Shown one piece after another: positions 1 to 64,000 of a stretch of 64,000 nt of DNA. Source of the DNA: Antedon mediterranea (taxonomy: Eukaryota > Echinodermata > Crinoidea > Comatulida > Antedonidae); NCBI RefSeq assembly GCF_964355755.1, contig NC_092679.1, positions 20,512,932-20,576,931 on the forward strand, read 5' to 3'. Position numbers and translations under genes: made by a program. Positions within the stretch are counted from its first letter, which is position 1. Each line of letters starts with the position of its first letter. The notes beneath the pieces were generated by a model. It ran no database searches and was not told the DNA's origin. It saw nothing but the letters and a program-made list of their open reading frames with translations.

Positions 1-516
1 AGTTGCTGATTACGCTTCAACAGATAAATCTAGCCCCCATGGACGTGTCCTGGGAATCGTTAGACATCAAAACCCAAGGGGGAAATGCTAAAACTGCACG
101 GGATCTTTAAGGAGAGGGAGGAAGTCTTGCACGCACAGGTTAACAATCACACTGCTTTCCTCATGTCCAGACTCATGGGGACGGCAACTTTCACGGCCAT
201 TGTCGAGCGGGCGGAGGCGAAGGTCCCAGTGCCTTCCCAGACGCCTGCCATACTGGGATCCGACAAGAAGGGGAGGAAGCGGCCTAAACATATCAACCGC
301 TTGCGGGCGCCTGGATCTAGTACGGGTGACGTATGGACGTCTGCAGCATGCGTAGACGGTTGGGAGACACCAGAAATCGGGGCAGTTTAGCCACGGAATT
401 TGCCGTAGTGACAAGGATTACAGGTATATATATTATACATTGGATTTGCCGCAAGCGGGAAAGAAGTTCCCAGAGTACCTGGTGTACTTTTACATATAGG
501 CTAAATACAATATTAC

Positions 517-718
517 CTTCATCTGGAAAGTACAGTTTCCAGCCTTTATATGGTATCATTGCATCCAGAGCATTAGGCAATTGTCTTGAAATTATTGCTT
601 GTCTTCCTCGTTGGCTTGAAGCTTGCTGGCTATATGATAAACGCCCTCCTCTTTTGTTTTGCATATTTCCTCGCCATCCTCCTCTTCTAGGCCTATCTCC
701 ACCTTGTCCTTGGCTCAT
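517..718 (-). CDS. MCM8: MCM8, first coding exon (partial gene)
   Basis: MCM8 is a hexameric MCM-family helicase that works with MCM9 in homologous recombination and interstrand-crosslink repair in the nucleus. This exon encodes 67 residues plus one base of codon 68. It begins at an ATG (716-718) and ends at a GT donor (GAAG/gtaata) after base 517. The N-terminus is Gly/Arg-rich (residues 4-25), as in vertebrate MCM8. It is followed by a match to the hallmark N-terminal motif, here IPYKGWKLYF at residues 55-64. The ATPase core and all later exons lie beyond the left edge; no further MCM8 exon is visible in 1-516. The call rests on the motif plus the basic Gly-rich leader, so it is firm for the family but covers only about a tenth of the protein. 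Confidence 0.85.
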
Positions 719-849
719 CTGTATGATTTGTTTGTAAAAAAGTACAGTAATTATATAATTATTGAGTTTTTTTTGTCTTGTGTATGTTCATCTCACTTTT
801 ATTTAAATTCTCAGTGATTATTGGTTTTAATATAAGTACAGTAGTAGTG

Positions 850-905
850 TATAATTTCAGTGGAGAGAGGTGGGGAGGGGGGGGTGGAGAGAGGTGGGAA
901 GAACC
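850..905. repeat. G-rich low-complexity tract upstream of MCM8
   Basis: Purine-rich run of GAGAGGTGGGGAGG-type repeats, about 130-190 bp upstream of the MCM8 start codon on its promoter side. It could form G-rich secondary structure. No TATA box or other promoter element is recognisable around it. Confidence 0.5.
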
Positions 906-939
906 TCTACTACTACTTAAATGTACAGGCACTACTCCT

Positions 940-1500
940 ACTTTCCTACCTAGGCCTAGTCCACAGTTAGGCTCTTTTTGACTAGACTAGGCTATAGCTC
1001 CATGAAGGCTGGAGGCAAACGCTCTCCCACCTACTAGGCCTACTCTATTGTAGTAATGTACTACTACTTTTAGGCCTAGTAGGCCCTCTATATAATATAT
1101 TGATTATGCACGCCTACCTACTGTACACTAGGTCATAGCTAGGCCTCCTACGCATGGCCTGGTGCCACCACACACAACATGCAACCTACAACACCACGCG
1201 ACATAGGCCTACCTAGCCTTATTATTAGCTAGGGCCTAGTAGGCCTAGGCTAGGCCTAGTATAGTAGTAGTACGTCATAGTATAGGCCTAGCTAGACCTT
1301 GCCTACTAGTTACTAGTTAGGCCTAGTGCTAAAATGCGCACATATTAACTAATCATAACAAAATAATTGTTCATGCACCACTCTATATATCTTGAAGTTG
1401 GCATGGGATAGGACAATTGGAAAAATATCAACAACAAAACTGACTAGGCTGTCGTCAAAAACTCTAGACCTAGGCCTAGCCTAGCCTGCCCTCTGGCCCT
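940..1500. repeat. Cluster of TAGGCCTA palindromes
   Basis: About nine exact copies of the 8-bp palindrome TAGGCCTA, plus many near copies (AGGCCTAG, CTAGGCC, GTAGGCC), are packed into 560 bp. The same octamer recurs about 30 times across the window, almost always outside coding exons. No gene is seen here. Confidence 0.7.
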
Positions 1501-2560
1501 CCTCCTCGTTTTCTCTCGACCGTCAAAAAATGTTTCATAATACGCGCGTTATTGATCCGATAGATGGCGCGCTATACCAAAAGCTCAAGTTAAGTTGATT
1601 AACTTATTAGACCAATAATCATAATGCTGTGAAAACGGCATTTGTATCGTTTATAAAAAAAAAACACTGTATACTTAACTGGAATTGTTTTTAAGAAGCT
1701 GCACTTACATATTATTTTCCAAAGATCATCTTATCATTTGTTTGGCTCAATGTTCGAACATTTGTAAAAGCGGCATGCCATCGACTATTATTTTAAGTGA
1801 CAAATAATATAAAAAGGTTTTTAATCGACCGATTATCGACAAGACAGTGGCGTCCACAAACATGACTGTCGGCTCAGCAATGATTAATTGATCCAACTTC
1901 TGATAACCGATACAGGGTGTCAATACAGGGTGTCAACACAGAGTGACAAAGACCGATAAGAACACGGGAACACTTGAAAAAGGCCTAACGCCGAGTGTGC
2001 AAAATCATCGTGAACATCGAATTACGAAACATCACGTGGACTTGAGGTCATTAACATTGTTGTCAATGTATATTTCCAATTATTAAAAAACCTTGTCATA
2101 ATGTGTTAGCCTACACTTTGATATGAACAATGAATTTCTTATCAAAATTCAGAGAAATAACATAAAATATGCGACGACGCTCGATGATGATGTATAATTG
2201 CCCTCACATGAAAAACAATGCCAGTCAAATGAGCCAAATTATCACTACTAATCTTGATCCTAATAACGGTTTTTGTTTTTTCTTTAATGTTATTTTTTTT
2301 TGTTTTCATGTTATTTCAATTATTATTGATTATTGTTATTTTATTACCTTTATATTATTACTGTACCATCATTATTACCATTGAATAAATTATATTGAAC
2401 TTTAAATGTAAATTATTGAACTTATAATAGAACGAATAATTGAATAGGCCATTTATCTATTGAATCCTACAGTCACAGTTTATTCACTACTGTAGACAAA
2501 CAAACAAAAATAATGCTTTCACTTATAAAATGACAAAACGGTTAAAAATAATTCAACTAA
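1501..2560. other. Non-coding intergenic stretch
   Basis: AT-rich sequence without a supportable gene. The short direct repeat ATACAGGGTGTCAA (around 1910-1940) is the only local structure noticed. Open frames here are short and T-rich or Y-rich, without recognisable domains. Confidence 0.5.
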
Positions 2561-2561
2561 A

Positions 2562-2735
2562 AGCCCATTGGCTGGCAGCCAAATTAACTATTTTTTGCGT
2601 TAAATAATTAGGTTTTTTTCAGGTAAATAATTATTTTTTTTCGATTTAATTTTAATTCAAAGTGAATTACTATTATGTGACATTAAAATGGAATATTCCA
2701 CAAATATTTTGTTACGGGGACAATAATAATATCTT
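2562..2735 (+). repeat. Dispersed repeat family R1, copy 1
   Basis: Begins around CCATTGGCTGGCAGCCAA and runs through a TTTTTTCAGGTAAATAA-type segment to GGGACAATA. A similar copy lies inverted at 38820-38995 and a third in the same orientation at 58925-59052. Non-coding; type of mobile element unknown. Confidence 0.55.
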
Positions 2736-3099
2736 GTTAAACAAACTCAATTTCCAGATAATAAAAAACAGTTCCATGTTTTGTTTTTTTTAAACATAAT
2801 TTAGCAGTTGTATACCGTACGTACTGATACAGTACCGGATTAAATAATACAAGTTAAACCTTTATATGCAAAATGCAAATTTTATTAGTACACTCCATAA
2901 AAACAAAAAACTCAAAAGTTACAGCTAAATTTACAGCGTCTATCTTGATAGTTCAACATTTGTGAGAAGCTCCAATGGACCTATGAATCACCCCAATCCC
3001 GGCCCTCCCATGCTTGGATGTTGCTAAAAGTTAATCAAACATGACTGGAATAGATGAATACGGTATAAGTAGGCCTATAAAAAGCCTCTTGAATGCGAA

Positions 3100-3195
3100 C
3101 TGTGGTAAATTCAGTTCCGGTGTAAGATTTAAATCTGTCCGGTGTTTGAAAGTGTCCACTGGACAATTTTCAGCATTGAATATTGTAATACTAGC
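3100..3195 (+). repeat. Dispersed repeat family R2, copy 1
   Basis: Contains CCGGTGTAAGATT, then AAGTGTCC and TTTTCAGCATTG. The same order of words is found inverted at 25015-25115, next to the satellite array. The spurious reading frame across it is not a gene. Confidence 0.55.
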
Positions 3196-3504
3196 TGTTG
3201 AAAATGGCCGCAACCACCCGGGCAGCTTTCATCGATAAAAAAGTAGGACCATCGAGACATCGACATCATATTAACCCCGTAAAAACTAGGGCACTGGACG
3301 TTCACCAACTCCCGTTAGGGTAATTATAATTCCTTAGAATACCAACTTGAATCGCAAAATATCAAGTGGATTGAAATAAATATTACTATTATTATATCTG
3401 GAGACATATAGTCTAATCAAATTAAATTGTTTGTTTTTGATTGAGTATATACAACCTGTTGTCAATTTGAAGTAAATCGACAACTTGAAAAATATATAGC
3501 CTAC

Positions 3505-3800
3505 TGTATTATTATTTCGAGGGAATGAATATCACTAAATCATATAGGCATAGGGCCTACCTATTTCGTTATCTCGAAATATTATTTCATTCGAAATTCG
3601 AATTACTACTTCGCGAGAGAACGAAATAATTTCCCTCGAAATTATTTCGTTCTCTCGATCATCATCATCATCATCATCATCATTCCTTGTCTCGAAGTAG
3701 TAATTCGTTTTTTATATTATTCAGTTCTTGAAATCTTATTTTGTTCTCCCTAAATATATTCGTTCCCTCAAAATATTTTTCAGTTCTCAAAATATTATTT
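3505..3800. repeat. Degenerate TTCG/CGAA-rich repeat with (ATC)n
   Basis: Repeated imperfect words ATTTCGTTCTCTCGAAAT on both strands, with a (CAT)n microsatellite of about eight units at 3659-3682. No coding signal. Confidence 0.6.
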
Positions 3801-4328
3801 TGTAATATTCATAATACTGCTACTAATTTAATAATATCAACTGATAACAAAAGTTCTTTAAACAAGTAAGTTCGTCATTGTTAAAGTCAGTTCTTTTTCA
3901 TTATATTTTTTTCACAGATGCCTGATTTTTGTTTTTATTTAATAAAACATTGAATTGGTTAGTCACAATATTTGCTTTGTTTCTAGAGACTTTACATTAT
4001 TTATTTATTTATCTAAAATACATTTGAAAAATATTGTTGATGCATATTACCAAAAAATATTTGTTTTTTATATTTTATATGGCAAAATAAACACCTTAAT
4101 TGCGCATCCTAATTATTCGTTCACTCAAGGGTATTTCGGTTTTTTGTTTTTTTCGAATATTAGGGTATTTCGTTCCCAATACAAACAGTCCAATACCGTT
4201 ATACATCAAATTCATAGAATAATGGCTTATATTGAAATGAAGCGTTTAAAACGTCTTTGCCACAATGTCTGTACATGCAGCTGAGTTTAAAAAATCGCGG
4301 TTGTATTTTTGTTTTATATGGACATATA

Positions 4329-5312
4329 AACATAGAAACCACCAGCTAATACCAGAAATACCAACAGCTTATGTATCAATTTTTAAAATCAACACCAGCT
4401 AATTTAGAACGGTCAGCAGATAATGTAGTAACGAAAATTGCCTCACAGCTAATGTTGAAAATATTGTATAATTTAAAAACCTGTCTACATCATGTGAAAA
4501 TGCATTTCTTTACTTACTGGTAGCTATCCATCTATCCGCGTCTCGTAAGTGACCAACCAACAACCACTTCTAGTAAGTAACCACCTCTATTGAACGACCA
4601 CCGTCTCTGATAATCGCCCACCATCTCTTAACGACCACACCACTCGTCAAGGACGAGCTATTTTAAAGGACCACCACCTCGGCTTCTCATAATCAACCTC
4701 ATGACGGACTACCTCTCTTAACGACCACGCCTAAAGTGTCGACCTCTCTATAAAAAAAAACGTCCACCTCTCCACTGGGACCACTTCTCATAATCGACTA
4801 CCATCCGTAACGACCACCTTTCGCAAATTACCACCTCTATTGAGGTGGTCACTTACGGGAGGTGTAGTCGGTAAAAGAAGTGGTCGTCTACGAGCGGTGG
4901 TAGTTTATGAAAAGCAGTCCCTTATGAGAGGAGGTTACCCCTTCAGGAAGTTGTCCATTGTGAGAAGCGGTCCTTTAACAGAGGTAGTCCCTTTTAAATA
5001 TTAAAGGTGGTCGCTAACAAGGGTAGTTGCTTACGATCAGAGTGCTACGTTTTGAAAGCCGATCACTTACGAGAGGTGGATAGACTGACAGCTAAACTAA
5101 GTAGAGAAATACATTTGCACATGATTTAGACATTTAGGTTTGTAAAATATATAATTATTATTTTATTAGCTGGCGATATTAACTACATCAGCTGTGAGGC
5201 AATTTTCGTTACTTCATTACCTGTTGAGTTGTATATTAGCTAATGTTGATTTTTATTTAATAAATAACTGTTGGTGTTTCTACATTAGCTAGTTCTAGGT
5301 TTTACTACATGG
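4329..5312. mobile_element. Large foldback (inverted-repeat) element with internal degenerate array
   Basis: The left arm (about 4329-4560) and right arm (about 5080-5312) are inverted copies. Shared words include CAGCTAAT, ACGAAAATTGCCTCACAGCT, AACCTG/AAACCTA and TCTCGTAAGTGA. The centre is a long run of degenerate GACCACCTCTCGTAAG words whose orientation switches near 4850, which makes the whole element nearly palindromic. There is no open reading frame, so it would be non-autonomous. A second, one-armed copy lies at about 8263-9010. The class (Foldback-like or a very large MITE) is inference. Confidence 0.65.
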
Positions 5313-5883
5313 GTGGATTTGACAGTTTCGACGACATTTGCTGCCGTTTTCTACACTAGCGGTTTTGAACAGGGACTAGTGTAAAGGAAATGCCACAAGT
5401 TGTGTTTTTTTTTTTTTTTTATTTATTGTTTTGTGTACTAAAGTGGCAGCATAATCAGTATTTATTTTTACCAGATGTCCAGCAAGGGTAATGTCCCATA
5501 ACTCAGGCCACAATTGTCAGGTCAACCTCAAAACAGCGGCTCTCGGGAGATATTAATTACCGGTAGTCGTGTTAACTGTCATCTGTTATTTGTCAGGAGA
5601 AGGGGTGCGAACTTGCCATATCTCAAATTAAGATTACGCTTACCATGAATATGATTTCATTACAAGAATTATATACCACAGTATGTTACGTAATTTAATT
5701 CTCTTATTTTAAAAAATAACTAAATAAATTAGTATATGATTCTAGTATAAGTATTATAAAAAATGTTTCTTTTTAATATACAGGGAGCGGGGGTTGCCTC
5801 AAAGCCTGAACGGTTTTAATACGAACTTATGTACTATAATATTATTTTACGTAGATTACTATTTAATATTATTTTATTTATTT

Positions 5884-5978
5884 AACAACATATTTATACA
5901 GGATTATACACAATCAAGTAGAAATATACTTGTTTTGCATTGTGGTCCTGTCGACAAAAACGGATACAAATTTAAATA
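5884..5978 (+). repeat. Dispersed repeat family R3, copy 1
   Basis: About 95 bp from AACAACATATTTATACAGG through TTGTGGTCCTGTCGACAAAA to ATACAAATTTAAA. A close inverted copy lies at 61772-61868, so this is an interspersed repeat and not an exon. Confidence 0.65.
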
Positions 5979-6059
5979 CAATTTCAATTAATATTATAAT
6001 ATAATTTGAGATGAACGTATAATATGTAATAAAGAATAACTATATGATTATATTTTATA

Positions 6060-6620
6060 CTCCTATCTGAATGTGCTATTTATTGTGTAATAGAACGACT
6101 GAAGCGTTTACCAATAAGAGTATCTTCGAAATTTAATTTAATAAATGGCATTTCCCTCCAATAGTTTTTTTCTCTCATTTTTTGTGTACTTGCCACTGTA
6201 ATAAATTACCATTCCCTAACCATGAACATTCTAGAATAAGATGTTTACATTTAAGACATCATGTATAATTAATATAATAACAATCAGGAACATTCCAGTA
6301 TGCTATTAATAGAAACTGTAATCAAATAGAATAAGAAGTATAAAGAATGATATAGAAGGATAGGAACATCTTGTATATAAAGGGATGTAAAACTATTGTC
6401 ATGTTGTTGGATATTAGAGGTTGGATATTAGATTGTAAAAGTTATTGTGAAGCTGTTGTTTAAAGTGCTTACTGGGTTGTTGAAAGTTGAAGTTGATTGA
6501 AATTAAAGATTTGTTTTTGAGTTATTTTACAACTTTGTGGATTTGGTGTGTATACTTTTATGTCACAAGGGAGTTTCTAAAGTATTTTCAACCGCTCGGA
6601 AACATACGTAAAAGGAGTTC
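6060..6620 (+). promoter_or_regulatory. Possible LTR-like or promoter region before the integrase gene
   Basis: Non-coding block with a TATA-like word (TATATAAAG, 6374-6382) about 480 bp upstream of the integrase ATG, and a local duplication of TTGGATATTAGA (6410-6435). It could be the promoter or 5' UTR of the integrase gene, or a solo LTR fragment. No matching second LTR, primer-binding site or terminal TG..CA pair was found. Confidence 0.2.
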
Positions 6621-6851
6621 GTGACATCCACTTAAGGCACAAAGTTTAAATTATAGGCCTACACCTGACAAAACTGTTTGCTCTTTCTTCTAATCGGCAA
6701 TTGGTTAAAACAAATGTAGCAAGAAGCTGATTGGCTCAATGTTTGTTCAAAACCTCCTACATTTAAAAAATCATTCACTTTGCTTGCAAAGTTCCAATCA
6801 CGGTGTTGTTCGTTACAATCTGCCTTCTTTCTATTTTTACTTATTATCATT

Positions 6852-9800
6852 ATGGCCGATCATGAGTTTGATGCCTTGAGAAACTATCTACAAAACAACG
6901 TTTATCCTGTAAATTATTCTGAAATATTAAAACGAAGTTTGCGACGGAAAGCCAAGAACTTTACAATTCTTCGTGATATCTTGTATTACAAACAACATTC
7001 TGGTAGATTGTTGCGTGTATTGTTACCGAAAGAAAAAAACGAAGTGTTAAACAGTATCCATAAGCAGGCACATGGTGGTCACTTGGGTGTCAACAAAACG
7101 TAAGTTTAAAGTTTGTCAATTAAATAATATTTAAGCTTCGATAAGTTTCTGGGTGACTTTAAAACTGTTTATATGTTTGGCCAGGTGGAATGCCATCCTG
7201 AGATGAGTATTAGTAATTAGTACAGCATTGTTTTTAAATGATTTTATACGTAATTTTACTTTCTGTGGACCACAGAATTCGAAACAAATGATTAAATGAA
7301 TGAATTAAATGAATAATAACTAATACTTATCAATTGAAAAATGTATAATGACCGTGTACATTATGAAGTTAGTATTTTATATATAGATTCAAACATATTT
7401 TTATACCTCCATGAATGAAAAATATGTTAAGTCGATAATAATTTCTACTCAATATATTATCGCAATTAATTGTATAAATATATTGAAGTTGAACATAAAA
7501 TATCACATGTAAAAAATACAAAACATATATTGGCATTCAATAATTAATCAAAAATGTTCCGAATATGAGCACTGTTTCAATAATTTGACAGATTATTATT
7601 ATATAATTTACACAGTGCTACACAACGCATATATCTTTAGTTCAAAATTAAGATATCTCTTTTAATAAAGATAGATTATTTCAATTGAAAACTAAGATGT
7701 CTTACTTTTTAAAAGAAATATCTATGTTAATAGATATTTTTTTGTAGGCTTATTACACCTCGAAAAACCAAGAAGAATACAGTACAACTAGCTCTATCTA
7801 TAATAGTAATGTTTTAGTTTTATAACAGTTCATATACGGTACTCTACACGTGCCCACTGCATAACTAACACAGAAAAAAATCCACTTGTGATATTCCGAA
7901 TGGGACAAGAATCTTCCATTCTAAATATCTTGGTAAGTAAGTAATATAGAGATATCCCTCATGAGAGATATCTTAGTTTTAAATAGTGATACAAATACTT
8001 CCCGAATGAAAACTTATTCAGGTCTTGGTATAATAAATATGTTCAATATTAGTTGCTCACTCATAATGCAAAAAGCCATATCAGTATTAACTTTCGTTCG
8101 TTTAAAATGTATACTTATGAAAGAAAACACAATTTGACAAAAAAAAGGTAAGGAAGAAGACTTTTATTATGTAACTTTAAAGTGGATTATTACATTTTTT
8201 TTTAGGGAATACTTCTTAAAAAAAAACGCATTTTCAATAACAAAACTAGTTTCCAATCCCCCGGTAATGGAGTAAAACCACCTGCAGCTTATGTAATGAA
8301 AAAAATTAACACCATGTAGAACGATCAACAACGAATGTAGGAACGAAAATTGCATCCCAGCTAATGTAGGACTATCGCCAGCTAATGTAGAAAATATATA
8401 TTTTACAAACCTAAATGTCTAAATCCTGTGCAAATGCATCTGTTTACTTAGCTATCCATCTATCCACGTCTCGTAACCGACCAACTTTCTAAAACGACCA
8501 CACATCGTAAGCAACCAACTCTTTTAAGGGACCGTTTCTCATAATCGACTTCCTCTCTCGTAACGACAACTTTTTTGGGTGACCACCTCTATTAAACGGC
8601 CATCGTCTCTGTTAAGGGATCGCTTCCCATAATCGACCAACTATTGTAAGTGATCACATCCTCTCATTATGGACCGCTTCTCATAATCGACCACCTCTCG
8701 TAGTAAGCGACCACCTCTCTTAACAACCACAACTCTCGTAAGCGACCGCTTTTTATTTTCGACCGCCTCTCGTAAGTGATGATCTCTTTTAGAAGACCAC
8801 CATATCTCTAAATGGACCGCTTCTCATAATATACCAACTCTTGTATAAATCACCTCTCTTAAGTGACCACTTCTAATAAACGACCTCTCTGTTAGGAGAC
8901 CGCTTCTCATAATCGATCACATATCGTAAGCGACCACCTCCCTTATCGACCACATCTTTCGTAAGTGACCACCTATTTTAAAGGACCACTACCTCTCGCA
9001 ATCTACCATTGTGGCTCACTAAAAAGTACCCGGTTTCCTTAATAGGGTGTCCTCTACATTTTAAAAATAAATAAATTTAACCAGTATGTAGTGTTAAAAC
9101 GTATATATTTCCCCTTGTTTATTTTAAAAAAAAAGTGGCGATTTTTATATCTACTCTGTCGCACATTCACCAAGCGTACACAATAATTCTAGTAGGACAA
9201 TTAATTATTTATACTTTTCAAGTTAGTTTTTTATTGCCTGAGTGAATTATTACCAGATTGAGGGCGTAGTTATTTTGTATGGGAGGCTGCACTCAATTTG
9301 AAGTTTATATGGGGGTATTTAGAATGTAAACACGGTACAATCAGGGAGATGTAAATCTCCCTGGTACAATGTGACACGGAATCATCACGGACTGATGGAC
9401 ATTTTTCATAGAAGGTATCTTTTCCCTTTTCAATATTCATTTATCATTGTCAAATAAAAAAACTAGAAACATAGATAAATATTAAAAGTTAATTAATCAG
9501 TTGTGCCCAGTGCTTGCCTTAAACGAAAAGTTAAAATATATGGAACGCCAAACTGTAATGTTATTATAATGCATTGATGAGAATGGTGATGTGAACTGCG
9601 GTAATAAATAATAAATAATATTAAAAAACAAAATAAAATTAAAATATTTAAAGAATCCATAATACAGTTTTAAGGTCAATAGTAAACCTACAAAGAGATT
9701 GAATATCATCAATACAATAAACACATTTTTTTTTTTTTTTTAACAGTTGGAAAAAGATACGCGAAAGGTATTATTGGAAGGGGTCATTTGATGGTGTTCG

Positions 9801-12800
9801 TAATTTTATAGCCGCCTGTGATCAGTGCCAACGGAAAGAAGTTTTAAAAAAAGCAAAAGTGCCACTTCAACCTATACCCGTAACAGATACTGCTTTCAGA
9901 CAGATCGGTATGGATATTGTTGGGCCTTTGGTAAAGACAGAAAATGGTAAGGTATCTCATGACAAATTACTGAAAAACAAAAATGCTGTGACTGGATAAA
10001 AAAGCTAAATCAAAACGTAAAAGTAAAAAGCAAGAAGACATGAATGAAATACGTTCAGAAAACTTTGTAATTCATTCTTCAGGGCCTAAAATTACAGTTA
10101 ATAATTAGTTCTGTTCGGCCTTTATTGTAATAGGGCTGAACTTAAATTTATTATTGTAAAGGCACAAGCGCAATTTCTGTGAGGTTTCTTGAAATTGTTA
10201 ACTAAACTAAAATTATGACAGTTCTCTTTTTTACACTGTCAACAAAAACTAGATTTACCAAGAATCAGATGCTCTTATTATTGTCACCGGATTTACATCG
10301 ATTATGGCTATACTGTAATAATTGGTTATCCGCAACGAAGTTGCAGGATAACCTCTTGTGATTGTACGAAATCATCATCAACATCAACTTTTTATTAGTT
10401 ATCCGCACTCAGCGGATAACTCCTTGTAACTGTCCTGTTTCATCATCTTTTTTTTTTTTCTGTATTATTCTTTCTTTCTGTCATTTTTGTGCAGAGCATA
10501 TCTCAAAAACGTGTAAAGTTAACATTTCATAACTTTGTCAACATATGGGTATTCACCTGAAGTTGTGCTTTTCTATTTTTGAATGACGTCAGAATTGCAC
10601 AACATGACTTACGCGCGTTTTAACGAATTTCGCGTATTTAACATACATCGAAAACCATATAACAATTTAAATTGAAACTTAACAAAAGTTTTAGTTATAT
10701 CTTGCGGTAACTGACTTTGTAAAAAAAATGGCATGTTTTACACAAAGTTACGCGCGCACGCGCGTTTAAAATTTCAAAACGCGAAAATTCAATTTCTAAT
10801 CAACTTTCTACGCGTTTCATGTCATTTTGACCAGGTAAAAAATTCCCACGCGTGCGCATTTTTTTACGCGCGCCGTGCGCACGTAGCGTTGAAAACAAAT
10901 TTTTTCACGTGATTTATGTTTTTCCAGCCTTTTGTAGTAATTTTACCAACTTTTAAACGATTTAGACTTAAAATTACGTCATACGGGCACGTCGAATTGG
11001 ATAATTTACGTGGGTTTTTGATGAAAAAGGTAAAAAATTCGTTAAAATTTGTCAAAATTATGCCTTTTTTTAATCAGTCGTAATTTCTAAACTGGACGGT
11101 CAACTTTTTGTGGATGACATATTCTTGAAGTTGATGAGGTGTAGATATCGGATCATGTAATAATATGGCTAACCGGACATTGTGACGTCATCGTATGGCC
11201 ACGCGAATATAAAATATAGGATTTTTGTATCTTTCATCATAGCGCATGACATTTAATAGAGCGCATCTCCAATTATCTGTTTTCCATTTTTACCCCGATT
11301 TTTATATTATCTAGGTCAATCAACTATCTTTCGTATGAGTTAAAAATATTTTAATTTTTATGACGTCATCATGTCTAAAAATGTAAATAACGTGGGTCAC
11401 TTATTTTCGTCTTTACAGTAAATTTCAATCTGTTATAGCTCGTCAGAATAAAACGTGATAATCATTATTAAAACGTTTTCTGGAAGCTATTGGATTGTAG
11501 ATACGAATTTATGTAAACATTTTGCCAATCGGATGTTGTGACGTCATCATATGACCAGTTAAATAAAAAAAGTCGTATTTTCATCTTTTGCGTCATAATT
11601 CATCACATTTAAAAGAGCGCGCATCAATATTTTACGTATTTAAATTTCTTCTACACATTAATATTTTGTTGCCGAGATAATTTCCTTCCGAAATTGCTAT
11701 CTTAGTATTTCATTTTGATACCGTCGCTATGTTAAAAATTGGATTAAATGGCGTGTCCAGTCATTTCACCTATTCTACACAGTATGTAATATGTATACAG
11801 ATTATATTGTATATATAATATGACACAAAATAACAGAATTCAGCAATAACAACATATCATATTCTTCAGATCAGGTCATATTGCCACAATCTTTTTCTGT
11901 GTGCAATATTCTAACGTATGACGTCTACGTGACCTTTGTCGTGCGGATAACTAACTCGTCAAAGTGACGAGTTACATGTCTAGTTGGTTATCCGCAACGA
12001 AGTTGCAGGATAACCTCTTGTGATTGTACGAAATCATTCTGTATGATTTTTGTGTAACGCTTTTCTCTAAAACTCGCAAACATAACATTTCGGTAACTAT
12101 CTTAACATATTGACATTTACGTAACGTCGTCAAGCGAAGCTTTTCATGACGTTTACAATTGCGCAACGTGACTTACGCGCGATTTAACGATTTTGTCGTA
12201 TTTAACATAGCTCGACAACCAAATAACATTTCAACTTGAAACTTTGCAAAAGTTTAATTTATATCATGCGCTAACTTTCTGTTGAAAAAAAATTCCGTGT
12301 TTTACACAAAGTTACGCGCGCACGCGCATTTAAAATTTCAAAATGCGCAAAACTAATTTCTAATCAACTTTCTACGCGTTTCATGTCGTTTTAAGCATGT
12401 CAAAAATTCCAACGCGTGCGCACATTTTTACGTGTGCGGTGCGCACGTAGCATTGAAAACGTATTTTTTTCGCGTGATTTATGTTTTACCAGCCTTTTCT
12501 AGTAATTTTACAAAATTTTAAACAATTTCGCCTTAAAGATACGTCATACGAGCACGTCGAATTGGACAATTTGCGCGCGTTTTTTATGAAAAGGTTAAAA
12601 AATTCGTTTAAAATATGCCTTTTTTTAAACAGTCGTACTTTCTAAACTAGACGGTCAAATTTTTGTGGATGACATATTCTAGAAGTAGATGAGTTGTAGA
12701 TGTCGGATCAGGTACTAATATGGCTAACCGGACATTGTGACGTCATCGTATGGCCACGCGAATATAAAATTTAGAATTTTTGTATCTTTCGTCATAGCTC

Positions 12801-15800
12801 ATCACATTGAATAGAGCGCATCTCTACTTATCCGTTTTCCATTTTCACCCCGATTTTAATATTGTCTAGGTCAATCAAGTATCTTTCGCATGAGTTAAAA
12901 ATATTTTAATTTTGTTGACGTCATCATGCCTAAAAATTTAAATCACGTGTGGCATTAATTTCATCTTTACAGTAAATTTTAATCTGTTATAGCTCGTAAG
13001 AATAAAATGTGATAATCACGATTAAAACTTTTTCTGGAAGCTATTGGATTGTAGATACAAAATTATGTAAAAATGTTGCCAATCGGATGTTGTGACGTCA
13101 TCATATGGCCAGTTAAATAAAAAAGGTCAATATTTTCATCTTTTGCGTCATAATTCATTACATTTAAAAGAGCGCGCATCAATATTTCACGTATTCAAAT
13201 TTCTTCTACACGCTAATACGTTGTTGCTGAGATAATTTCCTTTCGGAATTGCTACCTTCGCGTTTCATTTTAGAACCGTCAACATGTTAAAAATTGCAAT
13301 AAATAGCGGGTACCGTAATTTCACCTATTCTACACTGTATGTGATATGGATACAGATTATACTGTGTATACTATATATGAATTTAAATAATAAAATTCAG
13401 CAATAACAACATATCATATTCTTCAGTTCAGGTCATAATGCCAACGTGAACACTTCCTTTTGTCCTCAACCTATCCCCTTAATGTTAATGTTGCACCACT
13501 TGCGCGGCGGATAACCAAACTCGTCAAAGTGACGAGTTACATGTCTAGTTTCTCTTCTTTCTTTCTGTATGATTTTTGTGGAACGCTTTTCTCTAAAACT
13601 TGCAAACATAACATTTTGTAACTTTTTCAACATATTGTCATGCACATGAAGATGTGCAGCGAAGCTTTTCATGATGTTTAAAATTGCGCAACGTGACGTA
13701 CGCGCGATTTAACGATTTTGTCGTATTTAACATAGCTCGACAACCAAATAACATTTCAACTTGAAACTTTGCAAAAGTTTAATTTATATCATGCGCTAAC
13801 TTTCTGTTGAAAAAAAATTGCGTGTTTTACACAAAGTTACGCGCGCACGCGCATTAAAAATTTCAAAATGCGCAAAATTAATTTATAATCAACTTTCTAC
13901 GCGTTTCATGTCGTTTTAAGCATGTCAAAAATTCCCACGCGTGCGCACATTTTTACGTGTGCGGTGCGCACGTAGCATTGAAAACGTATTTTTTTCGCGT
14001 GATTTATATTTTTCCAGCCTTTTCTAGTAATTTTACCAAATTTTAAACAATTTCGAATTAAAGATACGTCATACGAGCACGTCGAATTTGACAATTTGCG
14101 CGCGTTTTTTATGAAAAGCTTAAAAAATTCGTTTAAAATATGCCTTTTTTTAAACAGTCGTAATTTCTAAACTAGACGGTCAACTTTTTGTGGATGACAT
14201 ATTCTGGAAGTAGATGAGTTGTAGATATCGGATCAGGTATTAATATGGCTAACCGGACATTGTGACGTCATCGTATGGCCACGCGAATATAAAATTTAGG
14301 ATTTTTGTATCTTTCGTCACAGCTTATCACATTGAATAGAGCGCATTTCCACTTATCCGTTTTCCATTTTCACCCCGATTTTGATATTGTCTAGGTCAAT
14401 CAACTATCTTTCGCATGAGTTAAAAATATTTTAATTTTTTTGACGTCATCATGCCTAAAAATTTAAATCACGTGTGGCATTAATTTCATCTTTACTGTAA
14501 ATTTTAATCTGTTATAGCTCGTAAGAATAAAATGTGATAATCACGATTAAAACTTTTTCTGGAAGCTATTGGTTTGTAGATACGAAATTATGTTAAAATT
14601 TTGCCAATCGGATGTTGTGACGTCATCATATGGCCAGTTAAATAAAAAAGGTCGTATTTTCATCTTTTGCGTCATAATTCATTACACTTAAAAGAGCGCG
14701 CATCAATATTTCACGTATTCAAATTTCTTCTACACGCTAATACGTTGTTGCTGAGATAATTTCTTTTCGGAATTGCTACCTTTGCGTTTCATTTTAAAAC
14801 CGTCAACATGTTAAAAACTGCAATAAATAGCGGGTCCCGTAATTTCACCTATTCTACACTGTATGTGATATGGATACAGATTATACTGTGTATACTATAT
14901 ATGAATTTAAATAATAAAATTCAGCAATAACAACATATCATATTCTTCAGTTCAGGTCATAATGCCAACGTGAACACTTCCTTTTGTCCTCAACCTATCC
15001 TCTTAATGTTAATGTTGCACCACTTGCGCGGCGGATAACCAAACTCGTCAAAGTGACGAGTTACATGTCTAGTCTTTATTTCTGCCTGTTTTAATTTGAT
15101 CCAAACCATGACTGGGGTAATACTGTTCAGCGCATAGAGGTTTTACAACATTAGGCGCTATGTAAATCCACGATATTATTATTGTTCTTGTTCTTATTAT
15201 ATTTATTGATATTAATATTGTTATTATTATTGTTATTTCATTCGTACAGTTCGGGTGTTGTACATCTCATCATGACATTTTGACACTACTATTATTACGG
15301 CTTATTATATTATTATTTGCTGTGTTTCAGGTAATCGGTACTTACTTGTATTTACGGAGTAGGCCTACCTTACCAAATGGGTGGAAGCTGATGCAATTCC
15401 AGATAAATCTGCTAAAACAGTGCTGAGATCTTTTATTGATTTTGTCTGCAGACATGGAACACCTTCTATATTGATTACAGACCAGGGTAGAGAGTTTTGT
15501 AATGAGCTGAATGACAGCTTCTGTAAGCTGATTGGGGTAGACCACATAGTTGCCTCACCATACCATCCTCAAACAGGCGGGCAAACGGAGCGCTTTAACA
15601 GAACACTTTGCACAATGCTTATGACGTTGACCAACGCAGACCAAAATGACTGGGATATACAACTCCCATACGTGTTGTTTGCCTACAGAACATCCGAGCA
15701 CAAGTCTACGAAATGTGACCCATTCTCATTAGTTTACGGTAGAAAGGCTGTGTTGCCTGTAGAATTACGTATTCCCATCGTTTCGTCTAATAAAGATGAC

Positions 15801-17432
15801 ATATCCGGAACTGTTCCTTTAAAAATAAGAGTGGACGCTTTTTTGAAACTCAAAGATTCAAGGAGAAAGGCATCAGAAAATATCAAAAAAGCACAGAAAA
15901 AGCAAAAACATTATCATTATGCTGGTGTTAAAAGCAACACGTACTATGCAGGAGATCAAGTGCTCTTGCAGAATTCCAGAAATTTGTCAAGAAAGGGAGG
16001 CAAACTTAATGCTCGATGGACTGGTCCATATATTATAGAAAAAGTCCTCACTCACAATACATATCGACTAAAAGGAAGAAGGGCTATTGTTAACGGAAAC
16101 AAGATCAGACATTACAAGTCCGATAAAACAACCTCTTTGAACTGTCCATCATCAAGCACTAAACAGAAATGTAATACCAATGATAAGCATCTCCCTCCAA
16201 AGAAACGAAAGCGAACGCCAGACATCCCACCTGAAGTAACGCACCATGATAACATACCTACATCCAAGAATGGTGATATCACACCGGATGATCACATTAT
16301 TAACATACCTACATCCAAGAATGTTGATGATAACGATAACAGACCTACATCCAAGAATTATGATATCACACCGGATGATCACATTAACATACCTACATCC
16401 AAGAACGATGATATCACACTGGATAATCACGATAACATACCTACATTAGACAATGATAATGTCGCACCGGATGATGACCATGACAACAGTAGGCCTGTAT
16501 CTGATAGTGATGTGGTATACCTCAACACGAAAACTTCAAGAAAGTTATTCTTTCCTGTCGATGCCAATTGGCAGCTTGAAAAGGCAGCACCATTTGGTAT
16601 CAATGTCAAAAATTTTCACAAAACTCACTTAAAATGTGAAATGGACAAGGCAGCCAGGCCTACTAAAGTTGTTAATATGAGAGGGGACGGCAACTGTCTT
16701 TTTAGGGCTTTGAGTTATATTCTCTTTGGTGTCCAGAACTACCATGTAGTTGTACGGGATTACATACTAAACTATATGTCCATGAACAAAAACCTATTTG
16801 AAAAAATTGAATCCAGATCATTTGAACGATACGTGGAAGACACGAGAATGGGGGAATATGGGACATGGGGTTCGGACATCGAAATCATGGCATTTGCGAC
16901 CATGTCAAATACGAATGTTTATGTTTACAGTAAATATGGAAGAAGGAAAGGGCTTCCACATTATGAATGGTTGAAATATGCACCAATAAGTAATCAGTTT
17001 GGTGATTTAGTATCTGAAAGAAACATCTACCTATCAAACTTATGTGCACACTTTGAGCCTGTCCTGGATGTAGACAAGAAAACTTATGACGCTGAATTAA
17101 AATACACTCGTACACCATACGCACCAATCAAAAACCACCTTGCACGGAAATACTGGGATATTGTATCCGATGTGACCCTCAATGCTGCTCTGGTAGATAA
17201 TTACGAAGATGAAGCGGTAATGCGTTCCGAAGGCATTATGGACGTTATATACGTATCTGAATTCACGGACACACATTATGACATTGAAGCAGTCAACCAT
17301 CTAAAAGATGATATCGATCCAAATATATTCAATTTGCTTTGTGACATGGAACATTTCCCGGAAAGGATTCATCAGAGCAACAATGAAGTACCTGGACAAT
17401 TATATGTTGATTCATACAACGTCACTCTTTAA
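6852..17432 (+). CDS. Ginger/Gypsy-type integrase fused to OTU cysteine protease (one nonsense codon)
   Basis: Three exons: 6852-7099, 9747-9946 and 15331-17432, with GT-AG introns and matching phases; 849 codons if the stop is ignored. Domain order: an HHCC integrase zinc knuckle (H70/H74 to C107/C110, split by intron 1); an rve DDE core with D139, D200 and E236 (D-35-E spacing); a GPY/F-like segment (RWTGPYIIEKV); a linker with repeated (P)TSKN-D-IT units; then an OTU protease with Cys605 in GDGNCLFRAL and His723 in CAHFEPV. There is no gag, protease or reverse transcriptase nearby. That fits a Ginger-type DNA transposon or a domesticated integrase better than an LTR element. An in-frame TAG (15360-15362) lies between E159 and Y162, so the copy may be dead unless the codon is spliced around or read through. 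The ATG at 6852 is the first in frame before the zinc knuckle. Confidence 0.75.
7100..8262. other. Intron 1 of the integrase-OTU gene, unique part
   Basis: AT-rich intron sequence with runs of AAGATATCTC-type words. No gene or recognisable element apart from the foldback copy that follows it. Confidence 0.5.
8263..9010. mobile_element. Foldback-family element, truncated second copy
   Basis: Shares with 4329-5312 the arm words CAGCTTATG, AACGAAAATTGC, CAGCTAATGT, AAATGTCTAAATC.TGTGCAAATGCAT, AGCTATCCATCTATCC and the degenerate GACCACCTCTCGTAAGCGACC array. The array runs to about 9010 and no right arm follows, so the copy is truncated. It lies inside intron 1 of the integrase-OTU gene. Confidence 0.6.
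9326..9372. repeat. Short inverted repeat in intron 1
   Basis: GGTACAAT-CAGGGAGAT / ATCTCCCTG-GTACAAT: an inverted repeat around CAGGGAGAT with the flanking GGTACAAT directly repeated. Possibly a transposon end or footprint. Confidence 0.4.
10322..11983 (+). mobile_element. Helentron-like non-autonomous element, unit A
   Basis: Starts TTGGTTATCCGC, with a 5' hairpin (GTTATCC-GCAAC-GAA-GTTGC-A-GGATAAC). It ends with GCGGATAAC, then the hairpin ACTCGTCA-AAG-TGACGAGT, TACATGT and a terminal CTAG at 11980-11983. The 5' end (GGTTATCCGC) is an inverted match to a subterminal 3' segment. This asymmetric terminal repeat plus a 3' hairpin is the signature of Helentron/Helitron2 elements. No Rep-helicase frame is present. 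Length 1662 bp, in intron 2 of the integrase gene. Confidence 0.65.
11984..13548 (+). mobile_element. Helentron-like non-autonomous element, unit B
   Basis: Starts directly after the CTAG of unit A with the same TTGGTTATCCGC end and hairpin. It closes with GCGGATAACC, the ACTCGTCA/TGACGAGT hairpin and CTAG (13545-13548). Length 1565 bp; about the same internal sequence as unit A, including repeated TGACGTCATC words. Head-to-tail with no spacer. Confidence 0.65.
13549..15072 (+). mobile_element. Helentron-like non-autonomous element, unit C (5' end lost)
   Basis: Begins inside the family consensus (TTTCTCTTCTTTC..) without the 5' terminal repeat and hairpin. It is otherwise very similar to unit B and ends with the same subterminal repeat, hairpin and CTAG (15069-15072). 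Length 1524 bp. Confidence 0.6.
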
Positions 17433-17546
17433 CTGTAGGCCTACCTATGACCGGTAATCTCAACATACACAGAAGCATTAAATGGTGAAAAGGGTATTTG
17501 TTTACCTTATAGAGGTAAGTTTCGTTAATGCTTTGATTTTTTACAG

Positions 17547-17827
17547 GTGCTTCCGTCAAGAGGAGATTGTCGGCTTTGTCTGAAACTCATCGACGAAGAA
17601 ATACCAATTGCATTTGTCGGACCAGAAAGAAGAACATAGATTCACCACAGCGGCTAATTAAAGCGTCACCATCTTTCATTGAATCAACAGAAGACGAATA
17701 TCTGAGCATAAGTACGTCAAAGGCTCAAGGGGTCTAATGGCAGGTAACAACAGATCAAATACAGTGTGTCCAGTGTAAACATGCAATGATGTGTCATGCG
17801 CCCTGCTTTGATCGCTACAAGGATTAA
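17547..17827 (+). pseudogene. Cysteine-rich transposase-tail-like exon remnant
   Basis: A good acceptor (TTTTTTACAG, ending 17546) opens a frame. It reads through basic sequence (KRRLSALSETHRRRN) to a TAA at 17735-17737, then continues in the same frame through QCVQCKHAMMCHAPCFDRYKD to a TAA at 17825-17827. The C-x2-C...C...CF-x2-Y arrangement resembles the C-terminal cysteine-rich domain of piggyBac-like transposases, or another small zinc finger. It starts 115 bp after the integrase-OTU stop, so it may be an alternative 3' exon of that element or the remains of another transposon. It is interrupted by one nonsense codon. Confidence 0.35.
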
Positions 17828-17829
17828 AA

Positions 17830-18480
17830 AATTAATTAAAAAGCAAATTGTATAAAAGAATAACGCGACTAAAGGTCCGGTAAGGTAAAAGTACGTGAAT
17901 TAGATTGTAACTAGTGTTTATTTTTATTGTATTTTTATGTTTAAAAAACTTTTTCATATTTACAACTCATATGATTCTGTTTCATAATGTTATGCAATTT
18001 TCTTCTATAATATGTTTTCTTTGGTCAAAGGGGCACATACAAACGTGCAACCTACCCTCGCTATGATCATCAACCTTGACGTGGTAGCGAGGCTTGCGTG
18101 CTTCCAATGTATTGGTAGCCAGACCAATGATGATCAATAACAAAGTAAAATAAATACAAACACACTTACTGAAACAAGTTTTAATAGCAATAAATAAATA
18201 AATAAATAAATATTTTTCTGTAACTATTGTTCATTATTATTACACTATTATTATTTTATCCTGTTAATATAAGTAATGATCAATGATATATAATTTATGT
18301 TTACAAAACTCGTTCATATTTACAACTCATTCTGACAAGACAACAACATTTAATATTTTTGTAATTCACAATTCATACATTTATTTGTAATGTATTCATG
18401 AATTTGCTTTTCCTTCATCCAATCTACATAGTAGATATATGAAGCTATTGTTCTAACCACGTGACTATGTAGCATAGAAC
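17830..18480. other. Non-coding stretch downstream of the integrase element
   Basis: AT-rich sequence. An inverted-repeat-rich segment sits near 18055-18140 (CTCGCTA...TAGCGAG, and CAATG/ATTGG words around it). No gene recognised. Confidence 0.4.
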
Positions 18481-18572
18481 ATTAATTCTAAACCGCCCGG
18501 TAATATACTGAAATTTAATTAATTAATTTGAAACGATAAAGATGAGGAAATCTGTGAGAATGAGTTAAAGTC

Positions 18573-18643
18573 GCCCCAACCGAGACTCGAACTCGGACCG
18601 CCTGCTTGATATGCAGATGTCCTAACCGTTAGACCACTGGGGC
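18573..18643 (-). tRNA. tRNA-like sequence (anticodon ATC), probably SINE-derived
   Basis: The 71-nt minus strand folds as a cloverleaf. It has a 7-bp acceptor (GCCCCAG/TTGGGGC, one G-U), a D arm GTCT/GGAC, an anticodon stem TCTGC/GCAGG with loop ATATCAA, and a T arm CCGAG-TTCGAGT-CTCGG. The anticodon would be ATC (Asp GAU codon), but functional tRNA-Asp uses GTC. A decayed copy with the same flanks lies 270 bp away. Both facts point to a tRNA-derived repeat and not a working gene. Confidence 0.45.
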
Positions 18644-18843
18644 TTTCACGGTATTGTTCGAACTCGATTGGATAGCGACTCTTTAACATTCTCGGCGTGG
18701 TACGGCGGAACAGCACTAGTCCTCAGTTGTAAACACAACAGGCATAGAAATAAATTCCAAACCGCCCGGTGATACACTGAAAATGATTTAATTAATTTTT
18801 GAAACGATAAAGATGAGGAAATCTGAGAGAATGAGAAAAAGTC

Positions 18844-18914
18844 GCCCCAACCGAGGCTCGAACTCGGACCGTCGGCTTGATATGCAGTTGCCCTAACCAT
18901 TAGACCACTGGGGC
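18844..18914 (-). pseudogene. Degenerate second tRNA-like copy
   Basis: Same 71-nt layout as the copy at 18573-18643, with intact acceptor and T arms. The anticodon stem is broken (ACTGC against GCCGA has two mismatches). It is a tRNA pseudogene or SINE head. Confidence 0.5.
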
Positions 18915-18985
18915 TTTCATGGTATTGTTCTTTAACTCGACCGGATAACGACCCTTTAACATTCTCGGCGTGGTACGGTTGGAAC

Positions 18986-18986
<1 letters not shown>

Positions 18987-19064
<78 letters not shown>
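18987..19064. repeat. (TA)n microsatellite, left of the Penelope element
   Basis: Uninterrupted TA dinucleotides of about 78 bp. They abut the 3' side of the Penelope-like element. Confidence 0.9.
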
Positions 19065-19068
<4 letters not shown>

Positions 19069-19141
19069 CAAAGAGCTGCATAGGCAGGATATATAAAAAA
19101 ATCAAGATCAAATAAGTTAAAACTGCCTCAATATAGATTTA

Positions 19142-19184
19142 TTTTAACGACATGTTTCGGGCATAGCCCATCATCAGGTGAAAA
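19142..19184 (-). ncRNA. Hammerhead ribozyme-like motif in the Penelope element
   Basis: Read on the minus strand: stem I 5' arm TTTTCAC, core CTGATGA (19177-19171), an unpaired T, stem II GGGC-TAT-GCCC, core GAAAC (19158-19154), a minimal stem III (AC-AT-GT), cleavage nucleotide C (19149), then stem I 3' arm GTTAAAA. Stem I pairs except for one C/T mismatch. All core nucleotides of a type I hammerhead are present. Penelope-like elements are known to carry hammerheads with very short stem III. The extra T beside stem II may weaken activity. Confidence 0.6.
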
Positions 19185-19405
19185 GAATTGTAACAAAGGA
19201 TAACATATATAAGTCACAAAATTACATAATAAAACAAATCAACCAATCAAAAATGTTAACAAACAAAAGGCATAGTTATAAAGGCACGCCTCCAAAAGCT
19301 ATGGTGTACAAAGCAGGAATGGTTGCTTATAAAGCAGGAAATTTAAAACAAAAACAAAAGCTTCAAGTGTAAATAATAGTTAATATGTGAATGTCTCTGG
19401 CAAAA

Positions 19406-20670
19406 TTAATGTTTAAAGGATCTAAATTGTACATTTATGCCGGTAGGGGCAAGAGTGCCAAGCTTTACAATTATTCTTTCTTCTATAATTCTACGAGATG
19501 TCTCGGAACCATTACATACTTTAACACCAGAAATAGTAATATCCGAAAGGGAATGCTCATTATTTCAAAAATGGGTGGCTACAGGTAATCCGGGAGTCTT
19601 TAGTTTAATAGACCTTAAATGTTCTACAAACCTATCACCTAACCTGCGTTTAGTTTCACCAATATAAAGCATATTACATTTAGTACACGAAATACAATAA
19701 ACTAGATTTCTAGTGGTGCACGTAATACGATCTGTGATCACATAATTACCAGAAGGTCCTACTATTTGGTTTGAACATGAAACGTAATTACATGTCGAAC
19801 ATCTATTTCTATTACATTTGAATGTTCCAATTGATTCATTACCTTTGTTTTGTAATTTAGATTTAACTAAAGTGTCTTTAATGCTTTGATCACGTCTGTA
19901 AGCTATCATGGGTGGTTCTTGAAAAATATCTTTTGTAGCGGATTTATCTTCAGTCAAAATTGAAAAGTTATCGCGAACAATGTTAATAACCTTCTTATTC
20001 ATAGGATGATACGTGAGGACTAGAGGTATGCGGTCACAAGCATTTGTATTATGTGTAGGTTGCAATGTGTCCTCGTGCGTTAACTGGCAAACTTTTCTTA
20101 GAGATTTCACAGTAATGTCAGATGGATATTCGCGTGCATTGAAAAAATCGATCATCTCAGATGCTTTGATGTTAAAGTCATCATCATCGCTACATAAACG
20201 TCGAAGTCTAACAAGTTGCGAATACGGTATAGCATTCTTACAAGCTGGAGGATGCGAAGAGTTGTAATTTAGATAAGTGTGCGCGTCAGTATCTTTGTAG
20301 TGGACGGATGTAGAAAGACCAGGTTTATCAATAGATAAACTAATATCAAGGAAAGGCACACACTTGTCAGAAATTTCATGAGTAAACTTTATAGCAGGAT
20401 GAAAATTGTTCACAAAGTTAATGAACTCATTAAGTTCATCTAAAGTTCCCGACATAACACCAACACAATCATCAATATACCGTTTGAATAAATCTGGTTT
20501 CTTTCCCTTATAATCTCGTAACACATTCTGCTCAAAATACCCCATAAAGAGGCAAGCAAAGTTAGGTCCCATTTTTGTACCCATGCTTATCCCAGAAACT
20601 TGCCGAAAAAACTTTCCATTGAAGTTGAAGGCTGTAGTATTAAGTACAAGTTCAGCGAGACGTAGTATTG

Positions 20671-20674
<4 letters not shown>
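19406..20674 (-). pseudogene. Penelope-like RT plus GIY-YIG endonuclease (truncated, one stop)
   Basis: The C-terminal half of a Penelope polyprotein. The RT palm segment (SGISMGTKMGP) is followed by the catalytic YIDD box, a linker, then a GIY-YIG nuclease region (LVYCISC...LYIGETKRRLGDR) with a preceding Cys-rich stretch (CNRNRCSTCNYVSC). RT copies the RNA; the GIY-YIG domain nicks the target. The frame is interrupted by TGA at 19565-19567, just after PVATHF, and then runs in the same frame to TAA at 19406-19408. A single nonsense change therefore separates the last 52 or so codons. Apparent upstream codons beyond 20674 are translated TA microsatellite and not protein. Confidence 0.85.
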
Positions 20675-20738
<64 letters not shown>

Positions 20739-20795
20739 TTCCATATATATGTTCTATAGTTCAGTAACAAGTGTACATTATTGTAAATATAACAA

Positions 20796-20834
<39 letters not shown>

Positions 20835-20945
20835 CAGTAACAAGTGTACATTATTGTAAATATAACAAATACATATATATTATATATATATATATATGTA
20901 TATGTATTTGTTATATTTACAATAATGTACACTTGTTACTGAACT
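20675..20945. repeat. TA microsatellites with direct and inverted copies of a 45-bp unit
   Basis: A (TA)n tract (20676-20735) is followed by a unit reading AGTAACAAGTGTACATTATT. The unit is repeated directly at about 20763 and 20834 and inverted at 20897-20945, with TA runs between. The inverted arms can form a cruciform. The tract marks the truncated 5' border of the Penelope element. Confidence 0.75.
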
Positions 20946-21689
20946 ATGGAGAATTTTTTTTTTCCGAAATAAAAGAAGAATGAATGAATGAATTTATTTT
21001 CAATCTTTCTACATAACAACAAATATATAGTATAACAGGGGAGTAGCGGAAAAGCAAAAGTAAAGTAAATTTGAACCAGCCAAACATGTATGAAACATTA
21101 TCCAGTAAGCACATTTTATAAGAAGCTTTTGTTTATTAAAATGGGTTTCTCTGAAATTCCAGAAGTTTATTAAACATTGAAAATAACACAATCGCCTTTA
21201 AACAAAATGCTGTTCAAAAAAAGAATCGGTTGAAGCAAGCGTTCTTATAACATCCGATAAAATGAAGGTTCAATAAAGTAGCCCTATTAACAAATGTATG
21301 AGGTCTCAGGCCTATCCCATATTAATTATTTGTATAGATACATTAATTTTAAGATTCCAGATACCGAATTGTTGTTTTTTTACATAACAAGTCATTTTTT
21401 CTTTGAATATAAATTCTGATTTAAGGACAAAATACTAAAATAAATACTTACACCAAAGGTGCATAAAAACGTGTTGATGTGGCGCTATATCGATGTCATT
21501 ATCTTTGCATTCACCCTAGACGCACATAGTGTGACACCCCTACCATATTCTCGATGTGACGATCAATGTACCAATTAACATAATACTTCAGTAAAACTGA
21601 TTATGTTTTTTCAAGAGATCAGCTATATCGTGTTGATTATAAAAAGGTGCAACTTTTAATTGATTGGGGATTAAACAAGTAAACTATTT

Positions 21690-24600
21690 ATTCTTCTTGT
21701 CTTTACTCGTACAAAATAATATAACGGTCGCTAATTGGAAGTGTTTAAACTAAAGTGATCTATAATTGGAAGAGGACCCGTACAATTACTTGTTTTTTAT
21801 CACATGATTATAAACTATTTATTCTTCTTGTCTTAACTAGTATTTATTCTTCTTGTCTTTATTCATACAAAATAATATAACGGTCGCTAAATGGAAGTGT
21901 CTTAAAGTAAAGTGACCTTTAATTGGAAGAGGACCAGTACAATTACTTATTTTTTATCACATGATTAAAATCTATTTATTCTTCTTGTCTGTACTCATAC
22001 AAAATAATATAACGGTCGCTAATTGGAAGTGTCTTAAAGTAAAGTGATCTTTAATTGGAAGAGGACCAGTACAATTACTTGTTTTTTATCACATGATTAA
22101 AATCTATTTATTCTTCTTGTCTGTACTCATACAAAATAATATAACGGTCGCTAAATGGAAGTGTCTTAAAGTAAAGTGACCTTTGATCTTTCATTGGAAG
22201 AGGACCAGTACAATTACTTATTTTATATCACATGATTATAAACTATTTATGCTTCTTGTTTTTATTCATAAAAAATAATATAACGGTCGCTAATTGGAAG
22301 TGTTTTAAAGTAAAGTGATCTTTCATTGGAAGAGGACCAGTACAATTACTTGTTTTTTATCACATGAATAAAATCTATTTATTCTTCTTGTCTGTACTCA
22401 TACAAAATAATATAACGGTCGCTAAATGGAAGTGTCTTACAGTAAAGTGACCTTTAATTGGAAGAGGACCAGTACAATTACTTATTTTTTATCACATGAT
22501 TAAAATCTATTTATTCTTCTTGTCTGTACTCATACAAAATAATATAACGGTCGCTAATTGGAAGTGTCTTAAAGTAAAGTGATCTTTAATTGGAAGAGGA
22601 CCAGTACAATTACTTGTTTTTTATCACATGATTAAAATCTATTTATTCTTCTTGTCTGTACTCATACAAAATAATATAACGGTCGCTAAATGGAAGTGTC
22701 TTAAAGTAAAGTGATCTTTCATTGGAAGAGGACCAGTACAATTACTTGTTTTTTATCACATGATTAAAATCTATTTATTCTTCTAATTGTCTGTACTCAT
22801 ACAAAATAATATAACGGTCGCTAATTGGAGGTGTCTTACAGTAAAGTGACCTTTAATTGGAAGAGGACCAGTACAATTACTTATTTTATATCACATGATT
22901 ATAAACTATTTATGCTTCTTGTTTTTATTCATAAAAAATAATATAACGGTCGCTAATTGGAAGTGTCTTAAAGTAAAGTGATCTTTCATTGGAAGAGGAC
23001 CAGTACAATTACTTGTTTTTTATCACATGATTAAAATCTATTTATTCTTCTTGTCTGTACTCATACAAAATTATATAACGGTCGCTAATTGGAAGTGTCT
23101 TACAGTAAAGTGACCTTTAATTGGAAGAGTACCCGTACAATTACTTATTTTATATCACATGATTATAAACTATTTATTATTCTTGTCTTTATTCATACAA
23201 AATAATATAACGGTCGCTAAATGGAAGTGTCTTGAAGTAAAGTGACCTTTAATTGGAAGAGGACCAGTACAATTACTTATTTTTTATCACATGATTAAAA
23301 TCTATTTATTCTTCTTGTCTGTACTCATACAAAATAATATAACGGTCGCTAATTGGAAGTGTCTTAAAGTAAAGTGATCTTTAATTGGAAGAGGACCAGT
23401 ACAATTACTTGTTTTTTTATCACATGATTAAAATCTATTTATTCTTCTTGTCTGTACTCATACAAAATAATATAACGGTCGCTAAATGGAAGTGTCTTAA
23501 AGTAAAGTGATCTTTCATTGGAAGAGGACCAGTACAATTACTTGTTTTTTATTACATGATTAAAATCTATTTATTCTTCTAATTGTCTGTACTCATACAA
23601 AATAATATAACGGTCGCTAATTGGAAGTGTCTTAAAGTAAAGTGATCTTTAATTGGAAGAAGACCAGTACAATTACTTATTTTATATCACATGATTATAA
23701 ACTATTTATGCTTCATGTTTTTATTCATAAAAAATAATATAACGGTCGCTAATTGGAAGTGTCTTAAAGTAAAGTGATCTTTCATTGGAAGAGGACCGGT
23801 ACAATTACTTGTTTTTTATCACATGATTAAAATCTATTTATTCTTCTTGTCTGTACTCATACAAAATAATATAACGGTCGCTAATTGGAAGTGTCTTACA
23901 GTAAAGTGACCTTTAATTGGAAGAGGACCAGTACAATTACTTGTTTTTTATCACATGATTAAAATCTATTTATTCTTCTTGTCTGTACTCATACAAAATA
24001 ATATAACGGTCGCTAATTGGAAGTGTCTTACAGTAAAGTGACCTTTAATTGGAAGAGGACCAGTACAATTACTTGTTTTTTATCACATGATTAAAATCTA
24101 TTTATTCTTCTTGTCTGTACTCATACAAAACAATATAACGGTCGCTAATTGGAAGTGTCTTAAAGTAAAGTGATCTTTAATTGAAAGAGGACCAGTACAA
24201 TTACTTGTTTTTTTGTCATATGATTAAAATCTATTTATTATTCTTGCCTTTATTCATACAAAATAATATAACGGTCGCTAATTGGAAGTGTTTAAATTAA
24301 AGTGATCTTTAATTGGAAGAGGACCAGTACAATTACTTGTTTTTTATCACATGATTAAAATCTATTTATTCTTCTTGTTTCTATTCATACAAAACAATAA
24401 TAACGGTCGCTAATTGGAAGTGTTTAAATTTAAGTGATCTTTAATTGGAAGAGGACCAGTACAATTACTTGTTTTTTTATCACATGATTATAAACTATTT
24501 ATTATTCTTGTCTTTACTCATACAAAATAATAAAACGGTCGCTAATTGGAAGTGTTTAATTTTAAGTGATCTTTAATTGGAAGAGGACCAGTACAATTAC

Positions 24601-24840
24601 TTGTTTTTTGTCACATGATTAAAAACTATTATTACTCTTGTCTTTACTCATACAAAACAATAAAAATGGTCGCTAATTGGAAGTGTCTAAACTAAAGTGT
24701 TCTTTAATTGGAAGAGGACCAGTATAATTACTTGTTTTTATTACATGATTATTATTATATTGTTATTTATTCTTCTTGTCTTTATTCATACCAAATAATA
24801 TAATGGTCGCTAATTGGAGGTGTTTTAAGCCAAGTAATCT
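21690..24840 (+). repeat. Satellite array, about 132-bp unit, about 24 copies
   Basis: Head-to-tail units containing AACGGTCGCTAATTGGAAG, TAAAGTGATCTTTAATTGGA, AGAGGACCAGTACAATTACT and TTTATCACATGATTA. The distance between successive CGGTCGCTA words is 132 bp for most copies (21881, 22013, 22145) and slightly longer for others. Units alternate between sub-variants (CTAAATGG/CTAATTGG and GTGACC/GTGATC), which suggests a two-unit higher-order pattern. The edges are more diverged than the centre. Non-coding. Confidence 0.9.
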
Positions 24841-25014
24841 TTGAAAAATAAAAACTAGTTTGGCATTATTAACAAATAGTGGTCGTTAAAAAAAGACAAG
24901 TGCATGCGCAATCACGATCAAAACCTGAATCTCAAATCTCAACCACGGACGGTATTCAATCCAAGGGTCAGACATTATTAAACGCGCCGGACAGCATTAA
25001 ATTGTTGGAAAACG

Positions 25015-25115
25015 CCCGCGAACCCGTTGAAACATGCAATTGGACACTATCCAATGCTGAAAAGTGTCCACCCGGACACTTTTGAATGATGGACACATTT
25101 CAATCTTACACCGGC
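25015..25115 (-). repeat. Dispersed repeat family R2, copy 2 (inverted)
   Basis: Inverted relative of 3100-3195. The shared words CAATGCTGAAAAGTGTCC and AATCTTACACCGG occur in the reverse order. GC is higher than in the adjacent satellite. Confidence 0.5.
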
Positions 25116-25505
25116 GCCCACCCATGAATGCATCCACATATCAAACAAAAGTCTAATCATTCTCCGTTGCATGTTGTAACCAAGGAAGTCTAATACATTA
25201 GATTGACGTCACTCTCATTGCGTAAATACAGATCTACGGAAGCTGTATTCTTACGAGCCAGACACACGCAGGTTACTCGACGACTTATCTATGTGATAAT
25301 GTAGCCTACTCCAGATGACCACGTCTTTTCCCACAATTTTCGGCGGGGAAATGGAAACGCACAGCGGTAAATTTTTAGTAAAACCTGATCGATCGCAGGG
25401 CCTCCGCGTAAATATAGTAAACCTGAAAGTCCGAATTAATCTCTTACAAAACAGTTACAAAACATGTCTCTAAATTATGGCTTTATTTTTGTCGAAAGCA
25501 GACGA

Positions 25506-27332
25506 TCAAACGTTTGTCGTTTTAGAAACTTGTTCAGTTGTAGAAAACAGGCTTTCATCTCCCTCTACTACGTCGTCCGAATCTCCCTCTGATCGTCGAG
25601 GAGTGTTACCATTTGTATCTCTGGTTGGTACCGCCGAGTATTCTTCATATGTATCGTACTTATCATTCAACTCTTTCATCTGCTTCGCCTGCTTCTTCTT
25701 TGCGCGTCGCTTCCGGTTGATCGGTATCGAGGCGATAATCATTCCGATTCCGATAGAAACGGAAAATATGAGAACAAAAATCGGCATCCTAGCCATCAAA
25801 TCAGCCTCTGGCTGCTGGTACGATAGTTTTATCATGGCAATAGCAATAAGGTTGTTCTGAACGCCTGTTTCTATAGACACGGTTGCAGACGAATCTTGTG
25901 GAAGTTTTCCGACTTTTCGCGCCACCATGTAACCAGTGATGAAGCCGCATGTGGGTAACATAAGACTCCCTAGGAAGCAGTACCATGGGGAGTAGATAAC
26001 GTAGACATTGGAGTAAAGTCCGATAGATATCGTTAGAAGGATTAACGTTCCCGATAATACGTTTAACGATTTGATGCAGTAGAACGCAACCTTAGGAAAT
26101 TTATGCCGGATGAACATGCCAGTGAGGACCGGAATAGTCAACATGGACACTTGCACCATAATGTCTGCAAATGGAACGCCACCGCCTCCGCCGCCGCTAT
26201 CCTCATCGACAAAAGCACGGACGTATATAAACATGTTTAGCGGTAACATGCCCATAGCCAGGCAACTTGACACAAACGTCATAGTGACACTTTGTATGAG
26301 ATCAGCATCCACGAGAAGGGTGATCATGTTACTTAGGCCACCTCCGGGACACGAGCCCACCGTAACGAGCCCGACCGCCATCAGCGGGGTTAACTTCAAG
26401 AGCTTGGCGATGCAGAAAGCGTAGAACGGCTGACAAATGAACTGACATACTGGCCCTATTATGATAGGAAAAGGGTGTTTTAATTTATACTTTATGATAT
26501 CAAACTCCATTTTGCAACCCATTCCAGTAGTGGTAATAATCAGTAATGGTAACAATATATAATCAAAAATCTTGTCGATAACTCGTAAGTGACGAAGTGT
26601 TTTCACACGCAGACCCGGTGGTTGCTCGGCAGGACCGTGTGCGTAGATCTCCATGTGGGCAATGTTCACACGAACTCCGGTGATCTGGATTGTCACCGTC
26701 GTATTATCATCTTCCGATGAGGCTTCAATCAGAAACGATGAGTTACCGGCAATCAGAAAAGCTTCTTTGTTACCACTGTCTAATGCTATTTCCATGTGTC
26801 CTTTTAAACCAGTAACAGTCATGTTAACAGATAGTGTTTTCCCTTCCTCTATAAACAAAACATCAGGTTCAAATATTATTGCAAAATTTCCGTACTCGTT
26901 TTCTTCTTCCTTTCCACACGTACATACATGTGCATGTGGTATTGGTTCCATCTGAGTTGTCTGAACGGGAGTTGTCGTCTGGACGGAAGTCGTCTGAACG
27001 GCAGCAATAGAAGTTCGCTCAGTCAATATTGGCTTATTAGTCGTATTGCTGTACACAGCATACGGAGCCAGTGACGGCGCTGTGGTTGTTTTCTTTTTCT
27101 TTTTTCTATTCTTATCCTTGTTTTTTTTATTTTTCTTAGGCTTCTTTGTTTTGTCGATGGGAGCTGATGTATTGGCATTCGATATTGGATTGCTAACCAG
27201 AACATCAGGAAGAGCCTTTGATTCATCCAGTGCTGCGACGTCTCTGTCGCCTACATCTGGATCACTGTCAACCTGTGCCCCTACGTAAGCTACTACGCAC
27301 ATTGAGACGAGTAATACTATTGTGATCTTCAT
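25506..27332 (-). CDS. SLC10-family transporter with large extracellular N-domain (SLC10A3/A5-like)
   Basis: A single open frame of 608 codons starting at the ATG at 27332. A GTG 14 codons upstream is in frame but follows a splice-acceptor-like TTTTAG, so it is likely 5' UTR. Residues 1-20 are a signal peptide. Residues 60-82 are Lys-rich, 83-130 Thr-rich, and 150-245 form a beta-rich ectodomain with several Asn-glycosylation sites. From about 255 on, there are eight to ten membrane segments. Family motifs: GSCPGGGLSN (326-335) and ETGVQNNLIA (488-497), the sodium/substrate site regions of bile-acid:sodium symporters. The cytosolic tail (540-608) is basic, then acidic. The long N-domain matches the SLC10A3/A5 type, whose substrates are not well known, so bile-acid transport should not be assumed. 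The coding region has no introns. Confidence 0.88.
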   Translation of the reverse strand: MKITIVLLVSMCVVAYVGAQVDSDPDVGDRDVAALDESKALPDVLVSNPISNANTSAPIDKTKKPKKNKKNKDKNRKKKKKTTTAPSLAPYAVYSNTTNKPILTERTSIAAVQTTSVQTTTPVQTTQMEPIPHAHVCTCGKEEENEYGNFAIIFEPDVLFIEEGKTLSVNMTVTGLKGHMEIALDSGNKEAFLIAGNSSFLIEASSEDDNTTVTIQITGVRVNIAHMEIYAHGPAEQPPGLRVKTLRHLRVIDKIFDYILLPLLIITTTGMGCKMEFDIIKYKLKHPFPIIIGPVCQFICQPFYAFCIAKLLKLTPLMAVGLVTVGSCPGGGLSNMITLLVDADLIQSVTMTFVSSCLAMGMLPLNMFIYVRAFVDEDSGGGGGGVPFADIMVQVSMLTIPVLTGMFIRHKFPKVAFYCIKSLNVLSGTLILLTISIGLYSNVYVIYSPWYCFLGSLMLPTCGFITGYMVARKVGKLPQDSSATVSIETGVQNNLIAIAMIKLSYQQPEADLMARMPIFVLIFSVSIGIGMIIASIPINRKRRAKKKQAKQMKELNDKYDTYEEYSAVPTRDTNGNTPRRSEGDSDDVVEGDESLFSTTEQVSKTTNV

Positions 27333-27559
27333 TGTTGTTGTTTTGTTTAAATTCTGTTGAAGAGGTAATGTCACCTAAAAGAACAATCGATTTGAATCGT
27401 TTATTAGAAAAATGATTTGTAATTAACCATCACCATTTAACCACATCCCACCATACAAAACCTCTTTAGTACGGGGCGCAGTGGATTCTCGAAATACAAC
27501 AAATGCACCGCCGGCCCTTACTTTTTCCGTTTCACGGAACGGAAGACAGCGCCGTTCAA

Positions 27560-27780
27560 TTCTCAAAGCTTGATCCCACTAGGACGTAGTCTGGGTTCCA
27601 GACGAAGTTTTGGCTTAATTTTGTAAAACTATAAATATTTTGGCACATATGGCATTTCATACGTATACTACTTGCGCTTGTATTTTCAGACAAAAATCAA
27701 AACGCCGAAATAAATAAATACAGACTTGGGGCAAGTCCAACTAGGACGACAACGCAAGGATGTAAGCGCAAGTAATGGGT
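27560..27780. repeat. TTAA-MITE fragment interrupted by a hairpin-ended repeat (H1, copy 1)
   Basis: AAGCTTGATCCCACTAGGACG at about 27567 and CCAACTAGGACGACAACGCAAGG at about 27738 resemble the end of the TTAA-MITE family seen at 38-57 kb. Between them (27588-27741) sits repeat H1. H1 starts with the hairpin GTCTGG-GTT-CCAGAC and ends with the hairpin-like AGACTTG-GGG-CAAGT. Further H1 copies lie at 52827-52988 and 63470-63600. Confidence 0.5.
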
Positions 27781-28029
27781 ATTATCACGTTAGTTATCGT
27801 TCTTTTGAACTATGGACGCTATTCATTCTAACATTTGTATAAATAATATTTAAAAAGATCTAATTTAAACATACTAGTCTAGGACTCTAAAAATAGTTTA
27901 TTAAACAATGCTATCACTCAATGTTAATTTTTTTTTGTATGATCCGATATACTGTCTAGTACAATAAGGCGCTGTATGTAGTTGTTGGGATGAAAAGTCA
28001 TTCTCATCATTATGTATATACTGTGCAGA

Positions 28030-28431
28030 ACCAGAATAGTCGCTGATGGTGGTGCTGCTGATGGTGGTGCTGATGGTGGTGGTGCTGATGGTGCTGCTGT
28101 TAATGGTGGTGCTGCTAATGGTGGTGGTGGTGGTGCTGATGGTGGTGGTGCTGATGGTGGTGGTGCTGATGGTGGTGCTGATGATGGTGGTGCTGATGGT
28201 GGTGCTGATGGTGGTGGTGCTGATGATGCTGCTGTTAATGGTGGTGCTGCTAATGGTGGTGGTGCTGGTGGTGGTGGTTTTGGTGTTGATGGTGGTTTTG
28301 GTGCGGATGGTGGTGGTGGTTTTGGTGCTGATGGTGGTGTTGGTGATGCTGATGGTGGTGATGGTTTTGGTGGTGCTGATGGTGGTGGTGGTTTTGGTGC
28401 TGATGGTGGTGGTGGTTGTGATGGTGGTTAG
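28030..28431 (+). repeat. Imperfect (GGT/GCT/GAT)n trinucleotide tract
   Basis: About 400 bp of GATGGTGGTGCT-type trinucleotides. All six frames look open only because the period is three. The compositions (poly Gly/Ala/Asp, poly Val/Leu/Met, poly Thr/Ile, poly His) show this is microsatellite and not a gene. The lower half drifts to GGTTTTGGT. Confidence 0.9.
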
Positions 28432-28683
28432 AGTGTTCTTCAAAAAGGAAGGATTTACAGCAGTTTAATAATAGAATGTATTTTAAATATTGGTTTATCT
28501 GCAGATAGCGACGATTATCTTTTACAGTGTGAATTTGCTCATTGATAACTGTCACTCCATAGATTGACTTGTTAACTAGTGATAAGTTTATGGGCTGATG
28601 CGTCTTCACCTAATAAACTCTTTAGAAAACAATTAAACAATTGTGTTTAAAAATTTGCAATATTACACTCAATGAACCAGTGC

Positions 28684-28750
28684 TAATAATAATATACCAC
28701 ATTTATATAGCGCTCTTTTCATGAATAAACATGCTCAAAGGCGCTTAACA
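28684..28750. repeat. Interspersed repeat fragment with TTTATATAGCGC motif
   Basis: AATAATAATATACC, then ACATTTATATAGCGCTCTTTTCA and AAACATGCTCAAAGGCGCTT. Words of this type are common in interspersed repeats of many marine animals. A related GGCGCTATGTAAAT word with an ATT-rich tail occurs near 15150-15200. Fragment only. Confidence 0.4.
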
Positions 28751-31070
28751 AATAGTTCATTCTTATATATATATATATCGCATATAAGTATTCTTAATTT
28801 TGAATAGTCCTATAAAAATATGAATTTAATTTATGTCTCACCATCCCCATTTTATTCTTGTAATTGTATTTATCGATTTAAAATAATTATAATACTCTAA
28901 TAACATTTTTTTTATAGTTTCTATAAGAATAAGTCAGCAACGTTCAGTGAATCATAAATTTAGTATTTCTTTATTACGAAAAACGAGTCTCTGAGGTTTA
29001 ATAAAGACTTGAATTATACATCATTTCTAATGTCTTAAGCAGTTGTTGAACATGATGGGAAAGGGATGACGTCATAAGAGACAAATTATACATTAATAAT
29101 ACTGTAAAACTATAAATTGTTACATTGGCGAGTGTAATGTTTATCAGGTGATGTACACCAATGTAGCGACAGAGGATAGTAAATGTTTAGTGAGCATCAG
29201 AATGTGTTTATAATGTACTCAACGGCGATCTTGATATTTGTACTTGTTTTTTTTAAATCAAATTAAAAATAAAAGTGAGGTGTTTTGTTGTAGAAACATT
29301 AACACGTGACAATGAATTGGTATGTTGATTGCAGTTGTTTATATTGATTATTGATTATATTGATTTCGGCAAGTTCAGACAAGTATCAATTTGGCGTAAG
29401 TAATTAGACATGAAACAAAACATAACTGATCTGATCTCATCATAATCGATGTTGTGAAACATTCATCAAACAATTTTTTACACTATTATTGGCATTATGA
29501 CATCATAATTTTTAATTCTATTTAGTGTTCTTAATCCATGCACGGAGGAAATATTCCTCCATGCTCCATGTATTGTAAAATAAACGAATATTAAAACACC
29601 AAAAATGACTGGCTTCGTATTGTTACAGACTAGCCCCGTACCAACTTAGTTTGATGCCATTTACTTTGTTTACCGGAGCACAGTCACACAGTTAAGAACG
29701 TCATTAGCCGAGTTTTACTTTTCGATACATTAAAACGTGATGTGTTCTAGAGGGAAACAATATTTACTAACTAATTATTTTACTAGTTAAAATGAATTAT
29801 TAATAAAACTAAACACATAAACTAGTCCAGATTTGAGAAAAATGAAATGCTGTACTCTTATTAGAGTAGAAATATGACTATCTGGACTAGTCTAACATGA
29901 GCGTTGGCTCTGCAGAAAAATTCGACCTACCTGAAATGATTTCTTTTGCGGTGAACTTGTCCTTAACGAGTCTTGGTTATATCGTCATGTTCCCTTCTAC
30001 ACCCATGCTAAGTAAACCCTAAAATAAACCCAACACTTTATCAATACGTGTATTATCTGGGGGTAACATATCATTATCGACAAAACGAACACTGATTGGC
30101 GGTTGAAATTGTTTGGGGTAAAGATCAAAATCTGAAAATCAATAGTAAAGTATAACGTTGTTTAAGTAAAGCTTTACTATCTTTTGCTAAACTAGATTAG
30201 GATGTTGGGAGATATCATCAATCATAGTGGTTACTGTTCCAGGACATCACCTCTGTTCAGTTTGTTTTGGTTTGACCACTGCGATGATGGTCAATATACT
30301 ATCTAATGAGGTTAATGGCATTAGAATATATATTTTGATATTAATATTGTTTTAATAAACGATACTACTGTATAGTGAACTCAACATGTTGTACTTCAAT
30401 ACTTTTAAAATAGTGAATGTAGGCCTACATACTGTAGGTACGACTGATGTATGTTGCTTGACTTTCTCCAAGTACACACATGCACCCTGATGAAGAAACA
30501 GTATTTTCTAAAGGATTGGCACTTTCTTGCTATCTGTTTTCTACTTCTAGTTGTCCCATGACCCAGAGGGTCGTAAGGGTGTAATAGATGAGATACAGTA
30601 CACAGTTTTACTCATCATGAATTGTACTCATCATGAGTTGTACTCATCATGATACGATACAAAGGCATGCGTAGCCACAGGCAAACCCTTTGATCTCCGT
30701 AGCTTAGAATCATGTTGTTAAGAGGATCCTTTTTGCTGGATGGCTGGCAGTCGTTTCTAGCTTTCTTCTTATTCTATTCATATCTGCATTGAAATCAAAC
30801 ATTTTCATTTTAGTAATCGATTGATACATAAACAACGTGATATTCTTTATTCTGTTTTAAATCAAAGGCATAAGCATGTTTATTATGTTGTAGAGTGCAT
30901 ACCAATGGCTAGGCATCAATTCAGACATAAAAACGTGAACCTTCTTGTCGATACTTCTGAAGAAAATGTATACTTTTTAAAAATAAACGAAATTGTATCT
31001 ATTAAACTAAGAATGATATTATTACAAGATAATCAATTCAATTCTGATTAATAAAAAAACAAGGCCATAT
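28751..31070. other. Intergenic stretch without supportable genes
   Basis: AT-rich sequence. Near 30485 a CTGATGAAGAAAC word recalls retroelement 3' ends but has no stem II. A 76-codon open frame (30821-31051) has no recognisable domain and AT-driven composition. Confidence 0.45.
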
Positions 31071-31074
31071 ACAT

Positions 31075-31210
31075 GGCTGCAGTCTCGTGCTCAAATTTGA
31101 GTTAGTGTTTACCGACCGCCCGACCAACCAACCAACCACCTGATCGACCAACCAACCAACCGACCGATATAGTGAGCTGTAGAGTCGCGTTGCACGCGAC
31201 TAAAAAGTGG
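31075..31210. repeat. (CCAA)n/(CCGA)n tract with a perfect terminal hairpin
   Basis: CCGACC/AACCAACC tetranucleotides (31111-31168), followed by GTCGCGT-TGC-ACGCGAC, a perfect 7-bp stem with a 3-nt loop, and then TAAAAA. The tetranucleotide tract beside a compact hairpin suggests the end of a mobile element. Confidence 0.5.
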
Positions 31211-32142
31211 CATTGCCGAAAGATTTGAATTTCGCTTAACTTGCATTCAAATAGGCTTAAAATAAAAAACATATTACATCCATTTAAAAGGTTATTATAC
31301 AAAACAAGAATTACATTACAAAAATAGTATTTTAATAGGTGATCATTAGTTATACTAGAGTCTAATAACACAATTTTTTTTTATACAAATGAGAAAACAG
31401 AAACTAACGAAAAAAATAGAACATTTACTGTATTTCATGTAAGAAAATATCTAAGATGAATGAATGAATAAAATTGGTGGTAATTCAGAAAAATTTAACA
31501 GCTAAAATTAAATTCCAAACAAATACAAAACTGGTACAAGGCTTAGACAATCAGAAGTAAATTTAAATTTAATATATACATATATATTTCTAATTATCTG
31601 CTTTTTTATCGAGCATCTTTTGTTCAGGTCTTAAGTAAAACACAAAGGTTGTTATTGTTATTACGATACTATATCGATCGATCATGTATATATTTATATT
31701 TCTGAAAGTTCCACTCATTTCATAACTTAATATGCATCGTTTCTGAATAAATCAAAAAATTTCTTTTTACATTAAATTACGCATAGGCCTATTTACAAAT
31801 GTATTTATTTTTTATTTATTTAATAAAACCTCTAGAAGGAGAAGCAGTCTTGTACAACCTATATAATGACGATGATAATTATACATGACAAAGATTTAAT
31901 CTTTGACCTAGTTCCATATGCCCTTTTAAATGTCATTCTAAAATTATGATTTTGTTTTTCTTTGTTTTATTTTAGCTATAAAAAGGAATGAAATGAAATT
32001 TAACCCCGACTTATAATATTTACGGTACGTTTCTAACAAATATTAAAAACATGTTTATTGTCACTGGAACTGTTCAAGCGTGACTTCAATTATCAATTAT
32101 TATTATTACTAGAGGGTGAGCTCGCTTCGCTCGCTCCCCCCT

Positions 32143-32938
32143 CGCTAACCTAAGTGTCTTAAAAGTGTAGACGATGGTTCTCGGAATGATAATATTAATA
32201 TTGTAATATTGTGTGGGGCAGATCAAATAAAAAAAATACTAATAAACTACAAATGCTACAAAACAGAGCAGCCAAAATTATTACAAAAACAAGGAAATAC
32301 GACTCAAGTACACAAGCCCTGCAAAACTTAAACTGGATAAATCTTAATACTCAACTACATAATAATGAAGCCAAAATGTTATATAAAATATTCCATAATC
32401 AAGCACCACCATATCTAAACGAACTATTTACACCCAAACTAGACACATACAATACAAGATCAAAGGATGTATTAAAATTGAATAAACCCAAAACAGAATA
32501 TAAAAAAAAAAGTTTTTCATATCATGGTGCTAGTTTATGGAATACTCTAAAAAAACCAATGCAAAATGCCACAAATTTAAATACTTTCAAAAACTTATTG
32601 GTGTGATTTATTATTTATTTTGTACTCTTATCACAAATGTAATTAAGGTTTCTGTTCATATATTTTTGTTCTCTAATTTGTTATTTTTAAAATGTGTTAT
32701 TTTTAAATGTGTAATGTACTACTGTTAGTTGATCACGGCCTTGTAGAAGAACACCTTTATGGTGACACAAGCTTTTCCGTGTTAAAATAAAGTATTTATT
32801 ATTATTATTATTATAATGACTCGGGACGTAAACAGTTTTATAAGGACATTCTGGCCTGGACAATTTCGGTCGGTTACCATTATTTAAATGCTTTTGATAT
32901 TCGTAAAACTAAACGTACTCACTAACCTAAGTGTCTTA
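32143..32938 (+). mobile_element. Non-LTR retrotransposon (LINE) 3' fragment
   Basis: Holds the end of a LINE reverse transcriptase frame (32196-32606), a 3' UTR, and an ATT-repeat tail (about 32798-32814). The word CTAACCTAAGTGTCTTAA occurs on both sides (about 32144 and 32921). It may be a target-site duplication, although it lies about 100 bp past the tail. Severely 5'-truncated. Confidence 0.65.
32196..32606 (+). pseudogene. LINE reverse transcriptase C-terminus
   Basis: The open frame starts after a TAA at 32196-32198 and reads YCNIVWG...LQMLQNRAAKIIT...LYKIFHNQAPPYLNELF, then YNTRSK, KKSFSYHGASLWNTL and FKNLL. This is the thumb/C-terminal region typical of CR1/L2/Jockey-type LINE polyproteins, which copy their RNA at a nicked target. 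The endonuclease and RT catalytic domains are missing because the copy is 5'-truncated. The fragment itself has no internal stop. Confidence 0.75.
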
Positions 32939-32939
32939 A

Positions 32940-35840
32940 GTGATTAATAGCGTTTTAGGCGTATAGTGTTTATTGTAGAGTGAAAATTGGTAAAAAAGAA
33001 TAACAAATGCTTGGTAAATTGTAGATAACCGTCCGAAGAAATCTACTAAAAATAGTATAATTGGGTTATAAATATAATATTTTGGATGGGCGTTTATTAG
33101 ATGTATTTGGGGTGGGGTTGAGTAGCGAGATAATTATTTTAATTGATGTTTTATTGGGGAGGTGTTCCGGGCGTTTATTCAAATAAATACCATCCTAATT
33201 GGTGTAATTAATACATTATTCCGCGACACAGTGGCCTAAGAAGAAAGACGTTTTAGACGGCTTGCAACCTGGGCAGTATCCCAGGGTCCTGACGGGACAC
33301 AGATAGCGCACAGTATACATAAAGTCTTGGCAGCTTACTCAACAACTCGGCTATTGTGGTTTATGTACTACTATTATATACCTTCACACGCACGGTCCGA
33401 AAATAAACAAAAAAACTAAATGGCTATCGCCACCAAGCACCAACGGCCAACTTAGTTGAAACAGGTAGTTGTTTTACAACTCCCTGATTGAAACCAACAC
33501 CTTACCGTGAACCCGGAAATTACTTCTACCGCGCGTAGAGTTAAAATTTACAGTTTGAAATCAGAAAAAAGAAACCCTTTATAATATCTTCCTAAGATAG
33601 AAATATGGAACAATAGCGTCGATGTGAAAACTAATGTTATCAAATCTACGTTTCGCGGTACATCTGAGATAGATAAGGTAGGTAAGGCGGAGATTTGTAC
33701 CGAAGTTTTTGCATTGTGCTTGCCTATGTCAGAACTATGTCAGAATTAACCATAATTTATATATAGATAGATGTTCCAGTTTTAGTAATCCGGCAGCTTA
33801 TGTGACGATAACAATCGCCAATATATGTTACATCGTTAAGATATCCATTCTAAACAATTATAATTCCATCTTCAAAATATAATTTGACTCGATAAATAAG
33901 CATTTCAATTGATTATAATAGTTATTATAATATTTACAACTCCTCCTTTAAGAGTCACTACTTTTAAAGAGACACTCCTCCCATCCCTACTCGTGAAACG
34001 AATAAAATATTTTAGACTAATGGCCAACCTCTTTTCATGGCCGGGCACAATTTGCTGGGCCCAAGGCCAAGGCCCATTATTAGGTGTTCACTTGTACTTG
34101 ATTGTATTTTTGGAGATGAAATAATAATAATAAAAAACAAACAAACACGAATGTGCGATACTCGGGTTACAGCAAAAGAAGCTGTAATGACGTCATAAGA
34201 CCGGATGTGACGTCACATACACATCAATAACCCCGCTACCAAATATAGCTATACGGTACCATCTTCGAGACGTGATGAATCCGGCTCTATAGCTTTGAGG
34301 AAATGTCCCTGTAGTATACTAATGCCAAATCCCAGCTCAATACGTACTACCACGAATAAGGGAGGAGTAGTACTTTATAAATCGCACTTTTTACTCAATA
34401 GTGTCGGATGGAAGAAGAGGAGAAGATGAGCGAGTCCTAGACTCGGGTACCCCGAGCAAAAAGTGTTCACTCTAATAATATGATTTACTATACCGTGAAA
34501 CGATTCTAGGGGGAAATATATTATTAACAATACGCTTAATATTTTCCACACATTAAGGTAAAAATTGTGTTCGATCCATGTCATTATATAGTAATAATAT
34601 ATGTAATATATGTATAGATAAGTTATATATTTTCAATTAAAAAAAAGTGTTTTGCTAATTATTACAGATATGTAGCAATAGTAACATTATAGATCAGCAA
34701 TTAATTTTGTATAACTAATCATCATTTTTTACGGCATTTTTATTATTGAGGCGCATTTATTACTATTCGATGATGTGCTTATTCGACCATACGTCTCACC
34801 ACAGCTTAATTAGAAATAATGTACGCACGTACTACTTATCATAATTTATTCAATTTAAAACCCATTTTGCAAACAATGAGCGCATTAACTACGTCATCAT
34901 CAAGTCTAATTTTTAACAATGTATGATGAAGTTATGCCTATACGTATATTAATTCTTAACAATACAAGTGTATTTAACATGATAGATAAGAGTTGTCATT
35001 ATTTTTAACTACAATGTCAATTTCATTTCATTTTTACAATGTATATTTTATAATGAATAAGAAACAAATTTATTCCAAGATTTATTCGTGTTTATCATTC
35101 TTTTAACAAACTACGTGTATTACTTTCAAACACAAGAAGAAATAATTATCTTAAGTTATAGTCTATTATTCTTTTATACTAGGTCCAATTGCCCATATAC
35201 TATATTGAATAAATTCCCTAAAAAAGGAAAGAAGATTCACACACAAAAAACATTTAAAATAAATCATTTAATGTTGGAATTCATATGACAAAATATTGTT
35301 TATACTATAAACACAATTTAAAACCTTGATCATTAACCCTCTTTTTACTTATGGCGATAATCGTAGATTAATACTCTACGAAACAATGTATAAACTATGT
35401 GCAGTAGAAAATATGAAAAAATGTGCGTTAGTTAATTGACAGGCGCTCGATTGATTTAGAGAGCAAATTCAGCTTTTCGTCATCAGAGCAAAAACCATTT
35501 GCCGTTGCTACGCAATTTATTGATGCTACAATTTCTGAGAGATTATTCAGTGCAATTAGTTATTCAACGATTCCCATTGGCTGTGCATTTAGACTGCATG
35601 AAATTAACATCCCACTCGGCTTACGGCCATTTTGTACAGATCGATAATAAGAATAACAATTCAGTCTTAGAAGGGAAGGAGGAAAAGGTGAAACACGACG
35701 ACGTCGACATATTAAGAATCAACGCTCTGAAATAACATTTGTTGAAAAATTATATGCAGCAATAAAGGAAAAAGGAAAAGGAAAAGCAAGAAAAGGAGAG
35801 AAAAGTAAATAGTATCTTGAGGAAATTCTTGTGTTTGGAG
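32940..35840. other. Upstream region of PCSK2; no gene recognised
   Basis: AT-rich sequence with several TGACGTCA/TGACGTCAC words near 34187-34215 (GTAATGACGTCATAAG and GATGTGACGTCACATA). These match the cyclic-AMP response element. They lie about 1.6 kb before the PCSK2 start codon, so a regulatory link is speculative. Confidence 0.35.
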
Positions 35841-35841
35841 G

Positions 35842-38800
35842 ATGGTGAATTCCTTACCATGCTTCTTAAAAGGCTTGACGGCTATCTCTGTGATTCTTCT
35901 TCTAATACAAGGAACAACTTGCGAAGAAATATTCACAAATAATTTTATTGTAGAAGTACATGATGATGTCACTTCCTCCCCAAAATCTATAGCGGAGGAC
36001 CATGGATTTTCTTATCATGGGAAGGTACGTACAATGACCATAATTATAATAGTAGTTATAGTAATAATTAAATTAAAAATGATGATTAAAATATGATAAT
36101 GATATTTATATTGTCATACAATTATGTTCTTTTAATCTTAACATCCTTTCTCTGTTAAAAATATTTGTTATTAATATTGTCATTTGTATTATCATCGTAA
36201 AAAGGAAATAAAAGACATTGTCATTGTCAAAATGAATAATACCCCCTTAATCCATTTAATTGTCATATCAACTAATTAAAAATATCACAGTAATGTCTTT
36301 CTTATTGTCCATCATTCCACATAAAATTGATACGCTCGGTCTATTTTTAATATTACAACTCTTTATTGCTATAATTTGTTCTAGGCTGTATATCCTATCA
36401 ACAATTATAGAAGGGACTTTTTTTAAATAATTTCTCCCACACGTCAATCAATTATGAATATTATTGTTTCATTTTCTTTATTTTTCTCGTGTCATCATCA
36501 TATTATATATACGCCCGCGCATTATTTTTGCTGCGCCTCTTCCTCATTATTTGATCAAATGACTGATATATGGTGAAGAGTGAAATAGAATTTTGATTAA
36601 ATTATGTTTATCTTTCCAAAATATATCCCGAATATTAAAAACTTCCTATAATTATTATACCTACATATAATTCACCTATCATAGGCTATCATATCTAACC
36701 ATATAAAATAGAACTGAATATTAATCTAATTGTTGTAAATCAATATTTATGTCAAAATTATTATTTTTGGCAGACGACAGTTACTGTTGGTGACGTCAAT
36801 TCTTCACTGAATGTAGTATTAGTTATTTAACATTAATAACTTCACTGAGGGATTTAGATTTGGAATTGGTTAAGTAAATCATCTTTCTTGTTAGTAAGCT
36901 GAATTTATCAATCTATAGCTTTCGATATTTCATCTTTATTTTTACCTGGTATTCAACGTTATTATTATTGAAATGTTGAAGGAAGTGTTTATTCTTATTA
37001 GGCAATCAATATCTTTCCTTATTTCCGTACTAAATATAGATAATTTAATTTTAACATCTAACCGGAGTGCTTCTTAGAACAGGTAGGCATGATTAAGCGT
37101 ATGCTGTTGAGACAGGTGGTAATTCTCCTTCCGCTGGAAAAACAATTCGAGTTTACCAATTCTAAAGTGGTCATTTTCCAGTAATATGGACTTGATATCC
37201 AGACTTCTAGGCCTACGTAAAACCCACATTAATGATATTAACAGATTTCTGTGTGTAGGCCTACAGTGACTCCCACTATTCTCGGTGTAACCATCTCCGC
37301 TATATAATATTTATATTTCAGTAAGTCCCACAAAAACACGTTGTGTATACAGCTTTTTAATATTTGATTATTCTTCTAATCCTAATAATGGAAAGTATAA
37401 TTTTATAAATATCCTGTATCCTGATTGTAGGAGGCCTATATGCTTAGACGACGAAACAGTAACGTTTCAATTCAATTGCCTTAAGAATAATATGTTTATT
37501 TAAACCATTTAAAGTGACCAATTGGCATTTCCAGAATTTTGGTCATAAATAATTAAATTAAGTCTAAACGAATCTATCTTTTGCGTTGTAATTTTTCAAT
37601 ACAATGAAATCCTTCACTTTGTCTCATGTTCAAAAATTATCAAAAATTAATTGATTGTTGAAATCACAATTTAGGGACGCAGTCTTAGCGCAACTGTAAC
37701 ATTGAATGTATCCGAAAACTATATACATACATCATAAATAAAGCGAATAATTATGCTATAATTGTTTTATTATAAATACTACCTGTTGTGTCCGGTATCA
37801 TTTTGGTCATCTTTTCACGCATGCGTATCTGCGGATCTTCTCTTCGGTCATCTTCTACAAAATTAAAAGTAAATACTGTAGGTTGTCATAGGATGCAAGA
37901 TGAAGTAGTTGTGTCTTTATACAAATTGAATTAATAAATCTGAATATAATAAAGCTGATTAACAAGGATGTATTTAAACGTGAATATTTATATCAGCGAT
38001 TTATTTATTTATTCAACAATATTTCAGCCAGCGTAAGCTGATTTTGAGAGAAAAACATTACAAGTAAAAAATATATTACAATAGTTAAAATTATTAAATG
38101 TATAAACGTAAATTGAAAGTCAAAAATGTAAATAATGAACTAATAATATTAGTTCATGTAACAGTTTGGTCAAGAAGGCTTTTTGCTTTGTGATACGATA
38201 CGTGGCCTATAGTTTTCGAAGAAGACAATGTCATTAGATGTACAATTATACATTAAGATGCCATATCAAATATGTTGAAATTAAATATAATATGAAATGA
38301 TAATCAAATCTTAACCTAACTCTTATATGAACTAATATTATAAAGACTACATCATCAGATGTACAATTATGCAGATCAGATCAAATTGGTTGAAATTAAA
38401 TATGATGTGAGATTATTACCAAATAACAGTACTTGGCAGAAAGCCTTATAACTTGACCCAACTCTTATATGAACCATGATATAAAGATGGTCGACGTAAT
38501 CAGGTGTCATTAACGTCAACGCATTGGATTTCAGCGTAAAGCGTGGTTCTCACTAGCGACGCAACGCAAGGACGTAACGCAACGCAAGTGAATTGACCAA
38601 TCACAAGCGATGGCTTATTCGCTTGTGATTGCTAACTGTCTTTAACTTCGCTTGTCATTGGTTAAAACGCTTGCGTTGCGTTTACGTCCTTGCGTTACGT
38701 TCTAGTGTGAACCAAGCGTAACTGTAAACCGCGTTTCATATCTTCCCTACATTAGGTGTACAGTAATCAAAGCGTTTAATTTTTTCCGACATCATCAGTA

Positions 38801-41800
38801 CCGAAGCGTTAAAGATGTATTGTCCCCCTGAAAAAATAATTCTTACAAAAATTTTTGTTGAATATGCCATTTAAATGTAACATAATAGTTATCCACTTTG
38901 ACCAACAATAAGATCGAAAAAAAGGAAATTACCTGAAAAAATGTAATTTGAAGCAAAAAATTGTCAAATTGGCTGCCAGCCAATGGATTTTTGGTTGAAT
39001 TTAACCATTTATTTGGTTATTTTGTGAAGTGAAAAACATTATTTTTTTTTCGTTTTTTTCTTCGGAAGTGATTAACTTTATTAAAACTACAAAATAACGT
39101 ATTCAAATTCTGATTTAATTAATCTTCATTTTTCATGTTTTTGGGGGAAAATACATTTTTAATCTATCTAAATGATAATAAATATATTTTTGAATTACGT
39201 CAATTAATAATATTTATATACCAAAGTTCTATGAATATTTTAAATAATTAAAATTGATGACAATTTATGATTGTTATAGTGTTTTGATTCTATAGTTATT
39301 ATATCCATTATTATCGACACTATACCTATTCCTCCCACTTTCTCACCACCATCACTCACGGAATAAATAATATATATAAAACAAAAACAAATCAGTAATC
39401 ATACAATAACAATTTAATTTCTTAATTATTCAAACAATTTTGATTTTTGCCAGAATATTTATAATGTTTCATCCAATTCCCATTATACAATACTTTTTAG
39501 ACACTAGAAGAAGCATTTTGCCATTTAGGAAAATACTTCTTTGAAGTCTATTTTCCACTCGGCAAATTTGTTCGCGCAAATTAAGAGCGGCTGCTTATAC
39601 GCATGCGTATTCATGTTTCCATCTTCAAAATCCCTCTCTGCGCATGTGCTTTCGATTCGGGCGAACAAATTCGCCTAATGGAAAATAGGCTTTAGGCCTA
39701 TAGCCCAATGATAATACGCACAATCCCACGTTGTGTGAAAGTCCATCCTCATGGCTTAGCAATGTGCGTCAGTTATTATGATAAATGAACGTGATTATGA
39801 CGGGTTAGTTATTGATTCCAAATTAGTAGTATTCCGAATATACATTTATCTCCCGGGATGTTGCGAAATGTCAACAACTGCTAGCGACTGTAAATGCTAT
39901 GATAATTAACACGATAATGATATCTATTTCAAATGCATTGTACGATAACATAATACCGTATACTAAAAATACCGTATTTAAAGGCGATGTGATACTTTTG
40001 AAGATATCGATGAACAGATAAAGATATTCTGTAGGCCTAATCGAGACAGTATAAGGAATAATAATTTATTTTTTGTTACAGAGAAAAAAGATACATCTTA
40101 AGCCTATGTTTTACTTGACGGATTTGTTCGCGCGAATCGAAAGCGGCATGTTATACGCATGCGTAGAGAGGGATTTGGAAGATGGGAACATGGATACGCA
40201 TGCGTATAAGCTGACGCTTTTAATTTTTCGGTTTTAGATAACATTAAAGTAACTGAAATTCAATATAAATCCAATTCATTATATCTATAATAAACAGGCC
40301 TATATCAAATAACGTTCAATAGCAGTGGAAAAAACAAATAGATGTGGAAAAAACAACTTTTCCACTTGTTTACATACATTTTAGGCAGACAAGATTCAAG
40401 AAATTGCATTGGTCCACTTTAAAATGGAAATTTGTTTTTCATCAAATTGCAAAAGGCAATGTTAAAATACTATTTATATATTTGTATTGTTGAACGATCT
40501 TTAGTTATAGTAAATTCATCAGGGAATTAGGGTTTGGTTCATCCGATTGTTTTTAATAATTTTACAATATGATTAATTTATGACCAAAATTGTAAAAGTG
40601 TATTTTTAATACTCATTATCTTGTAGCAGGCATATTAAAAAAATAAATCTAAAAATCAAATTACTCTTCAAGAAAGGTCATTTATCGAATTTATTTATTC
40701 TTAGGTCCTGAACAAAAGAAATGTATTCCACTTTACTCATAAAGATGTCCCTGTCAGTCGATCGAGACGCAGTGCTGACGTCATTGACCCTCTAGAAAAT
40801 CATCCACAGGTAAGTAGATGTAATAAATGAGGCAGAGGATTCACGCTAACATATTTCAATTTATTTGAAATATTTAATCTAGTAGATTAAATCTGAACTG
40901 ATTGAAGTCTTCGGAAGATTAACAAAAATATTGACAAATAAAGACAAACGATTTGAAATATTTAATCTAGTTGATTCAATCTCTATTGAAATGTAAATCC
41001 AAAAGATTAAAAAGAAAGATTGATACATTACAAATATATATCATTGTAATTTTTTATTTTTTTTGAAATTTAGATTTTCAATCGATTGGAAATATTTAGT
41101 TGATTCAATCTCAACTGAAATTGAAGCCCAAATTGTTAAAAAGAAAGATTGTTACATTACAAATACATTACAATTACAATATTTTCTTCTTTTTTGTTGT
41201 TGAAAATTTAGATTGTCAATCCATTGGAAATATTTAATCTGGTAGATTAAATAAAGCTGAAATTTAAGTCCAAAAGACTTTAAAAGAAAGATTTATACTT
41301 TACAATATCATTGTCATTTTTAAATTTTTCTTTCGAACAATATTCTGAACATTTATGCAACATTTTTGGCAGTCTTCCTCTTATTTTTTACTGGAATATT
41401 TGTGTTTCTATTAAGGTAAAACGAGTTGTACAATTGACTGGATTCAAACGTTCTAAACGAGGATTTCTTGATTTAAATGAAAGAAATGAACAAGCACCTT
41501 CCATTAAACCAAATCGGTCAACAAATCCAAAACAGAAATTTAACGATCCTCTATTTGATAAACAATGGTTTCTTGTAAGTATAACTGTTTTACCTTTTTA
41601 TCCCTCTAGTATAGTTTATTCTTTTGTACGTGAAAAGACGGATTTTCAAAAGATTGGTTTCGAGAAATACGTATTTTTTTTAAAGAATTGGTTTTATATT
41701 TATTGTATTTTTTGATGTCTTTTTTTAATCGTCTTTTTGATTTTTGTCTGAAACTCAAGTAATACACGTATGAAACGCCATATGTGCACAAATATAGCCC

Positions 41801-44800
41801 AGACTATGCATGTTTATGCCCTCTTAATATTGTTCACCTTTTATTTCTTTAGCATCTCTGCAGTACAGTCTATTGATTTTTATTAAGACTAATATTTACG
41901 ATGCATGAACATTCTAATTAGCATTTGGAATGTTGTGTCTTTATTTTTCTTCGGAAAGGTATCAATCAATTTCTAATTATAGTAACATTATAGTGTTTTC
42001 ATCAATTGGACATATAGTCATTCGTTCATGTTGCTATCATACATTTGAGAATGATCCGAGAACAATAATATAGGCCTACTGTTTTTAAATTTTTAAATCT
42101 AATGAGTATTCGGTATAAATTATATTTGTGAACAACCTAATTGTTATAAAGCTTGGTTCCGATTAGAACGCAGCGCAAAAACGTAAGCGCAATGTAAAGC
42201 GTGGTTCCCACTAGCGACGCAACACAAGGACGTAACGCAACGCAAGTGAATTGACCAATCACAAGCGATGGCTTATTCGCTTGTGATTGCTAACTGTCTA
42301 TAACTTTGCTTGTCATTGGTTAAAACGCTTGCGTTGCGTTTACGTCCTTGAGTTACGTTCCTAGTAGGAACCAAGTTTAAAGCTACATTCCAACTAGGAC
42401 GCAGCGCAAAGACGTAAGCGCAAACTTAAGCGTGGTTCCCACTAGCGACGCAACGCAAGGACGTAACGCAACGCAAGTGAATTGACCAATCACAAGTGAT
42501 GGCTTATTCGCTTGTGATTGCTAACTGTCTATAACTTCGCTTGTCATTGGTTAAAACGCTTGCGTTGCGTTACGTCCTTGCGTTACGTTCTAGTGGGAAC
42601 CAAGCTTAAAGGTGGGTTCTCAATAGAACGCGATGGTTCATCATCATGGTGGTCAAATTGCGTTGTGCTTACGTCATTGCGTTATGTCTTTATGTCCTAT
42701 TTTAAAGAGCAAACTTCATAGTAAGTTGAAGGCTACTGCTCCACTAAGGGTGCCATTGCAAAATCTATAAACAAATTTACATCGTGTGTGTAGGCCTATT
42801 ATTAAATGATTGTTTTGTTATCTATAGTTGAATGATGGTCAGGCTGACGGTAAACCTGGTCTGGATTTAAACGTTATTGAAGCATGGGATCTGGGATATT
42901 TTGGAGAAGGAATAACAATCGCTATTATGGACGACGGTATGGGCAAATTTTGATTAGTCATTCTTTCTTTTCACAACCGACTATTTTTAATTGTCTGTTT
43001 TTAGTGAATTTTCCTTCCCAATAATATTGTTTTAAATACATTTCTAGGTATTGATTACCTCCATCCGGATATAGGCCCAAATTACAACGCAGAGGCCAGC
43101 TATGATTTCAGTAGTAATGATCGCTTTCCATATCCACGTTATACCAATGACTGGTTTAATAGGTAAGGCTACTTAATTATATTTTTCATGCTTTTTCTGT
43201 TTTTTTTTAAAAATCTATTCTTAAAATATTCACTAACGCAACGACGTGGCATAATGCAAGAGAGTTAACCAATTATAAGCGACATTTCGAATGATCTACC
43301 TCATCGTGATTGGTCACCTCACTTTCGGCGCGCTTACGTCCGATCTTTGATTGCGTCCAATTGTGAATCAAGCTTAAACCTTGAATAATTGGGTAAAGAT
43401 AAAGACAGAATTCATACACATTTTGTTGTTTTCATGGCGAGTCCGATTGACGATGGAACACCATTAGTTCAAACATGCGTACAAGAGTATTGTGTTATGT
43501 GTTACTTGTAGTGCCATTAAAGATAATATAAATGGTTACCGTATGTAGACGAATATGGCGACGAAGATGTCAAACTTATCACTTCATGTTTGACTAAATT
43601 GGCTAAAGGAAGTTGACATTCAAAGCAGATATTTTTGTTTTTTTCTTCAAAACCATTCACTCAGTACGGTCCGTTAACACGTCTTTTAATGTCAACTGAA
43701 ACATAAATGATGTAGACGGTAATATATTCAGAACGTTTATGCAAGTAGGTTGAAATGCGTTTAGAATTTTTATTCAATTTTGGCATGACAATAACAATTT
43801 AAAAAATAAAACTAAACAGAACAATAACAAGTAAACAGAATGTCAAACGCGAACTTATTTGACAGGTTCTTTGAAATGGTCCTCTACTAAACATGTTAAA
43901 TTGACATGTAGGCCTACTTTACATGCGAGGTGGATGGAATGGTATACATATACAGTAAGCTTGGTTCCCACACTGTTGAATACAACACGTGGAAGTAGAC
44001 ATGACGCAAGCGAGTTGACCAATAACAAGCGGTGGTTCATCCAGCGCTTGTGATTGATCAAATCTCGTGCGTTGCGCTTACGTTCGTGGTTCTCAGTGGG
44101 AAAAAATGGGCTTCCCTTAGTCAGAGTATCTTCTAAAAACAAAAGAAAGTTCCAATTGGAATGAAACGGAGCACTATGCCTACTTTCTGACTTTCTAGTT
44201 TTAATTAGACCTAGTTTGATGGGTTCAAGAAATCTTTCAATGATTTGTTTCAGTTTCTTTTTTTTTTAACACTTCTTTTTTTTTTTTCTATTCACTTCTT
44301 CTTTTCCTACATTTTTCATTAGTTTGATGGGTTCAAAAAATCTTTAAATGATTTTTACAGTTTTCTTCTTTTTTTAACACTTCTTTTTTCTTTTTCTTTC
44401 TTATTCGTTTCTTCTTTTTCTCCATTTTCATAATGTGTGTAAACCCACGACTATTCTGTATCTTAAAATCTTCAAACGTCAATATTATACAGTTAACATG
44501 CATTATTTTCGTTTGTATCATTGCTAATTGAAGCTGGGCATTGTACACGAGTACCGGTAACAGATAGTCAAATGCGGCTTAAATGTCACGCAACATTTCC
44601 ATCCATAATACGTGCATCTCTTGTCAGATTTAAATTAGAAAATTGTTGAGAAAGCTATAAATTATAGAAATGACTTCCTACGCAAACTTTAATGAAATTT
44701 GTCTTTGATCCTGATCATCTATGTACGTAGATTTACGGTTTCAGAATTAGCTTAAGCCATGCAGACACGAAAGGAATACTGTTTCGTATACCGTATACGA

Positions 44801-47800
44801 AGAAGTATGATAAAATATTGATGTATTTTTTTGTTTTCATAATTTAAATATGTGAAATCTTGTATTTATACCATTATTTTCGTGCGGTTTTAGAATTAGC
44901 TTAAGCCATAACAGACGAAAGGAATACTTTTTCATATATCGTATATGATGAATAGTTTCTCACATCTGGTATTTATATTATTATTTTCGTGCAATTTTTG
45001 TTTGGCGTACCGTTCATTATTAAAAATGAAATGTGTGGGTGCGAGTGTTAGTTTGGAGGGAATCAAGTGAGCATAGCCGAGGGATCTTTGAATACTACTT
45101 GAATAATATGTTGGGTTAAAGTCCAGAAATTTGCTAAAATGTAGTTCAATTTGCGTGTATCTGAAATTACATCTCATTGTTGTATGTCTAATACTATACA
45201 TGGCCTAATCCTATGCTTTAATGTATGTCAACAAAATGTAATGGGATTTTGTAATAACTACCCACGCGAAATCAATGATTGCTTATGTAGTATAACCGTA
45301 CAGTCGTGTGGCAAGATATATTAAAGCCAGGCTGACAAACAAGACACCTATCGTAGGTAATACAGCTGATTTTATGCGACTTTATTCGCGCATTGATAAT
45401 TCTTTTTCTATTAAGGCCTAAAACTTAACACATAGCTCTGGCGTACGCTAAAACAATTCAGTTATAGCAAATTAAACATACGGTAATAAAAGCATCAAAT
45501 TGAGCTAAGGATAGATGTTAAAGCATCGCTGTACCCAAGGTTGAGAATAATATAAACTTGAATTGAGTGGTTCTCGGTTTTTGCCGGTTTTTTAGTTTTT
45601 GATTTGTGTCTGTTTACAGTTCTCGGCTTTCGTCGATTTTGGTGCTTGGTTTTCTTTTTTTATTTATCGGCAGATCCATATACAAATTTATGATAAAAAT
45701 AGTTTTTGAAAACAATGGTGGCCATTTTGATTATCACTGCTAATGAGTCCCTTGTTTAATTCTAACGTCGATGCTAAAGACCCGTCTGTATAGCACCACA
45801 GGTTATCCTGACGCAATCAGTCTAAACTGACGCTCTGAAGTAAAGGTTAATTATGTAATTTAACCCTCACTATTATCTTAATGTATGTTTCATTTTCAGA
45901 AAAAATCGTAACAATCAATCAATATATTTAATCAATAAAAGAAAAATAATCAATAAAATTTAATTTAATTAAGAAATACACAAGAATAAACATAAACGTG
46001 TGGTATACAGTATATTTTCTTGATTTAGATCAATTGTTAGTTTACCATCATTATTATATTATTGTTTTCTAGGAGGCGCCCGAGTCCGGGATGACCGAGA
46101 CGCAACTGGTGCTAGCCATGATTTAAACTAGAACTATTAAAATAAACCTGGCTAGAAACGAGGGCGTATCCCCATACTTCGGTTTGGGTTTAGCTTTGCA
46201 ATATTTATTAGTTTGTTATTTTATCATATAGTTCATGTAAATAATAAAAGCAATATTATGTTCAAAATGTAAAACTATACAATTTTATAAAAGTATTCAA
46301 ACAAAACATAATCTTATAATGCAATATACCATTTTATCATATATATTTATATTATATCGAATCTCTTTTTAATACTGAATATCAATCTTTATATCGTTTT
46401 AGCTCTGTAATATAAATTTTCTCTGTATACATGTTTGTTTTATCTAGATTTCAACACAATATCAAAATATTTTATATAATCTTTTAACCTCTGTCTGTGT
46501 AATATCACTTAAATATTCATTGATAAATAGATAGATAGACATATATACTGTAACCATTCACCATATATTTCAATAAAAGTGGGTTGTCCCCACAAAAGAG
46601 AAAAAAAAAATTTAATCAATAAATTACATTTGTCCTGTCTCGTATTAAAAAAAACGTCATGGCAAAATTCAAAGTTTACGAAATAAATTAATAAGAATAT
46701 TTAAACAGAATTCTAAATAAAAGATATGGTTCGTGTATTTAGTTATGTGTATTTATGTTTGATCATATAGCCATGTGCGTTACATGTTTGCCGTATCGTA
46801 TTATCATTATTTTAGTTCAGTCATCTTTTAAACTCGAAGTTTGCAAAATTTACAAGTAAGAATAAAAACAGTGTTGTAGATATTGTATTTACGAAAGCAT
46901 ATTAGTGTCATTTTAAGTAGATACGTTTTTCGAGCGTAATCCGTTTTAATATTTCGTTTGAACAGATTGTTAATCCATTCAAAATGAATTACTAACTCGT
47001 TATAGAACGGATTACGCTCGAAAAACATATACTGCCGTATCATATATTATCATTCGTAATATTGTATGAGAGGGTAGTGTATATTATAATTTTTAAATTT
47101 CTATTATATAATAGCCATGGTACTCGTTGTGCTGGAGAGGTTTCAGCGGTTGCAGGGAACGGTATATGTGGCGTCGGGGTTGCGTATAAATCTAAGGTAG
47201 CCGGTATACGAATGTTGGATCAACCGTACATGACAGACATGATCGAGGCATCTTCCATGAGTCACAAACCACAGCTGATCGACATTTACAGCGCTAGCTG
47301 GGGTCCACAGGACGACGGGCGAACGGTCGACGGGCCTCGAGATTTGACACTTGATGCTATTGCTGACGGCGTGAACAAGGTAATATTAGGTCATTTGATT
47401 TGAATCACACGTAATGTTCCACTAGGACGCAGACGTAACGTAAAGCTCGGTTCATAGTAGGACGCAACGCAAGGAGGTAAGCCGCAACAAAAGCGAATTA
47501 ACATATCACAATCGAAAGTTCGGATAATCCATCGTTTGTGATTGGTCAAATCACTTGCGTTGCGCTTACGTACGTCCTTGCGTTGAGTCCTAATGGAACC
47601 AAGCTTGAGTGATTTGACAAATCACAAGCGATAGATAATTCGAACTTTCGCTTGTGATTGGTCAATTTCTTTGCGCTACGGCTTAGGTCTTTGCATTGCG
47701 TCTTAGTGGGAACCAAGCTATATAGATTAAAAGCTTGTGTAAAAAATAGAAAAGTAACAAAAACAGTGCGGAAAAGATTATCCTGAATAATGAATGTGTA

Positions 47801-50526
47801 AAATATTGTCTAGTTCAAGAAGAGACTATGTCTGTTACATCAATCATGACAAATGTAATTCATTAGAAGGATGCGATTGAAATAAAACTTAATTATTCTT
47901 TTGAAATTCATCATTGAACCACCATCCAAGTAACTGACAACTGGCTACGGTCAAGTAATTAGGTTAAAATTGATCTTTTACAATAATGAAATCAATGAAA
48001 TAACAACGTCGATTACTTTAATTATTATTAATAGGGTCGTAATGGAAAGGGTAGTATTTTTGTCTGGGCGTCTGGAGATGGTGGACCAGATGACGACTGC
48101 AATTGTGACGGCTACGCTTCCAGTATGTGGACCATATCAATAAATTCAGCAATAAACGACGGTCGGACTGCCCTCTACGATGAATCCTGTTCATCAACTT
48201 TAGCCTCTACATTTAGTAATGGACGCAACAGACATCCAGAAGCTGGGGTGGTACGTAGAGATTAATATTATTCTGTTTGAATAAATCATTTATGCAACAA
48301 CCAATTGAATAGAACAGAATATAAGTTATAATACGGCTGTAACTGATTAAACATTGAGAACACTCCATTCAATAACTTAGAAAAATTAGCGCCCTCATCG
48401 GATTATTTTGATTTTATACCAAAGTCGATTGTAGATGTCTGTTGACAACTTTCATCTAATTTTTTTTTTTTTTTTATCACGGGTACTATTGGCCAATGTT
48501 AAAAGACACTTAACTGCTCAACCAATCAACTTTAGGTTATTAAAATACTTTTTCAACACGCTAAACATATTTAAAATACTTATATAATATAATATTTCTT
48601 AATTTATCGTTGATTTTTTAGGCAACAACGGATTTATATGGAAACTGCACATTGTCTCACTCTGGAACATCCGCCGCGGCACCGGAAGCTGCTGGTGTAT
48701 TTGCTTTGGCGTTGTCTGCAAAGTAAGTAACCCTTAGTTTGAGAAGGGTAATACAACTGCTAAAAATGATAGACGTGTTATATTTTTAAAAGCATCATGA
48801 TTTTAAACCTAATAGAGAATAAAGTGTATTTCAATTTACAAGCTTTAAGAGGATTTAATTTAACAAAAGGGCTTGTCACCGATGCTATCACAACAGTAAT
48901 TTTGTATGGCATTGTTCTTACAGTCGAAACCTTACATGGCGAGATTTGCAGCACATTACGGTGTTGACATCTGACCGCAAACAGCTCTACGACGAGGTCT
49001 ACCAATGGCAATGCAACGGTGTTGGATTGCAGTTCAACCACCTCTTTGGTTTTGGCGTTCTAGATGCAGGAAAAATGGTGAAAATGGCGGCAAAATGGGA
49101 GACTGTCAGCGAACGATTCCATTGCACCGGGGCATCATACACAGGAAAAAGGTTAGTGACATTCATTGTTTATCGAATTGTTTTATAAGTGGGTAGTATT
49201 AGTGAAGAAACTTAGCAGATCTTCACTATCAAACTCGAGCTGAGGTTGAGTTTGGCAAGGAAGTTTTTTTTCTTAAAATTTGTGTAGACCAGTTGAAGTG
49301 AACTTTGACCAGCTACAAAAGATCATTTAGAAACAAGACTTATAGTCTACACTAGCAAATTTCAACAAAATTGTTGTGCCAAAGAAGAGTTTGGTAAAAT
49401 GTTCTAGTTATACTAGGCCTTAGGGGACAGGAATATTAGTGACTGACTGGAAAAGACTGATTTAAATTCTTGAATAATAGGCTCATTTACAGATGATTCT
49501 GAGACGTACTGGTTCAGAGATCTTAACATCTACATTTCTATTAAGTACGACAGGAAAACTTTGGAATACATGTATAAAAGATGACTATTTTACATATAAA
49601 ATCTCTTTTTTTTCAACAGCACAATTCCAAATAGACTTGAAGGCCCTCCATTAGAACTTCGACTAAATACCGATGGTTGCAAAGATCAAGATAACGCCAT
49701 CAAGTATCTTGAACACGTCCAGGCAATAATAACCTTAAACTCAACCCGTAGAGGTGACGTGGTTATCAATCTGATCTCACCAATGGGAACTAATAGCATG
49801 TTGCTCAGCACCAGACCTCGGGATGACGATAACATTGTAGGTTTCCAGAGCTGGCCATTCATGACGACTCACACCTGGGGTGAAGACCCGAAAGGCGAGT
49901 GGACCCTACAGGTGTCAATGAATGGTAACCCCATCGAGCATGGCACACTCTTAGCTTGGACATTAGTTCTACATGGCACCAAAACGGCACCATACATCGA
50001 CGAAGCAAAGTCAAAATCACCCTGCAAAGACATCAAAAAGGATTCAGAAACAGACGAAGAAAAAGCTGCCGAGGACGACAAAACATTGACAAAGGAAGAA
50101 GAAGAACTCGATGATGCTATCGACAACGACATCATTTCAGAATCTGCCAAGATTAATTTAAATACAAATAAGAACACAGAGATTGGCCCAGATATGTTCC
50201 AACAGCCTCCGTACCCAAATATCAACCCAAATGTACAACAGCAGCTTCCCCCAAAGATTAACCCAGACATGTACAAGAACCCATTTTATTACAACGAACA
50301 GGAGGATATCAACTCATACCAACAACCTCTAGAAGGAGACTTCTCATATATGAGTAGATTTTCTGACAAATTTGACCCGGAAGAAGAACCATCGTATGAC
50401 AGTTTGGAACTTACTGGAAACGAACTATGGGAAGACGATGACAAGTTGAAAGAGATAATTCGTGACATATTGAAGGAGAAGGAACGTTACAGATCACGTG
50501 GTTCACGTCCCTATTATAGGATATGA
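35842..50526 (+). CDS. PCSK2: Proprotein convertase subtilisin/kexin type 2 (prohormone convertase 2), complete
   Basis: Ten exons: 35842-36024, 40705-40809, 41416-41574, 42828-42936, 43048-43162, 47115-47379, 48035-48250, 48622-48722, 48924-49151 and 49620-50526. All have GT-AG borders and consistent phases, giving 795 codons. PC2 cleaves prohormones and neuropeptide precursors at dibasic sites in secretory granules. Residues 1-27 are a signal peptide, then comes the propeptide ([10 protein letters not shown]...HGF). Its internal site is SRSRR (79-83) and the primary site KRSKR (107-111). The catalytic triad is D184, H225 and S401 (SGTSAAAP). D327 in ASGDGG replaces the oxyanion Asn of other convertases, the PC2 signature. 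The P domain holds RRGD (537-540). The acidic helix [11 protein letters not shown] (653-663) matches the PC2 sorting helix. A further tail of about 125 residues, rich in Pro, Asn, Tyr and acidic residues, makes it longer than the 638-residue human protein. Confidence 0.95.
38540..38717. mobile_element. TTAA-type MITE, copy in PCSK2 intron 1
   Basis: Nearly palindromic element of about 178 bp. The left end is AGCGTGGTTCTCACTAG and the right end CTAGTGTGAACCAAGC. The inner words ACGCAACGCAAGG, TGACCAATCACAAGCG and CGCTTGCGTTGCG are inverted about the centre. Flanked by GTAA on both sides, one mismatch from TTAA. Confidence 0.7.
38820..38995 (-). repeat. Dispersed repeat family R1, copy 2 (inverted)
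   Basis: Inverted relative of 2562-2735. It begins TATTGTCCCCCTGAAAAAATAAT and ends TTGGCTGCCAGCCAATGG. Lies in PCSK2 intron 1. Confidence 0.55.
39550..40240. repeat. Inverted pair of GCATGCGTA-containing repeats in PCSK2 intron 1
   Basis: 39555-39690 (GGCAAATTTGTTCGCGC..TACGCATGCGTA..CCCTCTCTGCGCATG..GGGCGAACAAATTCGCC) is itself palindromic. It is matched at 40110-40225 (ACGGATTTGTTCGCGCG..ATACGCATGCGTA..GAGAGGGATTTGGAAGATGG). They look like two members of one short inverted-repeat family. Confidence 0.55.
40840..41310 (+). repeat. Four degenerate tandem units in PCSK2 intron 2
   Basis: Units of about 115-130 bp share GAAATATTTAATCTAGTAGATT, TGAAAT.TAAGTCCAAAAGA and AAAGAAAGATTGATACATTACA. 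They fill most of the 606-bp intron between exons 2 and 3. Confidence 0.65.
42198..42377. mobile_element. TTAA-type MITE, copy in PCSK2 intron 3
   Basis: Same layout as 38540-38717. It is preceded (42137-42195) and followed (42380-42425) by half-elements of the same family (AGAACGCAGCGCAAAAACGTAAGCGC), so three or more insertions are nested or clustered. Confidence 0.65.
42426..42609. mobile_element. TTAA-type MITE, intact copy with TTAA duplication
   Basis: The element runs 42430-42605 and is flanked by TTAA on each side (42426-42429 and 42606-42609). Its terminal inverted repeats are GCGTGGTTCCCACTAG and CTAGTGGGAACCAAGC (15 of 16 match). TTAA duplication with short terminal repeats is the pattern of piggyBac-mobilised MITEs. 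It has no coding capacity. This is the best-preserved member of the family. Confidence 0.75.
43958..44110. mobile_element. TTAA-type MITE, degenerate copy in PCSK2 intron 5
   Basis: AGCTTGGTTCCCACAC..TGACGCAAGCGAGTTGACCAATAACAAGCGG..GCGTTGCGCTTACG..GTGGTTCTCAGTGGGAA. The family words are in the same order with many substitutions. A further, more decayed copy is recognisable at about 43225-43375. Confidence 0.5.
44213..44420 (+). repeat. Tandem duplication, about 107-bp unit
   Basis: Two units starting TAGTTTGATGGGTTCAA(G/A)AAATC and ending in TTTAACACTTCTTTTTTTCT pyrimidine tracts. In PCSK2 intron 5. Confidence 0.7.
44736..44995 (+). repeat. Tandem duplication, about 149-bp unit
   Basis: Two units containing AGAATTAGCTTAAGCCAT, ACGAAAGGAATACT and ATTATTTTCGTGC. 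In PCSK2 intron 5. Confidence 0.65.
46925..47026. mobile_element. Short MITE with 21-bp terminal inverted repeats
   Basis: GTTTTTCGAGCGTAATCCG at the left is matched by a perfect inverted copy, CGGATTACGCTCGAAAAAC, at the right, with a 60-bp AT-rich centre. It sits only 88 bp upstream of PCSK2 exon 6, near its branch-point region. Confidence 0.7.
47432..47718. mobile_element. TTAA-type MITE copies in PCSK2 intron 6
   Basis: One nearly complete degenerate copy (47440-47604) and an adjoining half-copy (47605-47718). The family words AGGACGCAACGCAAGG, CACTTGCGTTGCGC and AGTGGGAACCAAGC are present. They start about 55 bp after exon 6. Confidence 0.6.
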
Positions 50527-52825
50527 TGGCCTTGAAATATTTTATTTAATTTTATTTATATAGTAAAAAATTTATTATCAATTTTGATTAGGTTCCCCGA
50601 TTTGACAACATTTGTATTAGTGCATTTACGCGGTATCTTTGTATACCGCTGTCTTGTAACATCCACTCACAAGGCGTCTCAAATTAAAGTTAGGCTTAGC
50701 CTATTTATGTAGATTCACAGACGATCAATATGGGTTAGAAATAGCCAGTAGACTACCGTTGCTTATAAGACAAACTAATTTAGATAAACATAACGTCCAA
50801 AATACTTTTGCCTTGTATATTGTTTATATAGTTTTATCAGTTGCTATAATTATTATATTATAAGATATATTTTTGTCAGAAGAAATATTAGGATTAAATG
50901 ATCTACGAAGAAATAGATGAGAACATACTGAAGGCCCAAATAACAATAAATTATAAAACTTTTGAATGGGGTCCTAAACACCACACGTCATACATATCTT
51001 ATAATTGTTCTAAACACATGCCTTTTTGGCAAAATTTATTCGCAAAGTATGTTATGGTGTAATGAAAGGTCGAATTATATATTTATATGGGTCTCTATAC
51101 ATTTGTATATATAATTATATATAAGGTTATTACTACTATAAGAAAATAGGAAATATATAATGATATAACAGTGTCTTACCAATTACACGTTTTAATTGTA
51201 GCGGGTGTTATAGCGATCTCCTTTCAAATCTGCAAAATCCAAATTATATACCGACAGATTTTTTGTTGCGATTCAGAGGCCGCGGTGGAAACGGCTCGGT
51301 AGGTGCGGCGGCCGCGGTCTAAACATTTTGATAACGATCAGCAGAGTATTTCCAAACCTCTGGGTGGTTACTTTTTCCAAAAGGTTTATACATCCTTACC
51401 CTCAAGCATATGGGGGTTATTGAACAATCCTAACGCCGTACCAATCATTGAATGCCTTCGCAATATTTCGTTCATTAGAAAGTTAGGGCATACATATGTG
51501 AAAGTGTTTCAAACCAAAGCACATACAGTAGGCCTCTAATGTCGATCAAACAACAGAATGTGTGACGTCACACAATAAGCACGAGCACAATACCTTTTTT
51601 TTTGCACCTGGGAGGGATAGTATGCCTAATAGTCATATGTTTGCTGTAAAGTTAAATTAAAAGAGGTAGAGAAACAATTTTAAACATTCAATTTTAATCA
51701 GATGCACTGGAACTCCCAAGAAAGAAAGTTATATTTTTCGTAGTGTAGTTTTAGAATAATTATGGGTTACTACCTAAACCTTTCGATAATTTAATTTAGT
51801 TAATAAAGAGTTTTCCTAATTTACTTTTTAAAATAGTCATGTCTTGATCAGTATTGGAAGATTCTCTTTCGGGAACCAATAGGGACGTCCCATGGATAGG
51901 TGTCTAAACAAAGGAGAGCTGTTTCTACAGTAGTTTTAAAAGTACCTCATACCGCAACCGTGATCATAATTATTACTTTTTAAAAATATTTTGAAATTAA
52001 CTATTAATTATGAAATGATACGAAATAGTGGCATAAATGCATACAGATACAGTATTGATAAAAACTACCATTGACTCGCGGTTACAACGCGTGTATTAAT
52101 CATGTGGCACGTGATCATTCAAACACTTGTAAAATGTGTACATCGACAATACAGGTTTTAAATTATTTCTATCGTGCCAATAGAGTACCCATGTGCGCAT
52201 GCATAGACAATTGCGGTGTGCCTTGCTTGCTCGATTCCTCGACAAAATCCGAGACAAGACAAAACTGAGTCTTGCGCCAAAAAATGTTCGTGTGCAAAAC
52301 CTGATACAGTATAATGGACGCGCGCGTCCACTTTAGTGTAAATGCATCATGATGTCACTTGTGATACATGTTAGATAATTATTATATGAAGTTAAAAAGG
52401 AATTTATTCACTTGGTACATAGTTTTGCATTTAAAGTTTTACAATATGTCCTGTGTGAGCTTATGACATTGTTAGTAGGTTTGGTCGCCTCGACACAATC
52501 TCTACCTTATAGGTTCAATATCATGTTACGCATCAATAATCATGACTATAATAATGTCAACAACATGGCGACTGTCAACAATTAACATAGAAAAGAGGAG
52601 TAATCCTGGTCACAACATGGCGACTGTTACATTGTCGTGCATGTGTAGTTGATCATAAATAAAACCTGTATACTACTATGATGCCATGGTGTTTGTTTTA
52701 AGTAATGTAATTTAAAATATGTGCAATGTTATATTAATTATTAAAATTTATTGGCAAAATGAAAAGTTATGACATTTATTTGAACTAGAAAAGCAGTTGT
52801 GTGAACGGGAGCTGTGCTAGTCTGG
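50527..52825. other. PCSK2 3' flank and intergenic region
   Basis: Probable 3' UTR with an ATTAAA at about 50684 and AATAAA at about 50945. From 51240 to 51330 there is an isolated GC-rich patch (GGCCGCGGTGG, GGCGGCCGCGG). The open frame at 51303-51539 has no recognisable domain. Nothing else is supported. Confidence 0.4.
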
Positions 52826-52826
52826 G

Positions 52827-52988
52827 TTCCAGACGGAGTTTTGTCTTAATATTAGTAAAAAGATAAATATTTTGGCACATATGGCGTTTCATACGTATAC
52901 TTTAGCTTGTAGTTTCAGACAAAAATCGAAATAAAATCAAATAAATAAAAAAGGACAATGAATACAGACTTGGGGCAAGTCTATGCAT
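52827..52988 (+). repeat. Hairpin-ended repeat H1, copy 2
   Basis: Starts GTCTGGGTTCCAGAC (6-bp stem), passes through AAATATTTTGGCACATATGGCG and TTTCAGACAAAAATCGAAAT, and ends ACAGACTTGGGGCAAGTCT (7-bp stem). It matches 27588-27741 in both ends and interior. Non-coding, about 160 bp. Confidence 0.6.
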
Positions 52989-53056
52989 CATCCGTACAAT
53001 GAATATACACGCACCCTACAAATCGGCAGAGGTATTCTATATCTCAATGGCGCGCT

Positions 53057-56000
53057 TTATGAACTGCCTTTTTTCGTAATGGAATTATACGATTTTGGCA
53101 CTGTAGGTAATGGAGTCTGAACTTGAGTTGTTGGCGTGCCATTGAGTTGAGTACTTTCCCGCATTTTATCCTTTTCATGTTCTTCATCTGTTATTAAGTT
53201 CATTGACTCTTTTTCTGGCTGAACGTCGGTAAAATTCTGTAATCGGAAACAATTGACATTTAAATTCAGTAAAGGTCCATCTTGTCCTCTTAAGCGTGGT
53301 TCCCACTAGGACGCAAGGACGCAACGCTAAGTGATTTGACCAATCACAAGCGATAGATTATTCGAACAGGCGCATGTCATTGGTCATCTCGCTTGCGTTG
53401 CGTCTACTTCCTTGCGTTGCGTCCTAGTGGGAACCAAGCGTCAGATGGTTTCCAAATAATATACGCAACGACGCAAGGGCGTGAGCGCCAGACAACTAAT
53501 CACAACAAATGATCGATTATTATTCGAACTGTCGTTTGTCATTGGCCAACTCACTTGCGTTGCGCTTACGTCGTCCTTGCGTTAAGCCATGTGAATAAAG
53601 CTATAGCAAGCATTCGTTTCGGGACGGAGACGAAGACGAGGTTATTGCCTATATCTTAGCAGTGCCATATCTAGGCAATCGTATTGGTGCTATCCATAGG
53701 CCTACGTCATTGCCAGTGTATTGAAATGTATTTATTATTACCAAAGAACTTATAACACAAGAATCTCCTGTTCTTCAATTTGCATTCAAAACACAGTATC
53801 GGAAGTACAGGGTTAAAAGGTCAAACTGGGCGACGCCATTTCACAGCATGGAGCAGCGCCCCCTCCAAACTAGGAAGTCAATTACTCTACCCCCCTAGAG
53901 TATTAGCAGATCCCCTCTATGATTTTGACTTTCTAATTTGATGCGGGCGCCCTACTCCTCAGTCAATTACTCTATCCCCCCTAGAGCATTAGCAGATCCC
54001 CTCTATGATTTTGACTTTCTAATTTGATGCGGGCGCCCTACTCCATGGCTCACAATGGCGGCAACCATAGCCCTATTCTATCCCACAATGCCTTTCAAAA
54101 TTGTTACGCGCTTCGGACGAACAGGAGATTCTTGTGTTAAGTTCTTTGTTATTACTTTAAAGCGTGGTTCCCACTAGCCACGCAACGCAAGGACGTGACG
54201 TAACGCAACGCAAGTGAATTGACCAATCACAAGCGATGGCTTATTCGCTTGTGATTGCTAACTGTCTATAACTTCGCTTGTCATTGGTTAAAACGCTTGC
54301 GTTGCGTTTACGTCCTTGCGTTACGTTCTAGTGGGAACCAAGCTTCAAGCTTGGTTCCAACTGGTACGCAACGATGGATTATTCGAAGAGTCGCTTGTGA
54401 TGGGTCGACTTGCTTGCGTTGCGTCTACGGTCCTTGCGTTGCGTCCTAGTGGGGACAAACCTTAACTTACCCATCGTGCTAGACGAAACAGTACAAGAAA
54501 ACAGCACAATGAAACGCAATACACGATGCACGTGGTAGTCGAATTGTATTTTTCTATTAAGAATCCAGTCAGCACAGTGCCGATTCCTGGGCCTAGGTTG
54601 TGGAATAAGGAACATAAAAAGGCTATACATGTCGCAGTGAACTGTGGCGGGAATGAGTGAACTGTGTAAGATACCAAGGTGGTCCATACAGCAAAATATG
54701 ATGCTCCTAAATATGAAAAAAAATCATGACATCAGCTAGGAACTCTCCAATTACGTAGTAGAAAGAGTCGTGCACGTTATACCCTTACACAAGGTCAGGA
54801 TCGAACCCTGGACTTTTGGATCGGAAGACAAGAATGCTGACCAATCTACAGTTCCACTGATGTAATGAGGCAACATAAAGCAGTGTTATAATAAGCTTAA
54901 CACGGGCGTATGTATTAATGTTATGATGCATTACCTTATATAAAAAATTATAACGTCTAACTTTGTTAGGCCAATTTACACAGACGAGCGGAACGGTAAG
55001 CGGAAACCCGCGTGCTTGGTCCTAAGCGAGTTTCCGCTCCGCATTTTGTAAAAAAAAATAACATTCTTTCTATTATTGTATGTGTGTTTCCGCGTACCGT
55101 TTAACTTTACCGCGTACCGTTACCGCTCGTCTGTGTAAATTGGCCTTCACACGTCCATCATCAATACTATTATACATTGAACCCACATATGATTTATATA
55201 ATTATAAATATACACTCATACTAACCCATAACACACTCGATCGGAAGGATCAAGATAGGATTTGTCAGTATTCCTAATATGAAAAATCGAACAGCGTACA
55301 ACAGCAGCCCTAGTGTCAGTAAATTGATATGGCCTAGCCGTTCTAGGACAGCCGACTGGAAAAACAAGCCCCAGATCATCTCTGCGCTTGCTCGTAGAGC
55401 AGTTGCCGTTCCCATCAACAGCTGAGAGGCACCTGAGTGAAGACAACATTTTTTTTAGTTCTACCCCATTACACCTAATTCCTACCCGTTCATCCCCAAA
55501 AACTAAACCCCCATCCCCTTTGCGATTTCAATACCTCCTTCCCTGTATGAGCTGCAATTCATTCAATGCTTACCTATGTTTTCAAGATGCCAGTAAAAGT
55601 ACGAACCGAAGCTATTAACAATGCCAACAAACACAGCAAGAGCATAAACAGATACATTTTCCGGTTTGATAAGAATCATTACGAAATTCTTCACGTCATA
55701 TTCCTTATCATTTTGTATATTCTGTAAAATAAAGGTATAATTATAAAAATGGAAATCAAACGCTAAAAAAAAACTGAGCAAAATGCTTGCATAGACCGAT
55801 AGAGAGCGTGCTATCTACTAATTGAAGATACTCAACTCGAGATCCAAATCAGCTTGACGTTACGTCAGTATAGTATAATAATATAGGCTAACATAACATA
55901 TACAAACAATACACGTTTGAAAATGTTAATGCCGAAAAGATGATTTGCAAGCATTTCACCAAGTTAGTTCACTCGAAATTGAATGAACTTGAGAAAAGAC

Positions 56001-57443
56001 ACTTCCCTACACTTTCCCTTTCACACACAGGCCGGCGTTTACGAATTACCGCAATATTACCGTCTTACAGCTCTGTGTGAAAGGAAGGGGCTTAATTGGT
56101 TTAGAAACACTTACGTCATATTTAAGCGTGCATGCGATAGGTAATGCAGCTACATAGAAGCACGCCATTAGTATAAACGCACATCTGTAGTCAGTAAGAG
56201 TAAAATCAATGCCACAAATTGTGAAGACTTTCCGGAAGTATTGCAAAACACCACCGCTTAGCAGAGATCTAGGGTGAAAAATTATGTTATGCTATGTTAT
56301 ATAAATATGTTTATATTTGAAAACGCCGCCTATAGGCCTAAAGACAAGACGTACAGTAATTCACCTTATTCTTTGTAGTTATTACATTATTCATTCTTGA
56401 TTACAAATTCATAAAAGGTAAAGTCTCATTCTGATGGATATCCTCATCAATTTCAATAAACTATAGCAATTAACGATAACCTATATTTCCTTATCCTGGA
56501 GTTTAATTTTAGTCAAGCATACAATAGGAGGCTTTCAATTTGCAAGGGCCTAAGTACGTCATGTTGATTCATTATGCGCATGCGTGGATATTTGAACGTG
56601 TTTCTTCACTCCACAACTCAACACAGTGGTGGTTTTCTGGGAGTCGAGATGTCCATGACGAAACCTCGATTGACCTGAACAAGACATGGCATTGGTCGTC
56701 GCAAATAGAAAACTTTCTAATATAAAATCTTACCCAACGATCCATCCCAGAGAACCAAAAGATCTGAATTTGCTGTAAAATTTTGGGTTACCCTTTAATT
56801 CTCTTACGATAGCCACGTCTAGAGATGACAAGTTCGCCGCAAAAAACAGTTCGTAGAGAGTAATGGCGACCATAAATTCCCAAAACACGACCATTACACC
56901 ACGTTCATCATACAGCCATGTTTTATCTTCAAAGACTTTTTTTTCCACCATTATTTTTTCTAGCTCATTTAAATACGCTCTGCTGTACGCTGATTGGTTG
57001 AAAGTTGTTGAATAATTATATGAAACGCCGAGATTTGTCGCTAAATTCGATATAGCAATATCACAGGGTTCTCTTTCGGCAGGTGGTATAAAAATTACAG
57101 AAATGCCAAACAACATCGTTCCAATTATAGAAATTATAAAAACAAATCGCCAAATCTTAAAACGATCCGATATAAAGCCCCACATAGGTGTACAAAAGAA
57201 TCCCAATATGGGTCTGATTGTCAAAATTAAGCCTACTCTGAAGGCATCCAGTCCTAGCTGCCTGAGATACAGAGCAAGGAAGCGAGCTGTACAAGCTATT
57301 GCACCGTAAAGAAACACTGGAATGATTCGTAAAGCTACGTTTTCTTCTTTTAGTACTCTGCATATCCTCTGACGTAATGTTTCCGGCACGCCCTCTTGTG
57401 ATAACTCATCTTTAGCACCTGCGCTGGAACTTTCTGCCTTCAT
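53057..57443 (-). CDS. MFSD6-like major facilitator, complete six-exon gene
   Basis: Exons (minus): 57443-56734, 56268-56115, 55721-55574, 55432-55226, 54706-54471 and 53236-53057, with GT-AG borders, giving 544 codons. The protein is a multi-pass plasma or organelle membrane carrier of the MFSD6/LacY-like branch of the MFS; its substrate is not predictable. Exon 1 encodes a soluble leader, then FLYGAIACTARFLALYLRQLGLD (first helix), RPILGFFCTPMWGFISDRFK (the loop 2-3 signature) and FRSFGSLGWIVG. Exon 4 carries LLMGTATALRASAEMIWGLFFQ and LERLGHIN. Exon 5 carries FHNLGPGIGTVLTGFLIEKYNST. Exon 6 is a cytosolic acidic tail. The start ATG overlaps a TGACGTCA octamer. A tandem paralogue follows at 61315-63923. 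Confidence 0.88.
53288..53600. mobile_element. TTAA-type MITE copies in MFSD6-like intron 5
   Basis: 53288-53443 is a shortened copy with clear ends (TTAAGCGTGGTTCCCACTAGG and CTAGTGGGAACCAAGCG). 53455-53600 is a decayed second copy. Both lie within the intron between exons 5 and 6. Confidence 0.6.
53876..54043 (+). repeat. Tandem duplication, 85-bp unit
   Basis: Two almost identical units from AGTCAATTACTCTA to GATGCGGGCGCCCTACTCC, differing at only a few positions, so the duplication is recent. In intron 5 of the MFSD6-like gene. Confidence 0.85.
54159..54468. mobile_element. TTAA-type MITE pair ending at an MFSD6-like splice donor
   Basis: 54163-54345 is a near-full copy (AGCGTGGTTCCCACTAG to CTAGTGGGAACCAAGC). 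54349-54465 is an abutting shortened copy ending CCTAGTGGGGACAAAC-CTTAA. Its end lies within a few bases of the exon 5 donor (last exon base 54471). Confidence 0.65.
54770..54870 (-). repeat. tRNA-related SINE fragment
   Basis: The minus strand contains a B-box-like GGTTCGATCC in AGTCCAGGGTTCGATCCTGACC, and a TGGTCAGCATTC upstream of it in place of an A box. The cloverleaf is not complete. It lies in MFSD6-like intron 4. Confidence 0.4.
54968..55146. mobile_element. MITE with terminal repeats AGGCCAATTTACAC
   Basis: Left AGGCCAATTTACACAGACG and right CGTCTGTGTAAATTGGCCT are perfect inverted repeats continuing into AGCGG-AACGGTA. The centre has further GGAAACCCGCG/CGCGTACCG words. Length about 180 bp, in MFSD6-like intron 4. 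Confidence 0.7.
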
Positions 57444-59260
57444 GACGTCACAGTGTACTCTGAAACATTATTTTAAAGGTTTCGTTATCAATATAATACA
57501 ATAGATCCCTTATTAAGGGACACCTATCTACTATGGGATACTTTCTCCTTAAAGCTTGGTTCCCACTAAAGACGCATAACACAAGGACGTAGTCGCAACA
57601 CAAGCGGATTATTCATTAGTTTCAACATAATTCCACTTGCTATCAGGGTTATCACTGAACACTGAACACTAGGCCTACTGAATTCTCAATAGTTACAGTA
57701 TAACCCCTCATTGGGTCAATTCTATTCAGGGACATCACAGAAAATGAACAAGGAGCAATATATGTTTCACTAAGATCAACACCAGGGCACACCTCTATTG
57801 AGGGGACACTTTGTTTGGTTAATCAGTTGAACTTGTAATCACAAGTTAGGCTAAATTCAATATACGGCCTTTAATAATTGTACATGAACAGTATAGGGGT
57901 AGGTACTGTAAGTAACAAATACAGATCGATAGTAGGCTACACTTCACCAAATTAGCGGTAAACAGTATTATAAGAAAGCTATAACAGTTAGTCCAGCATA
58001 TTACAACGAATCGTTCAAATTCGTTAAATTATTTATGTTTGTCTTTTACGTGAGACATTTTCCAGAGCCTACCTATTTTAAATGGATGCTGTAGGCCGAA
58101 ATGGTCTATATAACGAGAATCGAATCCACTTATGCATTCATTATAAGGGCGAGTAAATCGCAGTGTGCTTACCTTTTTTAGGCCTATAACTCGTCTGTTC
58201 CTAACATTCAGTTCAGTTGTTTTTACATTCTATTACCGATACTGTTAACGTTTTAGTCTGCATATACTACCTACACTATTGACACACTCCAACTGTTTTG
58301 TCATTTATATTTAAAACGATGTATATTAAATAGCAAATCGGATATTCTTTGGAATTTTTTTTAAAGAGATTTGTATATGATAATTCGACCTTGGTTCATT
58401 GTATACCAAATGTTAGGATAAATACTTTTGACAATTGTGATTTTCACGCTGCTGCTCTAGCCCGCTACGTGACAAGAGATGACCCATTTATTAACTGAAA
58501 GCAAGCAGCAGTTATAGTACTAGATACTGACGTTTTTGCAAAAAAGCATTCTCGACTATAATTTATAGGTACCAGCTGCTGGACCCAAAAAAATGTCTGG
58601 GAAAAGAGTCTACCGGTTGAACGACAAATCCCAAAGCATTTCTGGTATTTATAATACTGTAATTCTCTGTCAGATAATCATTGAATTATTATCAAAACAG
58701 TCCACTGAAGTTTTTGTTTGTAATAGGATACTTCACACTTGAAGTATCTAGGCGTGGTGAAGTGACCCCCAGACTTGACCTTAGCAATAAAATAAACTAA
58801 AGTGACAGAAATTTAGACTGTGTCTCATATCAAAGTTATTCACTTCTGTAACAAAAAAATAATATTTATTCACATATAAGAAGAGAAAAGAAACGTTTAA
58901 TTATAACTAAAAAAACATTGTCTGACCGACAATTCAAGTATTTTTTGCTTTAAATTACATTTTTTCAGGTAAAATAACTATTATTTATGACAATAAAATG
59001 ACACATTCAAAAACAAAGTTGAAATAAAAAATATTTTTTTAGAGGGACAATATATCTTTAAAATTGTTAAGTCAATAAGAGAGGAGCGTTTTTTGTAAGA
59101 AATATTTCTTGTTTTATACAGATCTTTCACCTATAGTCTCTGTGACCGCGGTTAAGGTCGTTGGGTCTCTTCGCAATATTGATCATTTCACCAGTCCTCT
59201 CCAGAAGTCTCAGTTACCGTAAATCTTCTAATTGTAACTCTGGGTTATTATTCTTTGATT
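57444..59260. other. Upstream region of the MFSD6-like gene and intergenic spacer
   Basis: Contains a half-copy of the TTAA-MITE (57553-57610), loosely repeated GGGACACCT/GGGGACACT words (57515-57810) and R1 copy 3 (58925-59052: TTTTTTGCTTTAAATTAC, TTTTTTCAGGTAAAATAA, GGGACAATATA). No gene recognised. Confidence 0.45.
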
Positions 59261-59267
59261 GTTTTTT

Positions 59268-60121
59268 AGGGTGGGTTACTATTAGAAGGGGAGTTACTAT
59301 TAGAGTAGTGGGTTACTATTACTAATCTTAAATTAGGCACTCATAGCAAAATAATAAAACAGTATGAATAAACAAATTTGGTTGAACTCTAACTTCGTTT
59401 TATAAACTCAAAAACACTCAATCCTCCCCCACCCTCGAAATCAACATGCATTGTCGCCTTATTTTCTAAAAACGGCTGCTTCATAAGTTTTTGTGACTAA
59501 TAGTAACCCTCAAGGGGTGTTACTATTAGAAGAGGTGTTACTATTAGAAGGTGTGTTACTATTAGAAGGTGTGTTACTATTAGAAGGTGTGTTACTATTA
59601 GAAGGTGTGTTACTATTAGAAGGGGTGTTACTATTAGAAGGTGTGTTACTATTAGAAGGGGTGTTACTATTAGAAGGTGTGTTACTATTAGAAGGGGTGT
59701 TACTATTAGAAGGTGTGTTACTATTAGAAGGGGTGTTACTATTAGAAGGGGTGTTACTATTAGAAGGTGTGTTACTATTAGAAGGTGTGTTACTATTAGA
59801 AGGGGTGTTACTATTAGAAGGGGTGTTACTATTAGAAGGTGTGTTACTATTAGAAGGGGTGTTACTATTAGAAGGTGTGTTACTATTAGAAGGTGTGTTA
59901 CTATTAGAAGGGGTGTTACTATTAGAAGGTGTGTTACTATTAGAAGGGGTGTTACTATTAGAAGGGGTGTTAGTATTAGAAGGGGTGTTACTATTAGAAG
60001 GGGGTTACTATTAGAAGGGGTGTTACTATTAGAAGGGGTGTTACTATTAGAAGAGGTGTTACTATTAGAAGGTGTGTTACTATTAGAAGGGGTGTTACTA
60101 TTAGAAGGTGTGTTACTATTT
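59268..60121 (+). repeat. 18-bp minisatellite, about 33 copies
   Basis: The unit is GTGTTACTATTAGAAGGK. The main block is 59517-60121, with three degenerate forerunners at 59268-59315. Position 18 is G or T and alternates irregularly between copies. A few units carry AAGAGG or TTAGTA variants near the ends. Because 18 is a multiple of three, long frames appear on both strands (a Leu-Leu-Leu-Glu-Gly-Val repeat and others). These are not genes: there is no independent start context, domain or codon signal. Confidence 0.9.
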
Positions 60122-60654
60122 AGATTTATGTTATGTGCCAACACCTGTAGTGTTTCAGAGAAGGTTGTTGGAATCCATTCGGTGATGTTATCTACACGTT
60201 TACTTTTATAACTGCTACATTACTAAACCTCTTCTAATTTTTGCTTTAAAAAAAGCTTACCAATAGGGCTGATATAATAATATAGGCCTATTTAATGTTG
60301 TTAACAGAGATAACAACATCTCAATAATTAAATTATTACCCATTCTTTAGAGAGGATAACACATGTAGTTTTTCATTAAAAAGTATATTATTAAGGGGTC
60401 CTCTACAAAAATTAAATAGAATACAACTTTATAAAAACATATTATCAATTACAAGATATAAGCTAGATTTGAACTCGACACTTGGGACGAGGTCCGCGCC
60501 AACGACACATACGCTAAAATGTTTATAAGTGCAACTACCAACTTGTATTTAAAAATCGTTTATTGTAGTGTAATTCGTAGTATTGTAAATTGTTGGTTGA
60601 AGAAAAAATGATTCTTGACAAACTTATTATATAGTTATCCGCATTAAGTTATTA

Positions 60655-60715
60655 GTTAGGGTTAGGGGGGTGGGGGTTAGGGTTATGGATAGGTTAGGTT
60701 AGTTGAAGAAGAAAG
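60655..60715 (+). repeat. Short interstitial TTAGGG-like tract
   Basis: GTTAGGGTTAGGGGGGTGGGGGTTAGGGTT followed by GATAGGTTAGGTTAG. A few telomere-type repeats, degenerate and internal. Confidence 0.5.
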
Positions 60716-61079
60716 GGTCTATAAGGATAATCAAGAAAGCATCGCTGAATTTTCGTTTATGAGTCAATGGAACTACCTCACGACATTAAAATATTCAGGT
60801 TTTTTTTCCTGTTAATATACATTACATATTATGTACAACATTAGATAGGTGGGAATGTAACAAGACCTGATAACCATTTCTCAGCATTACAATTATTATT
60901 AAAAATATATTGTATAAATATGTACTAATATAAAATATCTCCTCTACAGCCTCTACAGTAGTGAATCATTGCGAAAATAGGTTAAAACGTCCAATTAAGA
61001 TAAATATTAAAAATATATAATATTATAGACATTTTTATATATTTTATAACATATACAATTAAGGTACAGTACGTCAGTA

Positions 61080-61145
61080 CAAAGTCCGGATCCGGTATCG
61101 GTCATACATCCATTGGATCCGGTTTTGTCATATCGGATCCGGTCC
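61080..61145 (+). repeat. GGATCCGG direct repeats
   Basis: TCCGGATCCGGT occurs first, then TTGGATCCGGTTTTGTCATAT and CGGATCCGGTCC: three GGATCCGG words in 65 bp. Confidence 0.55.
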
Positions 61146-61314
61146 TCGAAATCATGTCGCTAACAACGTTTGTATAGTATATTCAATAAATAAAATGTAT
61201 CTATTCAATATTGCATGCTTCAATAGGTTTAAGTTGCCATGGAAACAACGCAGGCGAGTTGACCAATGACAATCCATCGTTTATAATTGGTCAAATTGCT
61301 AAAGATTGCGCGTT

Positions 61315-63923
61315 TTATGGACTATCTTTGTCCGCAATAGAACTGTACGATTTTGTCACAGGTGCTGGCGTCTGAACTTGAGTTGGTGCTAAATCTGGCG
61401 TTGGTGGCGTGCTAGTACGTAGACGAGTACTTTCAACACTTTTGCGCATCTTATCTTTTTCATTCTCTTCACTTGTTATCAAATTCATTGACTCGATTTC
61501 AGGTTGGATGTCGGTGAAATTCTGTAATTTCAAATCAACATTTATATTTTCTTTTTGTTCTGTGTTTTATTTGTTTTCTATGTGTTCTAATATGACAATA
61601 CTGTAAGGTAGGGTGAGAGTAAATAAAAAATAAACATAAACAAATAGGTTTAGAAATAAAATAAATATTGGAAAGACTGATTTTCTTCCTACAAAAAAAA
61701 AAAGACTTATAGACATATAAACGCCCCCTTTGAGGGATATGATAGGCCTAGTATAAAAATAATTTGTATAAGATTTAAATTTGTATCCGTTTTTGTCGAC
61801 AGGACCACAATGCAAAACAAGTTTATTTCTACTTGATTGTGTATTATCCTGTATAAATATGTTGTTAAGTAAGTAAGTAAGTAAAATAGAAATTGTTGGA
61901 AATTTTATTTGAAACTTGCTTGCAAAAGTTTGTGAATACTGCTGCACCCAACACTGTTGTTATTTCATTCGCTGAGTTAACAAATATAACTTGAGAATAA
62001 CTTCTGCAAACTTGATTTCTCCAGTTTATTAACTGGACGCTCTGCGCACTTAGCGACAAACTTTAGAAAACCTTTTTTGTCAAACTTGGAGTTTGTCCTG
62101 TTTGGGAACTTTTGTTGAACATTTTATTTAAAACTTACCCGTCGTGCTACCATGAACAGTAAGAGGAAACAAGCTGACGAAACGCAGTAGATGAAGCAAG
62201 TTGTTGTTGAATTGTACCGATCAATTAAGAAACCACTCAAAAGAGTACCACAACCTAAGCCTAGGTTGTGGACGGCGGCATTCACAAATGTTATACTTGT
62301 CGCAGTGAACTGTATTGGGAATGAGTTAACAGTGTAAGATACCAATGTGTTCCATACCGCAAAATATGATACGCCTAAAATTTAAAAAAAATATTAAAAG
62401 GTTATAAAATTCGACAGTATAATCGTTAAAAGATACCGAAATATAAGGTCAGTTAACGGAATGTCGTACAAATAAAATAAAAGTATAAAACACAGATAAA
62501 TAGCATCTTTGGAAGGCGTTCTGTTTGGTGTTGATCTAGATCTGTCAATGAGAAATACTTACAACTAACCAGAGTTATCCTACTTTATATTACGCCGTTC
62601 AGTATTAGGCTTACGCACAACACAAAGTGACGACAGAAAGTGACTTACCTTGTATAACCTCAACCGGTAGAATCCAAAGAGGATTTTTCATCAAGGCATA
62701 CATAAGGAACCGACAACAGTATAACGCTAATGCCATTGTAAGTATATTGATATGGCCTAGTCGTTCTAAGGCTGGCACCTGGAAAAATAAGCCCCAAACC
62801 ATCTCGGAGCTTGCTCCTATCGTGGTTGCTATTCCCATTAACAGCTGAGTAGCACCTGCAGTACATGAAAACTGGGATTTAGTTTTTACAGTTGCTTAAA
62901 GGCCATATTAATACCTTGAATTGAAGATTGTACTGCGTTATTTAACGTGCACATGAGACATACATGCTGCACACAGGACTAACGTCCTAACGAAAGACGG
63001 TGCATTATCTACATATTATCTACGTATTCTAAACCCTCCAGTTGGAACAGATGTGACTGTCAACCTAATAGAAATATGTATTTACAATATTATGCTTACC
63101 TAAGTTTTCAAGATGGTAGTTTAAAAAGTACCAAACAAAACCATTACAAACTCCAACAAAAGTGCCAATGGCATATACAGATATATGTTCCGGTGTACAA
63201 AGAAGCAGCAGGAAGTTCTTTACGTAATATTCTTTATCGCTTTTTAAATGCTGAAAACAAAAATAAAAATATCAAGTAATCTAACTTAAATTGTGTGCCT
63301 AATTAATAGGCTACAAATGTTACTTAGACATGATACAAAGAAGAGAAAGAAGCCTTGAAAATGTAACAAAACATAATGCATGAGAGGAACCTTTTTCCTT
63401 TGAAGTTCTCAAATGAGAACTTATCGAAACAGAATTCACGGGAGCTTGATTGGAAAAGGCGTCTGATTAGACTTGTCCCAAGTCTGTCTTTTTTATGTTA
63501 GTCCACCAGTCGGGGTTTCGATTTTTGTCTGAAATACCTGCTCATTTATTATACGTATGAAGCGCCATATGTGCCAAAATATTTATCTTAATAGTAATTT
63601 CGGTCTATAGTACCTAGACTAGCGTCTGATACACAAGTTGGATTAAAAATCAACCAAGAGGACAAAAGTAATTTCTCGACATATTATATTTTCATATGTG
63701 GATACGGCAACGAGAATAAGGTTCATACATTGATTGATTTTCTTGGGTTTTAATAAAGTAAACACTCACGTCATATTTAAGAGTGCAGCCGATAGGTAAC
63801 GAGCAGGCGTAAAAGCCCGCCATCATCATAAAAGCAATTTTGTAGTTGGTTGCAATAAAGTCGATGCCGCAAATTATTAACTCTTTCCGGTAGTGTTGCA
63901 AAATAGCAGCAGTTATCAAAGAT
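61315..63923 (-). CDS. MFSD6-like major facilitator, second paralogue (first exon outside the window)
   Basis: Five exons on the minus strand: 63923-63770, 63250-63100, 62855-62649, 62374-62139 and 61521-61315 (stop TAA at 61315-61317). Exon phases are identical to those of exons 2-6 of the gene at 53057-57443. Three exons have exactly the same length (154, 207 and 236 nt). Conserved segments include ICGIDFI, GCTLKYD, LLMGIATTIGASSEMVWGLFFQ, LERLGHINIL, NPLWILPVEVIQG, VHNLGLGCGTLLSGFLIDRYNST and the tail NFTDIQPEIESMNLIT. It is a tandem duplicate in the same orientation, probably also an MFS carrier of unknown substrate. The first exon should lie beyond base 64000. Confidence 0.87.
61772..61868 (-). 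repeat. Dispersed repeat family R3, copy 2 (inverted)
   Basis: Inverted copy of 5884-5978 (TTTTTGTCGACAGGACCACAA, CTTGATTGTGTATTATCCTG). It lies in the last intron of the second MFSD6-like gene. Confidence 0.65.
63470..63600 (-). repeat. Hairpin-ended repeat H1, copy 3 (inverted, diverged)
   Basis: Begins AGACTTGTCCCAAGTCTGTC (the hairpin end) and continues TCGATTTTTGTCTGAAA, ATACGTATGAAGCGCCATATG and TGCCAAAATATTTATC, the reverse complement of 52827-52988. The other terminal hairpin is lost. A shorter relative lies at about 41735-41790. Confidence 0.5.
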
Positions 63924-64000
63924 CTGCGGCGTCAAAAAAACACAAACTTTAGTTAGGCCTAAACCTTAAATAAGAAATATATAACATTTGAGCCGATTTG

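Follow-up and report, generated by a model that had tools for sequence, protein, structure and literature searches.

Short TA-duplicating insertions in a crinoid genome: is the octamer TAGGCCTA an excision scar?

In a 64-kb stretch of Antedon mediterranea DNA (hereafter the window, meaning the whole 64,000 nucleotides analysed), the integrase frame of a mobile element is interrupted by a stop codon lying within the octamer TAGGCCTA. What kind of event introduces such a word into a gene, and could the same event explain how frequent the word is elsewhere? The initial annotation of this DNA regarded the stop as the result of four bases, GGCC, inserted with duplication of a TA target, and suggested that, if this were general, the octamers would be microinsertions or excision footprints of a TA-targeting, Tc1/mariner-like process.

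The integrase site and its paralogous copies

The octamer is located at 15360-15367, as seen from the sequence and from paralogue comparison (here, as for the other octamers and repeats described below, no strand is assigned). Across this site the frame of the downstream open reading frame (ORF) reads NRYLLVFTE-TAG-A-YLTKWVEA, so that the in-frame stop first described as VFTE-stop-A-YLTKW is indeed provided by TAGGCCTA, while NRYLLVFTE/YLTKWVEA without a break is the usual integrase motif. The extra six bases can be placed equivalently as TAGGCC (15360-15365), AGGCCT or GGCCTA (15362-15367), each placement amounting to a change from TA to TA-GGCC-TA. The gene broken by the insertion, identified from domain matches and from the copy at locus L002, belongs to a multicopy mobile element and encodes an integrase together with an OTU protease; its last coding part (15331-17432, + strand) includes a 683-aa ORF at 15381-17432 that matches an OTU protease domain (1.2e-10) and the integrase core rve (2.9e-05, below the Pfam cut-off). 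The L002 copy harbors an upstream exon with zinc-binding and integrase-start sequences, followed by an intron-like stretch, and the segment at 15073-15330 (+ strand) is, from this copy and from copy comparison, an upstream part of this element, probably intronic. The window copy begins at about 15070-15073, following a 1.5 kb tandem repeat, and other copies extend further upstream. Just beyond the stop codon of the integrase/OTU frame, the sequence contains another TAGGCCTA (17436-17443).

Several other features surround this element. The tandem repeat adjoining its truncated left end (10468-15073) consists of three 1.5 kb units that are 85-96% alike. Further along, an ORF at 19565-20932 (- strand) has an end resembling, by eye, the GIY-YIG endonuclease of a Penelope-like element (with no Pfam match at 0.001), a tandem satellite whose repeat unit measures about 132 bases occupies 21680-24844, a gene of the Sodium/bile acid symporter family (SBF, 3.3e-30) lies at 25506-27374 (- strand), and a tandem array of an 18-base unit, about 95% alike, is found at 59512-60124.

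A search of the genome (354 Mb, 18 contigs) with 351 bases around the integrase site gave 25 matches, 24 of them close and the last a 118-base fragment. Only two of the close copies are long enough to hold the six bases, both being 351 bases long and identical to the query; 19 others measure 345 bases, with 98% identity and a score that implies no difference besides the missing six bases, and the three more diverged ones (97, 97 and 95% identity) have lengths of 345, 342 and 340 bases. The six bases are far from common to all copies: of the eight that were read, just the window copy and L002 contain them; the six others have a single TA and lack exactly TAGGCC, in full agreement with the TA to TA-GGCC-TA event first proposed. 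The six bases are a derived insertion duplicating a TA: since the copies at 95-97% identity are also short, the empty TA represents the ancestral state. The two carriers have in common two further base differences from the other six copies read (alignment columns 548 and 919), which points to a single insertion in a common ancestor, inherited by both, and as they differ from each other by two bases only over about 2 kb, this insertion is recent. The opposite polarity, with six bases ancestrally present and since lost from the other copies, could invoke the presence/absence difference itself and nothing further, and is scarcely credible given that full length is seen in so few of the close copies, that the more diverged copies are likewise short, that the two carriers form a pair by their additional differences, and that the six bases interrupt a conserved integrase motif by a stop codon.

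TA-x-TA insertions in other repeats and octamer abundance

Does the same event recur outside the integrase element? A high-copy short repeat with thousands of copies, found by genome search and represented in the window at 38809-39163 (ends TTAAAGATGTATTGTCCCC...), was used as an insertion trap: copies were retrieved in which a 22-base stretch is lengthened by 4-18 bases, the insert word being left unspecified. The window copy has ends TTAAAGATGTATTGTCC, perhaps with a TTAA target, and the query that contains it gave 8,539 first-look candidates. Among the 18 matches obtained with the 22-base stretch, one shows a TA turned into TAGGCCTA, and several a TA turned into TACAGTA, TATAGTA, TACGGTA or TACCGTA; a second, longer stretch yielded a TAGGCTA, as well as another TACAGTA and another TACCGTA. 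The form TA-x-TA is thus prominent among the 4-18-base inserts of this repeat, with x being CAG (most often), TAG, CGG, CCG, GGC or GGCC. In the short-repeat copy L072, which is unrelated to the integrase, the filled site ACTTTAGGCCTATCAAAA can be set against the empty site ACTTTATTAAAA, and this pair is a clear case, at another TAGGCCTA position, of the empty and filled alternatives that the TA-duplication proposal called for. A further pair, at C1_1 5873, opposes TAGGCCTA to a paralogue without the octamer and is less clean, two additional bases being different.

All-against-all self-alignment of the sampled DNA, in which some loci had been picked for carrying insertions, gave ACAGT with a duplicated TA as the commonest 5-base indel. 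Once a tandem array is removed, the distinct sites amount to ten TACAGTA, four TACCGTA and three TAGGCCTA, one of the latter (C1_0) being ambiguous within a TAGGCC-rich cluster. Two pairs of loci carrying Tc1-type transposases, L089 versus L092 and L087 versus L091 (87 and 91% alike), had been picked for a reason other than insertions, and they also differ by several TACAGTA/TACCGTA scars. Together with the over-representation described below, the filled/empty pairs for TACAGTA/TACTGTA and TACGGTA/TACCGTA mean that cut-and-paste activity directed at TA sites has left its marks on this genome. These sites have the attributes of IS630-Tc1-mariner/pogo footprints, with a duplicated TA around the insert, a single TA at the empty site, and a constant insert of 2-4 bases (four for GGCC, three for CAG, CCG/CGG and GGC/GCC). 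One TA of the short repeat provides a deeper sample, with 2,238 empty copies and 29 matches to TA-NNN-TA within three mismatches: CAG in several backgrounds (some of them clearly a single subfamily), two each of CCG and CGG, and one each of GCC and TGG. At this same TA, the four matches to TA-NNNN-TA include CTAG and CATG and none is GGCC, so that GGCC insertions may be less frequent, or more selective in their sites, than the genome-wide count would imply.

That count is high. The strong over-representation first noticed in the window, where TAGGCCTA is found 30 times against 0.39 expected, holds across the 354 Mb: the word occurs 128,871 times, about once every 2.75 kb, and its reversed, non-complemented control 1,589 times. 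As the 30 fetched octamer loci are neighbours on one contig, rates are also given for a sample without loci chosen for the octamer, in which 191 kb contain 76 sites, or one per 2.5 kb. In the sampled DNA GGCC occurs between two TAs 220 times against 5.3 expected, and with other dinucleotide flanks mostly near expectation, the exception being GC..GC with ten counts; CAG is likewise mainly TA-flanked (208 against 50 expected), and TAGGCTA/TAGCCTA is in excess too (68 against 22). Genome-wide, TACAGTA occurs 314,802 times and its reversed word 119,155 times. Another palindrome, TGACGTCA, is also over-represented, with 18 occurrences against 0.7 expected in the window from position 2000 on.

The distribution of TAGGCCTA is uneven. 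Some sites are dispersed in the window sequence, at 39693-39700 and 53697-53704, and within a GTAGGCCTAC context at 30420-30427, 37256-37263 and 43909-43916. Others cluster strongly: ten of them are grouped at 688-1478 with TAGGCTA/TAGCCTA, CTAG words and TAGGGCCTA, in sequence that is G+C-richer than its surroundings, and C1 has similar clusters at around 5-9 kb and 33-37 kb. In sequence contexts that are unrelated, octamers also follow one another or CAG scars in chains, such as TAGGCTAGGCCTA or TACAGTAGGCCTA, and four of the first 100 sites on C1 directly adjoin TACAGTA on their left, which is more than we would expect from independent insertions. Among 63 isolated sites, a G before and a C after the word (GTAC) are preferred (0.34 against a background of 0.18). 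Words differing from TAGGCCTA by one base show an excess of about 33 sites compared with 74 for the exact word, a ratio of 0.44, whereas insertion and decay in long-standing equilibrium would give a ratio near or above 1; on the whole the sites therefore look young, unless exact copies are favoured. Among the papers listed by literature searches for TAGGCCTA and GTAGGCCTAC there were incidental mentions only, and no paper was found on genome-wide Tc1/mariner scar words.

Excision and its alternatives

CAG between duplicated TAs is the scar of an excised Tc1/mariner element with CAGT ends, and we consider it likely that the six bases in the integrase have a comparable origin, being the scar left when a TA-targeting cut-and-paste DNA transposon (IS630-Tc1-mariner/pogo-like) departed. 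Such an element would insert at a TA and duplicate it; on departure, staggered cuts would leave the donor with 3' overhangs made up of a few terminal bases of the element, and repair would join these overhangs as TA-x-TA. The source of TAGGCCTA would have the ends TA|GGC...GCC|TA, and two 3-base GGC overhangs, if shifted, could form two matched base pairs (GC with GC) and, once filled in, give GGCC. Paired over three bases with a central mismatch, the same overhangs would give GGC or GCC as a minor scar class, and this pairing model would account for the excess both of TAGGCCTA and of TAGGCTA/TAGCCTA. By the same rule, overhangs from CAG ends would pair at their outer bases around an A-A mismatch and give CAG or CTG, and CGG ends would give CGG or CCG; alternatively, two-base GG overhangs filled at both ends would also produce GGCC. 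At the integrase, a single event in one copy of the element would then have been passed to at least two copies, and the same process, about 125,000 times over, could have made TAGGCCTA the leading over-represented palindrome. The source transposon, probably with GGC...GCC ends, would have been active recently. A hAT or piggyBac excision product was rejected, as the duplication at the integrase site and at L072 is TA only, neither 8 bases nor TTAA.

Where is this source? The portion of this genome that was examined, about 0.3 Mb, yielded no element bounded by TAGG...CCTA or TAGGC...GCCTA, and the expectation of a TA-target transposon with GG..CC ends was to that extent disappointed. In the same sampled DNA, a search for terminal inverted repeats of TA-flanked elements starting with GG, GGC, CGG, CCG or CAG yielded only arms inside longer inverted repeats and one pogo-like element with CAG ends, about 480 bp long, in L052; the latter (2388-2867) is a miniature pogo/Tigger-like element, TA-flanked, with ends CAGTAGAACC. 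In the sampled DNA TAGGCC was not found to begin any longer repeat: in 192 of 275 cases the next two bases are TA, with varied sequence after them. Nor were there convincing repeat boundaries at TA-GGC. DDE/D transposase genes of the superfamily are present in the genome, with 47 matches to the pogo-type DDE_1, some of them long and open genes, and eight to the Tc1-type DDE_3. No clear terminal repeats were detected at the DDE_3 loci, and since L087/L091 and L089/L092 are alike over nearly their whole length (about 3.2-3.3 kb), the ends of these elements are not seen. The mariner transposase PF01359 (Transposase_1) had no genome match, which is not informative as the control was silent too. 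Of the Tc1/mariner-like origin first suggested for TAGGCCTA, the recurrent TA-duplicating insertions and the accompanying Tc1/mariner-type scars have been borne out, and the excision step itself is inferred. The missing donor, the lack of GGCC at the deeply sampled TA, the clustering and chaining, and the presence of only eight DDE_3 matches all count against excision, as does the GTAC flank preference, which contrasts with the AT-rich targets that many Tc1-like elements usually have.

Would a mechanism that never involved a larger transposon fit better? An enzyme adding GGCC (or TAGGCC) directly at a TA with TA duplication would agree with the donorless 0.3 Mb, with an insert that is constant and very short, and with the empty and +6 alleles being the only ones seen at the integrase site. 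We nevertheless regard it as rather unlikely, because the same repeats also hold CAG, CCG/CGG and GGC inserts in the TA-x-TA arrangement, one of them being a known Tc1/mariner scar, and we know of no enzyme that inserts a fixed tetranucleotide at TA. It is improbable, too, that TAGGCCTA is a functional word (a binding site, or a methylation or repair target, as considered for HIP1) maintained through selection or biased repair, with the insertion in the integrase an incidental case. The 128,871 copies speak for this, and the scarcity of one-mismatch neighbours for a long steady decay could also result from upkeep; against it, the octamer arises by insertion in dispensable mobile-element DNA, which makes selection for it unlikely, its requirement for TA flanks is the same as that of CAG scars, and its composites occur in unrelated contexts. 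Replication slippage of a TAGGCC hexamer repeat is suggested by the common TAGGCCTAGGCCTA doublets (about ten of the first 100 sites, and four sites in the sample), and may add to the clusters, but it is refuted for the integrase site, where the empty allele has no TAGGCC to slip from, as is also true of the empty copy for L072; as a general source of the octamer it is very improbable. The departure of a TA-targeting transposon is the likeliest account of the integrase insertion. The broader proposition that a new lineage of TA-targeting transposons with GGC ends has inserted and excised so frequently that the resulting scars rank among the most over-represented words of the genome is more tentative, and perhaps somewhat short of an even chance; if it is true, the CAG, CGG and GGC scars would be a fossil record of transposition whose donors are mostly gone.

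Consequences and known systems

Excision scars are normally treated as rare curiosities. If the excision reading is right, they would represent a major mutational force in this genome, in which about one TA in 260 would carry TAGGCCTA (estimated from about 0.093 TA per base), and would insert stop codons (TAG) as well as frame-preserving or frame-shifting bases. The scar words would also give the terminal bases of their source transposons, so that activity might be dated even for vanished families, and a striking palindromic word would be explained without selection.

Among known systems, Sleeping Beauty leaves three-base 3' overhangs on the donor DNA, and its footprint corresponds to the overhang (PMC7827188). 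Its footprints and those of other Tc1/mariner elements (TACAGTA/TACTGTA) resemble the sites described here in the duplicated TA, in the 2-4 bases between, and in a word fixed by the element ends, and the CAG/CTG class is found here as filled/empty pairs; in contrast, the main word here is the 4-base palindrome GGCC, one site per about 2.75 kb, and its donor was not encountered. The pogo-like element Passer is reported to leave footprints of 0-4 bases (PMC9976928), a size range that includes the present inserts, and pogo-type DDE_1 genes are present in this genome; unlike what the source of TAGGCCTA would require, no pogo-like element seen here ends in GGC, the miniature L052 element ending in CAG. 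Excision footprints of plant Stowaway/MITE elements (PMC1925063) are similarly small scars of TA-targeting elements, differing in sequence and scale. Finally, HIP1, the highly iterated palindrome GCGATCGC of cyanobacteria, is an octamer over-represented across the genome (PMC4390886), as TAGGCCTA is here; whereas HIP1 is discussed in connection with DNA methyltransferases, the crinoid word arises by insertion at TA.
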